Shown here piece after piece: positions 1-64,000 of a stretch of DNA of 64,000 nt; the stretch's first letter is position 1, and the number at the start of each line of letters is the position of its first letter. The stretch comes from Kocuria carniphila (lineage in GTDB: Bacteria > Actinomycetota > Actinomycetes > Actinomycetales > Micrococcaceae). The notes under the pieces were generated by a model. It was not told where the DNA came from. It searched no databases and worked only from the letters and a program-made list of their open reading frames with translations. Location of the stretch: contig NZ_NOIT01000019.1 in the NCBI RefSeq assembly GCF_004136555.1, forward strand, positions 1-64,000, in the 5' to 3' direction. Position numbers and translations under genes: made by a program.

Positions 1-175
1 CCACGCGGAGCAGCCTGCTCGAGCATTGACATCAATTTCCAGATAGAAATCCCTCTACAAAACTCGGGGCTTGACAACTGACCTGCTCCCAACCTGAGCT
101 GGACCGGGGTCTCGACCCCAGGGCGCTGCGTGGAAGACACCTTGAGCACAACGGACACGTCCTCAACGCCCCGAC

Positions 176-194
176 GGTACCCTGAGGGGGTAGT
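176..194. promoter_or_regulatory. CsoR-like operator upstream of DUF305 gene
   Basis: The half-sites TACCC and GGGTA are arranged as an imperfect dyad (TACCC-TGAGG-GGGTA region) about 50 bp before the DUF305 lipoprotein start. It resembles the more perfect dyads at the copZ operons in this window. Assignment to a CsoR protein is inferred from this similarity. Confidence 0.45.
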
Positions 195-244
195 CCTATC
201 TTGGACGCTACGTCAGATACTTCAGTCGTGGAAAGGCTCCATTC

Positions 245-886
245 ATGACAGGAACACCACTACGGCGCCGCATCACCGGCTTGATTGCCGTTGCGGTACT
301 GGGGGCCAGTGTGGTCTCATGCGCCGGACAAGACCAAGACGCCACAAACGCCCCTCAGACCGATATGGATGGTGTCGCAGTGACAGCCGGAGCCAATCAA
401 CCCGCAGAAGTCAACGAGGTGGACCTGCACTTTGTGGCGATGATGACACCACATCATCAACAAGCCGTGGACATGAGTGAGATCATCCTGACCGCCGAGG
501 GCACCAGCGCAGCCACCGCGGACTTAGCCGACCGGATCAAAGTCGGCCAACAAGAAGAAATCGACAGCATGGTCGGCTGGGCTGAGCAATGGGACCAACA
601 CGACCTGATGGCACATCATGCCCCCCACATCGCCAATGGCATGATCACCCCAGAACAGCTGGACCAACTGGAAACACTTGCGGGCGAGGAAGCAGACACC
701 CGATTTCTCCAGCTGATGCATTTCCACCACCAAGGGGCCATTGCCATGACCCACGACCAAATCGACAACGGCGGCTACCAACCTCTAGTGGACCTAGCCC
801 AACAAATGATCGACATCCAAACCGCTGAGATGCACGAGATCGAACAACTCCTGGACGCCAAAGGTGAAAGCCTTCTGACTGAGTAA
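245..886 (+). CDS. DUF305 lipoprotein
   Basis: Predicted secreted DUF305 protein of 213 residues. A basic N-terminus (LRRR) is followed by a hydrophobic stretch and a lipobox-like VVSC near residue 27, so it is probably a membrane-anchored extracytoplasmic lipoprotein. Two copies of the family signature are visible: MTPHHQQAVDMSE near residue 67 and HFHHQGAIAMTHDQ near residue 158, the usual duplicated His-rich helical hairpins. DUF305 proteins have a ferritin-like fold, are common in copper and heavy-metal islands, and have no settled biochemical role. A CsoR-like dyad lies just upstream, which suggests induction by copper. It is one of four DUF305 genes in the window. Family call is firm; the copper role is inference. 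Confidence 0.9.
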   Translation: MTGTPLRRRITGLIAVAVLGASVVSCAGQDQDATNAPQTDMDGVAVTAGANQPAEVNEVDLHFVAMMTPHHQQAVDMSEIILTAEGTSAATADLADRIKVGQQEEIDSMVGWAEQWDQHDLMAHHAPHIANGMITPEQLDQLETLAGEEADTRFLQLMHFHHQGAIAMTHDQIDNGGYQPLVDLAQQMIDIQTAEMHEIEQLLDAKGESLLTE

Positions 887-915
887 CCAGCACGCTGCAT
901 CCAAGGCCACCACAC

Positions 916-925
916 GGGTATACCC
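916..925. repeat. Short palindrome GGGTATACCC
   Basis: A perfect 10-bp palindrome lies 30 bp downstream of the DUF305 stop. It carries the same GGGTA/TACCC half-sites as the CsoR-like operators but in inverted order, so it may be a chance match. The surrounding 887-1084 stretch holds no other recognisable feature. Confidence 0.3.
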
Positions 926-1084
926 TCTTTTACGCCTTTATCTATTCGTCGTGGCCAACCTTGGCCTCTAAGTGGTGCATTTAGGTAGCAACAAGTTCAG
1001 CGACGGCAGGCCGCCACATGAAGCTGCGAAAACCCGCCAAACGAAGTTAACAGTCACATCCCAGCGAGTTGGCGGCACCGGTGC

Positions 1085-1112
1085 TGTCACGTAAACGGTC
1101 GTATATGTGACG
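1085..1112. other. Candidate resolvase res subsite
   Basis: An imperfect 28-bp dyad with outer halves TGTCACGTAAAC and (reverse complement of the right side) CGTCACATATAC, 9 of 12 positions matching, ends 13 bp before the serine recombinase start. Size, symmetry and position are those of resolvase binding subsites, which lie next to their own gene in Tn3-type elements. A further GTCACAT half-site lies near 1053. No transposase or terminal inverted repeats were seen. Confidence 0.5.
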
Positions 1113-1125
1113 AACGGAGAGCGCC

Positions 1126-1740
1126 ATGCTTGTCGGGTACACGCGGGTCTCGAAAGCTGACGGATCCCAGACGACCGACCTGCAACACGACGCCCTCATC
1201 GCCGCAGGCGTCGACCCCGAGCGGGTGTATGAGGATCGGGCATCAGGGAAGAAGGACGACCGGCCCGAGCTGACCGCGTGTCTGAAGGGACTGCGTGATG
1301 GGGACACGCTGGTGGTGTGGAAGCTGGACCGGCTTGGCCGGGACCTGCGCCACCTGGTCAACATCGTCCACGACCTCACCGAGCGCGGGATCGGGTTGAA
1401 GGTCCTTACCGGTCAGGGAGCCGCGATCGACACCACCACAGCTTCCGGCAAGCTGGTGTTCGGCATCTTCGCCGCCCTGGCCGAGTTCGAACGCGAACTG
1501 ATCTCCGAACGCACCACCGCCGGCCTGGTCGCCGCCCGCGCCCGCGGTCGCACCGGTGGGCGGCCGTTCAAGATGACGCCCGCCAAGCTTCGCCTCGCCA
1601 TGGCCTCCCTGGGCAAGCCCGACACCCACGTCGGAGACCTCTGTGCCGAGCTCGGCGTGAGCCGCCAGACCCTCTACCGCCATGTCTCACCCGCCGGGGA
1701 GCTCCGAGACGATGGCAAGAAAGTCCTCGCTCGACGGTAG
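1126..1740 (+). CDS. Serine recombinase (resolvase/invertase family)
   Basis: Site-specific serine recombinase of 204 residues, the usual length for small resolvases and invertases. The N-terminal catalytic domain begins LVGYTRVS, placing the nucleophilic serine at residue 9, and contains the LDRLGRDLRHL segment with catalytic arginines and the FAALAEFERELISERT helix. The C-terminus carries a helix-turn-helix (GDLCAELGVSRQTLYRHV, about residues 168-185) for DNA recognition. A res-like dyad lies immediately upstream. Such genes accompany Tn3-family transposons and plasmid multimer resolution. No transposase is next to it, so it may be the remnant of a mobile element that brought part of this island. 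The start is the ATG preceded by GGAGAGCGCC. Confidence 0.93.
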   Translation: MLVGYTRVSKADGSQTTDLQHDALIAAGVDPERVYEDRASGKKDDRPELTACLKGLRDGDTLVVWKLDRLGRDLRHLVNIVHDLTERGIGLKVLTGQGAAIDTTTASGKLVFGIFAALAEFERELISERTTAGLVAARARGRTGGRPFKMTPAKLRLAMASLGKPDTHVGDLCAELGVSRQTLYRHVSPAGELRDDGKKVLARR

Positions 1741-1982
1741 AAGGAACCGAGCCCCGTCGGCGCCGTATACCGGCCCCGCCCCGCCGGTGACGAGGACAGG
1801 ACGGACCTACCGGGACGGCCGCTCCCTCGCAAGCGTAGTAACGGGTGTTGATGCGCACCGTGCCTGTAGTTGGTTCCTTTTCGGGCACCTGCTTCGTGTT
1901 CTGCTTGCACGTACATCCCTGTACCGGGCTGCTCCGAGTTCCGGGAGTTGTCTAGCTTGACGTCCTATGGAAGCGTGGGCCC

Positions 1983-2975
1983 ATGACGCGAACAGTTCGA
2001 TTTCATGAAACCGGTGGCCCGGAAGTCCTCAGGCTGGACGAGCTGGAGGCACCCGTCCCCGGCCCGTCTGAAGTGGTCATCGACGTTGCGGCTTTGGGCA
2101 TCAACAGAGCTGAAGTGGACTTCCGGAAAGGCGAGTACGTCGTCGATCCTGTACTGCCCTCCGGGATCGGCTATGAGGCAGCTGGCACGGTGAGAGAGGT
2201 CGGGTCTGACGTCGATCATGTCGCAGTAGGGGACGCAGTCAGTGTGGTGCCAGCTTTCCAGCTGACCGAGTACGGAGTCCACGGAGAGGTCGTGGTGGCT
2301 CCCGGTCACGCCGTGGTGAAGCATCCCGCCGATCTGAGCTGGGAGGAAGCCGCTGCGGTCTGGATGCCGTATGTGACCGCGTACGGCGGGTTGATCGACA
2401 TCGCGGGTCTGAGTGCCGGCGAAACGGTCCTGCTCAATGCGGCTTCGAGCAGTGTCGGGCTCGCAGCGATACAGGTCGCCCGATCTGTCGGCGCGACTCC
2501 CGTGGCTGTCACGCGTACAGCCGCGAAGCGTCAGGCACTGCTCGATGCCGGTGCCAGCTTTGTCATCGTGACTGACGAGGAGGATCTCGTCTCACGAGCG
2601 CGGGACCTGACCGACGGCACCGGGGCCCGGGTTGTCTTCGATCCGGTGGGAGGTCCCGGATTCGCTGACTTCGCGGCCGCTGCTGCTCCCCACGGAACCA
2701 TGATCCTGTATGGCCTGCTCAACGACGAGACCACCCCGCTGTCGGTCCCCGACGTGCTGGGCAAGTACCTCACCGTCCGGGGCTATCAGCTCTTTGAGGT
2801 CACCAACGACGAGGCGCGTCGGCGAGCTGCCGTCGATTTCGTGCTCCGCGGTCTGGCTGACGGATCGTTCCGGCCCGCCATCGACAGAACGTTCGCTTTG
2901 AACGAGATCGCGGAGGCGCATCGATATATGGAGGCGGGAGGGCAGGTCGGAAAGATCGTCGTCACGGTGCCCTGA
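1983..2975 (+). CDS. Zinc-independent MDR oxidoreductase (quinone reductase-like)
   Basis: Medium-chain dehydrogenase/reductase of 330 residues. The N-terminal GroES-like fold (FHETGGPEVLRLDEL, INRAEVDFRKG) lacks the zinc-ligand cysteines of alcohol dehydrogenases, as in NADPH:quinone oxidoreductases. The Rossmann region near residues 145-170 (NAASSSVGLAAIQVARSVGA) is the nucleotide-binding motif, and the C-terminal GGQVGKIVVTVP is typical of the family. It starts a run of five codirectional oxidoreductase genes (1983-7423) that may form a detoxification or alcohol/ketone catabolic cluster. The substrate cannot be predicted. The gap 1741-1982 holds nothing recognisable; the ribosome site is weak. 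Confidence 0.88.
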   Translation: MTRTVRFHETGGPEVLRLDELEAPVPGPSEVVIDVAALGINRAEVDFRKGEYVVDPVLPSGIGYEAAGTVREVGSDVDHVAVGDAVSVVPAFQLTEYGVHGEVVVAPGHAVVKHPADLSWEEAAAVWMPYVTAYGGLIDIAGLSAGETVLLNAASSSVGLAAIQVARSVGATPVAVTRTAAKRQALLDAGASFVIVTDEEDLVSRARDLTDGTGARVVFDPVGGPGFADFAAAAAPHGTMILYGLLNDETTPLSVPDVLGKYLTVRGYQLFEVTNDEARRRAAVDFVLRGLADGSFRPAIDRTFALNEIAEAHRYMEAGGQVGKIVVTVP

Positions 2976-3349
2976 GCCTTCGGCCCTCACGGGCCGGCCG
3001 GCGCAATCGGGACACCGAGCGGTCGGTCGACCGGTCCGTTCAGTGCTTCGAGATGCTCTGTGCCCGCGATCGGTGCGGCGGCAGGAAAGGTGTGCGGTGT
3101 GACTGCGGACAACTCGGGGGACCTTCGCCCCGGTCTGCGGCCGGGGCTGGTCAAAAGGACTTCACGGCTGCATCAGGGGCGACCTCTGGACCGAAAGGAC
3201 CCGTCGTGCCGCGTCGTTCCGTCGACCCAGCGGTCCCCTCAATCTGGTGAACGATCAGTCTGGATACGCGTGACAGACGGTCGCAGTGACGTAGTAGCCC
3301 GCGTACGCTCGAACCAGACGTAGTTCTTCAACGCTAGGAGGTCTTTGCC

Positions 3350-4288
3350 ATGCGAGTAGTCGGATTTCATCAGCCAGGTGAGCCTGAAGTGCTGGAGGTC
3401 ATCGACCTTCCCGATCCGTCGCCGAGCGAGGGTGAGGTCCGGATTCGCGTCCATGCGGCGTCCGTGAATCCGACCGACACGTCGCTGCGCAGCGGCAAGA
3501 GCATAGGCAGCAGCGATGAGGAGCCCGGAGTGCACGTGCCCGGGATGGATGCCGCCGGCGTGCTCGAGGAGATCGGAGACGGCGTTGAGACCGATCTCAG
3601 TGTTGGCGACCATGTGATGGCAATCGTCACCCCCTCCGGGACCCACGGCGCCTACTCGGAACACATCGTTGTGCCCATCGAATCGGTCGCCCTCGCACCG
3701 CGCGGGTTCAACCACGTCCAGGCGGCCACGTTGCCGATGAATGGGCTCACCGCCCGCCTGGCACTGGACACCCTCGCACTTGAGGCGGGGAGTGTGCTCG
3801 CGGTCACCGGAGCGGCCGGAACGATGGGCGGATATGCCATTCAACTGGCGAAGAAGGACGGTCTGACCGTTGTCGCCGATGCCAAAGAGGACGACGAAGA
3901 ACGCGTCGCCGGACTTGGAGCCGATCTCGTGCTTCGTCGGGGAGATGAGTTCCCTCGGCTGCTCCAAGAGCAGTACCCCGACGGTGTGAACGGCGTGATC
4001 GACGGTGCGCTCATGCTCGAGAAGATCGTACCGGCCGTTCGCGACGGGGGCACCATCATCACGGTGCGCGGACACGACGAACCGGCTGAACGGGACATCA
4101 CGTTCAAACCCATCTGGGTCGCCGACTACTCCCGAGCACCCGGCAAACTCGATGCGCTTCGTCAGCATGCCGAGGACGGCACAGTCACACTTCAGGTGGC
4201 CGACACCTTCCCCAAGGACCAGGCACCTGAGGCACACCGCCGCCAAGAGGCGGGCGGCGTCCGGGGGCGACTCGTCCTGGAGTTCTAA
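3350..4288 (+). CDS. NADP-dependent MDR oxidoreductase
   Basis: Second medium-chain reductase of the cluster, 312 residues, zinc-independent. It opens MRVVGFHQPGEPEVLEV, has the VNPTDTSLRSG segment of quinone oxidoreductase-like enzymes, and a nucleotide-binding loop near residues 155-170 (VTGAAGTMGGYAIQLAK). A consensus AGGAGG lies 9 bp before the ATG, which fixes the start. The 376-bp gap before it (2976-3349) shows no gene. It is similar in class to the gene at 1983 but clearly divergent, so this is not a recent duplication. Likely a cytosolic NADPH-dependent carbonyl or quinone reductase; substrate unknown. Confidence 0.88.
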   Translation: MRVVGFHQPGEPEVLEVIDLPDPSPSEGEVRIRVHAASVNPTDTSLRSGKSIGSSDEEPGVHVPGMDAAGVLEEIGDGVETDLSVGDHVMAIVTPSGTHGAYSEHIVVPIESVALAPRGFNHVQAATLPMNGLTARLALDTLALEAGSVLAVTGAAGTMGGYAIQLAKKDGLTVVADAKEDDEERVAGLGADLVLRRGDEFPRLLQEQYPDGVNGVIDGALMLEKIVPAVRDGGTIITVRGHDEPAERDITFKPIWVADYSRAPGKLDALRQHAEDGTVTLQVADTFPKDQAPEAHRRQEAGGVRGRLVLEF

Positions 4289-4348
4289 CACCCATAACAT
4301 CACGGACTTGTGCAGGCTTTCAGGCGTGTCAGATCGAGGAATACAGAC

Positions 4349-5362
4349 ATGAAACTAAAACCCTTGAATGAACAAGTGGTCGTAGTTACCGGCGCATCGA
4401 GCGGAATCGGTCGCGAATCTGCGATCCGTCTGGGCAAAGCCGGAGCCAAAGTGGTCGCGGTCGCCCGTGGCGAGGACGCGCTTGCGTCACTCGTGCGCGA
4501 GATCGAGAGCGCCGGCGGGGAAGCGATCCACGCAGTGTGCGACGTAAGTGACTTCGAACAGGTGCAGAAGGTCGCCGACCTCGCCGAGGAGCAGTTCGGG
4601 CGTATCGACACCTGGGTTAACAACGCCGCGATTCTCATCTACGGCAAGTTCTGGGAGATCACACCGGAAGAGTTCCGTCGGGTGATGGAGGTCAATTACC
4701 TGGGACAGATCCATGGCAGTCTGGCCGCCCTGCCCGCGCTGCGACGTGCTGGCGGTGGCGCGTTGATCTCCGTTTCCTCGGTTGAGAGCATCGTGTCCCT
4801 GCCGTTACACAGCGCCTACGCTGCCTCCAAACACGCCGGGGAAGGGGCCATGGACGCGTTGCGCCGGGAACTGATGGCAGATGGCATCCCGATCTCTGTC
4901 ACGAGCGTGAAGCCTGGTGTCATCGATACCCCGTTCTTCACCAACGCGCGCAACAAGCTCGATGTGATGCCGAAGGCTCCCCCGCCTTTTTATGATGTGT
5001 CGAGCGTCGCCGACTGTGTGGTCTACGCCGCCGAACACCCGGTCCGGGATCTGCTCGCCGGCGGAGCCGTCAAGCTCCAAGCGATGATCCAGGCCGTCGC
5101 CCCAGGTGTTCTTGACGTGGCTATGGCGCGCTTCGCCATCCCGGCCTCGCGCACGGACAAGCCTGCAACGAACGTGGCAGGCAACTTCGATGCTCCCACG
5201 AACGACGCCCGCAGCCGGGGCGGACTACCCAGACCCGGACGCCGGAGCACCTACACCTGGCTGGCCACACACCCGCGGGCGAAGATGCTGGCCGCTGGCG
5301 CAGTAGCAGCGGCCGGTGTGCTGGCATTCGGCCGCCGCAACTCAGGCACAAAGTGTCGCTAG
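4349..5362 (+). CDS. Short-chain dehydrogenase/reductase with C-terminal extension
   Basis: SDR-family oxidoreductase of 337 residues. The cofactor motif TGASSGIG is near residues 13-20, NNAAIL near residue 90, the active-site serine at SVSSVES near residue 145, and the catalytic YxxxK as YAASK near residue 160. After the SDR core there is an extra tail of about 80 residues with a basic linker (RPGRRSTYTWLATHPRAK) and a terminal hydrophobic helix (MLAAGAVAAAGVLAFG), suggesting a membrane tether. The reading frame is open from a GTG at 4310, but the ATG at 4349 has a GAGGA box 8 bp upstream and begins at the usual SDR N-terminus. Substrate unknown. Confidence 0.88.
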   Translation: MKLKPLNEQVVVVTGASSGIGRESAIRLGKAGAKVVAVARGEDALASLVREIESAGGEAIHAVCDVSDFEQVQKVADLAEEQFGRIDTWVNNAAILIYGKFWEITPEEFRRVMEVNYLGQIHGSLAALPALRRAGGGALISVSSVESIVSLPLHSAYAASKHAGEGAMDALRRELMADGIPISVTSVKPGVIDTPFFTNARNKLDVMPKAPPPFYDVSSVADCVVYAAEHPVRDLLAGGAVKLQAMIQAVAPGVLDVAMARFAIPASRTDKPATNVAGNFDAPTNDARSRGGLPRPGRRSTYTWLATHPRAKMLAAGAVAAAGVLAFGRRNSGTKCR

Positions 5363-5412
5363 GTCCACTGTGGACCGGGACGCGGAGACAGTTCGAGTAC
5401 TGAGGAGATGAC

Positions 5413-6537
5413 ATGCGTGTACAGGCCGCGATCATGGAAAAGAAAGACAGCCCGGAGGGTCCCTACCAGGTCGGCATCGAAGACCTGGAACTCGAGGGAC
5501 CGCGTGCCGACGAGGTTCTGATTCGCGTGACCAGCTGCGGGGTCTGCGGAACCGACAGGCATGTATTGCACGACGAGATGCCCATGAACCCGTATCCCAC
5601 GCCCAGTGTATTGGGTCATGAAGGCGCCGGTATCGTCGAGGCGGTTGGTGAGGACTGCACGTTGGTGGAACCCGGCGATCGCGTCGTCATGGGGTTCCCG
5701 TTTTGCGGTCAGTGCGTGCACTGCCGCAGCGGCCGCCCGATCTACTGCCTGGAGGGTGAGCAACTCCGATACAAGGGGTACCGCTTGGACGGCTCCACCC
5801 CTTTCCAGCGCCTGGACGGATCTCCGATATCCGGGCGGTTCTTTCAACAATCCTCGTGGTCGACCCACACCATCGCGCTCGAACGCCAACTGGCCAAAGT
5901 CCCCGAGGGCGTCGACCACGACCTGATGGGCCCGCTCGGCTGCAGTATCAGCACCGGCGCCGGCACCGTGCTCGAAGAGCTGCAGCCGCGACCCGGCACC
6001 AGCATCGCTGTGTTCGGCGCCGGCGCCGTGGGGCTCGGTGCCATCATGGCCGCCCAGCTCACCGGCGCCGTGACGATCATCGCGGTCGACACGGAGCCCA
6101 ACAGGTTGGAACTGGCACGCGAACTCGGCGCCACCCACACCCTGGTCTCAAGCGACGACACGATCGACGCGGTGCGTGACCTTACCGGCGGCGGCGCGGA
6201 CTATTCGGTCGAGGCCACGAACCGGAACCTCATGGTCGAAGCCGTCGCCGTGCTGGGCGTGCACGGCGTCTGCGGCGCAGCCGGGGCCTCCAGGCCGACG
6301 GACAAGATGGACCTGTATCACCAGGACATCGTGGAGTACGGCAAGCGCATCGTCGGCGTCCTAGGGGGCGGTGGCCCCGCACCGCTGAACCTGGAGTATC
6401 TGATGAATCTCCATGCACGAGGCCGCTTCCCCATCGATAAGCTCATCCGCTTCTACGACTTCGCCGACATCAACCAGGCGATCCAGGACAGCGAATCAGG
6501 CCAGGTAGTCAAACCCGTCCTGCGCATGCCCGCCTAG
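5413..6537 (+). CDS. Zinc-dependent alcohol dehydrogenase (aryl-alcohol type)
   Basis: Zinc MDR alcohol dehydrogenase, 374 residues. Catalytic zinc ligands are in CGVCGTDRH near residue 40 and GHEGAGIV near residue 68; the structural-zinc cysteines appear in FCGQCVHCRSGRPIYC near residues 97-112. The Rossmann motif VFGAGAVGLGAI lies near residue 198. The layout (long lobe with CSISTGAGTV, GVLGGGGPAPLNLEYL) resembles benzyl/aryl-alcohol dehydrogenases such as XylB, though the substrate is not proven. GAGGAG sits 5 bp before the ATG. It is flanked by SDR genes, in line with oxidation of an alcohol followed by further steps. Confidence 0.9.
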   Translation: MRVQAAIMEKKDSPEGPYQVGIEDLELEGPRADEVLIRVTSCGVCGTDRHVLHDEMPMNPYPTPSVLGHEGAGIVEAVGEDCTLVEPGDRVVMGFPFCGQCVHCRSGRPIYCLEGEQLRYKGYRLDGSTPFQRLDGSPISGRFFQQSSWSTHTIALERQLAKVPEGVDHDLMGPLGCSISTGAGTVLEELQPRPGTSIAVFGAGAVGLGAIMAAQLTGAVTIIAVDTEPNRLELARELGATHTLVSSDDTIDAVRDLTGGGADYSVEATNRNLMVEAVAVLGVHGVCGAAGASRPTDKMDLYHQDIVEYGKRIVGVLGGGGPAPLNLEYLMNLHARGRFPIDKLIRFYDFADINQAIQDSESGQVVKPVLRMPA

Positions 6538-6679
6538 GCGGGCAGTGGCCTGTGGAGCGGACTGTCAGTCAGCCTCGAGCGCAGTTGGTTTATGTCCAGC
6601 ACGTTCAACGCCTATTGACCAGCAAAAGGGCTTTCGTGAACGTGTGCCAGAGCACTATGCGCAGACGAAAGGATCAAGA

Positions 6680-7423
6680 ATGAATCACCTCGACGCCAAG
6701 ACCATCATCGTCACCGGTGCCTCGGCTGGCATCGGAGCAGTTACATCTAAGGCCCTCGCCGCAGAAGGCGCGAAAGTCGTTGCCGTCGGCCGCAATGTCG
6801 ATCGACTCGACTCTTTGGTCGCTGAGATCCGTAGCGCTGGCGGCGAAGCGACCAGCTACGCCACCGATGTCACTGTTCGAAAGAATACCGCCGAGTTGGC
6901 CCAGTTCACGCTCGACACGTATGGAGCGATCGACATTCTGGTCAACAACGCCGGGCTGATGTTGTTCTCTCAATGGTCCGATCTCGCCGTCGATGATTGG
7001 GACAAGATGATCGACACGAACGTCAAGGGCTACCTCTACATGATTGCCGGCGTCCTTCCGACGATGCTCGAACAGGGCTCCGGCCAGATCTTGAACATGG
7101 ACTCCATCGTCGGCCACCGCGCCGATCCCTCCGCAGGGGTTTACAGCTCGACGAAATTCTTCATCCAGGCGATGACCGAGTCGATGCGCAAGGACCTCGG
7201 CGTGAATCATGGCATCCGAGTGAGCACGATCAGCCCCGGTGTGATCAACACCGAATGGGTGGACAAGGTCAACGACCCCGAAGGGCGCAAGGCTGCAGAG
7301 GAGATGAACAAGGTAGCGATCGATCCAAGCGATGTCGCCTCTGCCGTCGTCTACTCGCTGAACCAGGCTGAGAACGTCACCGTCAACGACTTGATCATCT
7401 CCCCCACCCGGCAGGACTGGTGA
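6680..7423 (+). CDS. Short-chain dehydrogenase/reductase
   Basis: Classical SDR, 247 residues. It shows TGASAGIG near residues 12-19 for NAD(P) binding, NNAGLM near residue 90, the serine step MDSIVGHRADPSAG and the catalytic YSSTK near residue 155. An in-frame start at 6545 would add 45 residues without SDR character; the ATG at 6680 follows AAAGGATCAAG and gives the normal N-terminus, so that start is preferred. It is the last of the oxidoreductase cluster. Substrate unknown, probably a secondary alcohol or ketone. The following 443 bp (7424-7866) contain no intact gene. Confidence 0.88.
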   Translation: MNHLDAKTIIVTGASAGIGAVTSKALAAEGAKVVAVGRNVDRLDSLVAEIRSAGGEATSYATDVTVRKNTAELAQFTLDTYGAIDILVNNAGLMLFSQWSDLAVDDWDKMIDTNVKGYLYMIAGVLPTMLEQGSGQILNMDSIVGHRADPSAGVYSSTKFFIQAMTESMRKDLGVNHGIRVSTISPGVINTEWVDKVNDPEGRKAAEEMNKVAIDPSDVASAVVYSLNQAENVTVNDLIISPTRQDW

Positions 7424-7866
7424 GCCGGAGGTCGATCTGTGGGCGGGTCGGCGTTTCCATGATCACCTGATCGGCGGGCTCGTCTCGCGAGTAAACGATC
7501 TCATCGTCGGGGCCGTCCGGCCCCGTGCATGATCCGCACGCCGGGAAGGACGGGACCTTCGACCTTCGCACCCGTCGACCAGCACCCCTCATCGTTGCAG
7601 CCCTCGCATTGGACCTGATCAACGAACCCCTTCGCCGACCGATGGGAAGCGGCTGCCGGGACTGGACCGAACGCCTCTGGGTTCTTCCCGATGAAGGATC
7701 GGCTTACGGAGCGTCAGCCAGCGCGGCCTGGCCGCATCCCCAGATGCGGAGACCTCCAACGGAGCATCGACAGAACCCCGGTCCCGTGAAGGCGAAAGCC
7801 ACACCACCGGGCTTAGCGTGTGCAGAGGACTTCGGGTATACGTGCAGTCGACTTCGGACACTGACA

Positions 7867-8076
7867 GCCGCCGTCGTTGATCGGCTCGAAGGATTCGGGC
7901 ACGCAGCCGTACTTCTCCTCCAGGCCGTCGAGGCCGTAGGCGCGCTCGGCGAACTCGGGCGGACCCGCGATCACCAGCTCCCCGCACACCTCCGCCAGGT
8001 CCGCGATGCTCGTGAGCCCGTACTGCTCCGCGGTCCCGGAGGTGACCACCATGGCGTCCTTGTTCTCCGCCGCGGC
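7867..8076 (-). pseudogene. Internal fragment of a glycine betaine/choline ABC substrate-binding protein
   Basis: About 70 residues, from AAAENKDAMVV through TAEQYGLTSIADLAEV, GGPPEF-like (AGPPEFAERAYG) and FEPINDGG, match the central part of OpuAC/OsmF-type betaine-binding proteins as I know them. Family resemblance ends abruptly on both sides: upstream the frame continues with unrelated MPPRPQPCWID, and after INDGG it turns into CQCPKSTARIPEV and stops. There is no signal peptide, no complete lobe and no transporter partner. It is a relic left by deletion or recombination, useful as a marker of an old junction between the oxidoreductase block and gnd. Confidence 0.7.
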
Positions 8077-8154
8077 GCAGTCGATCCAGCAAGGCTGGGG
8101 TCGTGGTGGCACCGTGGGGTGCAGTTCCAGCCGGCCCGTAGGGAACGGCCGGGC

Positions 8155-9093
8155 TCACTGCTCCGAGGGGTGCGCCGGCTCCTCCCCGGGAGCGGACTCG
8201 ACGTGCTCGGGGGCGGCGTCCACGTCCCGGACCGTGTGCCCGCCGAACTGGTTGCGCATCGCCGCGATCATCTTCATCGCCGGGGCCTCATCCTGCCGGG
8301 AGGCGAAGCGGGCGAACAGGGCGTTGGAGATGTTGGGCACCGGCACGGCGAGGTCCAGGGCGGCCTCGACCGTCCACCGGCCTTCCCCGGAGTCCTCGGC
8401 GTAGCCCTTGAGCCGGTCCAGGTGCTCGTCCTCGTTCAGGGCGTTCACTGCCAAGTCGAGCAGCCACGACTTGATTACTGATCCTTCGCGCCAGGAGTTG
8501 AACGTCTCCCGCACGGAGCGGACGTGACCGGCCGCCTCGAGCAGTTCCCAGCCCTCGGCATAGGCCTGCATAATCGCGTACTCGATGCCGTTGTGGACCA
8601 TCTTCGCGAAGTGGCCCGCACCGTGCTCGCCGGCGTGGACGAAGCCGAATTCGCCCGCGGGCTTGAGGGAGTCGAAGATCGGCTGCACCTTGGCCACGGT
8701 GCTTTCGTCCCCGCCCACCATGAGAGCGTAGCCCTGGGTGATCCCCCACACACCGCCGGAGACTCCGCAGTCCAGGTACTCGATGCCCTGGTTCGCCAGT
8801 CGCTCCGCGCGGGGGCCGTCGTGAATCCACCGGGAGTTGCCGCCGTCGATGATCACGTCCCCCTTGCCGAGCACTCCGGCGAGCTCGTCGATCACGGTGT
8901 CCACCACCGTGTCCGGCACCATGATCCACACGACGCGGGGCGTGCTGTCGATTTGCTCCACCATGGCGGTGAGGTTTGCGGCGTCGGAGAGCCCGGGATC
9001 GGTGTCGAAGCCGACCACGGTGTGCCCGGCCTGGCGCAGCCGCTCGCGCATGTTGCCGCCCATCTTGCCCAGTCCTACGAGTCCCATCTGCAT
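8155..9093 (-). CDS. gnd: 6-phosphogluconate dehydrogenase, decarboxylating
   Basis: Oxidises 6-phosphogluconate to ribulose 5-phosphate and CO2 with reduction of NAD(P). The product has 312 residues, the short GndA-like form found in many bacteria rather than the 470-residue enzyme. MGLVGLGKMGGNM at the N-terminus is the dinucleotide fold; IIDGGNSRW, CGVSGGVWG and the catalytic KMVHNGIEYA (near residue 165) are all intact, as is SGEGRW. The frame is open to 9219, but the ATG at 9093 follows GGAG and starts exactly at the conserved fold. The last 25 residues are acidic and Pro/Glu-rich. It could feed pentose phosphates to the phosphoketolase at 47961-50444. The following 400 bp (9094-9496) hold nothing recognisable. 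Confidence 0.93.
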   Translation of the reverse strand: MQMGLVGLGKMGGNMRERLRQAGHTVVGFDTDPGLSDAANLTAMVEQIDSTPRVVWIMVPDTVVDTVIDELAGVLGKGDVIIDGGNSRWIHDGPRAERLANQGIEYLDCGVSGGVWGITQGYALMVGGDESTVAKVQPIFDSLKPAGEFGFVHAGEHGAGHFAKMVHNGIEYAIMQAYAEGWELLEAAGHVRSVRETFNSWREGSVIKSWLLDLAVNALNEDEHLDRLKGYAEDSGEGRWTVEAALDLAVPVPNISNALFARFASRQDEAPAMKMIAAMRNQFGGHTVRDVDAAPEHVESAPGEEPAHPSEQ

Positions 9094-9496
9094 GGTGCGC
9101 TCCATCGTCGGTTGTGCGTCGTCCGGACGGGCATCGGTCCGGAGGGCTTCGCCGCGCAGGGGCAGTCCTTCTCCGCCAGGCGCAGCCGTCACGGGCCTGC
9201 CCGCCCCTGGGTGCTCCACACGGTCTCACGGTCCGACCCTGGGGTGCACCTGGTACTGGAGGAAACGTTCTGGTCGGCAACATGGCCGGGATGCTCTGAT
9301 CAGGGTCTCGTACCGTGGCGAACGCTAGAACATGGCAGCAGGATTTCTGGAGAGGCCTACGCCGTCGTGAATCCGTTTGCCGGGCTGCCGACTCTTGTCG
9401 CAACTATTGGAATGGATCTATGCCAAGGCGATCGCATCTTTGCCGGTCGCAGTTTTGATCGTATCCCGGGAAGAAGTGGGCGGGGTCGGCTCTGTG

Positions 9497-9826
9497 TCAG
9501 GAGCGTACGAGGCGGCCGATGGCGTCGGAGGCTTCTTTGAGTTTGGCCTCGGCAGCGTCCTCGCCGAGTTGAGCGGCGTCCAAGACGCAGTGCTTCATGT
9601 GGTCGTCGAGCAATCCGAGTCCGACGTTGCGTAGTGCGGAGGTTAGGGCCGAGATCTGGGTGAGGATGTCGATGCAGTACTGTTCTTCGTCGACCATCCG
9701 GTGGATGCCTCGGGCTTGGCCCTCGATGCGCTTGAGGCGGGCGAGGTAGCGGTCCTTGTCGCTGATGTAGCCGTGGGTGGTGTGGCACTCGGTGTCGGTG
9801 GCCTCGGGGACAGGGGTGGTGTCCAT
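9497..9826 (-). CDS. csoR: CsoR-family copper-sensing repressor
   Basis: All-helical DNA-binding repressor of 109 residues (CsoR/RcnR family). The copper-ligand set is present: Cys in EEQYCIDIL (residue 51), His in DDHMKHC (residue 76) and Cys at residue 80, the C-H-C pattern of Cu(I) sensors. The core LKRIEGQARGIHRMV is diagnostic. Cu(I) binding should release it from GC-rich dyads, of which two perfect copies lie in front of copZ at the head of this operon. It is the last gene after copZ, the secreted protein, copA and the YHS gene, a common self-regulated arrangement. The ATG at 9826 is chosen because upstream in-frame residues are not CsoR-like. Confidence 0.93.
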   Translation of the reverse strand: MDTTPVPEATDTECHTTHGYISDKDRYLARLKRIEGQARGIHRMVDEEQYCIDILTQISALTSALRNVGLGLLDDHMKHCVLDAAQLGEDAAEAKLKEASDAIGRLVRS

Positions 9827-9927
9827 GGTGGTGTCTTTATCTTTCTGTGGGTGTCGTAGGGGCCGGCGGCTCCGGGCCGGCTGTGGAGCTGGTCCGGAGC
9901 CGCCGGCCCAAGGAGTACTGAGTAGGG

Positions 9928-10161
9928 TCAGGCGGCCGCGTACCTGGCGGGGTCGGCGTCGAAGGCGGGGCCGCAACCGGGGCAGCAGAGCCAGTATCGC
10001 TGGCCCTGGTAGTCGCGGACGAGCCCTGCGGCCTCGGCGTCGGCCTTGACGACCTGGTTGCCGGGCATCACCGGGCACTCGGCCGTCTCGTCGCCGGAGA
10101 CCCCAGTTTGGTGGCCGTTCGCGAGCCCATGGTGATGAGTGTGCTCGTCGTGGTGGCACAT
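9928..10161 (-). CDS. Small YHS-domain metal-binding protein
   Basis: A protein of 77 residues with a His-rich N-terminus (MCHHDEHTHHHG) and a YHS-like metal-binding domain: CPVMPGNQVV near residue 29 and YWLCCPGCGPAFDADPARY near residues 56-74. YHS domains carry Cu, Zn or Fe ligands and are often attached to or next to Cu-ATPases. It has no signal peptide, so it probably works in the cytoplasm as a metal chaperone or buffer between CopZ and CopA. It lies 31 bp downstream of copA, in the same operon. Another YHS domain is fused to the ATPase at 53469-56666. Confidence 0.82.
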   Translation of the reverse strand: MCHHDEHTHHHGLANGHQTGVSGDETAECPVMPGNQVVKADAEAAGLVRDYQGQRYWLCCPGCGPAFDADPARYAAA

Positions 10162-10192
10162 AACGGTTGTTCCTTTCGATCGGTGGGTGGGT

Positions 10193-12523
10193 TCAGGCCT
10201 CGACCGGTTGCCGCGTGCGGAGGCGCGGGGCCGCCGATGACGGCTGTTGATTGATTGCCTGGCTGGTGAAGGAGCGCAGGCGCAGGCTGTTGGTGACCAC
10301 GAAGACGGACGAGAAGGCCATGGCAGCCCCGGCGAGCATGGGGTTGAGCAGTCCGAAGGCGGCCAGGGGGATGGCCGCGGTGTTGTAGGCGAAGGCCCAG
10401 AACAGGTTCGTCTTGATCGTTCTCAGCGTGCGTCGGGAGAGCCGGATCGCGTCCGCGGCGGCCCGCAGATCCCCGCGCACCAGCGTGATGTCGGCGGCCT
10501 CGATGGCCACGTCGGTGCCGGTGCCCATGGCCAGGCCGAGATTGGCCTGGGCCAGGGCGGGAGCGTCGTTGACGCCGTCACCGACCATCGCCACGGTCTT
10601 GCCCTGCTCCTGGAGCTTCGCGATGACGTCGACCTTGTCCTTCGGGAGCACCTCGGCGATGACCTGGTCGATGCCGACCTCTGCGGCGACCTGGGCGGCC
10701 ACGGCCTGGTTGTCCCCGGTGAGCAGCACCGGTGTCAGGCCGAGCTCCTTGAACTGGGCGATGGCTTGGGCGCTGGTGGGCTTGACCTCATCGCCGACTA
10801 CGAGGATGCCGCGTGCTTGCCCGTCCCAGCCGACCGCCACCGCGGTCTTGCCTTGGGCCTCGGCGGCCTGCTTGGCCTGGCGCAGTTCGTCGTCGAGGTG
10901 CTGGGCCCATTCGGCGAGCAGGGCCTCCCGGCCGACCAGTACGGCGTGGCCCTCGACGATGCCCTGGACCCCGAGGCCTTCAATGTTCTTGAAAGTCTCC
11001 GGTGTGGGCAGGTCTCCCACCTCAGCGGTGGCACCGGTGGCGATGGCCTGGGCGATGGGGTGCTCGGAGGCGTTCTCCAAGGCCCCGGCCAGGCGCAGCA
11101 GCTCGGCCCGGTCCACGCCGGGGGCGGGGATCGCCTCGGCGAGGGTCATCTTGCCGGTGGTGACGGTGCCGGTCTTGTCCAGCACGATCGTGTCGATCCG
11201 CCGGGTGGATTCCAGCACCTCGGGTCCTTTGATCAGCACGCCCATCTGGGCGCCCCGGCCGGTGCCGACCAGCAGCGCGGTCGGGGTGGCCAGGCCCAGG
11301 GCGCAGGGGCAGGCGATGATCAGCACCGCCACCGCGGCGGTGAAGCCGGCCGCAAGGGGGAACCCGGCGCCGATCCACGCACCGAGCGTGGCCACGGCGA
11401 TCGCGATCGCGATGGGTACGAAGACGGCCGAGACCCGGTCGGCCAGACGCTGGATCTCGGCCTTGCCGGATTGGGCGTCCTCGACCAGTTGGGCCATCTG
11501 CGCCAACTGCGTATCCGCACCGACCCGTGTGGCGGCCACGACGAGCCGGCCGCCGGCGTTGACGGTGGCACCGGTGACTGCGTCCCCTGCGGTGACCTCC
11601 ACCGGTACCGACTCACCGGTGAGCATGGAGGCGTCGATAGCACTCGTGCCGGAGACGATGACCCCATCGGTGGCGATCTTCTCCCCGGGGCGCACGATGA
11701 ACTCATCCCCCACGGCCAAATCCTCGATGGGGATGCGCTGTTCGCGTCCCTCGCGCAGGACAGCGACGTCCTTGGCCCCAAGCTCCAGCAGGGCGCGCAG
11801 GGCCGCCCCAGCCCGGCGCTTAGAGCGCTTCTCGAAGTAACGCCCGAGCAGGATGAAGGTGATCACACCCGCGGCGACCTCGAGATAGATGTTCCCCAGC
11901 CCGTGGGAGGGGGAGATGGTCAGCTCGAAGGGGTGCACCATCCCGGGCTGACCGGCAGTGCCGAAGAACAGTGCCACGATCGACCACAACAGGGCCGCAG
12001 TCGTGCCCATCGAGATCAGGGTGTCCATCGTCGCCGTGCCGTGGCGCAGGTTCAGCCACGCGGCCCGATGGAAGGGCCAGCCGGCCCACACCACCACGGG
12101 CGCGGCGAGCACGAGGGAGGCGAAGCCCCAGTAGTCGAACTGCAGGGCGGGAATCATCGCCATCGCAATCACCGGCACCGCGAGAACCGCCGCCCCGATC
12201 AGACGCTGCCGCAGGGTACGCAGCTCGACGTCCTCCGCCGTTGCCTCCTCGGCCACTGCCACACCGGGGTCGGCCTGCCGAGGTGCTGGTAGCGCTGCGG
12301 TGTAACCGGTCTTCTCCACCTCGGCGATCAGCGCCTGCGGGTCGTAGCCGGCCGGGGCACTGACGCGGGCCTTCTCCGTGGCGTAGTTGACGCTGGCGCT
12401 CACGCCCTCGAGCTTGTTGAGCTTGCGCTCGATCCGGTTGGCGCACGAGGCGCAGGTCATCCCACCGATCTCGAGCTCGACGTCGGTGCCCAGTGACTGC
12501 GGCTGGGCCGAGGATGCAGACAT
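10193..12523 (-). CDS. copA: Cu(+)-exporting P1B-type ATPase
   Basis: Copper-exporting ATPase of 776 residues. The N-terminal heavy-metal-associated domain has GMTCASC (Cys 24 and 27). The transmembrane metal site is CPC at 405-407, defining the Cu(I) class; TGES at 302-305 is the actuator loop, DKTGT at 449-453 is the phosphorylated aspartate, SEHPIAQAI gives the SEHP motif and GDGVNDAPA the hinge. Eight helices are expected and the hydrophobic segments fit. It would pump Cu(I) out of the cytoplasm. It sits in the copZ-csoR operon downstream of the CsoR-like dyads, so induction by copper is expected. Complete, with no oddities. Confidence 0.96.
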
Positions 12524-12596
12524 GCGGTGCTTCTTTCTCTCGATAGGGGCGCCACCGATCCGGTCGCGACGCTCTCAGTGGTGGGCCGGGAACGGG

Positions 12597-13565
12597 TCAG
12601 TGCTCGCCGTGGCCCTCAGCTGTAGCGCCAGCCGAGGGCCTGGTGTCAGCTGCCCCGGTGGTGTCGAGGGCGAACTGGGCGGTGTGGACCTGCCCGTCGA
12701 CCTGGAAGTCGAAGTAGAGGTAGTACCGGCCCGGGGTTGGGGCCGTGGTGGCGAACTCGACGTCGGGCCCGGAGACCTCGTCGGCGACCGGCTCAGCACC
12801 TTCGGGGTGGACGTGCAGGTAGGCCAGGTCCCCGGCGCGCAACGCGACCAGGTGCCCGTAGGCACCCAGGTAGGGCTCCAAGGTGGTGATCGGCTGTCCG
12901 TCCCGGGTGACGCTGATGGTCAAATCCGAGGTGGACCCGGCCGACAGGTCGCCTTCCACCGAGACCTGAAACCCATCGACCTCATCGGTGGCGGTCGCCT
13001 CCGGGGCGGCCGGGGTGAAGGCTCCGGCCACATCCACGGTGCGCGTCAGCGTCAAATTCTGCTCCGCACCGGCCGGCACGACGTCGGCGTAGACCCGGTA
13101 GGTGCCGGCCGCCTCCCACTGCCACGGCAGCGACCAGCGCCCGGCCTCATCCATCACCGGGTGCACGTGACGGAACCCGGTGCCATCGGAGCGCACCACA
13201 ATCAGGTGCATCTGTCTCCCGTGGGAGGTCTCGAATTCAGTGACCGGGGCCCCGTCGGGCCCGGTGATCGTCAATGACAGCTCCCCGGCGTCCCCGGTGG
13301 TCCCCGGCGCGGAGACCTCCTGGAGGAGGTAGCCGCTCTGCTCCCTGCTCACGCCCTGGGGAGTGTGTTCCGCGTGGCTGCCGGAGGTGGTCTCGACCGG
13401 GTCCTGGCCGCTGTCGGTGTGCTGGGCCATCTGGGTTCCTTCCGCCTGCTGTGTCCAGGCCGACACTGTCGTCTCTGGCACTACGGCCCCGGCCGCCGCG
13501 AAGGCCCCGGTGAACACCACCGCCAGCCCCGCTGCGTAGGCCCCTAGCCGTGCGGCGGCGTTCAC
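12597..13565 (-). CDS. Secreted or membrane-anchored copper-operon protein
   Basis: A 322-residue protein starting with GTG that overlaps the copZ stop by 4 bp (GTGA), so it is translationally coupled. Residues 9-30 form a hydrophobic signal or anchor. The rest is extracytoplasmic: a beta-rich domain (ELSLTITGPDGAPVTEF, HVHPVMDEAGRW, GTYRVYADVVP) and a second one (LEPYLGAYGHLVALR, DLAYLHVHPEG, PGRYYLYFDFQVDG) with repeated HVHP motifs that could bind metal. I know this architecture as an uncharacterised secreted family often found with copper genes; the exact family name cannot be given. Its place between copZ and copA supports a periplasmic or wall-side copper-handling role. Confidence 0.8.
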   Translation of the reverse strand: MNAAARLGAYAAGLAVVFTGAFAAAGAVVPETTVSAWTQQAEGTQMAQHTDSGQDPVETTSGSHAEHTPQGVSREQSGYLLQEVSAPGTTGDAGELSLTITGPDGAPVTEFETSHGRQMHLIVVRSDGTGFRHVHPVMDEAGRWSLPWQWEAAGTYRVYADVVPAGAEQNLTLTRTVDVAGAFTPAAPEATATDEVDGFQVSVEGDLSAGSTSDLTISVTRDGQPITTLEPYLGAYGHLVALRAGDLAYLHVHPEGAEPVADEVSGPDVEFATTAPTPGRYYLYFDFQVDGQVHTAQFALDTTGAADTRPSAGATAEGHGEH

Positions 13566-13774
13566 GCCGACCGCGCTGGCTGGTAGCCGGCCTCCTCGAC
13601 CGCGGCGACGACCGCTGCCTCGTCCACCGGCAGATCGCTGGTGACGGTCAGCTGGCCGCTCTGGTGGCTGACCTCCACCCCGGTCACGCCCGCGACCTCC
13701 TGGACCTCCTCACGCACCGACATCGCGCAGTGCCCGCAAGTCATCCCGGTCACCTGGAACTGAGTGGTCGTCAT
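13562..13774 (-). CDS. copZ: CopZ-type copper chaperone
   Basis: A heavy-metal-associated domain protein of 70 residues. GMTCGHCAMSV near residues 10-20 carries the CxxC pair that binds Cu(I); the ending VEEAGYQP is typical of the ferredoxin-like HMA fold. It should deliver Cu(I) to the HMA domain of CopA. It is the first gene of the operon running to csoR, and two CsoR-like dyads lie 23-72 bp upstream of its start. A second chaperone of the same kind is at 33263-33598. Confidence 0.93.
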   Translation of the reverse strand: MTTTQFQVTGMTCGHCAMSVREEVQEVAGVTGVEVSHQSGQLTVTSDLPVDEAAVVAAVEEAGYQPARSA

Positions 13775-13795
13775 GGTCCCGTCCTTCCCGACTAG

Positions 13796-13812
13796 TTACC
13801 CCTGGGGGGGTA
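13796..13812. promoter_or_regulatory. CsoR-like operator 1 of copZ operon
   Basis: TTACCCCTGG followed by GGGGGTATA forms a GC-rich dyad (TACCCC..GGGGTA) about 22 bp before the copZ start, where a repressor would block transcription. Together with the site at 13830 it also makes a long inverted repeat, because the second site is its reverse complement. Typical of actinobacterial CsoR operators. Confidence 0.75.
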
Positions 13813-13828
13813 TATGTGTATGTACAGG

Positions 13829-13846
13829 TGTACCCCCCAGGGGTAC
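13829..13846. promoter_or_regulatory. CsoR-like operator 2 of copZ operon
   Basis: GTACCCC and GGGGTAC arms frame a central CCA. It is the reverse complement of operator 1, 18 bp further upstream. A pair of sites suggests two CsoR tetramers, giving tight repression with steep induction. Confidence 0.75.
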
Positions 13847-14083
13847 ATCTGTCAAGTGTTGCCGTGGGAGGGAAAGTGGTGGCAGGTCAGGGGCGAGGCG
13901 GTATGGTCGCGGCGGGTTCCGTGGTGCTCGATCCATGCGCTGGCCTGCCGGTGGAGACCACGTGGGCCCGACCTGGGGTGCTTGCCAGTGCCACGGGCAC
14001 ACGAGACGGCGGCGTTCCCTTTGCTCAGCTCTGACTCCCTTTATTGATATCGAAGTCGCTTGTTGAGCTTTTCTCAAGACAAC

Positions 14084-14105
14084 ATGAAGATTTCCTGAAG
14101 CTTGC
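14084..14105 (+). promoter_or_regulatory. CopR-like tandem box a
   Basis: TGAAGATTTCC is followed directly by TGAAGCTTGCT: two TGAAG half-sites one helical turn (11 bp) apart, as expected for an OmpR/PhoB-type regulator. It lies 310 bp from copZ and 413 bp from the acyltransferase gene, with a hairpin and a terminator-like stem downstream, so its target is unclear. Confidence 0.65.
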
Positions 14106-14199
14106 TCTTTGAGGTGCTTTGAGGACTGATTTTCCGAGTCAACGAAGGCATAGTTAGCACCTGAGAACCCCCCGTTCTCATCGGCCCGTGTACGGGCAT

Positions 14200-14240
14200 A
14201 CGGGTGCCCCGGTGTTGCTCCCCAGGGCCGGGGCACCCGT
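14200..14240. repeat. Strong hairpin, perfect 13-bp arms
   Basis: Arms ACGGGTGCCCCGG and CCGGGGCACCCGT are exact reverse complements separated by 15 nt. No U-tract follows. It sits between CopR-like box a and the terminator-like stem at 14281, in a 700-bp gap (13775-14496) without a convincing gene. Confidence 0.6.
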
Positions 14241-14280
14241 CATTATTCAGGTGAAGCGTGGACCCGGTCCGGGGCGCGGA

Positions 14281-14313
14281 AACCCGCGAGGCCCCCAAGG
14301 GGCCCCGCGGGTT
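14281..14313. terminator. Terminator-like stem-loop
   Basis: Arms AACCCGCGAGGCCCC and GGGGCCCCGCGGGTT pair over 15 bp with a single mismatch and a CAA loop, followed by a T-richer run (TTCCCTTTTCTCC) about 15 nt later. It could end a short transcript starting near box a at 14084. Confidence 0.5.
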
Positions 14314-14384
14314 CTGTGCTGTGATTCCCTTTTCTCCTTTCGTGTGGTGACCGTAGGAGTGAGCACCTCTGCGCTCCATGGATC

Positions 14385-14407
14385 CTGAAGTCTTTATGGA
14401 TTCTTGA
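14385..14407 (+). promoter_or_regulatory. CopR-like tandem box b (weak second half)
   Basis: TGAAGTCTTTA followed by TGGATTCTTGA keeps the 11-bp spacing with a degenerate second half. It lies about 90 bp before the acyltransferase start, the same distance seen for the stronger boxes at 21322, 35607 and 56736. Confidence 0.45.
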
Positions 14408-14496
14408 GAATTCCGCGACGGGCACTCCAAGTGGGAGGACCACCCTGAGGGCAGGACGGTCCCGGATGCACCGGGACGTTGTTGTCAACAGGGGGA

Positions 14497-15729
14497 ATGA
14501 TGAGTAGTGGACCGAGAATGGGAGAGCATCCGCCGGCGGGTCTCGCAGACGCGGTGGTCCGGCCCACGCGCCGGTTGGTGGGGATCGATGCGGCTCGAGG
14601 GCTGGCGCTGATCGGGCTGATGGCCATTCACCTGCTGCCGGCCTGGAACGAGGAGACCGGAGAGGCGAGCTGGTCGTGGCGGCTGTTCTCGGGGGACTCG
14701 GCGGCCCTGTTCGCCCTACTGGCTGGGGTGGGGTTGGCACTGACCTCCGGGGGGCGGCACCCGCACGAGGGCAGGACAATGACCGCTGACCGGATCGGCC
14801 TGGTGGTGCGCGCGATGCTGATCGCGATCGTGGGACTGTGGATCGGCACACTGATGTCGGAGGACCCGCCGGCCTACAACATCTTGATCTACTACGGGGT
14901 GTTCTTCCTGCTGGCGATTCCGTTCCTGCACGCAGGTCCGAAGTTCCTGTTCATCTCTGCGGCGATCTTCGGGGTGGTGTCCCCGCTGCTGATGCAGGGC
15001 CTCCAAGATGTGTTGCCCGAATTTGTCTCCTACAACCCCACGTTCACGGATCTGCTGACACAGCCCGGTGCCACGGCATCCCAGCTGCTGCTCACCGGGA
15101 CCTACCCGGCCCTGCCGTACATGACCTATCTGCTGGTGGGGCTGGGGCTGGGGCGGTTGAACCTGCGCAGGACGGAGGTTCAAGCTCGACTGGTCGTGGT
15201 GGGAGTGGGGCTGGCGATCTTCGCCCGGGTCACCTCCTATGTCCTGCTCTACGCCTTCGGCGGCTACCAGCAGTTGTTGGATGCCTCCTCGATGGGCGAG
15301 CACGAGCTGGATGATGTGCTGGTTTGGGGGCCGGATTCCTTGCCTACGGACACCGCGTGGTGGCTGGCGATCGCCACCCCGCACACCAACACCCCGCTGG
15401 CGATCGCGGCCAGTCTGGGGGTGGGCCTGGCGGTGTTGGGAGTCTTCCTGCTCATCGGCCCGAAGATCGGGAAATGGTTGCTGCCGCTGTCGGCGATGGG
15501 CGTGATGACCTTGACCCTCTACACCGCCCATCTGGTGGCGCTGTCCTTCGAGATCCACTACGAGCTGCCCTACCTGTGGTTCATGGTCCACCTGGCGGTC
15601 GCGGCGCTGTTCGCGGTGGCCTGGCATCGGGGCCTGGGACAAGGGCCGCTGGAGAAGGTGGTCAGCACCAGTGTGAAAGGCACCCGCCGGCTGGTGCTGG
15701 GCGGGCCGGCCAAGAACGGCCACGGATAG
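14497..15729 (+). CDS. HGSNAT/DUF418-like membrane acyltransferase (paralog 1)
   Basis: Polytopic membrane protein of about 410 residues. The N-terminal motif RLVGIDAARGLALIGLMAIH and the following GDSAALFALLAGVGLA are those of the heparan-alpha-glucosaminide N-acetyltransferase/DUF1624-DUF418 (YeiB-like) group, with about ten hydrophobic helices. It may acylate a cell-envelope sugar; the substrate is unknown. A closely related gene lies at 38193-39425, and both are beside a CopRS pair and a CopR-like box, so envelope modification may be part of the copper response. The start is uncertain: ATGs at 14497 and 14500 follow a GGGGG run. It converges on copS1. Confidence 0.82.
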   Translation: MMSSGPRMGEHPPAGLADAVVRPTRRLVGIDAARGLALIGLMAIHLLPAWNEETGEASWSWRLFSGDSAALFALLAGVGLALTSGGRHPHEGRTMTADRIGLVVRAMLIAIVGLWIGTLMSEDPPAYNILIYYGVFFLLAIPFLHAGPKFLFISAAIFGVVSPLLMQGLQDVLPEFVSYNPTFTDLLTQPGATASQLLLTGTYPALPYMTYLLVGLGLGRLNLRRTEVQARLVVVGVGLAIFARVTSYVLLYAFGGYQQLLDASSMGEHELDDVLVWGPDSLPTDTAWWLAIATPHTNTPLAIAASLGVGLAVLGVFLLIGPKIGKWLLPLSAMGVMTLTLYTAHLVALSFEIHYELPYLWFMVHLAVAALFAVAWHRGLGQGPLEKVVSTSVKGTRRLVLGGPAKNGHG

Positions 15730-15806
15730 GAAGCGCAGGCAGCAACGACATGACGGGCCACGCCCGCCGCCGTCGCAGGCAGACCGGCCTGGCGATGCCG
15801 CTGCGG

Positions 15807-16945
15807 TCAGTCCGTGGGCGTGTGGTGGGGCAAGCGGATCCGGAAGCTGGTCCCGCGCCCGGGGCCCTCACTGGTGGCCTCCAGGGACCCACCCTGGGCC
15901 TCAACCAGCGACTTGCTGATGGCCAGCCCCAAGCCAGAGCCTCCGCGGTGAGCTTCCCGGCCGGTGTTGGCGCGGTAGAAGCGCTCGAACACGTGCGGGA
16001 GATGCTCCTCACTGATGCCTTCCCCGGTATCGGTGACGGTGACAGTGACCGCCTCCGGAGCGTAGTCGGTGTGCACGGTGACGGCGCCTCCGGGCGGGGT
16101 GTGGCGCAGGGCGTTCTCCAGCAGGTTGCCCAGCACTTGTCCCATCCGCTCCCGATCAACCAGCACCGGTGTGACCTCCATGCCGGTGCTGATGGAGGTC
16201 ACCGAGATGTCCTGGGCGGCGGCGTCTTGTTGGACGGCCGCGACCGCCTGGGCTGCCAGCCGGCTGGGGTCTTGGGGGGTCAGTTGCAGGTGGGTCATAC
16301 CTTCCTCAGCGGCGGTGAGCTGGCGGATGTCGCGGGCCAGTCGCTCCAGCCGGGTGATCTGGGCGTAGAGGATGCTGGTGGTCCGTTCATCCCACTGGAC
16401 CACTCCGTCTTCGATGCCCTCCAGGTGTCCTTTGAGACTGGCCAGGGGGGTGCGCATCTCGTGGGCCAGATCGGCCAGCATCTGACGCCGGGTGGTGTCC
16501 ACGGCGTCGAGCTTGGCGGCCATGTCGTTGAAGGAGGAGGCCAGGGAGTCGAACTCCGGGCCCAGTCCGGTGGAGGTGACACGCACGTCGTAGTTGCCCG
16601 CGGCCACCTCGCCGGCGGCGGCGCTGAAGGAGGCCAGGGACCGCCCGATGGTGCGGTAGAGGTAGAAGGTGAGCATCCCGGCGAGGTAGAGCGCCGGGAG
16701 CCCTCCGATGGTCAGGGCGGTGAGACTCACCGAGCGGAAGGCGTCCTCCAGGTGCACCAGCCCGAGGGCCTCATCGGCGTGTCCGGTCTCGACGAGCTCG
16801 TGGTGGAACATCCTCGGTCCGACCAGGACCGCGGTGATCACCACGATGATCAGCCCGATGGCCAGCACCGCGGTCTGGGCCAGCATCAATCGCACCGTCA
16901 GCGGGCTCCAGGACCAGCGGTGGGTGCGCTCGGAGACGGTGGCGC

Positions 16946-16949
<4 letters not shown>
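15807..16949 (-). CDS. CopS-like sensor histidine kinase (copy 1)
   Basis: Membrane histidine kinase of 380 residues, the partner of the adjacent response regulator. Two transmembrane helices (about residues 20-42 and 77-97) enclose a short outer loop with clustered histidines (MFHHELVETGHADE, GLVHLE), a plausible Cu(I) sensor. A HAMP linker follows; the phospho-accepting H-box is LADLAHEMRTPLASL, then the N-box NLLENALRHTPPGG, DTGEGI and GSGLGLAI of the ATP-binding domain. Its ATG overlaps the regulator stop by 4 bp. A second kinase of identical length is at 33699-34841 with a similar loop. The copper specificity is inferred from context. Confidence 0.9.
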
Positions 16950-17668
<719 letters not shown>

Positions 17669-17792
17669 GTGGGCTCCTTAATCAGTGGGTGGGACCGTGC
17701 CTGAGGTTCGGGGCATGGGGTGGTGGGGCTGGTGCAACATGGCCGTCGTGCCGGGGCACGAGATGTCTCGCCCGGCCATGGTGCGGGTGACG

Positions 17793-18206
17793 TCATGGAT
17801 GCGGCGCCTCGGGTTTCTCACCCCGCGGGCCGGAAGAACCTGGGCCTCCTTTTTGCGGGCATGGTGGGGGAGCAGGGGCAGAGTGATGCCGGGAGGTGGG
17901 GGTAGGTCGGCCGGGAAGGAGGGTCTTGGGGCCCTGCCAATGGTGCGCGGAGGCGGACACCCGTAGATCCGCCAGATCCGCTCCGGCCACCCACGGCATT
18001 ACGTCGATCGCCAGAGCGGACAGGGCCGCAACATAGGCCGTGGCGTTGGTGCTGGCCTCCACGTGCATAGTGAGGGAAACGCCTCCTGGCCCGTAGCTTC
18101 GCAGGCTACCGTCGTAGACCGTGAGGGCCTGCCTCAGGGACTGCGCCAAGGGACCTTCCACCCGGACGGAGGTTCTCAGTGTCGCTGCCACCGTCCACGT
18201 GCACAT
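17793..18206 (-). CDS. Small hypothetical protein upstream of copR1
   Basis: Predicted protein of 137 residues, not recognised. The start is supported by a strong AAGGAG 4 bp before the ATG at 18206, although the frame extends to 18245. Residues 1-92 look globular (VRVEGPLAQSLRQAL, GVSLTMHVEASTNATAYVAALSAL, ADLADLRVSASAHH) in an alpha/beta pattern; the last 45 residues are Pro/Gly/Ser-rich and probably disordered. No signal peptide or membrane helix. It lies 124 bp upstream of copR1 on the same strand and may be cotranscribed. Confidence 0.55.
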   Translation of the reverse strand: MCTWTVAATLRTSVRVEGPLAQSLRQALTVYDGSLRSYGPGGVSLTMHVEASTNATAYVAALSALAIDVMPWVAGADLADLRVSASAHHWQGPKTLLPGRPTPTSRHHSAPAPPPCPQKGGPGSSGPRGEKPEAPHP

Positions 18207-18758
18207 GTCGCTCCTTCCGCCACACATCGGTCGGGACGGGGCCATCTGGCCAGTGGTCCCACCGGCCGGAGCTGGGAAGGGGCGAGAGCCTGACCATCAA
18301 GCAGCGCCACGGCCAGTCCAGCGGCCTCAGACCGCAAACCGGTGCTGGTCGGTGCCGTGGCCCTGTCCTGGAGACCAGTCTGCGGGAGAGCCGGGAGGAT
18401 ATGGGTCAATTCATGCACTCTGCCCCGGAAAACGGCGACCGAAGGCGGTGGTGGACTCTCAACGCCGCCACGCCAACAGTTCCCGGTGCCTCTCGTTCCG
18501 GTTCTCTGTACTTCTCGCCTTCGACGGGCCGACTTCTCCGGGTTGCCGGAGCTGAGGGTGTTGGCCGCTGGAGGGTGGTCTGGGGGCTGTGCCGGTCCTG
18601 TCATCAGGAGAACACTGGAGCCCCCGGCGTCACAGCGGACGGGGTCATCGTCGACAGCGACGCGGTGGAGCGCAGGCCACCCTGCTGGGGTGCTCCCGGG
18701 GTGTCGACACGACGGTGGCCAGCTGCTCGATGCTCAAAGGTGCCTCCAGATGCGGAAA

Positions 18759-18804
18759 CCGGGTGCGCGGAACCTGTCTGGCCGACCAGGAACCGCGCAC
18801 CCGG
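18759..18804 (-). terminator. Hairpin terminator after NlpC/P60 gene 1
   Basis: Arms CCGGGTGCGCGG and CCGCGCACCCGG are perfect 12-bp complements, with an inner CCTG/CAGG stem. It begins 20 bp after the stop of the gene at 18824-19708. A short T-rich GGTTTCC follows on the minus strand. The wider 18207-18758 gap shows no gene. Confidence 0.6.
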
Positions 18805-18823
18805 AAACTGTGCTGGCGTGCGC

Positions 18824-19708
18824 TCAGCGCACGCGGATGTAGACGGGGCCGGTGCCCACGTTGACGCTGTCGACGACGGTGCTGCCGCCGTTCCAGCCGC
18901 CGTGGACGGCCTTGCCGCCGCCGATGTAGACGCCGATGTGGGCTGTGCCCATGCCGCCGTCGGCGTAGTAGACGAGGTCGCCGGGCTGGGCCTGGCCGGC
19001 GGAGACCTGAGTGCCGAGCGTGAAGTATTCAGCCGGCCAGCCGCGGAAGTTGATCCCGGCGGCCCGCAGGGCGTTGCTCACCGCTGCGGTGCAGTCCTGT
19101 CCGACGCCGAGCTGTCCCATGGCCGCGGAGGCGATGGCCGCGCCCTTGCCGGAGGATGAGCTCTGCGGGGTGACCGTGCGCTCGGCGGCCGGAGCAGCCT
19201 GCACGGCCGGCTTTGGGGCGGGAGCGGCGGCGGGCCTGGGGGCCGCCTGCACAGTCGGCTTCGGGGCGGGGGACGCCACCGGGGCGGGTGCGGTGACAGG
19301 CTTCGGGGCCGCCTGGACGACTGGCTCCTGGACGACTGGCTCCGGGGCGGGTGCGAGGGCCGGGGCGGCCACGGCCTTCGGTGCCGGAGCGGCCACGGCG
19401 GGTGCCGCGACGACCGGGGCATCGACTTTCTGCTCCGCCTTCTTCTCGGTCTTCTTCTGGTTGGTCTTCTTTTCGGCTGTGGTTACGTGGGCGACCGGCT
19501 CGAGGGACACGGTGGGCGCTGCGGTGGGGGTGGCGGCAGCGACGGCCGACAGCGGGGCGTCGGTGGAGGCATCCGAGGTCGGGGTTGCCTGCACGGAGAC
19601 GGTGGTGGCCAGGGCCAGGCCGGAGAAGGCCGCGACGGCGGCCACGGTGCGGGCCTTGCCGGTGAGGAGCGAGCCGAGGCCATTCGAGGAGGTCAGGTCA
19701 CGAGTCAT
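18824..19708 (-). CDS. Secreted NlpC/P60-like cell-wall protein 1
   Basis: Secreted protein of 294 residues. The N-terminus has a hydrophobic signal (ARTVAAVAAFSGLALATTVSVQA) followed by about 130 residues of low-complexity Lys/Ala/Pro repeats (TAEKKTNQKKTEKKAEQK, then APKP/AAPAP units), a likely wall-spanning spacer. The C-terminal NlpC/P60-like domain keeps Cys (GQDCTAAVSNAL), His (TAHIGVYIGGG) and the PGDLVYYADG step, so a peptidoglycan endopeptidase role is likely. The ATG at 19708 is preferred because the next residues begin the signal peptide. It has no riboswitch upstream, unlike its neighbour at 19983. Confidence 0.85.
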   Translation of the reverse strand: MTRDLTSSNGLGSLLTGKARTVAAVAAFSGLALATTVSVQATPTSDASTDAPLSAVAAATPTAAPTVSLEPVAHVTTAEKKTNQKKTEKKAEQKVDAPVVAAPAVAAPAPKAVAAPALAPAPEPVVQEPVVQAAPKPVTAPAPVASPAPKPTVQAAPRPAAAPAPKPAVQAAPAAERTVTPQSSSSGKGAAIASAAMGQLGVGQDCTAAVSNALRAAGINFRGWPAEYFTLGTQVSAGQAQPGDLVYYADGGMGTAHIGVYIGGGKAVHGGWNGGSTVVDSVNVGTGPVYIRVR

Positions 19709-19938
19709 GAGGAGTTCAGCGGGCTTTCTGGCGGGCCGGGCGGATCTGTCGGAACGGTGTGGTGACAGCACGGATTACCCCGGTCAGGGGTGCAGGGTGT
19801 CACGGTGTCCGGCAGAGCGGGCCCCGGATCGGGAGCACCGCGCACGGCGGGTGAGTGGAGGAGAGGTGTGGTGCCCGCAGTGGACGAAAAACTCACTTGA
19901 GAGGCGGGGATTCTCTTGTGCAACCGGGGCGAGGACCG

Positions 19939-19980
19939 GGGCCCTCCGCGACGATTCCGGTCGTTGCGGAGGGCGGGCCG
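19939..19980 (-). terminator. Hairpin terminator after NlpC/P60 gene 2
   Basis: GGCCCTCCGC pairs with GCGGAGGGC and inner ACGA with TCGT, forming a long stem beginning 3 bp after the stop of the 19983-20645 gene. Position and strength fit transcription termination of that gene. Confidence 0.55.
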
Positions 19981-19982
19981 GC

Positions 19983-20645
19983 TCAGCGGTAGGTGTAGTA
20001 GCCGTCCACCGGCATGGCGTTGACGGAGTGGACGAAGGTGCCCTGGGTGGGGTTCAGGGCGGAGATCATCTTGCCGCCGCCGATGTAGATGCCGATGTGG
20101 GCCCCGCCGTTCTGGGAGACGAGGTCCCCAGGCTGCGGGGTAGCCGTGGGGGTGGCCGCGGCGATCTGCTGGAAGCTGGTGCGGGGGATCTCGATGCCGT
20201 TCTGGGCGTAGGCCCACTTCGTGAACCCGGAGCAGTCCCAGGCGCCGAAGGCGGTCCCGCCCCAGACGTAGCCGGTGCCGGCGCCCTGCATCGCGGTGCC
20301 CACGATCCCGGAGGCGCCGGTGATCTCGGTGATGTCCGCCGACTGGGTGGACACCGTCGCGGTCGAAGCGCTCTGCTCAGGAGCGGACGGGGCCTGGGTG
20401 GAGGCGGTGGAGACGGTCTGCGGGGCAACGACGGCCTGGGTGGCCGTCGAGGAGTAGGTCGTCAGCGCGGACGCGGGGGCCGAGTAGGCGGTGGCGGTGC
20501 CCGCGGGGATCTCGGCGTAGGCCTGGGCCGGGGCGATGGAGCCGATCACAGCCGCGCCGGCGGCAGCGGCGATCGTGGTGGTACGCACCAGGTGCGAGGT
20601 GGTCTCGGCGCGGTGGCGGGCAGTGCTGCGCTTGAAAATAGTCAT
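19983..20645 (-). CDS. Secreted NlpC/P60 peptidoglycan endopeptidase 2
   Basis: Secreted cell-wall hydrolase of 220 residues. The signal peptide is near residues 20-42 (TTTIAAAAGAAVIGSIAPAQA), followed by a Ser/Thr/Ala-rich linker. The C-terminal NlpC/P60 domain has the nucleophile in AWDCSGFTKWAY, PRTSFQQI, PGDLVSQNGGAHIGIYIGGG with the catalytic His, and a terminal MPVDGYYTYR. It should cleave stem peptides of peptidoglycan. Expression is probably set by the c-di-AMP riboswitch in its leader, which links wall hydrolysis to turgor signalling. GGGAGG lies 8 bp before the ATG. Confidence 0.92.
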   Translation of the reverse strand: MTIFKRSTARHRAETTSHLVRTTTIAAAAGAAVIGSIAPAQAYAEIPAGTATAYSAPASALTTYSSTATQAVVAPQTVSTASTQAPSAPEQSASTATVSTQSADITEITGASGIVGTAMQGAGTGYVWGGTAFGAWDCSGFTKWAYAQNGIEIPRTSFQQIAAATPTATPQPGDLVSQNGGAHIGIYIGGGKMISALNPTQGTFVHSVNAMPVDGYYTYR

Positions 20646-20663
20646 GGGTGTGTTCCTCCCTTT

Positions 20664-20815
20664 GCCTACGAGGTGAGCTGTCGGATGCGGGTGGGAGACA
20701 CCCGGCCGCTCCGGACGCAGACGTCCTGGGCGACTTAACCCCTAGGTCCCGGGTCACCGGGACCGAAAATGGTTCCCCCGCTTCTGCCAAGCGATTTCTC
20801 TTCAGGGACCCCGGG
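20664..20815 (-). ncRNA. Cyclic di-AMP riboswitch (ydaO-yuaA type)
   Basis: Read on the minus strand, the leader contains the conserved blocks of the ydaO/yuaA element: AGCGGGGGAACC, CCTAGGGGTTAAG, a CCGGGTG/CACCCG stem, then CGACAGCTCACC and CTCGTAGGC, ending 13 bp before the GGGAGG of the NlpC/P60 gene. This class binds c-di-AMP and usually turns off wall-hydrolase genes when the ligand is abundant. Recognised by motif memory; a covariance search was not possible. Confidence 0.82.
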
Positions 20816-21321
20816 CACCGGCAGAATTCGGCGATGTGCACGAGGGCGCCGACCAGATCGATCAGCGGCACGCAGTGGACAGTAGCCCATCCATAACGAA
20901 AGTGTCACGTTTAGATCACAACCCGGTTTCTTCCCTCGGTCGGGGCTGAGAAGCCGGGCTCCTGGGCCCGGGAAGGCGCGTTCCGGAAGAGATAGGTTCG
21001 TCGCCCAGCTGAACTCGTCACGCAGCTATTGGCGGATTAGGGCCGGTCTGACTGGGCAAAATGGCATCGTGGCGCGCATTTCGCTGGACACAGTCGACGA
21101 CGGCAAGAGACTTGGGACTACGCGTAGTCTCCAGTGTTTCATGGGCAAACACCAAGGCTTCGTGAGGGAACTTTCGAGGTGGCTCACAGTTTGGAAAGGT
21201 CTCGGGGCGCCATTTCGAGATGCACGACGGGATTTCTTCACGGAATCTCTATATTCGGCCCGCTGCATCGATGCAAAAAACCAGTCGATGGGATGCAGTT
21301 GCGCACCGCTGAGGTGTTCAT

Positions 21322-21343
21322 CTTCATCAAATCTTCAAGATTT
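21322..21343 (-). promoter_or_regulatory. CopR-like tandem box c
   Basis: CTTCATCAAAT followed by CTTCAAGATTT: on the minus strand two TGAAG half-sites at 11-bp spacing. It lies 98 bp upstream of the copper storage gene. The surrounding 20900-21440 stretch contains an open frame but no recognisable protein. Confidence 0.7.
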
Positions 21344-21440
21344 TGGGTCGCGTCACATGGAAAAGGCAGTCTACTGTCGATGGCATGGCGGGCTGGCTCC
21401 GGCCGGTTCGTCTCCTGTTGAACCGACGAAGGAGCAAGCC

Positions 21441-21851
21441 ATGACCCATCACGTGAGCGCGATGCTGGAGACCTACCCGAAGGACCTCGGTGGGGTGGAC
21501 AAGGAGAAGCTGGCCGCCTGTATCGAGGCGTGTTTCGAGTGCGCCCAGACCTGCACCGCCTGCGCTGATGCCTGCCTGTCCGAGGACATGGTCGCGGAGC
21601 TGACCAAGTGCATCCGCACCAACCTGGACTGCGCGGACCTGTGCGAGGCCACCGGGCGAGTGCTCTCACGTCACACCGGCTACGACGCGAACATCACCTT
21701 GGATGCGATCAAGGCCTGCCAGATGGCCTGCAAGGCGTGCGCCGATGAGTGCGAGCAGCACGCGGACATGCACGAGCACTGCCGGATCTGTGCCGAGGCC
21801 TGCCGGCGTTGTGAGGCGGCTTGCGCCGAGCTGGTCGCCTCCCTGGGCTGA
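21441..21851 (+). CDS. Four-helix bundle cytosolic copper storage protein (Csp3-like)
   Basis: Cys-rich protein of 136 residues with 18 cysteines arranged as CxxxC and CxxC repeats along predicted helices (ACIEACFECAQTCTACADAC; DCADLC; ACQMACKACADEC; CRICAEACRRCEAAC). This is the pattern of four-helix bundle copper storage proteins, in which Cys line the core and bind many Cu(I) ions. There is no signal peptide, matching the cytosolic Csp3 subtype. The frame is open from 21069, but GAAGGAG sits 7 bp before the ATG at 21441 and the upstream translation is unrelated. CopR-like box c is 98 bp upstream, so copper induction is expected. Confidence 0.93.
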   Translation: MTHHVSAMLETYPKDLGGVDKEKLAACIEACFECAQTCTACADACLSEDMVAELTKCIRTNLDCADLCEATGRVLSRHTGYDANITLDAIKACQMACKACADECEQHADMHEHCRICAEACRRCEAACAELVASLG

Positions 21852-22030
21852 GCAGAACCTCCCGCTGACCCATCATCCGGGCGGCGGGGGCGGTGAGAAG
21901 GCCCGTGGCCGGCTGGGATCGGCGCTACGGGTGGATCCCGGACCTCTAGGGGTCAGGGCACCGCCATGACGCACCTGCCGCCCGGGTGATGCACCTGATG
22001 CACGAGGAAGTCACCAGAGGAACGAGGACA

Positions 22031-22540
22031 ATGACAACGAACGCGAGTGCTCGCAACCAGCGCCACGAAGACAAGGCCGGCCACCACGGCACCTCGAATC
22101 GGATGTACTGGATCTTCGCGGCCATCCTGCTGGTCAACCTCGGGCTGATGTGGGTGTTGACGATGTCGATGATCCGCACCTGGGACCACTTCTACTTCAA
22201 TCCCAGCAACCTCTACATGGCGTTCATCATGGTCACCGCGATGGCCATACTCATGGTCGTGGGCATGTGGTCGATGTTCCAGAACACCAAGCTCAACATC
22301 GCCCTGCTCATCGGCTTCATCGCCTTGTTCGTCGCGGCGCTGCTCTTCGGGCGCGCCGAGGTCGGAGTGGGCAACGAGGGATTCTTGAAGTCGATGATCC
22401 CGCACCACTCCCGGGCCATCCTGGTCTGCCAGGAATCGAACATCACCGACCCCGAGATCCAAGACCTGTGCGCCACCATCGTGGAGACCCAGCAGGAGGA
22501 GATCGCCCAGATGCAAGACATCCTCACACGCTACGAATGA
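22031..22540 (+). CDS. DUF305-like protein with three transmembrane helices
   Basis: Membrane protein of 169 residues. Three hydrophobic helices (YWIFAAILLVNLGLMWVL; LYMAFIMVTAMAILMVVGMW; IALLIGFIALFVAALLF) precede a DUF305 half-domain with SMIPHHSRAILVCQES and an acidic tail (QQEEIAQMQDIL). The DUF305 part carries a single His-His motif rather than the usual two. Helices 1 and 2 are rich in Met, which may matter for copper. It lies between the copper storage gene and another DUF305 gene. The ATG at 22031 is chosen over upstream in-frame ATGs from 21986 because AGAGG is 10 bp before it. Confidence 0.85.
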   Translation: MTTNASARNQRHEDKAGHHGTSNRMYWIFAAILLVNLGLMWVLTMSMIRTWDHFYFNPSNLYMAFIMVTAMAILMVVGMWSMFQNTKLNIALLIGFIALFVAALLFGRAEVGVGNEGFLKSMIPHHSRAILVCQESNITDPEIQDLCATIVETQQEEIAQMQDILTRYE

Positions 22541-22819
22541 CCCGCTGAACGGGGGCCGACCCGGGCTGCGGGCCCTCGGCACTTGATGTGCACCATTGAC
22601 CGGTGGAGGCCGCTGAGCGGCACCCACCGGTGCAAGAGGAAACTCGGCCGGACGCCCGGCCCGAGTGCTCCGCCTGGTTTCCTCTCCCCCCGTCTCCGGC
22701 ACTGCAGACGGGTTCGTGCCTCCCACCGTGGCGAACCACGGTCCGCCCGAGGCCGCCTATCTAGTGGTTGAACCGGGTTCATCCTCCGGGCCTGTTCGCA
22801 CCGAAAGAGAGACCTGATC

Positions 22820-23512
22820 ATGCTTCCCACCCTCACCCGCGGCCGCCGTATCGCCGCAGCCGCATCCAGCCTCACCCTCGCTGCCACCTTGCTGGGCGGA
22901 GCAACCGCCCCGGTCTTCGCTCACGGAGAGGCCACCCCCGTCTCCTCCCACTCCCAAGCGGAAATGCTGCAGCCGGACCCGACGTCGCCGACGGCCTACG
23001 AGTTCGGCGAGACCCTGGCCACCCTGGAGGGCGAAGAGCTGGAAATCACGTTCCTGGCCGAGATCATCCCGCACCACCGCGCCGCCATCGAGATGTCCCA
23101 GCTGGAGCTTGAGCGGGGGGTCAGCCCGGACATCCGCACGCACGCGGAGAACATCATCGCCAACCAGGAGCACCAGATCGACCAGTTCACCCGGTGGCTG
23201 GAGGAGTGGTACGGGCTGACCCCGGAAGAGGCCATGGCTCAGGCCCCGGCAGAAGCCCAGGAGGAGATGAAGATCCTGGAGGAGGAGACCCAGATGATGA
23301 TCGAGGAACTCTCGGCCGTGGAGGCCGGTGAGGACTTCGACGTCGCCTTCGTGCAAAAGATGATTCCGCACCACCAGAGCGGGATCATCGAGTTCCTGGA
23401 GCCGCAGTCCCGTGCCGTGCACCCGCAGCTGCGAGTGGCGGCCACCGCGGGGATCACCACCCAACAGGCCCAGGTCGCGGACTTCCGCACTTGGCTCGCC
23501 GGCCGCGGCTGA
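22820..23512 (+). CDS. Secreted DUF305 protein
   Basis: Secreted protein of 230 residues. The signal peptide covers residues 1-34 and ends AHGEA. Two DUF305 repeats follow: AEIIPHHRAAIEMSQLEL near residue 83 and QKMIPHHQSGIIEFLE near residue 183, joined by a Glu-rich helix (EEMKILEEETQMMIEELSAVE). No lipobox, so it is exported free or anchored otherwise. It stands between the membrane DUF305 gene and the complex I-like cluster and ends at a very strong terminator (23533). GAAAGAGAG precedes the ATG. The 22541-22819 gap shows nothing recognisable. Confidence 0.9.
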   Translation: MLPTLTRGRRIAAAASSLTLAATLLGGATAPVFAHGEATPVSSHSQAEMLQPDPTSPTAYEFGETLATLEGEELEITFLAEIIPHHRAAIEMSQLELERGVSPDIRTHAENIIANQEHQIDQFTRWLEEWYGLTPEEAMAQAPAEAQEEMKILEEETQMMIEELSAVEAGEDFDVAFVQKMIPHHQSGIIEFLEPQSRAVHPQLRVAATAGITTQQAQVADFRTWLAGRG

Positions 23513-23532
23513 TCACCGAACTGAAACAGCGC

Positions 23533-23572
23533 GATCGGTGGGGGCCACCTGTTAGGGTGGCCCCCACCGATC
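23533..23572 (+). terminator. Strong hairpin terminator before the nuo cluster
   Basis: Arms GATCGGTGGGGGCCACC and GGTGGCCCCCACCGATC are perfect 17-bp complements around a 6-nt loop, 20 bp after the DUF305 stop. There is no long U-tract, as is common in GC-rich actinobacteria. It insulates the nuo-like cluster, whose first gene starts 45 bp later. Confidence 0.75.
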
Positions 23573-23617
23573 AACGACAGACTTCGATGTTCCGACCGCG
23601 CGAAAGGGGAGACCATC

Positions 23618-23962
23618 GTGTACTCCGGGATCGTGGCCATGGCCCTGGTGGCGCTGTCGGTCGTCGTTCTCCTCTATGCACTCCACCGCGCTGCCGTCAT
23701 CACCGCCGAGCCGTTGACGGTTCTGCCCGCCCAATCCGGGTGGATGCCCCAGGAGCACGCGCTGTCCCGATTCCACGCCCGCTGGTACCTCGCCTCAATC
23801 GTGTTCCTGGCCTTCGACGTCGAGATGCTCTTCATGTATCCGTGGGCGGTGGTCGTGATCGAGAAGGGGATCTCCGCGGTGGTGGAGATGTTCCTGTTCC
23901 TCGGGGCCCTGCTCGTCGCCGTGGCCTGGGCCTGGCGCGAAGGAGCCTTCCGATGGGCCTGA
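23618..23962 (+). CDS. nuoA: NuoA-like membrane subunit
   Basis: Complex I subunit A homologue, 114 residues, three predicted helices. The conserved ARWYLASIVFLAFDVEMLFMYPWAV near residues 53-77 includes the FDVE acid pair and the PWA signature that pack against NuoJ/NuoH. The conserved Cys of the first loop in canonical NuoA (YECG) is not seen; the equivalent region reads QSGWMPQEHA. It starts with GTG after AAGGGGAG and heads an eight-gene run with overlapping ends. It has no N- or Q-module partners in the window. Confidence 0.9.
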   Translation: MYSGIVAMALVALSVVVLLYALHRAAVITAEPLTVLPAQSGWMPQEHALSRFHARWYLASIVFLAFDVEMLFMYPWAVVVIEKGISAVVEMFLFLGALLVAVAWAWREGAFRWA

Positions 23963-25104
23963 GCGGTGCTCTCGCCCGGCTCGCGGTCCGGGCCACCCGG
24001 GTCCTCGTCGTCGAGGTCCCGGGGCACTGGGCGACCCGGATGGAGGTCGAGCACCAGCTGCTCCGCCGTGGGTGGCGACCGGCGTGGACACCAGCGGATG
24101 CGGACGTGCTCGCAGTGTGCGGTGCACCCGGCCCCGAACTCTCCGAGCTGGTGGACCGGCTCTGGGAGCAGATGCCCGGTCCCCGCGTCCGCGCCGACAT
24201 CACCTCGCCCGGAACTGTAGGTTCCGCCCTCGACGCCGCCGCAGCCCTCCTTCTCGACACCCCGCACCACCGGACGGACGCCCAGGAGCGGGCGCAGGAA
24301 CCCGAGATCCCCGAGGACGCGGATCATGGGGGTCACGGGGGCATGGACCACGGCGAGATGGACCACGGCGAGATGGACCACGGCGGGCACGGCGGGCACG
24401 GTGGGATGGACATGGCTCCGGAGGGGATCCCGCTGGCCGAGGGCGGGGAGGACCGTGACGGACTGGAGATGGACGTCCTCCATCTGCCGCTGGGTCCCGT
24501 GCTGCCGTTCTGGCCGGCCGGGCTCGTGCTGCGCTGCTCGTTGCAGGGGGATGTCGTGGTCAACGCCGAAGCCTCCATGGTGGACGGCAGGAACGACGAC
24601 GAGGACGACGGCGCCGGAGCAGCCGGACCAAGTGCCGGTCCCGCGCCGGCGGCGGTGGTGCGGTGCGACCAGGTCATGGCGTTGCTGGCTCTCGCGGGGG
24701 TCGAGGACGCGGCGGCCTGCGCCCGCCGCGCCCGGGACGCCCTGCTGTGCGGTGACGAGGACGCCGCCCGGGACGCCGTCGAGCGGCTGGATCGGACGGT
24801 CCGGCGGTCCTGGCTGCTCCGGTCGTCGCTGCGGGGCGTCCTGCTGCTGGACCGGGCCGGCCTCGAGCGCCACGGGCTGCCGGGACACTGCCGCGGGGAC
24901 GCCCACGACCGGCTGCTGTCCCGCGTGGAACGGATCCGGGCCGAGGCCGGTGGCACGGAGCCCACCCCGGCGGAGGACGGTGGGGTGCCCTGGGCGGTGG
25001 TGCCGGACCTGGTGACCGGGCTGGAGCTGGGCTCCGTGCGGTTGGCCGTGGCGAGCCTGGATCTCGATCCGCATCCTGCCGTCCAGGCGGTGGGGCATGG
25101 CTGA
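23953..25104 (+). CDS. Degenerate NuoB/NuoD-like protein with His/Met-rich insert
   Basis: A 383-residue soluble protein in the place of nuoB-C-D. Residues 14-80 resemble NuoB (ADADVLAVCGAPGPELSELV, LWEQMPGPRV) but lack the cysteines for cluster N2. Residues 124-155 are a metal-binding-like tract of HGG, MDHGEMDHGE and HGGHGGMDM units. Residues 170-212 and 285-383 resemble NuoD fragments (GPVLPFWPAGLVLRCSLQGDVVV; LRGVLLLDRAGLERHGLPG; VPDLVTGLELGSVRLAVASLD) without the quinone-site His/Tyr context. It overlaps nuoA by 10 bp and nuoH by 8 bp. Homology is judged by eye and needs a structure prediction. It may be a connector that binds copper instead of carrying electrons. Confidence 0.65.
   Translation: MGLSGALARLAVRATRVLVVEVPGHWATRMEVEHQLLRRGWRPAWTPADADVLAVCGAPGPELSELVDRLWEQMPGPRVRADITSPGTVGSALDAAAALLLDTPHHRTDAQERAQEPEIPEDADHGGHGGMDHGEMDHGEMDHGGHGGHGGMDMAPEGIPLAEGGEDRDGLEMDVLHLPLGPVLPFWPAGLVLRCSLQGDVVVNAEASMVDGRNDDEDDGAGAAGPSAGPAPAAVVRCDQVMALLALAGVEDAAACARRARDALLCGDEDAARDAVERLDRTVRRSWLLRSSLRGVLLLDRAGLERHGLPGHCRGDAHDRLLSRVERIRAEAGGTEPTPAEDGGVPWAVVPDLVTGLELGSVRLAVASLDLDPHPAVQAVGHG
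24343..24405 (+). repeat. Tandem coding repeat, His/Met-rich
   Basis: ATGGACCACGGCGAG occurs twice in a row and a third time ending GGCGGG, followed by two 9-bp CACGG(C/T)GGG units. It encodes the MDHGE/HGG metal-binding-like stretch of the NuoB/NuoD-like protein and could vary in copy number by slippage. Confidence 0.8.
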
Positions 25105-26032
25105 GAGCGTGGTGACGACCGTCCCCGGAGGATGGGCCGTGCTGGCGGGGATCCTCCTGTGCGGCTTGGCCTTCTTCGCCGTGGCGCTGGATGCGGCGCT
25201 CTCGGCCCGGGCGCAGGGCACCGGCGGCGGATGGGGCGCGCCGCTGGGCCGTGCGGCGAGGCTGCTGCGGCAGCGGCGCCGGAGCACCGTGGCCGCGGAC
25301 ACCCTGCTGTGGCGGATCGGTGGCGCGGGCATGCTGGTCGGGGCGTTCCTGATGATCGCGGTGATCCCGCTGGGGGAGTGGACGCTGGCGGACCTGGACG
25401 TCGGTGTCGTGTGGTTCAACACCGTGGACGTCATGGTCTGGGCGCTGGTCTGGTTGGCCGGCTGGGGTGCGAACTCCGCCCACGGCCTGGTGGGCGGCTA
25501 CCGCTTCCTGGCGCACGGGCTGGCCTACGAGCTGCCGTTGATGTTCGCGCTGGTGGCCCCGGCGATCGCCGCCGGCAGCCTGGCCGTGGGCGATGTCGCG
25601 GCGGCCCAGGACGGCGTGTGGTTCGTGGTCTGGATGCCGGTGGCGTTCCTCGTGTTCCTCATCGGCGTGACCGGCTTCTCCGTGTGGGGCCCGTTCGCCC
25701 CGGCGCTGGCCGCCGACATCGGCGGCGGCGTGCTGGCCGAGCTCTCGGGGGTCGACCGCCTCGTCCTCCAGGCCGGGCGCTACCTGTTCCTGACCGCCGG
25801 AGCCGCCTTCTCGGTGCCGCTGTTCCTCGGGGGCGGGGCCGGGCCGGTCCTGCCCGGCTGGGCGTGGGTCCTGGTGAAGACCGTGGCCGTGCTCGCGGTG
25901 CTCGTGTGGTTGCGGCGGAAGCTTCCGCTGCTGCGCCCGGACCGGTTCATGGAGATCGGGTGGATGGTCCTGCTCCCGGCCGCCGTGCTCCAGGACCTGG
26001 TCGTGTCCCTCGTCGTCGTCTGGAAGGGCTGA
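25097..26032 (+). CDS. nuoH: NuoH-like membrane subunit with altered quinone loop
   Basis: Complex I subunit H homologue (complex I subunit 1 family), 311 residues with about eight helices. Canonical NuoH has an AExxRxPFDxxExxSELV loop that forms the quinone chamber; here the aligned stretch near residues 190-225 reads TGFSVWGPFAPALAADIGGG then VLAELSGVDRLVL, so most of the conserved Glu/Arg/Asp are missing while the GPF and the later E(L)SG remain. The fold is probably kept but quinone binding is doubtful. Start overlaps the previous gene by 8 bp. RFMEIGWMVLLP near the C-terminus matches the family. Confidence 0.85.
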   Translation: MAESVVTTVPGGWAVLAGILLCGLAFFAVALDAALSARAQGTGGGWGAPLGRAARLLRQRRRSTVAADTLLWRIGGAGMLVGAFLMIAVIPLGEWTLADLDVGVVWFNTVDVMVWALVWLAGWGANSAHGLVGGYRFLAHGLAYELPLMFALVAPAIAAGSLAVGDVAAAQDGVWFVVWMPVAFLVFLIGVTGFSVWGPFAPALAADIGGGVLAELSGVDRLVLQAGRYLFLTAGAAFSVPLFLGGGAGPVLPGWAWVLVKTVAVLAVLVWLRRKLPLLRPDRFMEIGWMVLLPAAVLQDLVVSLVVVWKG

Positions 26033-26035
26033 GCC

Positions 26036-26599
26036 GTGCTGGTCGGAATCGTATTCTGGGTGCTCGCCGTGGTGGCCGTGACCGCGGGGGCAGCTGTGTT
26101 CGTGGTGGACTCCATGGCCCGGGCCACCTATGCCCTGGCGCTGTCGTTCATCGCGGTGGGGGTGCAGATTCTGCTGCTGGGCCAGAGCTACCTCGGGATC
26201 ATCACGATCCTCATGATGGTGATGGAGATGGCGGTGATGGCGGTCTACATGGTGATGTTCATGGGCATGAACCCGGCGCTGATGCCCATGGACATGACCC
26301 ACGGGAAGAAGACCGCGATCGTCGCCTCGGCCGGGGTCTTCGTGCTGCTGGCCGCCGGTGCGCTGCTCGTGCCGTGGCCGCAGCGGCGCGGTGTCCCGCC
26401 CGAGGACCTCACGCACGCGCTGGGCCTGGAGATCATGGGCGAGAAGATGCTGGTCATGGCCGTGGTGGGCCCTGTCATGGTGGCCACCATCGTGGCCGGG
26501 GTGGTCCTGGCCGCCCACCGCACCCGCTACGACCGGTTCGGCGACGACCTGCGCCGCCGCCCGGCCGATGATCCCCAGCCGGGGGGTGTGGGCCGATGA
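26036..26599 (+). CDS. nuoJ: NuoJ-like membrane subunit, Met-rich
   Basis: Complex I subunit J homologue, 187 residues, five predicted helices, GTG start 3 bp after nuoH. The family's third helix normally reads like QVLVYAGAIMVLFLFVVM; here it is ITILMMVMEMAVMAVYMVMF continuing GMNPALMPMDMTHGKK, with 12 methionines in about 35 residues plus Glu and Asp. Such Met clusters recall Cu(I) transport proteins. The rest (AVTAGAAVFVVDSMARATYALALSFIAVG, EIMGEKMLVMAVVGPVMVATIVAGVVLA) is NuoJ-like. It overlaps nuoK by 4 bp (ATGA). Confidence 0.85.
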   Translation: MLVGIVFWVLAVVAVTAGAAVFVVDSMARATYALALSFIAVGVQILLLGQSYLGIITILMMVMEMAVMAVYMVMFMGMNPALMPMDMTHGKKTAIVASAGVFVLLAAGALLVPWPQRRGVPPEDLTHALGLEIMGEKMLVMAVVGPVMVATIVAGVVLAAHRTRYDRFGDDLRRRPADDPQPGGVGR

Positions 26600-26898
26600 C
26601 CCTGGAAGCGGTGCTGGTCGTGGCCGCCGCGCTGTTCGCGGTGGGGCTCTACGGCGCCCTGTCCCAGCAGGTGGTGGTGATGGTGATGATGGGCCTGGAG
26701 CTGATGATCAACGGGGTGCTCCTGGCCGCCGCGGGCTTCTGGTGGTTCCTCGCCCCGGACCCCTCCGGGCAGGTGCTGCTGCTGGTGGTCCTGGCGGCCA
26801 TGACCGTGGAGATGGCCATGGGCTTCGCCGTGGCCACGCTGCTGCACCGCAGGCGCCAGACCGACATGACGGACATGGCCGAGGAGCTCTCCCGATGA
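26596..26898 (+). CDS. nuoK: NuoK-like membrane subunit
   Basis: Complex I subunit K homologue (MrpC-like), 100 residues, three helices. Both proton-path glutamates of the family are visible: in MGLELMINGVLL (near residue 36) and in AAMTVEMAMGFAVATLL (near residue 75). LFAVGLYGALSQQVVVMVMM is the typical first half. Length is normal. The ATG overlaps the nuoJ stop and its own stop overlaps nuoL. Conservation of these acids suggests that the ion-translocating function of the arm is retained. Confidence 0.92.
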   Translation: MTLEAVLVVAAALFAVGLYGALSQQVVVMVMMGLELMINGVLLAAAGFWWFLAPDPSGQVLLLVVLAAMTVEMAMGFAVATLLHRRRQTDMTDMAEELSR

Positions 26899-28805
26899 CC
26901 GCGGCCCAGGCCGTCCTGCTGGCCGTGGTGGTGCTCCCGGCCACCGTGGGGGCGGTGCTCGCCCTCACCCGGGCGGAGCGTGCCGCGGCCCCGGTCGCGG
27001 TGGCGACCGCCGCGGTGACCACGGTGCTCGCGGCGGTCGCCGCCCTGGCGCGGCCCGCCCTGGCGTATCCGTTCGTGGCCGGTGCCGACTTCGCGCTGGA
27101 GGCCGATGCCCTCGCGGCACTGACCCTCCCGATGGTCGCGGGAGTGACGCTCCTGGTGCTGGTCTTCGCGGCCGGCAGCATCCGGGCGGCACGGCCGCGC
27201 TTCCACGGGCTGATGCTGCTCTTCGCCGCCGCGGCCCTGACCACGGTCACGGCCGCGAGCCTGCCGGCGCTGCTGTTCGCCTGGGAGCTGATGGGCGCCA
27301 CGTCCTACGCCCTGATCGGGTTCTGGTGGCGGGACGCCGACCGCGTCTCGGCCGGACTCACCGCCTTCATCACGACCCGCACCGCGGACTTGGGACTCTA
27401 CGTCGCCGCCGGCGCCGCCCTGGCCGGCGGCGCCGGGATGGCCCTGTCCGCCCTGCCGGCCGCCGAGAGCCCGTGGCGGCACGTGATCGCGGCCGGGATC
27501 CTCGTGGCGGCCCTAGGCAAGGCCGCGCAGCTGCCGTTCTCCTTCTGGCTCTCCGGGGCGATGAAGGGCCCCAGCCCGGTGAGCGCGCTGCTGCACTCCG
27601 CGGCCATGGTCGCCATGGGCGGCTACCTCCTGCTCCGGGTGGAGCCGCTGCTGGCCTCCACCGGGTGGGCGGGCCCGGCCGCGGCGTGGATCGGGGCGGT
27701 GACCGCGGTGCTGATGGGGTTCGTGGCGCTGGCCCAGCGGGAGCTCAAGCAGCTGCTGGCGGCGTCCACGGTGGCGCAGCTGGGCTTCGTCGTGCTGGCC
27801 GCCGGGGTGGGCGCGGTCAGCGGCGGCGCGGCCCACCTGGTGGCCCACGCCTCCACCAAGGCGCTGCTGTTCCTGGCCGCCGGGGCGTGGCTGACGGCCC
27901 TGGGCACCGAGGAGCTCGCGGCACTGCGCGGGGCCGGCCGCCGGTGGCGGGTCGTGGGCGTGAGCGCGACCGTGGGGGCGCTGGCCCTGGCCGGGATCGC
28001 CCCACTGTCCCTGTGGGCCACCAAGGACGCGGTGCTGGCCGCCGCCCTCGAGGCCTCGGCGTGGCTCTACGCCGCCGGGCTCGTGGCGGCGGCCCTGTCG
28101 GCGGCCTACGCGGGCAAGGTCCTGTGGACGATCTGGCACCGAGGTGCTCGCGCCGAGGCCGCGGAAGGGGGCACCGGGAAGGTGGGGCCGCTGGAGCAGG
28201 CCCCGCTTCTCGTGCTCGCCGCCGGCGCGGCCGTACTGGGGATACTGGCCCTGCCCCCGGTCAGCCGGAGCCTCGCCGGGGCCCTGGGCGGGCACGGCGC
28301 GGTGGCGCCCGTCGAGCTGCTGGTCTCGGCCGCGATCGCCCTGGTCGTCCTGCTGCTGATGCTGCGCGTGCGCGTCCCCGAGCCGGGATGGGCCGTGCGG
28401 TGGCTAGGGTTGGAGGCCGCCGCGCACGCCGTCGTCGTCCGCCCCTCACTGGGCCTGGCGCACGCCCTGGCCCGGTTCGACGACCTCGTCCTGGACCGGG
28501 CCGTGACCGCCGCCGCCGGGGCCGTCCCGGTGCTGGCACGGGCCGCGGCCCGGTTCGACGACCGGGCCCTCGACACCGGGGTCGAGGCCACCGCGCACGC
28601 CGCCGACGCGACCGGCCGGGGTGCGGCCCGGCTCGACGACGACGTCGTGGACGGCGCCGTCGAGGGCCTCGCCGGCCGGGTCCGCCGGCTCGGGCAGCTG
28701 GCCCGGGCCCCGCAGACCGGGGCAGTCCACCAGTACTTCCTCCAGGCCGTCGCGGTGCTCGCCGTCGGCGTCGTGGCCTGGTCCGTCTACGCCGTGATGG
28801 GATGA
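26895..28805 (+). CDS. nuoL: NuoL-like antiporter subunit
   Basis: Complex I antiporter-like subunit L, 636 residues, about 16 helices. The key residues are present: Glu in LFAWELMGATSY, Lys in ALGKAAQLPFSFWL, and the PSPVSALLHSAAMV half-helix with its His. The following AMKG replaces the usual AMEG. The C-terminal 130 residues hold RFDDLVLDRAV and RFDDRALDTGV repeats and end near QTGAVHQYFLQAVAV, the region that forms the long lateral helix and final membrane helix of NuoL. The ATG at 26895 overlaps nuoK by 4 bp; an upstream extension of the frame to 26358 is antisense-like noise inside nuoJ/K. Confidence 0.93.
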   Translation: MTAAQAVLLAVVVLPATVGAVLALTRAERAAAPVAVATAAVTTVLAAVAALARPALAYPFVAGADFALEADALAALTLPMVAGVTLLVLVFAAGSIRAARPRFHGLMLLFAAAALTTVTAASLPALLFAWELMGATSYALIGFWWRDADRVSAGLTAFITTRTADLGLYVAAGAALAGGAGMALSALPAAESPWRHVIAAGILVAALGKAAQLPFSFWLSGAMKGPSPVSALLHSAAMVAMGGYLLLRVEPLLASTGWAGPAAAWIGAVTAVLMGFVALAQRELKQLLAASTVAQLGFVVLAAGVGAVSGGAAHLVAHASTKALLFLAAGAWLTALGTEELAALRGAGRRWRVVGVSATVGALALAGIAPLSLWATKDAVLAAALEASAWLYAAGLVAAALSAAYAGKVLWTIWHRGARAEAAEGGTGKVGPLEQAPLLVLAAGAAVLGILALPPVSRSLAGALGGHGAVAPVELLVSAAIALVVLLLMLRVRVPEPGWAVRWLGLEAAAHAVVVRPSLGLAHALARFDDLVLDRAVTAAAGAVPVLARAAARFDDRALDTGVEATAHAADATGRGAARLDDDVVDGAVEGLAGRVRRLGQLARAPQTGAVHQYFLQAVAVLAVGVVAWSVYAVMG

Positions 28806-30298
28806 ACATGCTGAGCCTGATCGTCTTCCTGCCCCTGGCCGCCGCCGCCGTCCTGGCCGTGGTCCCCTCGATCGGGGCCGCGGCCGCGCGGTGGGCGTGG
28901 GTGGCGGTGAGCGTCGTGGAGCTGCTGCTCGTGGGCGTGCTGTGGGCCGGGTACGAGGACCCGGGACCCAACGGGCTGGCCTTCGAGGAGCAGGTGCCGT
29001 GGATCCCCGGGGTGAACAGCAGCTACCACGTGGGCGTGGACGGGCTCTCCCTGCCGCTGCTGGCCATGACGGTCGTCGTGTTCCTGGCCTGTGCCCTCTA
29101 TGCCGTTCGGGACACGGACCGGCCCCGCGTGCAGGCGGCGCTGTTCCTGTTCCTGCAGGGCGTGAGCCTGGGGGTGTTCGTGGCGGCCGACCTCATCCTG
29201 TTCTTCGTCTTCTTCGACCTGTCCATCGTGGGCATGTACTTCGTGATCGCCGGGTGGGGCCACGGGGACGCGGCTCGGTCGGCGCTGAAGTTCTTCCTCT
29301 ACACCTTCCTGGGCTCCCTGGCCCTGCTGCTGGGCTTCATCGGCCTCTACGTGGCCGCCGCACCCCACACCTTCGACATCCCCGAGCTCGTCGCCACAGC
29401 CCCGCTCCAGGGGGACGGACTCACCGGGGGGCTCGTGCTCGCGGCGATCCTGGTGGGGCTGGCCGTGAAGACCCCCACCGTCCCCTTCCACACGTGGCTC
29501 CCCCCGGCCCACACGGACGCCCCGGCCACCGGCTCAGCCGTGCTGGCGGGGGTGCTGCTGAAGATGGGCACCTACGGGTTCGTGCGCATCGCCATGCCGA
29601 TCCTGCCTGAAGCGTGGCGGGCCTGGGCCTGGGTGATCGTGGCCGTCGGCATCGTCTCGGTGCTCTACGGGGCGTTCGTGGCCCTGGCCCAGACGGACCT
29701 CAAACGGATGATCGCCTACACCTCCGTCAACCACATGGGCTACATCGTCCTGGCCCTGGGCGCGGTCGGCGTCCTGGCTCAGGACGCCGCCCAGGCCCGG
29801 TCCGTGGCGGTCACCGGGGCGGTGGTGCAGATGGTCAGCCACGGATTGATCACCGCCGCGCTGTTCCTGCTGGCCGGGGTGATGCAGGACCGGGCCGGGA
29901 CCTACGACATGGGCTCCTACGGCGGGCTGGCCGCCCCGGCACCGCGCTACGCGGCACTGTTCGCGGCCGGGGCCTTCGCCTCCTTGGGCCTGCCCGGGTT
30001 CTCCGGGTTCATCGCCGAATTCCAGATCTTCGCCGGCAGCATCGCGGTCGCCCCCGTCACCGCGATCGCCCTGCCGGGCATCCTGGTCACCGCCGCGCTG
30101 TTCCTGCGGGCCCTGCAGCGGGTCTTCACCGGCCCAGCGGCCGGGCACACCCCCGGGTTCGCAGATCTCCAGGGGCGGGAGCTGTGGTCGGTGGGTCCCC
30201 TGTTGGCCCTGTCCTTGCTCATCGGTGTGCTGCCCCGGGTGCTGCTCGAGGTGGTCGAGCCGGCCTCGAGTGCCCTCGTGAGCCTGGTGGGACGGTAG
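28802..30298 (+). CDS. nuoM: NuoM-like antiporter subunit
   Basis: Complex I antiporter-like subunit M, 498 residues, 14 predicted helices. Channel lysines are kept: GLAVKTPTVPFHTWLPPAH and GVLLKMGTYGFVRIAMPI; TDLKRMIAYTSVNHMGYIVLA is the conserved central segment. The helix-5 acid, Glu in nearly all NuoM proteins, is Asp here (FFVFFDLSIVGMYFVIAGWG). It overlaps nuoL by 4 bp. It should move protons if the arm is driven; the driver is not evident because the peripheral arm is missing. Confidence 0.93.
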   Translation: MNMLSLIVFLPLAAAAVLAVVPSIGAAAARWAWVAVSVVELLLVGVLWAGYEDPGPNGLAFEEQVPWIPGVNSSYHVGVDGLSLPLLAMTVVVFLACALYAVRDTDRPRVQAALFLFLQGVSLGVFVAADLILFFVFFDLSIVGMYFVIAGWGHGDAARSALKFFLYTFLGSLALLLGFIGLYVAAAPHTFDIPELVATAPLQGDGLTGGLVLAAILVGLAVKTPTVPFHTWLPPAHTDAPATGSAVLAGVLLKMGTYGFVRIAMPILPEAWRAWAWVIVAVGIVSVLYGAFVALAQTDLKRMIAYTSVNHMGYIVLALGAVGVLAQDAAQARSVAVTGAVVQMVSHGLITAALFLLAGVMQDRAGTYDMGSYGGLAAPAPRYAALFAAGAFASLGLPGFSGFIAEFQIFAGSIAVAPVTAIALPGILVTAALFLRALQRVFTGPAAGHTPGFADLQGRELWSVGPLLALSLLIGVLPRVLLEVVEPASSALVSLVGR

Positions 30299-30313
30299 CC
30301 GGTGGAGGCCTCG

Positions 30314-31735
30314 ATGCAGATGCGGCCCATGCTGCTACTGCCGGAAATCGTCGTCTTCATCGGTGGGTTGGTGGTGCTGCTGGGCGGATCGTTCCTGCCC
30401 CGCGACCGGCAATGGATCGCCCGCGTCGTCGCCGTCCTAGCCCTGCTGGGCGCCGCGGTCGCCGCCGTGGTTGCGATGACCGGGCCCGAACAGAGCGCGT
30501 TCTCCGGGACGTTCGCCGTGGACACCGCCACCGGTGCCGCCCGGGTCATCGCAGCGCTGACCACCCTGCTGGTGCTGGGGGTGGCCTCCGGGGAGATCGC
30601 CGGGTCCCCGCGGGAGTCGGACACGTACGCGCTGCTGCTGCTGGCCACCACCGGGGTGATGGTCTTGGCCGGGGCCACCGACCTGCTCGTGCTGATCGTG
30701 GGGTTCCTGCTGGCCAGCATCCCCCTGTACGGGATCGTCGGCCTCACCGGCGGCCGCGCCGGGGCCGAGGCCGCCATGAAGACCTACCTCATGGGGGCGC
30801 TGTCCGGGATCCTGCTCATGCTCGGGGTCACCGTGCTCTACGCCCTGGCCGGCGGCACCGACTACGCCCTGCTCCGGGACGCGCTGCCCGCCGCCCCGGC
30901 AGCAGCCGTGGGCGCGGGCGTGCTGGGCGTGCTCGCCGGGCTGCTCTTCAAGGCCGGCGGGGTGCCCTTCCACTTCTGGGTGCCCGACGCCGCCCAGGGC
31001 ACCGGGGCCACCGCCGCCACGTTCCTCACCACCGTCCCCAAGGTGGGGGCGCTGGTCGCCGTGTACCGGCTCGTGGCCACGGTCTCCGCCGGGGACGGCT
31101 CCTGGTTGCTCGTCGCGGCGCTGCTGGCCACCGCCTCGATGTTCCTGGGCAACCTCGCCGCCTACTGGCAGACCGACCCCCGCCGGCTGCTGGGCTGGTC
31201 GACGGTGGCCCAGGTCGGGTTCCTGCTCGTGCCCGTGGCCGCGGCCGGGCGCAGCGACCTGGCCCTGCCCTCGCTGCTGTTCTACCTCGCCGCCTACGCG
31301 CTCACCAACGTCGCCGCCTTCGCCGTCACCGCCGCCCTGCCCGAGCACCGGAAACTGACCGACTACCGGGGCCTGGCCCGCGCCCGCCCCGGCCTGGGGC
31401 TGGTCCTGCTCGTGGCGCTGCTGGGACTGGTGGGGACCCCGCCGCTGGCCGTGTTCGTCGGCAAGCTCACCACCGCCACCGCCGCCTGGGACGGCGGGCA
31501 CGGCTGGCTCGCCCTGGTGGTGGTGCTCAACAGCGTCCTCAGCCTCTTCTACTACCTGCGCTGGTTCGCCCCCGTATTCGCCCCACCCGCCCAGCAGGCC
31601 GCGGGATTCCCCGGAGGCGGCGGGGCGGCCGCCTGGCCGGCCGCCACCGCCGGGGTCGCCGCGACCGCGAGCCTGGGAATCGGCGTCCTGGCCGGTGTCC
31701 TGTGGGCCGCCCTCGAGAGCCCCGGGACCATGTAG
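30314..31735 (+). CDS. nuoN: NuoN-like antiporter subunit lacking the helix-5 glutamate
   Basis: Complex I antiporter-like subunit N, 473 residues from the ATG at 30314 (GGAGG 5 bp upstream; a GTG at 30302 would add 4). Lysines are present in LLFKAGGVPFHFWVPDAAQG and in VPKVGALVAVYR. The usual helix-5 GLELxSLPLY reads GFLLASIPLYGIVGL, so the conserved Glu is Leu, which in canonical enzymes would impair the channel. It is the last gene of the cluster; the next gene converges on it after 55 bp. Confidence 0.9.
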   Translation: MQMRPMLLLPEIVVFIGGLVVLLGGSFLPRDRQWIARVVAVLALLGAAVAAVVAMTGPEQSAFSGTFAVDTATGAARVIAALTTLLVLGVASGEIAGSPRESDTYALLLLATTGVMVLAGATDLLVLIVGFLLASIPLYGIVGLTGGRAGAEAAMKTYLMGALSGILLMLGVTVLYALAGGTDYALLRDALPAAPAAAVGAGVLGVLAGLLFKAGGVPFHFWVPDAAQGTGATAATFLTTVPKVGALVAVYRLVATVSAGDGSWLLVAALLATASMFLGNLAAYWQTDPRRLLGWSTVAQVGFLLVPVAAAGRSDLALPSLLFYLAAYALTNVAAFAVTAALPEHRKLTDYRGLARARPGLGLVLLVALLGLVGTPPLAVFVGKLTTATAAWDGGHGWLALVVVLNSVLSLFYYLRWFAPVFAPPAQQAAGFPGGGGAAAWPAATAGVAATASLGIGVLAGVLWAALESPGTM

Positions 31736-31790
31736 GTCCGGCGGCCCCTGCCCCGTGGGCGCCCCGTGCGGGAGGCCGGGGAGACCGGGC

Positions 31791-32060
31791 TCAGGTCCGC
31801 GTGCTCTGGCCGTGCTCGCCGGCATAGGCGGTGAAGACCTCACCGGGGTTCTCCCCGGTGCCCACGAAGTCCTCCTTGATCTCGGATCCGAGCTGCTCCA
31901 GGGCCGAGGACAGCCGCTGGACACTCAACCGCACCGCCGCCTCGGGCCGAGCCATGGCCGCATCGACCAACCGCAGCGCATACGGCAGCTGCCGAGCCAA
32001 GGACAGGTCGGAGTTGCTCTCCTGGAAGTAGAAGCCCTCGGTGTGCTGGGTGAAGTCCAC
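31791..32060 (-). CDS. Small hypothetical protein
   Basis: Predicted protein of 89 residues from the GTG at 32060, which follows GGGGAAGG at good spacing. Sequence begins VDFTQHTEGFYFQESNSDLS and continues with an amphipathic, probably helical region (ARQLPYALRLVDAAMARPEAAVRLSVQRLSSALEQLGSE). No signal or membrane segment and no family recognised. The frame is open up to 32246, but that part is low quality and is interrupted by a 26-bp palindrome (32071-32096). The neighbouring frames upstream also contain protein-like pieces, so a broken longer gene is possible. Confidence 0.45.
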   Translation of the reverse strand: MDFTQHTEGFYFQESNSDLSLARQLPYALRLVDAAMARPEAAVRLSVQRLSSALEQLGSEIKEDFVGTGENPGEVFTAYAGEHGQSTRT

Positions 32061-32070
32061 GGACACCTTC

Positions 32071-32096
32071 CCCACACCCCCTCGAGGGGGTGTGGG
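32071..32096. repeat. Perfect 26-bp palindrome
   Basis: CCCACACCCCCTC and GAGGGGGTGTGGG are perfect complements with no spacer. It sits 11 bp upstream of the small hypothetical gene on the minus strand. It could be an operator, a terminator of a lost gene, or an insertion junction. The 32097-32547 stretch around it holds no intact gene. Confidence 0.6.
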
Positions 32097-32547
32097 ACCC
32101 GGGAGGCGGTGGCCGCGTCCACCGTACCGATCGCCTCGGCGTAGCCGGCATCTGAGGTTCCACCAGGCCGTTGCCTCCTTCGGGGGCCGTCTCGCCGTCG
32201 CTGATCCATCGCCGGGTCGGTTCCATCGGCGCGTCAGCGGGCTCACCGATGGCCCTCCCCGAGGGCTCAGTGCCGTTCATCGTGCGTCCCGGTGGTGGTC
32301 TCCTCGCAGGCGAAGCGCTCCTTGAGGGTCTCGTGGGCCCGGCGAGGTCCCGCGCTGATCGGCGGCGAAACGGAGCCGCCCTGTCGGGTGCTGGAGCCTG
32401 CGGTCCCAGCGAACGCCTTGCCAGCACAACCATGCTCAGGAGTCAGCAGGGCTAGGCCCAGTCCATGTGCCACACCATGACGGTGTTCCTTGGCCGGCTC
32501 GGTGTCCGGGGGCCGCGCGGACACGGCGGCCCCCGGGTGTGTGCGGG

Positions 32548-33210
32548 TCAGGACTGCTCGGGCAACTCCTGGAGCATGGTCTCCATCTCCTGAATCTCGG
32601 CCTCCTGATCCTCGATGACCTGCTGGGCCAGTGCCACGGCCTGCGGGTTCTCGCCATTGTCGACCTCGTCGCGGGCCATGTCCACGGCGCCTTCGTGGTG
32701 GACGGTCATCTGCTCCAGGTACAGTCGAGCGGCCTCGACACCCTGGGCCTCCTCGAGGGCGGCCATGTCCTCCTCGCTCATCATCCCGTCCATCCCGGAC
32801 CCGTGGTCCATGCCTTCCATGCCTCCAGACTCGCTCATGGGTTCCTCGTCCCAGGCGGTGAGCATGGCATTCATGCGCTCGATTTCCGGGCCCTGGGCTG
32901 CGACCACGCCCTGGGCGAAATCGCGCACGTTGTCCGGGATGTTGTCCTTGGCCAGCAGCATCTCGCTCATCTCCACGGCCTGCTGGTGGTGGGGGATCAT
33001 CATTTGGGCGAACATCACGTCCGCGTCGTTGTGCTCAGCGGCAATCGCCTCACCGGAAGCCGAAGTGGTGCTCGTGGCCTGGGCGCTGGAGGTGGCCGGG
33101 GCGGCGGTTTCCGGGGCGGTCTCGGTGCTCTCTTCGGCACCGGTGCCGCAGCCGACCAAGGCCAGGGCGGTGGTCAGGGCGAGGGTGGTCAGGGTGGTGG
33201 AACGCTTCAC
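32548..33210 (-). CDS. DUF305 lipoprotein, Met-rich linker
   Basis: Lipoprotein of 220 residues with the lipobox ALVGC at residues 17-21. A Ser/Thr/Ala-rich spacer follows, then two DUF305 motifs, MMIPHHQQAVEMSEMLLA near residue 95 and MTVHHEGAVDMARDE near residue 168. Between them lies a Met/Gly/Asp tract (GGMEGMDHGSGMDGMM) of the type found in copper-binding proteins. It lies 52 bp downstream of copZ2 on the same strand, so it probably shares the CsoR-like operator at 33659. Extracytoplasmic copper binding is inferred. Confidence 0.9.
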   Translation of the reverse strand: MKRSTTLTTLALTTALALVGCGTGAEESTETAPETAAPATSSAQATSTTSASGEAIAAEHNDADVMFAQMMIPHHQQAVEMSEMLLAKDNIPDNVRDFAQGVVAAQGPEIERMNAMLTAWDEEPMSESGGMEGMDHGSGMDGMMSEEDMAALEEAQGVEAARLYLEQMTVHHEGAVDMARDEVDNGENPQAVALAQQVIEDQEAEIQEMETMLQELPEQS

Positions 33211-33262
33211 AATATGTCCTTACGTTGGGGATGGGCTGGGGTGCGGGGAGGCCCCGGGGCGG

Positions 33263-33598
33263 TCAGGAAGTGGCCAGCGTGTAGCCGGCCTCCTCGATGG
33301 CGGATCGGACGGCTTCAGTCGACATCGGTCGTTGGCTTGTCACGGTGACGACGGAGGTGTCGCCGGCTACGAGGTCGATCTCTACGTCTTGGACGCCCTC
33401 CAGGGCGGTCAGGGCATCGGTCACTCGCCCAGCGCAGTGGCCGCAGGTCATGCCCTCCACCTGGTAAGTCGTTGCAGTGCTCACGCCGAAGGCCACCCGA
33501 GGGTTGGTTGAGGCTGGTTCGTCCTGTGCGGCAGGCGGTGCGCAGCAGGCGCAACCGGTGGAAACGAGAGGAAGTCTGAGATTGGTCGCATCGGTCAC
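33263..33598 (-). CDS. CopZ-like heavy-metal-associated domain protein (copy 2)
   Basis: A 111-residue protein with a C-terminal HMA domain: VEGMTCGHCAGRV (CxxC near residues 52-55), DVEIDLVAG, and the ending IEEAGYTLATS. The N-terminal 40 residues add a second Cys cluster, STGCACCAPPAAQ, that could also hold Cu(I). The GTG at 33598 has AAGGAG 6 bp upstream; an ATG at 33652 is possible but lies close to the operator dyad. Likely a cytosolic copper chaperone, coexpressed with the DUF305 lipoprotein downstream. Confidence 0.88.
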   Translation of the reverse strand: MTDATNLRLPLVSTGCACCAPPAAQDEPASTNPRVAFGVSTATTYQVEGMTCGHCAGRVTDALTALEGVQDVEIDLVAGDTSVVTVTSQRPMSTEAVRSAIEEAGYTLATS

Positions 33599-33658
33599 GG
33601 CGGGCTCCTTCGAATAGGGATAGTGCCTTTCGGCAAGGGGGATCGCGTCCAACAGGTA

Positions 33659-33685
33659 GATATATACCCCGTAGGGGTATATATC
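33659..33685. promoter_or_regulatory. Perfect CsoR-like operator of copZ2
   Basis: Arms GATATATACCCC and GGGGTATATATC are exact complements with a 3-bp centre (GTA). The site lies about 60 bp before the copZ2 GTG and just after the copS2 stop. It is the most symmetrical CsoR-like dyad in the window, and its TATATA flanks may be the promoter -10 region. Confidence 0.8.
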
Positions 33686-33698
33686 AAGGCGGTTGGGT

Positions 33699-34841
33699 TC
33701 AGGGGGTGATCATTGCCTGCTCTGCCCTGTCGTGGTTGTGGCGTGGCAGTGTTGCGATGAACACGGTTCCGTGTCCGGGCCCGGGGGAGTGGGCGGTGAG
33801 AGCGCCTTCGTGGGCCTCGATCAGGGCTTTCGAGATGGTCAGGCCAATCCCGGAGCCGCCGTGGTCGCGGTCCCGGGCGGTGTCGCCGCGGTAGAAGCGC
33901 TCGAAGACGTGCGGCAGCTGTTCACGGCATATGCCCTCGCCCGTGTCGGTGACGCGGATGGCGACGTCTTCTGGGCCCTGCCCGCCCGCGCTGATGGTCA
34001 CCGTACCGCCGGGCGGGGTGTGGCGCAGGGCGTTGGAGAGCAGGTTGCCCAGCACCTGTCCAAGGCGTTGCCGGTCCACGGCCACGGTCCCCGCCGGTTC
34101 CGTAGCCTCGATCTCCAGGGTGACGCCCTTGGCCGCGTAGGCTTCCTTCGCGGCGTCGCCGGCGGCCTGGAGCAGGTCGGTCACCGACTCTTCCGCACGG
34201 TCGAGCACGAACCTGCCTTCCTCGGCGCGGGAGACATCGTTGATGTCTTCGACCAGCCGGGTCAGCCGAGCCATCTGCTCGGCCATGACGTCGCTGGTGG
34301 TGGTGTCCCAGTCGATGACCCCGTCCTGGAGGCCCTCGAGGTAAACGGTGAGCACGGAGATGGGGGTGCGCATCTCGTGGGCCAGGTCGGAGAGCATCTG
34401 GCGTCGAGTGTCCTCGGTACGCTGCAGCCGCTCAGCCATAGTGTTGAACGAAGTGGCCAGGGCGTCCACTTCCGCCCCGGCGCCCATGGCCGGGACCCGG
34501 GTGTCGTAGCGGCCGCGGGCCATCCTTTTGGCCGCCTCGGTCAGCTTCCCCAGCGGGGTCTGGATGCGGCGGGAGAGCCAGACGGTGGCCAGCAGCGCAC
34601 AGATCAAAGCGGTGGCCAGGGCCACGGCCAGAGTGATCAGGTTGGTGTCGCGGTAGGCCCGCTCCACGTGCAGCAGTTCCGCAGAGCTCTCGGGGTGCCC
34701 GGCCATGACGAGGTGATCGTGGAACAGCGCTGGGCCGACCAGGGAGGCCACCACGATCGCGGCCACGATGCTGGTGCCCACCACCAGCAACTGGGCGCCC
34801 AGAAACCGAGAGGCCAACCCGCGTTCACGCCGGGGGCTCAT
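33699..34841 (-). CDS. CopS-like sensor histidine kinase (copy 2)
   Basis: Membrane histidine kinase, 380 residues, paralog of the one at 15807. Helices near residues 16-36 and 70-90 flank a short outer loop, GPALFHDHLVMAGHPESSAELLHVE, with four histidines in the same places as in copy 1. HAMP (RIQTPLGKLTEAAKRMARGRYDTRV), H-box LSDLAHEMRTPISVL, N-box NLLSNALRHTPPGG, DTGEGI and GSGIGLTI are all intact. Its ATG overlaps the regulator stop by 4 bp. Probably senses extracytoplasmic copper. Confidence 0.9.
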   Translation of the reverse strand: MSPRRERGLASRFLGAQLLVVGTSIVAAIVVASLVGPALFHDHLVMAGHPESSAELLHVERAYRDTNLITLAVALATALICALLATVWLSRRIQTPLGKLTEAAKRMARGRYDTRVPAMGAGAEVDALATSFNTMAERLQRTEDTRRQMLSDLAHEMRTPISVLTVYLEGLQDGVIDWDTTTSDVMAEQMARLTRLVEDINDVSRAEEGRFVLDRAEESVTDLLQAAGDAAKEAYAAKGVTLEIEATEPAGTVAVDRQRLGQVLGNLLSNALRHTPPGGTVTISAGGQGPEDVAIRVTDTGEGICREQLPHVFERFYRGDTARDRDHGGSGIGLTISKALIEAHEGALTAHSPGPGHGTVFIATLPRHNHDRAEQAMITP

Positions 34842-35545
34842 CGGGCCACCATCCGGTAACCGACTCCGCGCACGGTGTCGATATAACGGCTCGGGTCCGC
34901 GCCGAGCTTGCGGCGCAGGTGCCCGATGTGCACGTCCACGATCCGCTCATCGCCCACCCAGGCCGGGTCCCAGACGGTGTCGATGAGCTGACGGCGCGAG
35001 AGCGGTTGGTGCGGGCGGGCGGACAGGGCCACGAGCAGATCGAACTCGGTGCGGGTCAATGCCACCGGGGTCTCGGCCACCCGGGCCTCGTGGGTGGCGA
35101 GGTCGATGACGAGATCCCCGACCACTCGCTCCGGCTCCGGTGGTGCGATCGTGGTGCGGGGCCGGCGCAGCACCGCTTGGACCCGGGCGACGAGCTCACG
35201 GACGCTGAAGGGCTTGGTGATGTAGTCATCGGCCCCGACCTCCAGCCCGGCCAGCTTGTCCTCTTCGTCTCCGCGGGCGGTGAGCATCAGCACGTAGCAC
35301 TCCGAGAAGGCCCGCAGTCGGCGGCACACCTCAATCCCGTCCAGCCCGGGAAGCCCCAGGTCCAGGACGACGACGTCGGGCTCCCGGGTGCGGGCGGCTT
35401 GAAGGGCATCGGGGCCGGTATGGGCGGCGGCGACATCGAAGCCGGCCCGAGTCAGGTAGGTGGCGACCATCTGGGCCAGGGGTTTCTCGTCGTCCACCAC
35501 GAGCACACGCCCGGCTGGGGCCGCGGAGTCGGTGCCGGAAGTCAT
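34838..35545 (-). CDS. CopR-like OmpR-family response regulator (copy 2)
   Basis: Response regulator of 235 residues, paralog of the one at 16946. Receiver: VVDDEKPLAQMV, phospho-Asp in DVVVLDLGLPGLDG, TKPFSVRELVARVQ; winged-helix output ending VHIGHLRRKLG...GVGYRM. The frame opens at a TTG (35605), but the ATG at 35545 with AGGAGG just before it gives the normal N-terminus. It is divergent from the multicopper oxidase, and the shared 160-bp region contains CopR-like box d, so it may regulate both its own operon and the oxidase. Confidence 0.92.
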   Translation of the reverse strand: MTSGTDSAAPAGRVLVVDDEKPLAQMVATYLTRAGFDVAAAHTGPDALQAARTREPDVVVLDLGLPGLDGIEVCRRLRAFSECYVLMLTARGDEEDKLAGLEVGADDYITKPFSVRELVARVQAVLRRPRTTIAPPEPERVVGDLVIDLATHEARVAETPVALTRTEFDLLVALSARPHQPLSRRQLIDTVWDPAWVGDERIVDVHIGHLRRKLGADPSRYIDTVRGVGYRMVAR

Positions 35546-35606
35546 GCCTCCTAGTGTCCCCCGTCGCCTCGGGCAGATCGCCGCCGGGGACCGGATTCTC
35601 CACAAT

Positions 35607-35628
35607 CTTCGTCAAATCTTCAAGGGAA
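35607..35628 (-). promoter_or_regulatory. CopR-like tandem box d
   Basis: CTTCGTCAAAT followed by CTTCAAGGGAA, 11-bp period, in the divergent region between copR2 and the multicopper oxidase, about 78 bp upstream of the oxidase ATG. On the minus strand both half-sites read TGAAG or CGAAG. Confidence 0.7.
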
Positions 35629-35705
35629 TCGGACTCTTTTCTGCTCCTGACCCGCCGAAGATGGTTGTTGATCCCCATCTTGCCTGATGACTCGGAAAGG
35701 AATTC

Positions 35706-37238
35706 ATGAACACCCTCTCCCGCAGAAGCCTGGTGGTCGGTGGGCTGGGCCTGCTCGGCTCCGGGGCCCTGGCGGCCTGCTCCGCTCCTTCCATCTCCTC
35801 CACGGCCGGCACGGGGTCCGGGGTTGCCTCTGCGGGCGCCGGTCAGCGCGTTGTCGCCAAGACGCTCACCGCCCGGCCGGTGCGCCTAGACCTGGGCGGG
35901 CCGACCGTGTCGACATGGGCCTACGGTGACAGCGCCCCCGGTCCGCTCATCCGCGCAACCGCCGGGGACCGTCTGCGGATCACCGTCGACAACCAGTTGC
36001 CGGCGCAGACCACCGTGCACTGGCACGGGATCGCCCTGGACCAGGCAGCGGATGGGGTGCCCAGGGTGACCCAGGACCCGATCGCCGCCGGTGCCACCTA
36101 CACCTACGACTACACCGCCCCGGATCCGGGCACCTATTTTTACCACCCGCACGTCGGGGTCCAGCTGGACCGCGCCCTGTATGCCCCACTGATCATTGAT
36201 GACCCCCAGGAACCCGGGGACTACGACCACGAGTGGATCCTGGTCCTCGACGACTGGGTCGACGGCACCGGCCGGACCCCCGACGACATCCTGACCACCC
36301 TGACCTCCTCAGGGGAGGGTGGCATGGACCACGGGACCATGGGCGGCATGAAGGGCATGAAGGGCATGGAGGGCATGGACATGTCTTCTGGTTCCTCGGA
36401 GGGCATGGCTGGCATGGATCACGGCAGCATGGGCGCCGGTGACTCCCCGTACGGCGATGACGCCGGGGACGTGGCCTACCCGCACTACCTGGTCAATGGG
36501 CGGGTGCCGGCTGCCCCGGAGGTGCTCACTGCGAAGCCGGGCCAACGGGTGCGGCTGCGGATCATCAACGCTGCTGCGGACACCATCTTCACGGTCGCCC
36601 TGGGCGGGCACCGGATGACGGTCACACACACCGACGGGTTCCCCGTGCAGCCGCAGGACACCCATGCCCTCTATCTGGGCATGGGGGAGCGCTACGATGC
36701 GACCGTCACCCTGACCGACGGTGTCTTCCCGTTCGTGGCCGTGCCGCTGGGCAAGGAGGGGCAGGCCATGAGTCTGGTGCGCACCGGTTCCGGTGCCGCT
36801 CCGTCGCCGTCCGTGCGACCGGCGGAACTGGACAAGCCCGTGCTGGTCGGTGCCGAGCTGAAACCTGCCGACAGCGCCCGGCTCGAGGCCCGGGAACCCG
36901 ATGTGCGCCTGGAGCTGGCCATGACCGGACAGATGAATCCTTACGAGTGGGGATTCAACGGGGCCCCTTACGGGCAGCACGACCCACTGGAGATTCAAGA
37001 GGGACAGCGGGTGCGGCTCGACGTGGCCAACCACACGATGATGGCCCATCCCCTGCACCTGCACGGGCACACCTTCGCGTTGCCCAACGGCCTGCGCAAG
37101 GACACCGTCCTGATCGCCCCGATGCAGTCGATGGCCATCGATCTGCAGGCGGACAATCCCGGGAACTGGCTGATCCACTGCCACAACATCTACCACGCCG
37201 AGGCCGGCATGACGACCGAGCTGAAATACCGCCCATGA
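35706..37238 (+). CDS. Multicopper oxidase, Tat-exported
   Basis: Multicopper oxidase of 510 residues, probably oxidising toxic Cu(I) to Cu(II) outside the cell. The twin-arginine signal SRRSLVVGG ends in a lipobox-like LAAC (residue 25). Trinuclear-site motifs are complete: TVHWHGIALD, YFYHPHVGVQ, HPLHLHGHTF, and the type 1 copper loop IHCHNIYHAEAGM near the C-terminus. A Met-rich insertion near residues 206-240 (GMKGMKGMEGMDM, GMAGMDHGSM) resembles that of CueO-type cuprous oxidases. It follows CopR-like box d and heads an overlapping operon; its stop overlaps the next ATG by 4 bp. Confidence 0.94.
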   Translation: MNTLSRRSLVVGGLGLLGSGALAACSAPSISSTAGTGSGVASAGAGQRVVAKTLTARPVRLDLGGPTVSTWAYGDSAPGPLIRATAGDRLRITVDNQLPAQTTVHWHGIALDQAADGVPRVTQDPIAAGATYTYDYTAPDPGTYFYHPHVGVQLDRALYAPLIIDDPQEPGDYDHEWILVLDDWVDGTGRTPDDILTTLTSSGEGGMDHGTMGGMKGMKGMEGMDMSSGSSEGMAGMDHGSMGAGDSPYGDDAGDVAYPHYLVNGRVPAAPEVLTAKPGQRVRLRIINAAADTIFTVALGGHRMTVTHTDGFPVQPQDTHALYLGMGERYDATVTLTDGVFPFVAVPLGKEGQAMSLVRTGSGAAPSPSVRPAELDKPVLVGAELKPADSARLEAREPDVRLELAMTGQMNPYEWGFNGAPYGQHDPLEIQEGQRVRLDVANHTMMAHPLHLHGHTFALPNGLRKDTVLIAPMQSMAIDLQADNPGNWLIHCHNIYHAEAGMTTELKYRP

Positions 37239-38098
37239 CCGTTGTCACCCGACGCACCTTGTTCTCCGCCGGCCTGGTCGCCGGGACGGGGTGGGCTGTC
37301 ACCGCCTGCTCATCACAGTCACCACAGTCGGAGTCCTCGTCCTCTTCCGGCAACGACGGCGGCACCGCCATCACCCACGTGCACGCCATCACCCGGGACA
37401 CGGCCACCGGGGTGATCCTGCTGGCCACCCACCAAGGCCTGTTCCTGCTGGAGAACAAGGAACTGACCCAAGTCGGCCCGACCGTGGACTTGATGGGCTT
37501 CACCTCCACCGGTGGCGGACGCTACCTGGCCTCCGGTCACCCCGGCCCCGGGGTGGATTTGCCCGAGCCGCTGGGACTGGTCGAATCCACCAACGGGGGC
37601 CAGACCTGGAGCGTGCTGTCGCGGGCCGGGGAGTCGGACTTCCACGCCCTGACCGCGGGCCCGGATCGGATTCTCGCCTTCGACGGGCAACTGCGCACCA
37701 GCACCGACGGGCGCACCTGGGAGACCGTCGCGATCCCTTCCGCCCCGATGGCCCTGGCCATCGCTCCGGGTGGCGGGGCGACGCTGGCCACTACTGAGGA
37801 GGGCCTGTTGCGATCCACCGACGGCGGGGCCACCTGGACGAGCATGGACACCCCGCAGTTAATGTCCCTGGTGGCCTGGGCCGATGATCACACGGTGGTG
37901 GGTGCTGGGCCTGGCGGCCGCTTGCTGATCAGCGACGATTCCGGGCTGACCTGGACGGCCACCGGGGAAGCCTTCGGGGAGGTCACCGCCCTGGGGGCGA
38001 GCATGACCGGCGGCGGGGCGGTGGAGACCCTTTTGGTGGCTGGCTCCACCGTCTTGCGCATCACCGACGGAGGAAACACCGTCGAGCAACTGCTGTGA
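37235..38098 (+). CDS. BNR-repeat lipoprotein (sialidase-like fold)
   Basis: A 287-residue exported protein. Signal with RR and lipobox-like VTAC near residue 22, followed by a Ser-rich spacer. The rest is a beta-propeller with BNR/Asp-box repeats: STNGGQTW, STDGRTW, STDGGATW and SDDSGLTW. I know this group as glycosidase-like (F510_1955-type) proteins found next to multicopper oxidases; an enzymatic role is unproven and the catalytic residues of sialidases are not evident. Its ATG overlaps the oxidase stop, so the two are translationally coupled and may work together at the cell surface. Confidence 0.82.
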   Translation: MTVVTRRTLFSAGLVAGTGWAVTACSSQSPQSESSSSSGNDGGTAITHVHAITRDTATGVILLATHQGLFLLENKELTQVGPTVDLMGFTSTGGGRYLASGHPGPGVDLPEPLGLVESTNGGQTWSVLSRAGESDFHALTAGPDRILAFDGQLRTSTDGRTWETVAIPSAPMALAIAPGGGATLATTEEGLLRSTDGGATWTSMDTPQLMSLVAWADDHTVVGAGPGGRLLISDDSGLTWTATGEAFGEVTALGASMTGGGAVETLLVAGSTVLRITDGGNTVEQLL

Positions 38099-38192
38099 CC
38101 GGCACCATCCACACCCTTGCCGCGGAGCAACAGCGGATTCCGCCACGGACCGGGCGGCCTTGCAGACGACGAGGACAGTGACGAGGAGAGCG

Positions 38193-39425
38193 ATGAGCGA
38201 CCGCCATAGAACCGAAGCCCCCGACCGGGCCACTCCTCCAGAGGATTCCCCCACGCGGGGACGGCTGGTCGCGATCGACGCTGCCCGGGGGCTGGCGCTG
38301 ATCGGATTGACCGCCATCCATTTCCTGCCCGCCTCCAATGAGGAGACACACGAGCCGACCTGGTCCTGGATCCTCTTCGCCGGGGACTCGGCGGCGTTGT
38401 TCGCTTTGCTGGCCGGGGTGGGGCTGGCTTTCGGCACAGGTGGACGCACCCGTCGGCAGGGGCAGTCGATGACGGCCGCCCGGGTCGGGGTGGCGGTCCG
38501 GGCCCTGCTGATTGCCGCAGTGGGCATGTCCATCGGGTACCTGATGCCTAAAGACCCCCCGGCCGTCAACATCTTGGTCTACTACGGGGTGTTCTTCCTG
38601 CTGACCATTCCCTTCCTCCACTTACGCCCCGTGACCCTGGTCATGTGCGCGATGCTCTTCGGAGTCGTGGCACCGGTGCTGATGCAGATCCTGCGGGGCC
38701 GGTTGCCGGAGTTCACCGCCTACAACCCCACTTTCAACGACGTGGTCACCGTTCCCGGGGCGACAGCGGCCCAGCTGTTGCTGACCGGCACGTACCCGGC
38801 CCTGCCGTACATGACGTACCTGCTGACCGGACTGGCCCTGGGGCGTCTGAACCTGCGCAATGTGCAGGTCCAAACCTCGCTGGTGTTGATAGGGGCCGGG
38901 CTCGCCGCATTCGCCTACCTGAGCTCCTACGTTCTGCTCTACGTTGCCGAGGGCTACCACCAGTTGTTGCCCAGCGTCCCGGAACAGAGCGAGGAAGTGG
39001 TGGATGAGATCCTCGTGTGGGGAACCGACGAGGGGCTGCCCACCAGCACCGGGTGGTGGCTGGCCGTCACCACCCCGCACGCGAACATGCCGCTGGCCAT
39101 TGCCTGGAGCCTGGGGATCGGGCTGGCCGTGCTCGGGACCTTCCTTCTCCTGGCCCGCACGATTGGGCCGTGGCTGCTACCTCTGTCGGCGATGGGGGCG
39201 ATGACCCTGACCCTCTACTCGGTCCAGCTGGTGCTGTTGTCCTTCGAGCTGCACTACGACCAACCCGAGATCTGGTTCCTGGCCTATCTTCTCCTGGCTG
39301 CCCTGTTCGCGGTGGGTTGGCAGCGCGCCTTCGGGCAAGGGCCCTTGGAACGACTCGTCAGTATGGCCGCCAAGGGAGCTGGTCGCGCCGTGGTGGGGGA
39401 CGGGACTCGCCCCGCACTCCACTGA
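38193..39425 (+). CDS. HGSNAT/DUF418-like membrane acyltransferase (paralog 2)
   Basis: Polytopic membrane protein of 410 residues and close paralog of the gene at 14497: RLVAIDAARGLALIGLTAIHFLP, GDSAALFALLAGVGLAF, ILVYYGVFFLLTIPFLH, TGTYPALPYMTYLL and NMPLAIAWSLGIGLAVLG are shared almost residue for residue. Expected to transfer an acyl group to an envelope glycan; the acceptor is unknown. GAGGAG lies 4 bp before the ATG at 38193. It is in the oxidase operon, again beside a CopRS pair, so the two acyltransferase-CopRS blocks look like an old segmental duplication. Confidence 0.85.
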   Translation: MSDRHRTEAPDRATPPEDSPTRGRLVAIDAARGLALIGLTAIHFLPASNEETHEPTWSWILFAGDSAALFALLAGVGLAFGTGGRTRRQGQSMTAARVGVAVRALLIAAVGMSIGYLMPKDPPAVNILVYYGVFFLLTIPFLHLRPVTLVMCAMLFGVVAPVLMQILRGRLPEFTAYNPTFNDVVTVPGATAAQLLLTGTYPALPYMTYLLTGLALGRLNLRNVQVQTSLVLIGAGLAAFAYLSSYVLLYVAEGYHQLLPSVPEQSEEVVDEILVWGTDEGLPTSTGWWLAVTTPHANMPLAIAWSLGIGLAVLGTFLLLARTIGPWLLPLSAMGAMTLTLYSVQLVLLSFELHYDQPEIWFLAYLLLAALFAVGWQRAFGQGPLERLVSMAAKGAGRAVVGDGTRPALH

Positions 39426-39512
39426 CCCGACACGGAAGATGAACCCCTCTTGCGGAAAGCCTCCGAACCACGTCTCGGAAACCCGCACCATTGCTTTCGA
39501 AGGACAACGGCT

Positions 39513-39803
39513 ATGTCACACCACCACAGCTCCAACGGTGAGTCCGACATTAAAAGAATGCGGCAAAAAGCGCGTCTCCGCGCCGGCGTCGTGATATTGG
39601 TGATCGGCTCAGTGATCTACCTGCTGACCAATCACTGGGTGCACGTGCTGGATTCGTTACCGTATGTGTTCGGGGCGGCCATGCTCGTGATGCACCTCTT
39701 TGGCCATGGAGGCCATGGAGGTCACAGCGGGCATGGGGCGTCGGGCCGTACTTCGGGACACGGTGGTCGTCCCGATCAGGAAGGGGCCGGCGATGTCCGC
39801 TGA
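39513..39803 (+). CDS. DUF2933-like small membrane protein
   Basis: Protein of 96 residues with a His-rich start (MSHHHSSNG), one or two hydrophobic helices (AGVVILVIGSVIYLLT; LPYVFGAAMLVMHLF) and a His/Gly-rich tail (HGGHGGHSGHGASGRTSGHGG). This is the layout of DUF2933 proteins found in metal-resistance operons. The tail could bind copper. It overlaps the ICMT-like gene by 11 bp. The ATG at 39513 has GAAGGA 9 bp before it. Confidence 0.78.
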   Translation: MSHHHSSNGESDIKRMRQKARLRAGVVILVIGSVIYLLTNHWVHVLDSLPYVFGAAMLVMHLFGHGGHGGHSGHGASGRTSGHGGRPDQEGAGDVR

Positions 39804-40434
39804 GTACGGGTATGGCTTGTGGTGGTTGGTGGCCCTGAATTCCTTGGTGTTCATCGTCTTTGCCGCCAGTTTCGTCCAGCCCAAGACCAAGCTGGACTGG
39901 CGTGCCTTGGGCGGGTTCTCGGCGTTTGTCGTGGCGATGTTCACGGAAATGTACGGTTTCCCGCTGACCATCTTCTTGCTCTCGGGTTGGCTGGGCGAGC
40001 GGGTGCCCGGCCAGCAGTCCTTGGACCACCTTTCCGGGCACCTGTGGCAGGAGCTGTTCGGGTGGGAGGGGGACCCCCATCTGAACCCCCTGCACCTGCT
40101 CAGTAACGTCGTGATCGGGGTGGGGTTGTACCTGTTGTACCGGGCGTGGCGGGTGCTCTACACGGCCCAGCGTGAAGGGCGTCTGGCCACTACCGGCCCG
40201 TACGCGCGCCTCCGGCACCCACAGTACGTGGGGTTCTTGGCCGTCATGGTGGGCTTCTTACTCCAGTCGCCCACCGTGCTGACCCTGCTCATGTTCCCGG
40301 TGCTGGTGGTCGTCTACTGGCGTCTGGGGCGCAAAGAGGAACAAGTGCTGACCCGGCAGTTCGGGACCGCGTACCAGGACTACGCCCGCCGGGTGCCGCG
40401 GTTCGTCCCCCGGCTCCGCCGACAGGCGGCATGA
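39793..40434 (+). CDS. Isoprenylcysteine carboxyl methyltransferase-family protein
   Basis: Membrane protein of 213 residues with about five helices. The C-terminal half has the ICMT/PEMT-family signature TTGPYARLRHPQYVGFL, then ARKEEQVL-like GRKEEQVLTRQFGTAYQDYARRVPRFVPR, which binds S-adenosylmethionine and the substrate. Bacterial members methylate unknown lipids or proteins; with a DUF2933 gene they are frequent in copper and mercury clusters. It overlaps the neighbours on both sides (11 bp upstream, ATGA downstream), so it is part of the oxidase operon. Confidence 0.85.
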   Translation: MSAEYGYGLWWLVALNSLVFIVFAASFVQPKTKLDWRALGGFSAFVVAMFTEMYGFPLTIFLLSGWLGERVPGQQSLDHLSGHLWQELFGWEGDPHLNPLHLLSNVVIGVGLYLLYRAWRVLYTAQREGRLATTGPYARLRHPQYVGFLAVMVGFLLQSPTVLTLLMFPVLVVVYWRLGRKEEQVLTRQFGTAYQDYARRVPRFVPRLRRQAA

Positions 40435-41327
40435 TTCTGAGCAGCACGCACGTGACTCCGAGCCGGGGAGCCCCTCGAGTGGGAACCATGTTGTGGGTCA
40501 CCACGGCCTGGGGTTTGTGTTTCGTGGCCATCCGGTGGGGGCTGCAAGATGCGCCGGTGCTGTGGTTCGCGGCGATGCGCGCACTGATCGCCGGGGCCGC
40601 ATTGCTGCTGGTCGCCGCCGTGCAGGGGCGGCCCCTGTGGCCGCGGGATCGGGTCTGGGGATTGTTGACGGCGATGGCGGTAGTGAATGTGACCGTGGCT
40701 TTTGCCGCGATGTTCGCTGGGACCGCCGGTTTGGCCACGGGGGCGGCAGCGGTGCTGTCGAATGCCCAACCATTGCTGATCCTTTTGCCGGCCTGGTGGC
40801 TTTACGGTGAGGCCGTGTCCGTGCGCACGGCGGCGGCCCTGGTGGTCGGATTCACCGGGTTGGTGCTGGTGGGGGTGGCCAGTGGCGGCGGGCAAGGGGC
40901 GTGGCTGTCGTTGCTCTCGGCGGTGGCCATCACCGCCGGAACGCTGATGGCTCGACGGCTGTCGGGGACGGATCTGCTGGTCGCCATCGCCTGGCACTTT
41001 GTGCTCGGCGGTCTCCTGCTGGTGGTGCTGGCCGCTGTGGTTGAAGGCGCCCCGGCCATCACGTGGACACCCCGGTTCGTGCTGGCGCTGGGGTTCCTGT
41101 CACTGATCGGGACCGCGGCGGCCTTTGTTGCGTGGTTCCGTCAGGCCCAGGTTGCGCGGCTGGACCTGCTTGGTGCGTGGACTCTGCTGGTGCCCGTGAT
41201 CGGCATGGCGGTCTCGGCGGTGCTGCCCGGGGAACGGCCCACCATGTGGAGCGCCCTGGGGGCGGCGATCGTGCTGGTCTCGTTAGTGCTGACCACGGTC
41301 CCGGGCAGGGCTCGCCGGGGACCATGA
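40431..41327 (+). CDS. EamA/DMT-family transporter
   Basis: Inner-membrane transporter of 298 residues with ten predicted helices in two EamA repeats (near residues 20-150 and 160-290). WGLCFVAIRWGLQDAPVLWFAAMRALIAG and AAAVLSNAQPLLILLPAWWL are typical. DMT transporters export amino acids, metabolites or drugs; the substrate is not predictable. It ends the operon started by the multicopper oxidase and converges with the universal stress gene; the 94-bp gap contains GC-rich dyads that may terminate both. Confidence 0.85.
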   Translation: MILSSTHVTPSRGAPRVGTMLWVTTAWGLCFVAIRWGLQDAPVLWFAAMRALIAGAALLLVAAVQGRPLWPRDRVWGLLTAMAVVNVTVAFAAMFAGTAGLATGAAAVLSNAQPLLILLPAWWLYGEAVSVRTAAALVVGFTGLVLVGVASGGGQGAWLSLLSAVAITAGTLMARRLSGTDLLVAIAWHFVLGGLLLVVLAAVVEGAPAITWTPRFVLALGFLSLIGTAAAFVAWFRQAQVARLDLLGAWTLLVPVIGMAVSAVLPGERPTMWSALGAAIVLVSLVLTTVPGRARRGP

Positions 41328-41421
41328 GCCGCCACGCCGTCGACCCTGCCGGCGGGCAGTCAGTCGCCAGATCCCTCCCCTTTGGGTCCGGTGACCCGGG
41401 GTGCGAGGGGCGGTCCGGGCG

Positions 41422-41868
41422 CTACAGCCGGCCTTGGCGTCTGGGTTTGACGACGAGTACGGGGCAGCGGGCGTGGTGGACGACCTGGTTGGAGACCGAA
41501 CCCAGCAGCAGGCCGGTGAAGCCGCCGTAACCGTGGGAGCCCACGACCAGCAGATCGGCCTCGGTGGAGGCCTCGAGCAGCACGGCGGCCGGCTGCCCTG
41601 GGACCACCTCCCCGGTGATGTCCTCCGGACCGGCGTGGACGCTGCGCAGCGCTTCGTCCTGGAGTCGCCGGGCCCTCGCTTCGTATCTGGTTGGATCCCA
41701 GTCATGGTCGTCGTCGCCGACCACCATGGCCGGGTGCTGCCAGGCGGTCACCACATGCACCTGCCCCTGGCGCAACCGGGCCTCGGCGACCGCCCACTCC
41801 AACGCCCTCAAAGACTCGGGGGAACCATCCACCCCGACCACGATTCGGAAGGTCTTTGCGGCGCTCAC
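41422..41868 (-). CDS. Universal stress protein (UspA family)
   Basis: A 148-residue single-domain Usp. FRIVVGVDGSPESLRALEWAVAEA at the start and VGSHGYGGFTGLLLGSVSNQVVHHA near the end give the ATP-binding GxxG-9x-G(S/T) motif. Usp proteins bind ATP and act in stress and dormancy. The GTG start at 41868 overlaps the GAPDH stop by 4 bp, so it is coupled to the central-metabolism operon (phosphoketolase to GAPDH). ATP-binding Usp genes beside phosphoketolase and AarF genes fit an energy-stress unit. Confidence 0.9.
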   Translation of the reverse strand: MSAAKTFRIVVGVDGSPESLRALEWAVAEARLRQGQVHVVTAWQHPAMVVGDDDHDWDPTRYEARARRLQDEALRSVHAGPEDITGEVVPGQPAAVLLEASTEADLLVVGSHGYGGFTGLLLGSVSNQVVHHARCPVLVVKPRRQGRL

Positions 41869-42950
41869 GTCCGTGCCCTCGCCGTAGGGTAGATGCGGTC
41901 CGGGTGCGGTGCGGGGGTGAGGAAGTCGGCGCGCACGCCCAGGGAGGTGTCGGTGCGGCTCATGGATTCGGCCCCGTCGGTGACGGTGCCGGCCAGGGCC
42001 CGGATCGCGTCGATGTTCTCCGGGATGACCACCGCTTGGTTGTCGACGGTGTAGGTGCAGAACAGTTCCTCGCCGCGCACCGTGAGGATGTCGGCCCACA
42101 CGGCGACCTCGTACATGTCCCCGCGGGGCCGGCCGAGGTCTCGCATCAGCTCGATGGTGCTGTTGGGTGCCACGATCCCGTCGCTGCTGCGGACCTGGGC
42201 GATGCGCGGCATGGCACTCAGCGCCTCGAGGACTTCTTCGGAGGTGGCGGGGCGGGTGAGGTCGATGGTCCAGTAGTGCAGGTGATTCTGGGTGTGGGCG
42301 CCCTTGGCGGCCATGGTGACCACGTCGAGGTCCGGTACGACCGTCTGGGCGTCGGGTCCTTGATGGCTGGGGATGGCCGTTTCTGGGACGATGGTGTTCA
42401 TGATCCCGGAGTGATCGGATTCCCAGGGGTCGGTGGCCCGGCGGATGAGCACCCCGCGTGCTTTGGTCAGTAACCCGACGTCCTTCAGGGCAGTGAGGGT
42501 ACGGACGGTGGCGGTGGTGTTGCAGGAGACCACCCGGGTGGTGTCCCGGCCGAGGGCGGTGGCGTAGTTGGCGTGAGCGACGAAGGAGTGGCCGGTGAGA
42601 GCGTGCTTCTCCCCACCCTGGAAGATGGCCTTGACCCCGTGGGCCCGGTAGTGCTCGAGGTTGCTCGCCCCGATCTTGGCCGGGGTGCAGTCCACGATCA
42701 CGTCCACGGCGTCGAGGAGCTGATGCAGTTCCCCCGTCAGGGTGATGCCTGCTGAGCGCATCGCCGCGACGCCCTCGGTGGTGGAGGCGTAGACGGGGAT
42801 GCCGCGGGAGACGGCGGCGGTGATCCGGTAGTCGGAGATCACGTCACTGACCCCGACCAGTTCCATGTCCTGTTGGGCGGTGACCGCATCGGCCACGCGT
42901 TTGCCGATCACCCCGTAGCCGTTGACGCCCACTCGTATGGTCTGGTCCAT
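41865..42950 (-). CDS. Type II (archaeal-type) glyceraldehyde-3-phosphate dehydrogenase
   Basis: GAPDH of 361 residues, of the class II form typical of Archaea and rare in Bacteria. Coenzyme fold: IRVGVNGYGVIGKRVADAV; the catalytic cysteine is C143 in SCNTTATVRTL; HALTGHSFVAHANY and DTSLGVRADFLTP are class II motifs. It would oxidise glyceraldehyde 3-phosphate, a product of phosphoketolase. It lies in one operon with an AarF kinase, the GH65 fusion and the phosphoketolase. Dual NAD/NADP use is a trait of the class, not proven here. The closest bacterial paralogs could be recent acquisitions from an archaeal source. Confidence 0.88.
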   Translation of the reverse strand: MDQTIRVGVNGYGVIGKRVADAVTAQQDMELVGVSDVISDYRITAAVSRGIPVYASTTEGVAAMRSAGITLTGELHQLLDAVDVIVDCTPAKIGASNLEHYRAHGVKAIFQGGEKHALTGHSFVAHANYATALGRDTTRVVSCNTTATVRTLTALKDVGLLTKARGVLIRRATDPWESDHSGIMNTIVPETAIPSHQGPDAQTVVPDLDVVTMAAKGAHTQNHLHYWTIDLTRPATSEEVLEALSAMPRIAQVRSSDGIVAPNSTIELMRDLGRPRGDMYEVAVWADILTVRGEELFCTYTVDNQAVVIPENIDAIRALAGTVTDGAESMSRTDTSLGVRADFLTPAPHPDRIYPTARART

Positions 42951-43013
42951 GATGGTTCCTTTCGTGGAAGGGATTGCTGGTGGTCGGTGGTGTGGATGGG
43001 TACTGGTCCGCGG

Positions 43014-44670
<1,657 letters not shown>

Positions 44671-44678
<8 letters not shown>

Positions 44679-47600
44679 CGTCTCGGCTCCCCACCGTGGA
44701 GGTAGTGCACCCGCTGGAACCGCCTGGCTGGGCCGGGGATGATGCTGGGGTGAGCGGCACCTCCCAGACCTGACCGGGGCGCAGAGTTCTCTCCAGGCCT
44801 TCGGCGCACACCCGGATGGGTGCGGCCGAACAGGGATGAAGACGCATCGCCATGGTGTGCCGGCTGAGGCTGATGCTGATCGGCTGGCCCCGGTACCTGA
44901 GCTGGAAGGAGGCCGCGCCCAGCCCATCCGGTAGCACCGGGTGCAGCCACAGGGCCTCCTCCCGGATCTCCACGCCCCCGTAGCAGCGCATCACCATGTC
45001 GGCGGTTCCGGCCATGGCCCCGAGGTGAACGCCTTCGCGGGTGGTCCCGCCCTGCGTGTCGGCGAGGTCAGCTTGCAGGGCTTGTTCGAACAGGGCCCAG
45101 GACCGGGCCCGATCGGTGCGGGCCAGCACCCAGCCGTGGGCCAGCCGACTCAGCGTCGAGCCGTGGCTGGTGCGGGCCAGGTAGTAGCGGATCGTGCGGG
45201 GAATGAGCTCCGGGGGCAGGGTGTAGCCCAGGCGGGCGAGAAGGTTCCGCAGTTCCTCGGCGGAGAACAGGTAGAAGAGCATCAGCACGTCGGCCTGTTT
45301 GGAGAGCTTGTAGCGGTTGGTGGAGTCGCCCTCGGCCTGGAGGATGAGGTCCAGCCGGCCGATGTTGCCGTAGCGGGCGCGGTAAGCCGCCCAGTCGAAC
45401 TCCTCCAGATCCTCGTAGCCCTCGAACTGGCTGATGACGCCGTCCGCGTGCCAGGGGATGCGCACTCGACGGCTGATCTGGTTCCAGCGGTCGATTTCCT
45501 GGTGCTGCAGATGCAGCTGGCGCCACAACGGGTCGCAGTCGTGGCCGGCCAGCAAATCGACGATCTCCCCGGCGCGGGCCAGGACCCAGGCGGCCAAGAC
45601 GTTGGTGTAGGTGTTGTTGCGCACCCCCTGGCCCGGAGCGTCCGGGTAGCCGTCGTGATATTCGTCCGGGCCCATCACCCCCGTGATGTCGAAACGGTCC
45701 TCGACGGGGTCGTGGACGGCCAGGCTGCTGACCAGCCGGGCCACCTCGATGATCATCTCCGCGCCGTAGTCGGTGAGGAAGCCGATGTCGTCGGTGGCCT
45801 GGTAGTACTGCCACACGCTGTAGGCCACGGCCAACCCGACGTGGCGCTGCCGATGGGAGTTGTCCGGCATCCACTGTCCGTTGCGGACGTTGAACAGCGC
45901 CGTCGGCGTCTCCTCCCGCCCGTCGCTACCGGACTGCCACGGGAACAGCGCCCCCTCCAGCCCTGCTTGACGGGCCGCTGCCCGGGCCGCCCCGAGGCGT
46001 CGATAACGGTAGAGCAGGAAGGACCGGGTCAGTTCGGGGCGGCGCAGGGTGAGCATGGGGTAGACGAAGAGCTCATCCCAGAAAATGTGGCCGCGATATC
46101 CCTCGCCGTGCAACCCACGGGCGGGCAGGCCGGCGTCCAGGTCCGGGCCCGTTGCCGCGACCGTCTGCAGCACGTGGAAGAGGTGCAGGTTCAACGCCAG
46201 CTCCTGGGCAGCCCCGGCCTCCAGGTCGATGCCGAAGCGATCCCACAGCTCCGCCCAGGCCGTCCCCTGTTCCGCCAGCAGCAGAGCGAACCTGGGTGCC
46301 TCATCGATCTTCGAGCCCACGTCCAGGGCAGGGGTGGACAGGGCCCGGTCTCGGGAGGTGGCCACGACCGCGGTCTTCTCCAGCGTCACCGGCTGTCCGG
46401 GGCGCAACATCAGCGTGATCTCATGGCCATGGCCATGGCCATGGCGCGTGGCCAGGCGCCGGCCGGTCTGGGCGGAGCAGGGGAAGACCCGGGTGCGGGC
46501 GGCGGTGGCCACGGTGATGCCGGACTGGGTGGTGGTCGCCTGGCAGAGCACCGTTTCTGCGTCCAGCTCCCGGGATTCCACCGGACCCCAGTGTTCGTTG
46601 GCCAACTCGCGATCGGCGATCACGTTGCGGTTGGACACCGCGCTGTTGACGGTGGACTCGACGATCAGTTCCCCGGACCAGTCTTCGGCCTCCACTGTGA
46701 CCTCCAGGGCGGCCACATACGGACGTGCCAGGCTGTGGAGTTGACGCGACGTGACCCGGGTGGTGTGACCGGTGGCGTCACGGTAGCGGTTGGTGCGGGT
46801 CAGCACCCCGTGGCGCAGGTCCAGGACTTGGTGGTGAGCGATCATTTCCGGGCACCCCGGATGCAACAGGGTCCCCTGGGCCGGGCGCACACTCAGGTAC
46901 GTCCAGTCGGGGGCGTTGACCAAGTGCTCTGTCTCGACCTGGTGCCCGGCCAGATCGGTGGTGCGGCGGTTGTAGACGCCGGCGAAGTAGGTCCCGGGGT
47001 AGTGGGTCCCGTCGGCGGTGCTGCCCGGTACCGCCCCGCGGGTGGCCCAGTACCCGTTGCCCAGCGTGCACAGGGCCTCCCGGGTACCCTCCTGGACCGG
47101 ATCGAACCGGTCATAGACCAGTCGCCACCCGTCGGCCGCGGCGGTGACCGCCCCGCCGCACCACGGCCCTCGATGCTCCATCTGCAGACCGTCCTCGGCC
47201 AGAGGTACCAGCGGCACCCTCCGGAGGTCCTCCACCACGAGGTGGGCACCGGCTGCCGTCAGCTCATGGGCATTCCCGGTCCGGTCCACCCCCACCACCT
47301 GGCCGAACCCCCCGGCGGCGGCGGCGGTGACCCCGGCGGTGGAGTCTTCAATCACCACGGCCTCGGCCGGTGCTACCTCCAGGCGGCGGGCCGCTTCCAG
47401 GAAGACGGCCGGATCCGGTTTGCCCGGCATCCCCAGCCGGTGCGCGTCGGTGCCGTCGACGCGCACGGTGAACAGGTGCCCCACCCGGGCCGCCTCCAGT
47501 ACCGAGGCACTGTTGCGGCTGGAGGTCACCAGGGCTGTGGGCACGCCCCGGGAGACCAGTGCGCGCAACACCACCAGGGCATCGGGGAACGCCCTGACTC

Positions 47601-47961
47601 CCTGCCGGGTCAGCTCCGCGGCGAAGAGCTCCTGCTTGCGGGCGGCCAGCCCATGGACGGTGAGCATCTGCGCACCGTCACCGGGCCCGCCCTCGGGTAC
47701 GCTGAGCCCGCGGGCGGCCAAGAACGTGCGCACCCCGTCCCGGCGGGGGCGCCCGTCGAGGTAGGCCCGGTAGTCTGTGTCCGCGTCGAAGAGTTCCTGC
47801 ACTGTGGGGGACAGGGCGGGGAGGATCTCGTCGAAGAGGGCCTTCCAGGCCCGGGCGTGCACCCCGGCGGTGTCCGTGACGACCCCATCCATGTCGAAGA
47901 TGACCGCACGATACCCTTGGTCCGTGCTCGCCAGGGCCGGCACGAGGTGCTCCAGGCGCAT
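44671..47961 (-). CDS. Beta-phosphoglucomutase - GH65 disaccharide phosphorylase fusion
   Basis: Bifunctional protein of 1096 residues. Residues 18-245 form a HAD-type beta-phosphoglucomutase: nucleophile in VIFDMDGVVTD (D23, D25), VTSSRNS, GKPDPAVFLEAARRL, VIEDSTAGV. Residues about 265-1060 are a glycoside hydrolase family 65 phosphorylase: LGNGYWATRGAVPG, WDELFVYPMLTL, catalytic Glu in ITGVMGPDEYHDGY, and a beta-sandwich C-terminus. It would split a maltose/trehalose/kojibiose-type sugar with phosphate and turn beta-glucose 1-phosphate into glucose 6-phosphate. The exact disaccharide is unknown. The ATG at 47961 overlaps the phosphoketolase stop by one base (TGATG). A HGHGHGH stretch is coded by a GGCCAT repeat near 46424. 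Confidence 0.9.
46424..46444. repeat. Short GGCCAT microrepeat inside GH65
   Basis: Three to four copies of a 6-bp unit (ATGGCC on the plus strand) in tandem encode HGHGHGH in an otherwise unstructured loop of the phosphorylase. Likely a slippage product. Confidence 0.75.
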
Positions 47962-50444
47962 CAGCAGCATCCCTGTCCGCTTGGGTCGCTGGCGTTGGCC
48001 GGGGCGTAGGGCCAGCGCCAGCCGCTGATCCTCGGGTCGTCCTCTCCGTGGGCCCGGGTGTAGGCGCGGGCCCACAACCGTTCTTCGAGCATGCGCTGCC
48101 GCAGCGGGGCGGCTGCCTCGGCTAGGCCGGGAACCCGGTCGATGACGTCGATGACCAGGTGGTACCGGTCCAGGTCGTTGAGCATGACCACATCGAAAGG
48201 GGTGGTCGTCGTGCCCTCCTCCTGGAAGCCGCGTACGTGGAAGTTGCCGTGGTTGGTCCGGCGGTAGGTCAGCCGGTGGATCAGGGACGGATAGCCGTGG
48301 TAGGCGAAGACCACGGGACGGCTGGTGGTGAAGATTGCGTCGAACTCCGCCTCCTGCAGCCCGTGCGGGTGCTGGCTGGCCGGTTGCAGGCGCATCAGGT
48401 CCACCACGTTGACCACACGCACGACCAAGTCTGGCAAATGCTGGCGCAGCAGATCCACGGCCGCGAGGATCTCCAGGGTGGGGACGTCCCCGGCGCAGGT
48501 CATCACCACATCGGGCAGCACCGGGGCGCTGCCCGGCTGGTTGCCTGCGGATGGGGCGGTGCCGGGAGAGGTTGGTGCTTCGTTGCCGGCCCATTCCCAG
48601 ATGCCCACACCGCGTCGGCAGTGCAATGCGGCCTCGTCCACGGACAGATAGGACAGGGCCGGTTGCTTGCCGGCGACGATGAGGTTGATGTAGTCGCGGC
48701 TGCGCAGGCAATGGTCGGCCACCGACAGCAGTGTGTTGGCGTCCGGGGGCAGGTAGACGCGCACGATCTCGGCTTTCTTGTTGACCAGGTGGTCGATGAA
48801 GCCGGGGTCCTGGTGGGAGAAGCCGTTGTGGTCCTGGCGCCACACGTGAGAGGTCAGCAGGTAGTTCAGCGAGGCGATCGGCCGGCGCCACGGGATCTCC
48901 GTGGCGACTTTCAACCACTTGGCGTGCTGGTTCACCATGGAGTCCACGATGTGGATGAACGCCTCGTAGCAGGAGAAAAACCCGTGCCGGCCGGTGAGTA
49001 GATATCCTTCCAGCCACCCCTGGCACAGGTGCTCGGATAGCACCTCCATCACCCTGCCGGAGCGAGCCAGCCCCTCGTCGGTGGGCAGCATCTGCGCCTG
49101 CCAGACCCGGTCGGTGACCTCGAAGACCGCGTTGAGCCGGTTACTGGCCGTCTCGTCGGGTCCCATCAGACGGAAGGTGCGCGGGTTGTCCCGGATCACG
49201 TCCCGCAACCAGGTGCCCAGCACCCGGGTGGCCTCGTGAACCGTCGTGCCCGGGGAGGGGACATCGACGGCGTAGTCCCGGAAATCTGGCAGCCGCAGGG
49301 GCTGCAGCACGGTGCCCCCGTTGGTGACCGGGTTCGCACTCATCCGGTGGGCGCCCTCCGGAGCCAGCTGGGCCAGTTCCGGGACCAGAGCACCGTCGGC
49401 GTCGAAGAGTTCCTCGGGCCGGTAGGAACGCAACCACTCCTCCAGCTGGCGCAGGTGCTGGGGGTTCTCCCGCAGACCCGACAGGGGCACCTGGTGGGAG
49501 CGCCAAGTGTTCTCGGTGGGCAACCCGTCCACCTCCGCGGGCCCGGTCCACCCCTTGGGGGTGCGCAGCACGATCAAAGGCCACCGCGGGCGCTCCGTTA
49601 CGGTGCCCTCCCGGGCCTGGTCCTGAATGCGACGGATCTCCTGGAGCACCTCGTCGAGCACGGCCGCGAACCGTTGATGCACCTGTACCGGATCGCTCCC
49701 ACTGACCGGGTACGGTTCGTGCCCGTATCCGCGCAGCAGGCTCATCAGCTCCTCCTCGGGGATGCGAGCCAGCACGGTCGGGTTGGCGATCTTGTAGCCG
49801 TTCAGGTGCAGGATCGGCAGGACGGCTCCGTCGTGGACGGGGTCGAGGAACTTGTTAGAGTGCCAGCTGGCCGCCAGCGGCCCGGTCTCGGCTTCCCCAT
49901 CGCCGATGACGCAGGCCACCAACAGGTCGGGGTTGTCGAAGGCCGCCCCGTAGGCGTGCATCAGCGAGTAGCCCAGTTCCCCGCCTTCGTGGATGGATCC
50001 GGGGGTCTCCGGGGCCACGTGGCTGGGGATCCCGCCAGGGAAGGAGAACTGGCGGAACAGACGCCGTAGCCCGTCGGCGTCCCGGCCGATGTCCGGGTAG
50101 ACCTCGCTGTAGGTCCCGTCCAGGTACGCGCAGGCCACCAGCCCCGGGCCGCCGTGGCCTGGTCCGGTCACGTACATCGCGCTCAGGGCTCGGGCCTTGA
50201 TTACCCGGTTCAGGTGCGCGTAGATCAGATTCAGCCCAGGGGTGGTGCCCCAATGGCCCAGCAGCCGGGGTTTGATGTGCTCCAGGGACAGTGGCTCCTT
50301 GAGCAGTGGGTTGTCCAGAAGGTAGATCTGCCCCACCGACAGGTAGTTGGCCGCCCGCCACCATGCGTCCAGCCGGTCCAGTTCCTCCTCGCTCAGCGGT
50401 GCCTGTGCCACCGGGGGAGGGAGCGTTGTCTTGGGAGTCGTCAT
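47961..50444 (-). CDS. Xylulose-5-phosphate/fructose-6-phosphate phosphoketolase
   Basis: Thiamine-diphosphate phosphoketolase of 827 residues that splits xylulose 5-phosphate (and often fructose 6-phosphate) with phosphate to acetyl phosphate plus glyceraldehyde 3-phosphate or erythrose 4-phosphate. [15 protein letters not shown], the ThDP motif [22 protein letters not shown], and SANPVTNGG are diagnostic. Length fits the family. GAAGGGGA lies 8 bp before the chosen ATG; a GTG/ATG up to 50486 is possible. Acetyl phosphate can give ATP without respiration, which would help when copper damages respiratory enzymes. Products feed the GAPDH downstream. Confidence 0.94.
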
Positions 50445-50506
50445 CAGGTTCTTCCCCTTCATCTCGCACGAACAGTGCATGGTCATCGCCAGGCGCCGGA
50501 GCTGTC

Positions 50507-52951
50507 CTACCGGCTTCCCGCGGGGGCCAGGCCTGGTTGGACCCGGGCTGCCGACGTCGACTCCGGCGGTTCCGGCAACCGCAGCCGCTTCAACAGCAAG
50601 GCATTCACCGCCACGATGACGCTGGAGCCCGACATCGAGATCGCCGCGATCTCCGGGCTGAGCATGATGCCGTAGGCCGGGTAGAAGACCCCGGCGGCGA
50701 TCGGCAGGGCGACCACGTTGTAGCCGATGGCCCAGGTGAGGTTCTGGCGCATTTTGCGCACGGTGCCAGCGCCGATCCGCAGGGCGATCGGCACGTCCAA
50801 CGGATCGGAGCGCATCAGCACCACGTCGGCGGTTTCAATGGCCACGTCGGTGCCGGCGCCGATGGCGATGCCCAGGTCGGCTTTGGCTAGGGCCGGGGCG
50901 TCGTTGACCCCGTCCCCGACCATGGCGACCCGTTTGCCCTCCGCTTGCAGTTCCGCCACTTTGGCGGATTTGTCCTCGGGTAGGACTTCGGCGATGACAG
51001 TGTCGATGCCCAGTTGGGCGGCGATCCGCTTCGCGGTCGCCTCGTTGTCACCGGTCAGCATGACGACTTCGATCCCTGCCTCGTGCATCGCGGCCACCGC
51101 GGGAGCGGCGGTCTCCCGGGCGGCATCAGCCAGGGCGATCACCCCAGCGGCCGCTCCGTCCACGGCCACCAGCACCGCGGTGCGCCCGGTCGAGGCCAGG
51201 GCCTCGCGCTGTTCGGCCACCGGGGTGATGTCGACGCTCTCGGCCACCATCAGTTTGCGGTTACCCACGAAAACCTGCCGCCCGTTCACGGTGGCCCCGG
51301 CGCCGTGGCCCGGGACGTTGCGGAAATTGCTGGCAGTCAGGGCCGGGACGCCGCGGTCCTCGGCGTAGTTCACCACCGCGGCAGCCAACGGGTGCTCAGA
51401 TTCGCGTTCGACGGCCGCCACGAGGCCCAGGAGTTCGTCCTCGCCGATCCCGTGGGTGATGAAGTCCGTGACCTCCGGCTCGCCCTTGGTCAGGGTCCCG
51501 GTCTTGTCGATCACGACCGTGTCGATCCGTGCGGCTGTTTCCAAGGCCGTGGCGTTTTTGAACAGCACGCCTCGTTTGGCGCCCAAACCCGTTCCCACCA
51601 TGATCGCGGTGGGGGTGGCCAGCCCCAGGGCATCGGGGCAGGTGATGACCACCACGGTGATGGCAAACAGGATTGCTTGGGCAATGCTGGCCCCGGCCAG
51701 CCACCAGACAAGGAAGGTGCCGGATCCGCCGATCAGCGCCACGAACACCAGCCAGAACGCGGCCCGATCCGCCAGACGTTGACCGGGTGCCTTGGAGTTC
51801 TGGGCTTCCTGGACCAGCGCCACGATCTGCGCCAGGGCGGTGTCCGCCCCGACCTTCGTCGCCCGCACCCGTAAGGTCCCGGTGGTGTTCACCGAGGCCC
51901 CGATGACCTCGGAGCCAGTGGACTTGGCCACCGGCAGGCTTTCGCCGGTGACCATGGATTCGTCGATCTCGGACTCGCCGTCCTCGACCACACCGTCGGT
52001 GGGGACCTTCGAGCCGGGGCGTACCAGCATCAGATCCCCGGGCATGACCTCGGCGGTGGGGATTTCCACGGTATTCCCGTCACGGATCACCAGCGCCTTG
52101 GAGGGTGCCAGCTCCAGGAGGGTGCGGACCGCGTCGTTGGCCCCGCCACGGGCCCGCATCTCCACCCAGTGCCCCAGCAGCACGAAGGTGGCCAGCACGG
52201 TGGCGGCCTCGTAGAACACTTCGCCGCCACCGGTCAATGTCACGATCAGGCTGTAGACCCAGCCGGCGCCGACCCCCACGGCCACCAAGACCATCATGTC
52301 CAGGGTGCGGGCCTTTAGCGCCCGGTAGGCGCCGTCGAAGAAGATCCAGGCCGAGTAGAAAATCACCGGCAGGGAGAGGATCAGCGCAAGGACGTCATCG
52401 CGTAAACCGAACGGGGCCGGGACCGTGAACCCCAAGACCTCCCGCCCGATCGGGGACCACAACGTGATCGGCACCGACAGCAGGGCGGCCACCAGGAACC
52501 GATTGCGCATGTCACGGATCATGGCTTCCATCGACATGCCACCGCCGCCATGGCCCATGACCTCCTGGGCGTCACGAACAACGTGCTGCCCGTGTCCGGC
52601 GGGGGCGTCCTCGCCTTGGTCCGTGGGGTTCAGCCTCGATCCGGGCCGGTCACCGGTGACCCGGTGACCGGCCCGTCCAGCGACGGTTCCGTCCTCCTCA
52701 AGCGGGTCGCACACGTGCTCGGGCACCGACTGGCCCGCGCAGTGGTAACCGCACTCCCGCACCCACCAGGTCAGATCCTTGATCGAGGTCAGACCGGGAT
52801 CGTAGGTGACATTGGCCGTCTGGGAGACAGGATTCGCCTCCACTCGCAGCACCCCCGGCCGGCGCGACAACGCGGCTTCAGCAACGGCCTTCGACGAGGC
52901 CCAGTGCACGCCTTGCACCTCCATGACGGCCGTGGTCTCGTGATCGCTCAT
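50507..52951 (-). CDS. P1B-type ATPase with CPD metal motif
   Basis: Metal-transporting ATPase of 814 residues. The membrane metal site reads [12 protein letters not shown] (C438, P439, D440): the usual second Cys of CPC is Asp. TGES (335-338) and DKTGT (482-486), SEHP and GDGVNDAPA are intact. The N-terminal domain has an HMA-like fold ([27 protein letters not shown]) whose CxxC is replaced by HWASS; instead there is a [14 protein letters not shown] motif (C71, C81), and a [11 protein letters not shown] stretch lies before the first helix. It probably exports copper or a related ion with changed affinity. It lies 62 bp upstream of the phosphoketolase, downstream of csoR2. Confidence 0.9.
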
Positions 52952-53124
52952 GCTGTCCTCTTTTCTCATCAAACGAATCTCTGCGGAGTGTTTGCGAATC
53001 CCCATGCCCGTGGGCGGCCTCTCAAGACGGTCCACGCCAAAGCAGTCAAGCTGTGCCTTGGTTCGCTCGGGCCAGGCGGCTCCGGAAGGCTCTGGCCGGT
53101 TCGACCCTCATCAGTAGTTCTTCT

Positions 53125-53403
53125 TCAGCCACGGACCAGCCGAGCGATAGCGTCCACTGCTTCCTGGAGCTTGGCCTCCTGCGCGGGGCCGCCGGCGTCG
53201 GCAGCTTGGATGAGACAGCGGCTCATGTGATCCTTCAGCAAGACCAGCGCCACCTCGTGCAGGGCCCCGGACACCGCAGCGACCTGGGTAAGGACATCGA
53301 TGCAGTACCGGTCCTGCTCGACCATCCGGGTGATGCCACGGACCTGTCCCTCGATGCGGTTCAGGCGCCGCACCACAGCTGTCATGTCGATGGTGGGTTC
53401 CAT
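53125..53403 (-). CDS. CsoR-family copper-sensing repressor (copy 2)
   Basis: CsoR-like repressor of 92 residues. Ligands Cys in QDRYCIDVL, His in LKDHMSRC and the following Cys match the copper type. RRLNRIEGQVRGITRMV is the DNA-facing helix. It lies between two ATPase genes on the minus strand, 65 bp after the cupredoxin ATPase and 173 bp before the CPD ATPase. AGGAG sits 5 bp before the ATG at 53403. It differs from the copy at 9497, so the two may recognise overlapping but not identical dyads. Confidence 0.9.
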   Translation of the reverse strand: MEPTIDMTAVVRRLNRIEGQVRGITRMVEQDRYCIDVLTQVAAVSGALHEVALVLLKDHMSRCLIQAADAGGPAQEAKLQEAVDAIARLVRG

Positions 53404-53468
53404 GGCGACTCCTGGTGGTCCTACGTATTGCCCCCGTGCTCCTTTCAGGGCTACGGGCGCAGCCTCGT

Positions 53469-53636
53469 TCACTGGGTGCTGGTGTATCTGGCCGGGGCGT
53501 CCTGGAAGGACTGGGCGCAGCGGGTCGAGCAGAAGTGGTAAGTGCGGCCCTCGTGCTCGACGCTGGTGGCCGCGGTGACCGGGTCGATGTTCATCCCGCA
53601 GACCGGGTCGACGACCGTTGTGGTGTTCTCGGGCAT
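53469..53636 (-). other. Possible internal start giving a free YHS protein
   Basis: Inside the ATPase gene a GGGAGGAAGCC motif lies directly before the ATG at 53636, in frame. Initiation there would make a 55-residue protein consisting only of the YHS domain ([14 protein letters not shown]..). It may be a relic of a separate YHS gene that fused by loss of a stop, or a real second product. Confidence 0.4.
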
Positions 53637-56600
53637 GGCTTCCTCCCTTGGGGGTGTTCCGGGTTTTGTGGTGTCCTCGCGCCCGACTTCCACCACCGGG
53701 TCGGTGGTGACGGGGGCGTGGGCGAGGTCGGGAACGGGGCGAGGGGTGAAGGCGCGCAGCCGGTTGGCGTTGGCCACCACCGACAGGGAGGACAAGGCCA
53801 TCGCAGCCGCGGCGATCATCGGGCTCAGCGTCCAGCCCAGGGACGGGTACAGCACACCGGCGGCGATGGGGATGCCGACGCCGTTGTAGACGAACGCGAA
53901 GACGAGGTTCTGGCGGATGTTGCGCATGGTGGCCCGGGACAGGTCCACGGCGGTGACCACCCCGGACAGCGCCCCGGAGATCAAGGTGATGTCGGAGGCC
54001 TCGATGGCCACGTCGGTGCCGGTGCCGATGGCCGAGCCCACATCGGCCTGGGCCAGGGCGGGGGCGTCGTTGATGCCGTCCCCGACCATCCCCACTACGC
54101 GCCCTTCGTCTTGCAGGCGTTTGACCTCACTGGCCTTGTGTTCGGGCAGCACCTCGGCCACCACCCGGTCGATGCCGACCTGGCGGGCGATGGCCGCGGC
54201 GGTGGCCCGGTTGTCCCCGGTCATCATCACCACCTCGATGCCGCGGTCGCGCAGCGCGGCCACGGCCCCCACGGAACCCTCCTTGAGGGTGTCGGCCACC
54301 CCGATCACCCCGGCCGGGCGCCCGTCGACGGCGGCCAGCATCGGGCTCTTCCCGTCCGCGGCCAGTTCCTGGGCGGGGGCGGTGAGCACATCGGCGTCGA
54401 TGCCTGCCCCGGTGAGCAGACGCCGGTTGCCCACCAGCACCTGGCGCCCGCCCACCAGGGCGCGGACCCCCTGGCCGGTGACGGAGTCGAAAGCGGTGGC
54501 CTCGGGCACGGACACTCCGCGCTCCTGCGCCCCGGCGACGATAGCGGTGGCCAGAGGGTGCTCCGAGAAGCGTTCCACCGCCGCCACCAGAGCCAGCACC
54601 TCGGCGTCGGTGAAGCCCGGGGCGGGCAGCACATCGGTCAGGGCGGGAGTCCCCTTGGTGATCGTGCCGGTCTTGTCCAGCACGATGGTGTCCAGCTTGT
54701 GGGCCGTCTCCAGGGCCTCGGCCGAGCGGATGAGGATCCCGGCGGTGGCCCCCTTGCCGGTGCCCACGGTGATCGACAGCGGAGTGGCCAGCCCCAGGGC
54801 GCACGGGCAGGCGATGATCAGCACCGACACGGCCGCCACCAGGGCGAAGACCACCGCAGGCGGGGGACCGACCAGCGCCCAGACCACGAAGGACCACAGG
54901 GCGATGAGGATCACCGCGGGCACGAAGTAGCTGGAGACCTGATCGGCCAGCCGCTGGATCGGCGCCCTGGAGCCCTGGGCCTGCCGGACCAGGGAGATGA
55001 TCTGGGCCAGCATGGTGTCCGAGCCGACCTTGGTGGCGGTGTAGCGGAAAGAACCGGTCTGGTTGATGGTCGCGCCGATCACGGTGTCCCCGGCGGTCTT
55101 GGTCACCGGGATGGGCTCACCGGTGACCATCGACTCGTCCACCGCCGAGGTGCCCTCCAGCACCTGCCCGTCCACGGGCAGCTTCTCCCCGGGGCGCACC
55201 ACGACGACGTCGCCGGCCACGACCTCCCCCAAGGGGATCTCCCGCTCCTGTCCCTCGCGGATGACCCGGGCGGTGTGCGGTTGGAGCCCGATCAGGGTGC
55301 GGATGGCCTCCCCGGTCCCGGCCTTGGCCTTGGTCTCCAGCAGGCGCCCGAGCAGGATCAAGGTGATGATCACCCCGACCGCCTCGTAGTAGACGTACCG
55401 GGCCTCGGCCGGCACGAGGCCCGGGGCGATGGTCACGACCAGGCTGTAGCTGTAGGCGGCGATCGTTCCCAAGGTGATCAACGAGTTCATGTCCGCGGTG
55501 CGGTGGGACAGCGCCAGCCACCCGGTCTTGTGGATGGGCCAACCGGTGTAGAGCATCACCGGGGTGATTAGCGCCAGCTGCAACCACGGATTCATCAGCA
55601 CCGGCGGCACCCAGGCCATGCCGAACAGCTCCATGGCCATCACCGCCGCCACCACCGGCAGGCTCAGCACGGACCCGACGATCACCCGGCGGCGCAGATC
55701 GGCGATCTCCGCCGCTCGCTCCTTCGCCTCGGTGTCCTCCGGCTCCTCCACCGGGCCGTGCCCGTGCGGGGGCTCCTGCCCCGGCAGTGGGGCCGTAGAG
55801 GTTCGGGTGTCCTCCTGGACCACGACATGGTCGTGGGAGTGCTCGCCGGCCCCTTCAGTGGAGCCTTCGACGTCGGCCGAGTCCTCGAGGGCCTCGAGGG
55901 TGCCGTGCAGCATGTTCATCCCGCAGCTGACCTCGTGGCGCCCGGCCGGTAGCCCGGGGATCTCGACCACGGTGCTGCCGAAGGCCGGGACCGCGGTGTC
56001 CACCCCGGCATCGGCCACCACAAACCGCTCCGAGCAGGCGCTGTCCTCCTGCCGTAGCAGCTCCAGCCGCAGTGGCACCCCGGCTGCCACGCGCAGCAGC
56101 TGGGGGTGGTAGCCCCCGCGGATGGTCAGCTGCGCGGTCTGCGCACCGTGGTCCATCCGGGCGTGGGTCACCTCGGCCACGGTGGTGCGCGTCGGCCCTG
56201 TGGAGGCGGCGTCGCCGTGGGTGGCCGTGCCCGCGGCGTGAGCCGGTGCCGCCGAGATCGGGGCCGGCGAGGTGCTGTCGTGCTCGTTGACGACGCGGAG
56301 GCGGCCGTGCAGCATGTTCATCCCGCACGCGAAGCCGTACTCGCCCGGCTCGGTGGGGGTGAACTCCACGGCCGTGCGCGCATAGGCGGGCAACGGCTGG
56401 TTGATCTGGAAATCCGGGATGACCACCCGGGAGGAGCAGTCCCCGGTCTCCTGCCGGTCGAAGACCAGCCGGACCGGCACTCCGGGGGCCACCTGGATCA
56501 GGTCCGGGCTGTACCCGCCCTTGACCGTCACGGTGACCGTCTGCACCCCGGCCTCCAGCTCGGCCCGGCGAGTTTTCTTCGGACCGAAGAAGAACCAGAG

Positions 56601-56666
56601 CAACACGGCACTAACGACCACCACCACAACCACCAACACCCAGCCCTGAATACTCACGGCCCTCAC
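53469..56666 (-). CDS. Cupredoxin-cupredoxin-CopA-YHS fusion ATPase
   Basis: Very long P1B-type Cu(I) ATPase of 1065 residues. Residues 8-28 are a transmembrane helix followed by PKKTRR, which by the positive-inside rule places the next part in the cytoplasm. Two cupredoxin-like domains follow: C77 in GDCSSR with [10 protein letters not shown] (C114), and C211 in SACSER with [10 protein letters not shown] (C248). After a His-rich linker (HSHDH, PPHGHGP) comes the ATPase: TGEP at 515-518, CPC at 620-622, DKTGT at 664-668, GDGINDAPA. Residues 1011-1065 are a YHS domain ([23 protein letters not shown]). There is no HMA domain; the cupredoxins probably replace it. It lies downstream of a CsoR dyad and a CopR box. 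Confidence 0.9.
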
Positions 56667-56671
56667 CTCTT

Positions 56672-56692
56672 CTATACCCTCCTAGGGTATAG
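56672..56692. promoter_or_regulatory. CsoR-like operator of the cupredoxin ATPase
   Basis: Arms CTATACCCT and AGGGTATAG are perfect complements with a CCT centre, located 5-26 bp upstream of the ATPase ATG. It overlaps the translation initiation region, and a repressor there would block elongation or initiation. Confidence 0.75.
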
Positions 56693-56735
56693 GGTCAGTC
56701 TAGGTCACGGGGAAGCGATAAGGAGCAGGTAACGA

Positions 56736-56757
56736 TGAAGATTTCATGAAGTCTTTC
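56736..56757 (+). promoter_or_regulatory. CopR-like tandem box e
   Basis: TGAAGATTTCA followed by TGAAGTCTTTC with exact 11-bp period, about 70 bp upstream of the cupredoxin ATPase start and 44 bp beyond the CsoR dyad. It is the best-preserved box together with that at 57161. Confidence 0.75.
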
Positions 56758-57027
56758 CCGTAGTGGATCGAGAGACTGCTGTCCCGAAGGCCTGCTTCAA
56801 GACAGTCACATCGTGCCGGGGGAGGGGCGCTGGCCAGGCGGAGCAGGCCTGGGGGAGTGCACCGAGCCTGCTCCTTCTCCCTGAAACCTTCCGACCTTCG
56901 AGGGTTCCCCGGAAGGGTGGAAGGCCTGCTGCCAGTGCTGTGAGGGATGCGTAGCCGATCCGTCTTGGACCGGTGTACTCGGAAGGTAGAGCACGGTGTG
57001 ACCGATATGCGTTCGATATTCGAGGGC

Positions 57028-57147
57028 TCAGAGGTTCCGGTGGGTCACCACTCGGGGGGCGATGGTGACCGCGGCGCCGTCGAGGTCCTCCGACCACTCG
57101 ACCTGGCAGCTCAGCCGGGAGGTCTCGTGACGGGTGTCGTCGAGCAT
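57028..57147 (-). pseudogene. C-terminal remnant of a 2Fe-2S ferredoxin
   Basis: A 39-residue frame, MLDDTRHETSRLSCQVEWS then EDLDGAAVTIAP, matches the C-terminal end of plant/adrenodoxin-type 2Fe-2S ferredoxins (the last cluster Cys in RLSCQ and the following LDG loop). The rest of the protein is absent: the codons before ATG run straight into a TAG. CopR-like box f lies 13 bp beyond it, so the promoter region seems to have been joined to this truncated gene. The wider gap 56760-57020 shows no other gene. Confidence 0.7.
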
Positions 57148-57160
57148 CCCGACCTATCAT

Positions 57161-57182
57161 TGAAGATTTGGTGAAGATCGGG
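57161..57182 (+). promoter_or_regulatory. CopR-like tandem box f
   Basis: TGAAGATTTGG followed by TGAAGATCGGG at 11-bp period, 225 bp upstream of the propeller lipoprotein. It lies immediately next to the ferredoxin remnant. Between box and gene a GTAGGA/TCCTAC inverted repeat (57230-57251) is seen. Confidence 0.7.
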
Positions 57183-57406
57183 CCGAAACAGGTTTGGTCG
57201 CTGAGTTTAAGGGCGACGATTTGATCACCGTAGGATCGTGTTGAGTCCTACTGCCAAGGGGGCGTTCTCAAGCCGATGGGTGCTGACAGGACTGGAGGTC
57301 CGTGGCGTCGAGGCTTTTAATCACACGTCAATCCCGCTCCACATCTTCGGTCCGCCACAATTCTTCTCCTAATTGGTTCGACCCGAAAGGTCTAGTGAGG
57401 ATCTTG

Positions 57407-58534
57407 ATGAATCGACGGCTCGCCGTCACCAGTCTGGCTGTTCTAATGATGGTTGGCCTGGCGGCCTGTTCCAACGGCACACCACCGGAAGCCACCACGG
57501 CGACCGCCTCCGCTCCTTCGAGCGGTGGGGGCATGACCGGAACGGTGTGGGTGGCGAACGAGGAGGGCGACAGTCTCACTGTCTTGGACGCGGCCACGAA
57601 CGAAGTCGTCACGACGTTGACCGGGGTGGAGTCCCCGCACAACGTGCAAGCCGGGGCCGACGGCTCCGTCGGATACGCGGTGAGCGGCCACGACAACACG
57701 ACCATCGCCGTCGACGCGGAAAGCTATCAGGTGGCCGCGGTTGCTCCCAGCGGACCGGCCCCCGCGCACGTGATCGACGCCGCCGACGGCACCAAGGTCT
57801 ACACCACCAATGCCGGCGACGGCACCGTCTCGGTCTACCGCGCACCGGGTTTTGACCCGGTCGCCACCATCGACCTTGGGGGGATGCCCCATGGTCTGCG
57901 CCCAGCAGCCGATGGGTCGGTGATCGCGGTGGCCAACACCGAGGCCGGTTCGGTGGATCTGATCGATCCGGGCACCGACACCAAGACCGCCTCAGTGCCG
58001 GTCGAGGGCGGCCCCGTGCAGGTGGCGGTCGACGCCGACGGTACCTACGCCTATGCCAGCATCGCCGAGCCGGCCTCGGTCGTGAAGATCGACCTCGCCG
58101 CACGGGAGGTGGTGGGCACCGTTGAGGTCTCAGCTTCTCCGGTCCAGGTGTATCTGTCCCCGGACGGCCGCACCCTGCTCTCGGCCGACCAGGGCACCGA
58201 GGCCGAGCCCGGGAACACCTTGTCCGTGATCGACCCGATCGAGATGACCGTCCGCGGCAGTGTCCGCACCGGCTCCGGTCCGCACGGGGTGGTCATCGAC
58301 ACCACCGGGACGAGGGCCTGGGTCACGAACACTTACGACGACACCGTCTCCGTCGTGGACCTTGAGAGCCTTTCGGTCCTTGCCACTGTGCCGGTGGGGG
58401 ACCTGCCGAACGGCATCAGCTTCTCCTCCCGCCCACCCGGTGATGTGGAGGAGCCCTCGATCAGACTCGAGATCCCTGAGCCGTCTCGGGCAGCCACCGG
58501 CGAGGCGGAGCAGACGGAAGGGCATGCGCACTGA
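57407..58534 (+). CDS. YVTN/NHL-type beta-propeller lipoprotein
   Basis: Lipoprotein of 375 residues: signal with lipobox GLAAC at residues 17-21, then repeated propeller blades of the YVTN kind (GTVWVANEEGDSLTVLD, TKVYTTNAGDGTVSVY, GSVIAVANTEAGSVDLID, TYAYASIAEPASVVKID, TRAWVTNTYDDTVSVVD), seven or so units. The C-terminus is acidic with a GHAH end. Such propellers scaffold or bind metals and are frequent in copper and mercury regions. The ATG at 57407 has GAGG 6 bp upstream; an upstream extension to 57302 has no signal. CopR box f suggests copper control. Confidence 0.85.
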   Translation: MNRRLAVTSLAVLMMVGLAACSNGTPPEATTATASAPSSGGGMTGTVWVANEEGDSLTVLDAATNEVVTTLTGVESPHNVQAGADGSVGYAVSGHDNTTIAVDAESYQVAAVAPSGPAPAHVIDAADGTKVYTTNAGDGTVSVYRAPGFDPVATIDLGGMPHGLRPAADGSVIAVANTEAGSVDLIDPGTDTKTASVPVEGGPVQVAVDADGTYAYASIAEPASVVKIDLAAREVVGTVEVSASPVQVYLSPDGRTLLSADQGTEAEPGNTLSVIDPIEMTVRGSVRTGSGPHGVVIDTTGTRAWVTNTYDDTVSVVDLESLSVLATVPVGDLPNGISFSSRPPGDVEEPSIRLEIPEPSRAATGEAEQTEGHAH

Positions 58535-58710
58535 TCCGGTTGCGAGTATCTACGTGGTTGGATTTGCGCCATCGGTGGTGCACACCATCCGCGTGCACCC
58601 GAGACAACAACATCAGCTGCCTGCGCTTCCCGCACATCGTTCGGCACATCCCCTCCGGACCATGTGATACGTACTCCCGCGGCTCGTGGAGGGAGCCTTA
58701 GGTCCGGGGC

Positions 58711-59802
58711 TCAGAGCCCGGAGTATGAGTGCAGGCCCTCGAAGACCGTGTTGACCACGGTGAAGTTGAAGATCACGCAGAGGTAACCGGCGATCGACAG
58801 CCACGCCGAGCGGGTGCCCGTCCACCCGCGGGTGGCGCGGGCGTGCATGTAAGCGGCGTAGACCACCCAGATCACGAAGGTCCAGACCTCCTTGGGATCC
58901 CAACCCCAGTAACGCCCCCAGGACTGCTCGGCCCAGATCGCGCCGGCGGCGAGGGTGAAGGTCCAGAACACGAACCCGACTGCGTTGAGCCGGAAGGAGA
59001 GGTTCTCGAGCGCCTGGGAGGAGGGGACCATGGCCAGGAAGCCCATGCCCGGGGCCTCCCCGGCCAGGATCGCCCGTTCGCGCCGGGCCTGCAGCAGCTG
59101 CAGCACGGCCATGGCGAACGTGATGGTGAAGATCCCAGAGGCCGCTACGGCGATGGACACGTGAATCACCAGCCACCAGGACTGCAGCGCGGGGACGAGC
59201 GGACCCACCGGGGTGGGGAAGCCGATGGTGGCCGCGCACAGCATGATCACCACAAGCCCGGACACCAGGGTCCCCACGAAGCGCAGATCCCGGCGCAGGA
59301 GTGCGGCCAGGTACACCCCGGCCACGACCAGGGCCCCGGTGGTGGCAAATTCGTACATGTTGCCCCACGGCACCCGGCCGGCGGCGATCGCCCGGCTGGC
59401 GACCGCAGCGGTGTGGAGGAGGAAGGCCAGGACCATGATGGTCAGAGCCGCCCGCGCCGCGGGGCGGCGTTCTCCGGTGTAGCGCATGGAGGAGTCGGCG
59501 ACGTGTTCGGCCAGTACGGCTCGGGTAGGAGGCTTGTGTCCGCGGCCACGTTCATTGGCGCCCAGTCCGGGCCGAGAGTCGTCGGCCTTCTTGGTGGTTC
59601 CGGCGGTGCTGTTCACCTGAGCAGGGGCGGTCGCTGCGCCCACCAGTTGCTCGTCCCGTCTGCTGTGATGCTCGGCTCGGCGCAGGGTCCTGGAGTGGGA
59701 GGCCATGTCCCAGGCGAAGGCCACGAAGGCCACCAGGTAGGTCATGGCGGCCAAGAGCATGAACAGCGCGCTCCAGGTGCCCAGGGTCTCGGTGATGGTC
59801 AT
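58711..59802 (-). CDS. ccsB: CcsB/ResC cytochrome c maturation protein
   Basis: System II cytochrome c synthetase membrane subunit, 363 residues with about eight helices. The haem-handling WWD-type domain reads EQSWGRYWGWDPKEVWTFVIW near residue 300; conserved His are present around it (HVSIAVAA, YMHARAT). An extra charged loop near residues 50-95 is unique. With ResB it delivers haem to CxxCH sites on exported apocytochromes. It is the last gene of resA-resB-ccsB and ends near the propeller gene in a convergent pair; a minor GC-rich stem is present in the 176-bp gap. Confidence 0.93.
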   Translation of the reverse strand: MTITETLGTWSALFMLLAAMTYLVAFVAFAWDMASHSRTLRRAEHHSRRDEQLVGAATAPAQVNSTAGTTKKADDSRPGLGANERGRGHKPPTRAVLAEHVADSSMRYTGERRPAARAALTIMVLAFLLHTAAVASRAIAAGRVPWGNMYEFATTGALVVAGVYLAALLRRDLRFVGTLVSGLVVIMLCAATIGFPTPVGPLVPALQSWWLVIHVSIAVAASGIFTITFAMAVLQLLQARRERAILAGEAPGMGFLAMVPSSQALENLSFRLNAVGFVFWTFTLAAGAIWAEQSWGRYWGWDPKEVWTFVIWVVYAAYMHARATRGWTGTRSAWLSIAGYLCVIFNFTVVNTVFEGLHSYSGL

Positions 59803-59816
59803 GGATGCTTGTCCTC

Positions 59817-61607
59817 TCAGTCGTGGTTAGGCCCGCTCCAGGCCCGATTCGTGCTCCGATGCGCGGCAGGGTCCCCAGGCGGATCCGCGGTTCCCCATTG
59901 CTCGGTGAACAGCTTGCTCAGCCGCTCGGCCTCGGTAGCGAGCCGGGGGTCCTCGCCGCGGGCCAGCAATCCGTACTCCAGGACCGTGCAGGCCCGGCCG
60001 TGCTCATCGACGCCCTTCGCCGCGCGCACCCAGACGCGGCGGCGGGAGATGAACATGGACATCAGCAGGCCCGTGAACGCCAGGACGAAGGAGATGAAGG
60101 CTCCGAATCGGCCGGGGTCGTAGACGATGTCCAGGCCCACGTAGCGCTTGACGTCCAGGAACTCGATCGTGCCCTTGCCCTCGGGCAGCTCGTGCACGGG
60201 GTTCGCGGCGTCTATGGCGATCGGTCCGCTCTGGCTGAGCATGCCGTTGAGCTCGGTGAGTTCCTCGACGTCGAGGACGTACACGTTCTGCGGGACCCCG
60301 CTGTCCAGCCCCAGGTCCCCGTAGTAGGAGGACAAGATCAGTTGTGGGTTGGCCAGACCCGGGTCCACTGATCGCGGCATCCCGTCCGGTCCGGTGACCG
60401 CGGTGGGAAGCAGCAACCCGGTGAAGCCGAGCTGGTCAGGTCGCGCGTCCGGGACCTTCAGCACCAGCGAGGACGTGTAGACCCCGTCGGAGGGGATGGT
60501 CACCACGGGGCCTTCGAAGGCGACGTCCCCGTTGCCGTCGGTGACCCGGATCACCGGGGCGTAGCCGTTACCAATGAGGAAAGACTTCACACCGTTGACG
60601 TTCACCGGTGCATTGACCTTCAGGGTCTCCGGCTGCGGCTCCGCACCCGGTTCCTGGACGGTGATCTCCGCGGTGAAGTCCAGGGGCGCCCCGTAGCTGC
60701 GCGGGTCCGTGGTGTCCCGGTTGAACACGGCCTCGAAGCGGTCGAGCCGCACCGAGAACGGGTCGAGCCAGTCGGGGTTGTAGTTGGTGCCGGGAGTGAA
60801 GGAGTCGTAGTTGATCAGGGTGTTGGCAAACGACTCGCCCTCCACGAGGATCTTCTGGCCCTTGTAGCCGAAGAGGGAGCCGACGGCCACGGAGACCAGC
60901 ACGCCCAGCAGGGCCAGGTGGAAGACGATGTTGCCGACCTCCTTCCACATGCCGCGCTCGGCGGCCACCGACGGGGCGGCCGAGCCCGTGTCCCGCACCG
61001 CCACCCGGTAGCCGCGCCTGCGCAGCAGCCGGGCGGCGTCGGCGACGACGTCGCCGGGGGCCGGCGCCCCGGCGCCGTCGCGCCCGCCCAGGGCCAGCGA
61101 ACGGTGCTCGGGCAGCCGCTCGAGCCGCCGCGGGGTGCGCGGGGGCTCGGCCCGCCACGCGCGCCAGTGCTTGGCCGCGCGCGGCAGCACGCAGCCCACG
61201 AGGGAGACGAACAGCAGGATGTAGATCGCGGAGAACCACGCCGAGGAGAAGACGTCGAACAGCTGCACCCGGTCCAGCCACTCCCCCAGGGCGGGGTTGT
61301 TGTCGATGTAGTCCTGGACCGCCGCCGGGTCCTGGATTCGCTGCGGGAAGATGGATCCCGGCACCGCGGCGACCGCCAGCAGCAGCAGCAGGAACAGGGC
61401 CGTGTTCATCTTCGTCAGCTGCGTCCAGGCCCACCGGGCCATGCCCAGGGGCCCCAGGGCGGGAAGCTCGACGTCACTTTTCCCAAGACCAGCAGCTGAG
61501 GAGCTCCCGGCGCCCCTGGCGGTGCTGCTCTCCCTGCTGCTGGCGGTGGTGCTCATACCGGCCTTTCTGACCCCGGGACTGGGGCGGGATGGGTTGCCTG
61601 CCGTCAT
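59817..61607 (-). CDS. resB: ResB cytochrome c maturation protein
   Basis: System II cytochrome c biogenesis protein of 596 residues. Four membrane helices are expected (NTALFLLLLLAVAAVPGSIFPQR; YILLFVSLVGCVLPR; GNIVFHLALLGVLVSVAVG; FISFVLAFTGLLMSMFISRRR) with a large outer domain between the third and fourth. FPQR and the HLALLG His are typical. The ATG at 61607 overlaps the ResA stop by 4 bp, and the ResB product works with CcsB. The frame extends upstream to 61928, but that part is antisense-like within resA. Confidence 0.93.
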   Translation of the reverse strand: MTAGNPSRPSPGVRKAGMSTTASSRESSTARGAGSSSAAGLGKSDVELPALGPLGMARWAWTQLTKMNTALFLLLLLAVAAVPGSIFPQRIQDPAAVQDYIDNNPALGEWLDRVQLFDVFSSAWFSAIYILLFVSLVGCVLPRAAKHWRAWRAEPPRTPRRLERLPEHRSLALGGRDGAGAPAPGDVVADAARLLRRRGYRVAVRDTGSAAPSVAAERGMWKEVGNIVFHLALLGVLVSVAVGSLFGYKGQKILVEGESFANTLINYDSFTPGTNYNPDWLDPFSVRLDRFEAVFNRDTTDPRSYGAPLDFTAEITVQEPGAEPQPETLKVNAPVNVNGVKSFLIGNGYAPVIRVTDGNGDVAFEGPVVTIPSDGVYTSSLVLKVPDARPDQLGFTGLLLPTAVTGPDGMPRSVDPGLANPQLILSSYYGDLGLDSGVPQNVYVLDVEELTELNGMLSQSGPIAIDAANPVHELPEGKGTIEFLDVKRYVGLDIVYDPGRFGAFISFVLAFTGLLMSMFISRRRVWVRAAKGVDEHGRACTVLEYGLLARGEDPRLATEAERLSKLFTEQWGTADPPGDPAAHRSTNRAWSGPNHD

Positions 61608-62224
61608 GCCGCTTCGGCCACCGTGTCCTCCAGCAGGGTCTCGAGCACGGAGCGGTCCGCGATGCCGAGGATGCGGGCGGCCACCCGCCCCTGGGCGTCG
61701 AGCACGAGGGTGGTGGGCACCGCCTGCGGGGGCACGTAGGCGCTCAGGGCCATCAGCACGCCCCCGTCCTTGTCCTCGAAGGATGGATAGGGGATCTCGA
61801 AGGTGCGCTCGAACGCCTCGGCGGTGGCCCGCTCGTCGCGCAGGTTCACGCCGTAGAACGCCGCCTGCCCGTCGAAGCGCTCGGCCAGCTCTCGGAGGTC
61901 CGGGGCCTCGACCCGGCACGGGGCGCACCCTGCGTACCAGAAGTTCAGCAGCGCGGGGCTCCCGCGCAGGGCCTCGGCGGAGAGGGTCGTTCCGTCGAAC
62001 AGCGTGCCGGTGAACTGCACCGGCTCCCCGCGCTGGTCGGCCGGGTACTCGGAGACCGTGCCGTCACCGGCGATGTAGCCCTTCTGGTCCCCCGAGTTCG
62101 CCTGCTGGGCCAGCGAGTCCTCCTCCGTGCACCCGGCGAGGGCGAGTCCAAGGACGCCGAGGCCCGCGAGGGAGAGCACGCGTCGGCGGGACGGACGGGA
62201 GGCGGGCGAGGGGTGGGAGATCAT
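61604..62224 (-). CDS. ResA/TlpA-like thiol-disulfide oxidoreductase lipoprotein
   Basis: Membrane-anchored thioredoxin-fold protein of 206 residues. [21 protein letters not shown] is an export signal with lipobox (Cys near residue 32); the active site is [11 protein letters not shown], a CAPC motif as in ResA, and the cis-Pro VPTTLVL is intact. It keeps apocytochrome c cysteines reduced for haem attachment by ResB/CcsB. Usually the thiol transporter CcdA lies beside this trio; none is in this window. The ATG at 62224 (7 bp after AGGTGA) is preferred to the one at 62230. Confidence 0.9.
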
Positions 62225-62493
62225 GGGCATTTCACCTGAGGATTGGAATAGGTGTGGGGACGGGAGGGGTAGCGCAGACCCCCGCCCGGATGGGTAGGGA
62301 AGCTGATGGGCCTGGGGCGGCTACCCCACGGGCTTGCCATGGGAAGGTTCGGGGCCGGTATCCGGCATCGAGGTCCTAGATCCCAGGCAGGCCCAGGATC
62401 GGGGGCCACCGTGCAGCCGAAGCCGATTGCGCGGCCGCAAGCGTTCTCGACGCCGCGCTGTTTCCCAGCCGACGTGCTGCACCACCACCCACC

Positions 62494-62515
62494 GAAGTAC
62501 TACGATGGATAGTAA
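62494..62515. promoter_or_regulatory. BlaI-like half-site pair
   Basis: AGTACTAC and ATAGTAACT form an imperfect dyad (TACTA..TAGTA), similar to the operator sequences of BlaI-family repressors. It is 560 bp upstream of the BlaI-like gene, so the link is weak. The 62231-63069 gap shows no gene. Confidence 0.3.
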
Positions 62516-63011
62516 CTGTTCTGGGGGAGGATTTCATATCGTCTCTCCCCTTCTGCAAGAGGGCCGGTTTGCCGGTTCTACGGTCAAGGCGCTGTTGCTG
62601 GTGCGCGGCGTTCCGATGATGCCGGAGGGGAAGAATGATCTCTTCCGATGGGCGTTACTACTGATCACACGGGACCTCCACCTTTCTGGTCATGGCCATG
62701 GACGCGAGACTGTTGCACCATCTCTGCCGCACGCGGCGGCACCAGGAGTGACCGGAGCCCGCAGCAGGTCTAGCCCGTGACGCAGCCTTGGTGAACGCCA
62801 GACCGATGTGCCTCGGGTGACCTTCGGGCACCGCTGGCGCACGGCCGCCCGGACCACCTCCGGCTACGTCCACGACCGAAATGCCGATATGAACCCCACA
62901 GTGGCCGCGGAAGGCAGGTCGCTGATGTTGCGGGAAGCCCGGAAAGTGGGATTGCAGGGCTGGGTAGGTAGGGTGCTGGTGCCCCAGAATCCGCTTCGCG
63001 GCGGGGCCCTA

Positions 63012-63024
63012 CTATGGGGCATAG
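63012..63024. promoter_or_regulatory. Dyad upstream of BlaI-like gene
   Basis: CTATG and CATAG arms with a GGG centre, 45 bp before the BlaI-like ATG. Location fits an autoregulatory operator; the arms are short, so confidence is low. Confidence 0.35.
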
Positions 63025-63069
63025 GAAACGTGTGGAAGCGGCGGCGTTGGACGCGGGAAGGAGACCTCC

Positions 63070-63447
63070 ATGCACCATCTGGGACACCTGGAGTCGGCGA
63101 TCATGGACCTCATGTGGTCGCGGTCCGCTCCGGCTTCCGTCCGAGAGATCCTGGTCGGCCTGCAACCGGAGCGGGAACTGGCCTACATGACCGTGAAGAC
63201 CGTCATGGACACCCTCCACCGCAAGGGCTTGTTGATGAGGGAACCCGACGGGCGCGCCTTCCGCTACCGGCCCACCCGCACGCGTGAGCAATATACTGCC
63301 GCGCACATGGGGGAGGTCCTGGCCAGTGGCAACGACCGGCGAGCCACGCTGCTGCACTTCCTGGAGCAGATCCCGGCCGAAGACCTCACCCAGCTGCGCG
63401 AGGCATTGAACCAGGCGGCCGGGCCGCCGGCCGGGACAACCCAGTGA
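63070..63447 (+). CDS. BlaI/MecI/CopY-family repressor
   Basis: Winged-helix repressor of 125 residues. LGHLESAIMDLMWSRSAPASVREIL then YMTVKTVMDTLHRKGLLMRE and RAFRYRPTRTREQYTA are the BlaI/CopY core. The C-terminal dimerisation region has LLHFLEQIPAEDLTQLREAL. There is no CxCxxxxCxC cluster, so it is not a copper CopY but a protease-controlled type. It overlaps the M56 peptidase gene by 4 bp (GTGA), the classical BlaI-BlaR1 pair. GAAGGAG lies 6 bp before the ATG. Confidence 0.92.
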   Translation: MHHLGHLESAIMDLMWSRSAPASVREILVGLQPERELAYMTVKTVMDTLHRKGLLMREPDGRAFRYRPTRTREQYTAAHMGEVLASGNDRRATLLHFLEQIPAEDLTQLREALNQAAGPPAGTTQ

Positions 63448-64000
63448 CAACTCCGGTGCTGCTGATCACCTTCGCATTGCTCGCCACCCTGGCGGGTCCG
63501 TTGCTGAAGGGCAGGGGCTGGGTCGACCGGTCGCCCCGATTGGGGATCCTGGTCTGGCAAGCCCTAACCGCCTCGATCGTGGTGAGTGTCATCCTGGCTA
63601 GTGTGTCCCTGGCGCTACCGGTGATGCCGGTCCTCGGGGGATTGGCGGATTTCCTGCAAGCCTGCGCGATGGTCCTGCGGGCCCAGTACTCCACACCCGG
63701 AGGCGCAGTGGTCAGCATGGCAGGGGCCGTGATGGCGTTCGTGCTCGGGGCCCGGGTGCTCTACTGTTTGGCCATCGAGGTGATGTCTGCCCGGCGGGAC
63801 CGAAAAGAGCACATCGGCTCTCTGTCGTTGGTCTCCCGCCGTGATCCGACCACCGATGTGCTGGTGGTCGACCACGCGGTGCCGACCGCTTACTGTCTGC
63901 CCGGGCGTCGCCGTGACATTGTCTTCACTACCGCAGCCCTACGCGTCCTGGACGAACAACAACGTCAGGCGGTGCTGCGCCATGAACTGGCGCACCTGCA
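63444..64000 (+). CDS. M56-family (BlaR1-like) membrane peptidase, partial
   Basis: Partial gene, cut by the right end of the window after about 185 codons. It starts with GTG overlapping the repressor stop. Three hydrophobic segments precede a cytoplasmic region, and the last visible residues are VLRHELAHL, the zinc-binding HExxH motif of M56 peptidases. Sensor proteases of this type cleave BlaI-family repressors on an outside signal. The sensor domain, if any, lies beyond the window, so the signal cannot be named. In mycobacteria and relatives similar pairs control respiration and antibiotic genes. Confidence 0.88.
   Translation, partial: MTTPVLLITFALLATLAGPLLKGRGWVDRSPRLGILVWQALTASIVVSVILASVSLALPVMPVLGGLADFLQACAMVLRAQYSTPGGAVVSMAGAVMAFVLGARVLYCLAIEVMSARRDRKEHIGSLSLVSRRDPTTDVLVVDHAVPTAYCLPGRRRDIVFTTAALRVLDEQQRQAVLRHELAHL

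Follow-up and report, generated by a model that had tools for sequence, protein, structure and literature searches.

Operons with the gene set nuoAHJKLMN have been described from Salinispora, Kocuria and Streptomyces under the name 'Partial 2' NDH-1, and the operon analysed here is the same one (PMC3314556, PMC6002675, PMC6676996). In the accessible parts of these three papers it is treated as a partial NDH-1 or as a proton or sodium pump serving marine or osmotic adaptation. An eighth gene is omitted from these accounts or listed as a 'hypothetical protein', and according to the accessible part of PMC6676996 the gene that follows nuoA encodes a hypothetical protein for which UniProt and PDB hold no homologues. 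The same part of that paper records the operon also in non-marine strains, one of them from copper-rich mine fluid, and K. marina SO9-6, with the source 'copper miner', is named among the carriers in the portion of PMC6002675 that was available. In the openly available literature, as far as its texts were accessible and with subscription papers and preprints outside this scope, we found no account that ties the function of the operon to copper. A second described relative is the Mrp Na+/H+ antiporter. According to the accessible part of PMC7419157, its Na+ path runs where MrpD meets MrpC (NuoK-like) and the C-terminal helices of MrpA (NuoJ-like).

Organization of the operon and homology of its second gene product

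In the window, that is, the whole 64-kb stretch of Kocuria carniphila DNA that was analysed, the operon has the order nuoA-[BD]-HJKLMN, with all genes on the plus strand up to position 31735. Its seven membrane-arm subunits are all named by Pfam. They are encoded by nuoA (23618..23962, complex I chain 3 type; PF00507, E 1.4e-21), nuoH (25097..26032; PF00146, E 2e-42), nuoJ (26036..26599; PF00499, E 5.3e-10), nuoK (26596..26898; PF00420, E 1.1e-13), nuoL (26895..28805; PF00361, E 3.3e-46), nuoM with an ATG start at 28802 (28802..30298; TIGR01972 over its cut-off, E 4.3e-144 with the query from 28805) and nuoN (30302..31735; TIGR01770, E 1.1e-86, under its cut-off). Neither the translations nor Pfam revealed nuoC, nuoE, nuoF, nuoG or nuoI in the operon. 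The second gene, which we call BDx, occupies 23953..25104 on the plus strand and overlaps both neighbouring genes, nuoA with its first bases and nuoH with its last. Homology and operon position identify its product of 383 residues as a fused NuoB-like/NuoD-like protein.

The earlier note had read NuoB-like and NuoD-like segments in BDx, and profile comparison and structure prediction support this homology for both parts. Taken alone, BDx matched no Pfam family up to E 1 and gave only a weak NuoB signal in NCBIfam (best E 0.0047). A profile of 65 sequences (the K. carniphila protein and 64 of its 92 relatives) ranked NuoB-type chains on top among PDB sequences, namely NDUFS7 6g2j_B (E 1.8e-6) and Thermus 2fug_6 (E 3.1e-6, residues 35-82); MbhJ was found at E 0.0059, and with hmmsearch NuoD/NDUFS2 chains appeared weakly over residues 293-342 (E 0.12-0.23). 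The hhalign comparison gave P 1.7e-8 for NuoB and a weak result for the C-terminal part of BDx against canonical NuoD (probability 6%, P 0.006). In addition, the NuoB model TIGR01957 matched three BDx proteins with E from 1.4e-4 to 4.2e-4.

The AlphaFold2 model of BDx built from the alignment had pLDDT 86.2 and pTM 0.83. Every one of the 50 Foldseek matches listed came from an entry of complex I, NDH, MBH, MBS or formate hydrogenlyase, the subunit identities of the chains being in part our presumption; the best had E 1.0e-3 and none fell under E 0.001. VIA-align 2 matched residues 164-377 to NuoD of mycobacterial complex I (chain 8e9h_D), with 206 residues aligned at 3.5 A and Z 15.7; the VIA-align rows span mainly residues 145-378, that is, not the NuoB part. 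The NuoD-like part had the MBS chain 6u8y_L among its closest matches, and for the distant relative L226 the best match in the PDB was MbhL. PF00346 (NuoD) exceeded its cut-off in seven of eight and in four of five distant relatives scanned, which had themselves been found by the BDx profile, and because these intermediate sequences match over cut-off we consider the relation to NuoD settled. This assignment rests on the fold and on the intermediate sequences, direct sequence support within the K. carniphila branch alone being weak. A chance resemblance was considered and rejected on account of the PDB profile, hhalign, the VIA-align fold and PF00346 in the distant relatives.

BDx is a fused, shortened homologue of NuoB and NuoD without cofactor ligands. 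The NuoB-like part covers residues 1-117 (23953..24303, plus strand; PDB profile and hhalign), and the shortened NuoD-like part covers residues 164-377 (24442..25083, plus strand; VIA-align).

Residues lost and retained, and distribution of the operon

It is useful to compare the residues that this operon has lost with those that it has kept. The N2 cysteines are lacking, as had been claimed before: no CCxxE or PGCPP was found in any of the 92 relatives, and no CC pair is present in the NuoB-like part of the 65 aligned rows. Other cysteines lie outside the N2 pattern (C56 in 52/65, C195 in 47/65 and C238 in 39/65 rows). Conserved cysteine pairs of the CxxC or NiFe type were not seen in the NuoD-like part of the 65 aligned rows, the distant forms being inspected by eye only. 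The quinone-ligand motif of NuoD (GPQHPSTHG), looked for as GPQHP, is replaced in all 92 relatives by GPVLPxWPAG and similar sequences. In NuoH, the canonical loop PFDxPEAE is gone in the K. carniphila branch, E216 has become Ala in 73 of 80 rows, and E157 is retained in 80/80.

By contrast with these losses, most proton-path residues of the membrane arm are kept (E. coli numbering; the rows counted include the K. carniphila window sequences, and the functional roles of these residues are those that we take them to have). NuoA retains D79, E81 and E102 in 81/81 rows. All 78 rows of NuoL keep E144, D178, K229, H254, H338, K342 and K399. NuoM has K265, H322, H348 and E407 in 76/76 rows, K234 in 75/76 and Asp in place of E144 in 74, while E108 is variable. 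E36 of NuoK is present in 80/80 rows and E72 in 79/80. NuoN keeps K247 and K395 in 76/76 rows, has E133 and H305 in none of the 76, and shows K217 changed to E in 20.

Could copper itself be a redox partner in such a complex, Cu(I) of the tract reducing quinone at the old cavity, or quinol reducing Cu(II), with proton pumping? NuoH is still encoded, and in seven distant loci (L226-L232) it has retained a sequence close to the canonical loop, PPFDLPTA(P)GELAGG or much like it, which would suit this reading. The loss of GPQHP throughout the 92 relatives and of E216 in most of the K. carniphila branch makes it improbable.

The genome-wide search covered NuoB, NuoD and NuoF, and NuoC, NuoE, NuoG and NuoI were sought within the operon. 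PF00346 found no NuoD in the K. carniphila genome or in the seven other BDx-bearing Kocuria genomes. TIGR01957 found no NuoB in K. carniphila, and its one weak match in the eight BDx-bearing Kocuria genomes is BDx itself. NuoF (PF01512) was absent from the K. carniphila genome and present in 9 of 14 control genomes. Within the genus, the 8 of 27 genomes that have BDx are also precisely those with NuoM (E 1e-40 or better). On these grounds, NuoB, NuoD and NuoF not being found and NuoM co-occurring with BDx, we rejected the idea that BDx is a surplus component of a full complex I encoded at another site. Among other members, NuoD was present elsewhere in 15 of the 25 BDx genomes tested, i.e., these have complex I parts.

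The earlier note had pictured electrons passing to quinone at this point. That picture is not supported: the operon is without NuoC, NuoE, NuoF, NuoG and NuoI, the cap lacks N2 ligands and the quinone-ligand motif of NuoD, and the genome search turned up no NuoB, NuoD or NuoF elsewhere. By membership the operon product is not a complex I, for it has neither an NADH module or NuoI, nor the N2 cysteines, nor the quinone motif; it is a member of the complex-I superfamily.

BDx was detected in 12 of 59 relatives. In the class sample 42 of 394 genomes passed E 1e-3, and 27 of them were counted as members; the 15 others, set aside, matched over residues 13-90 only (9e-5 to 9e-4), and a further short match of this kind, in genome G085, falls in a canonical NuoB. 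The genome collection yielded 156 relatives, of which the best 80 were kept. Among these 80 are Kocuria, Dietzia, Janibacter, Arthrobacter, Brachybacterium, Nesterenkonia, Brevibacterium, Mycobacterium, Rhodococcus, Nocardioides, Micromonospora, Gordonia, Cryobacterium, Streptomyces, Salinispora, two Lysobacter and others. The phylum sample gave 21 of 296 genomes at E 1e-10, and the sample of the phylum of a Lysobacter genome 7 of 398 at E 1e-8, its centre included. Carriers of the operon are some Pseudomonadota and members of at least two classes of Actinomycetota. Contamination as the source of the Lysobacter records was dropped as an explanation: the locus L037 has other genes around it on a contig of 895 kb, and NuoB-like sequence was matched a second time at a separate place in that genome, which is the extent of this argument. 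No other order of the named nuo genes was seen at the loci, as far as the available flanks reach.

The family also differs from canonical complex I in the methionines of NuoJ. The K. carniphila protein has 18 Met, and the count is 17-19 in eight family rows versus 4-9 in eight canonical actinobacterial NuoJ. Sixteen Met columns are invariant in 80/80 rows. Twelve of them fall within residues 60-87, in a segment (residues 60-89, 26213..26302, plus strand) that by alignment forms the third transmembrane helix and the following loop, and in which E64 and H89 are also invariant; this pattern was not present in the eight canonical NuoJ. Its core motif was recovered in 16/16 distant loci and, with the strict pattern, in 75/80 family rows, versus 0 of 728 ORFs from eight canonical nuo loci. 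NuoK has six invariant Met besides the start. The position of E. coli NuoJ Y59 is a Met in the family. In complex I, Y59 belongs to the pi-bulge of the helix, and its Mrp counterpart, E706, is essential for activity according to the accessible part of PMC7419157. A structural reason for these Met-rich helices is possible. The NuoJ structure model from the single sequence was poor (pLDDT 58.7) and was excluded from the argument.

The His/Met tract, metal-binding modules and copper genes

The two parts of BDx are separated by a tract at 24322..24417 on the plus strand (residues 124-155) with 7 His and 5 Met, as the earlier note had marked it. It includes a 15-bp tandem repeat at 24343..24385 that encodes MDHGE units (TRF, 2.9 copies, 100% matches). 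A 9-bp repeat, CACGGCGGG twice and then CACGGTGGG, is visible by eye and absent from the TRF output at score 50. Of the two repeats claimed before, the longer is thus recovered by program, and the shorter stands on reading of the sequence.

We compared this region in 93 non-redundant sequences (92 relatives and BDx of K. carniphila) drawn from 104 proteins. Left out were L040 (frame change in the repeat), L080 (split), L119 and L105 (start unsure) and, from the later set, L079 (cut), L021, L025, L027, L030 and L038 (same places as loci already included) and duplicates. His makes up 17.8% of the region between the two parts versus 2.4% and 3.0% of the flanking parts, and at least four His are present there in 77/93; for these reasons the His-rich tract is more than a chance feature. 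At most one His is found in the tract of 9/93. Its length ranges from 15 to 222 residues (median 69), its His content from 0 to 59 (median 12), and its Met content has a median of 5 and a maximum of 39. The types of repeat units vary by lineage (MDHGE, HEGHGG, MDHSGMDHST and others). Three proteins nearly identical outside the tract (L022, L046 and L045) have tracts of 88, 163 and 205 residues, and a second BDx copy in genome G003 (L013) has a long run of MDHGE units. In 11 of the 93 tracts, which were comparable, the codon positions of the repeat units showed no excess at the third position (121:163:150) and hence no sign of selection on the units. The difference in tract His count between loci with and without copper genes was not significant (p 0.16).

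In the AlphaFold2 model the tract is a linker in the chain and is predicted to be disordered (pLDDT <50 over 138-153). Nothing places it in space at the old N2/quinone junction, where it had been supposed to lie. The reading of the tract as a metal-binding type of sequence can be kept, as a statement about sequence type.

The distant relatives show that other modules may take its place. Nine of the 16 distant loci (L223-L232, L239-L244) have one to three heavy-metal-binding stretches of copper-ATPase type at the NuoB/NuoD junction. PF19335 confirms this junction domain in all eight of those scanned, six (L226, L228-L232) in a scan of eight distant relatives and two (L239, L244) in a scan of five; the stretch of L227 was recognized by reading only. 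PDB matches of L226 include the copper ATPases 8ovl (2e-6) and 3rfu (7.1e-5). In K. carniphila BDx, Pfam did not find a domain of the PF19335 type. In all seven distant loci without a junction tract, the C-terminal 22 residues of NuoJ include 4-8 His, versus none in this segment in the nine with the heavy-metal-binding domain (7/7 and 9/9). In five tract-less loci with flanks, no His tail was found on other subunits; Salinispora L093 is among the members whose tract is missing or nearly so.

This shifting of the metal-binding stretch between subunits, together with its absence from some members, would agree with a tract that is a mere cytoplasmic copper buffer or chaperone dock on a proton-handling complex, with no transmembrane movement of copper. 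Such an explanation leaves the 16 invariant Met columns of NuoJ unaccounted for, which are kept even in rows without a tract and largely in the distant loci. We regard it as unlikely.

Around the operon, the window contains a set of genes of copper type. Upstream lie a heavy-metal P-type ATPase with an HMA domain, CopA-like (10193..12523, minus strand; Pfam), a putative sensor histidine kinase (15807..16970, minus strand, start approximate; by reading of the translation), an OmpR-type response regulator (16946..17668, minus strand; NCBIfam) and a Csp-type copper storage protein (21441..21851, plus strand; TIGR04401, E 8.8e-11, under cut-off, with the longer frame 21069-21848 as query). Csp proteins are treated in the accessible part of PMC7558416. 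Of three DUF305 proteins, two precede nuoA on the plus strand (21986..22540, PF03713, E 3.1e-10; 22820..23512, PF03713, E 8.8e-31) and one follows nuoN on the minus strand (32548..33210, PF03713, E 8.5e-47). A multicopper oxidase lies at 35706..37238 on the plus strand (PF07731, PF07732, PF00394). The company of the tract with a Met-rich NuoJ and this copper island goes beyond the earlier reading.

The same neighbours recur elsewhere. When the genes around the 80 loci were clustered without preset families, the groups by recurrence were heavy-metal P-type ATPase, multicopper oxidase, Csp, DUF305, CopZ-like protein and response regulator, and next an F510_1955 protein, a kinase, an NlpC/P60-type protein (by reading), DUF1541 and a CsoR/RicR-type repressor. 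At least one of seven copper families was present in 50 of the 80 BDx loci and in none of 30 random 20-kb stretches, which come from 10 genomes, mostly of other species, and of which one (L184) also carries a canonical nuo operon (Fisher 1.5e-10, with related species among the loci not independent and the seven families chosen, not blindly, for their recurrence in the clustering). None of the seven was found in the available DNA of the remaining 30 loci, of which just four have less than 3 kb outside the operon. Within Kocuria, Csp does not clearly track the operon (6/8 genomes with it, 9/19 without).

In 1483 kb of BDx loci there are 46 copies of the palindrome TACCC-N5-GGGTA, and there is none in 600 kb of random stretches, where six copies appear if one mismatch is allowed. 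The boxes that lie within 450 bases of a gene start number 15 for CopZ-like genes, 11 for CopA-like genes, 9 for nuoA, 4 for csoR and 4 for DUF305 genes, these classes overlapping. Six loci (L052, L081, L090, L096, L098, L099) have an exact box no more than 200 bases before the estimated start of nuoA, the expectation from resampled sequence being 0.0 of 81 loci. Upstream of nuoA of K. carniphila there is no such box; an inverted repeat lies there at 23533-23572. We assume the box to be a RicR/CsoR operator, and we take it as copper-type because it precedes copZ-, copA- and csoR-like genes. CsoR/RicR repressors are described in PMC10961391 and PMC6337107; in the accessible parts of these papers and of PMC8131098 the box was not found written out.

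Taken together, the copper neighbourhood, the copper-type boxes and the junction CopA-type domains of the distant relatives support a putative metal-binding role of the tract. The metal could be another soft or transition metal (Ag, Zn or Ni), with the copper genes as fellow travellers of metal islands, and tracts with His only, of the HEGHGG type, might suit Zn or Ni. The recurrent neighbours are of copper type (heavy-metal P-type ATPase, multicopper oxidase, Csp, RicR-like repressor), and we consider another metal quite improbable.

On the published view, the complex would be a conventional pump or antiporter, of Na+/H+ or H+, that helps the cell under salt or pH stress, and the His tract a neutral slippage product. 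This view agrees with the retained proton-channel residues, with the free variation of the tract units and with tracts that are missing or nearly so in some members such as Salinispora L093, and it is the reading given to the gene distribution in the accessible parts of PMC3314556, PMC6002675 and PMC6676996. It accounts poorly for the copper neighbourhood, the boxes, the junction heavy-metal-binding domains and the Met-lined NuoJ, and the non-marine carriers, including the strain from copper-rich mine fluid (PMC6676996, accessible part), also speak against it. We think this explanation rather unlikely.

Proposed function and relation to known systems

A copper-linked function of some kind is, in our judgment, highly probable. 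A more specific reading, to which we give slightly less than an even chance, is that this redox-dead relative of complex I works as an H+-coupled transporter of Cu(I), with efflux as its most likely task. The NuoB-NuoD pair would have become a single cap protein without iron-sulphur or quinone ligands. By homology the metal-binding modules would lie on the cytoplasmic side of this cap. The stretch carried there, either the His/Met tract or, in some distant relatives, the CopA-type domains, would capture cytoplasmic copper, and Cu(I) would then move along a methionine-lined path in NuoJ and NuoK, near the site used for Na+ in Mrp. Protons entering via NuoL, NuoM and NuoN would drive this movement, in keeping with the channel residues that NuoL, NuoM, NuoK and part of NuoN have preserved. 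The direction would be outward. Copper binding, transport, its direction and proton coupling are what we infer from the gene and residue patterns.

If H+-coupled Cu(I) transport is correct, the frame of complex I, once stripped of its electron parts, can also serve a transition metal. This would bear on how the proton channels of L/M/N are coupled to work at the NuoH/J/K end, and it would add a new kind of copper-handling machine in Kocuria, Nocardioides, environmental mycobacteria and others. After redox pumping and Na+/H+ exchange, the operon might even represent a third use of this frame, as a Cu(I) transporter that is driven by protons, has a methionine ladder in NuoJ/NuoK as its path and is loaded by interchangeable cytoplasmic modules (the expanding tract, copper-ATPase-type domains, the NuoJ His tail). 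This broader statement is tentative, and we are inclined to doubt it somewhat more than to accept it. The copper genes beside the operon, the boxes upstream of nuoA, the Met columns of NuoJ and the heavy-metal-binding domains at the junction are what this analysis newly adds. They give a testable function to an operon counted so far as a part of NADH dehydrogenase or as a marine-adaptation pump, and BDx now has an origin in place of the label 'hypothetical protein'.

How does this operon compare with the systems already described? With complex I it shares subunits A, H, J, K, L, M and N, the NuoB/NuoD homology of the cap, and most of the proton-path residues of L, M and K and part of those of N. 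It differs in that B and D are fused, shortened and without N2 or quinone ligands, that C, E, F, G and I are absent from the operon, and that it has a Met-rich NuoJ, a metal-binding insert and a copper context.

MBH and MBS come near through their L chains, MbhL and 6u8y_L, which resemble the NuoD-like part. Both complexes are richer in subunits and retain metal or Fe-S cofactors, whereas no metal or Fe-S ligand motifs of MBH/MBS type were seen in the cap.

Mrp, to our knowledge, has no NuoB/NuoD cap. The gene set mrpA-G without NuoH does not describe the present operon, in which NuoH and homologues of NuoB and NuoD are present. The likeness to Mrp lies in the proposed proton-driven work without redox chemistry and in the counterparts of NuoJ and NuoK in the cation path; Mrp differs in lacking NuoH and in the key role of carboxylates, not Met (PMC7419157, accessible part).

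The CopA-type heavy-metal-binding domain (PF19335; 8ovl, 3rfu) is found as the same domain at the junction of some distant relatives, and K. carniphila BDx carries the His/Met tract instead.

Surroundings of the operon

Between the DUF305 gene and nuoA, a long inverted repeat with 17-base arms and a 6-base loop was found by reading (window 23533-23572); it is likely to be a terminator or an operator. One gene with an HGSNAT_cat (acyltransferase-like) domain flanks the operon on either side, at 14479-15729 (+) and 38160-39425 (+), and the two possibly represent a duplication. The multicopper oxidase gene of the window contains a 9-bp tandem repeat, GGCATGAAG, in 3.7 copies (36345-36377). A 'glycosylhydrolase' of the F510_1955 family (NCBIfam NF045728) adjoins the operon and copper genes in 14 of the 80 loci compared, for example at L060:7446-8321, and may be a copper-island protein.

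Variation of the repeat tract and His-rich ends

In Kocuria marina SO9-6 (L040, G010:C9:92310-93781), a frame shift within the His/Met-rich tract of BDx, the fused NuoB-like/NuoD-like cap protein, sets its two halves in two different frames; either the repeats may have been misassembled or the frame change may be genuine. The extreme C-terminus of BDx is His-rich (HGGHGG..., HEGHHRHEGH...) in loci L012 (G053:C2) and L010 (G037:C1), the former having no tract at the junction. In the distant loci L240-L243, whose cap protein has no tract, it is the C-terminus of NuoJ that is His-rich, with a run of 8 consecutive His in L240.

Operon copies in Lysobacter

Two gammaproteobacterial records, Lysobacter maris and L. 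spongiicola (L036 and L037), contain an actinomycete-like copy of the operon, in one case on a contig of 895 kb. These copies were probably acquired via horizontal transfer.
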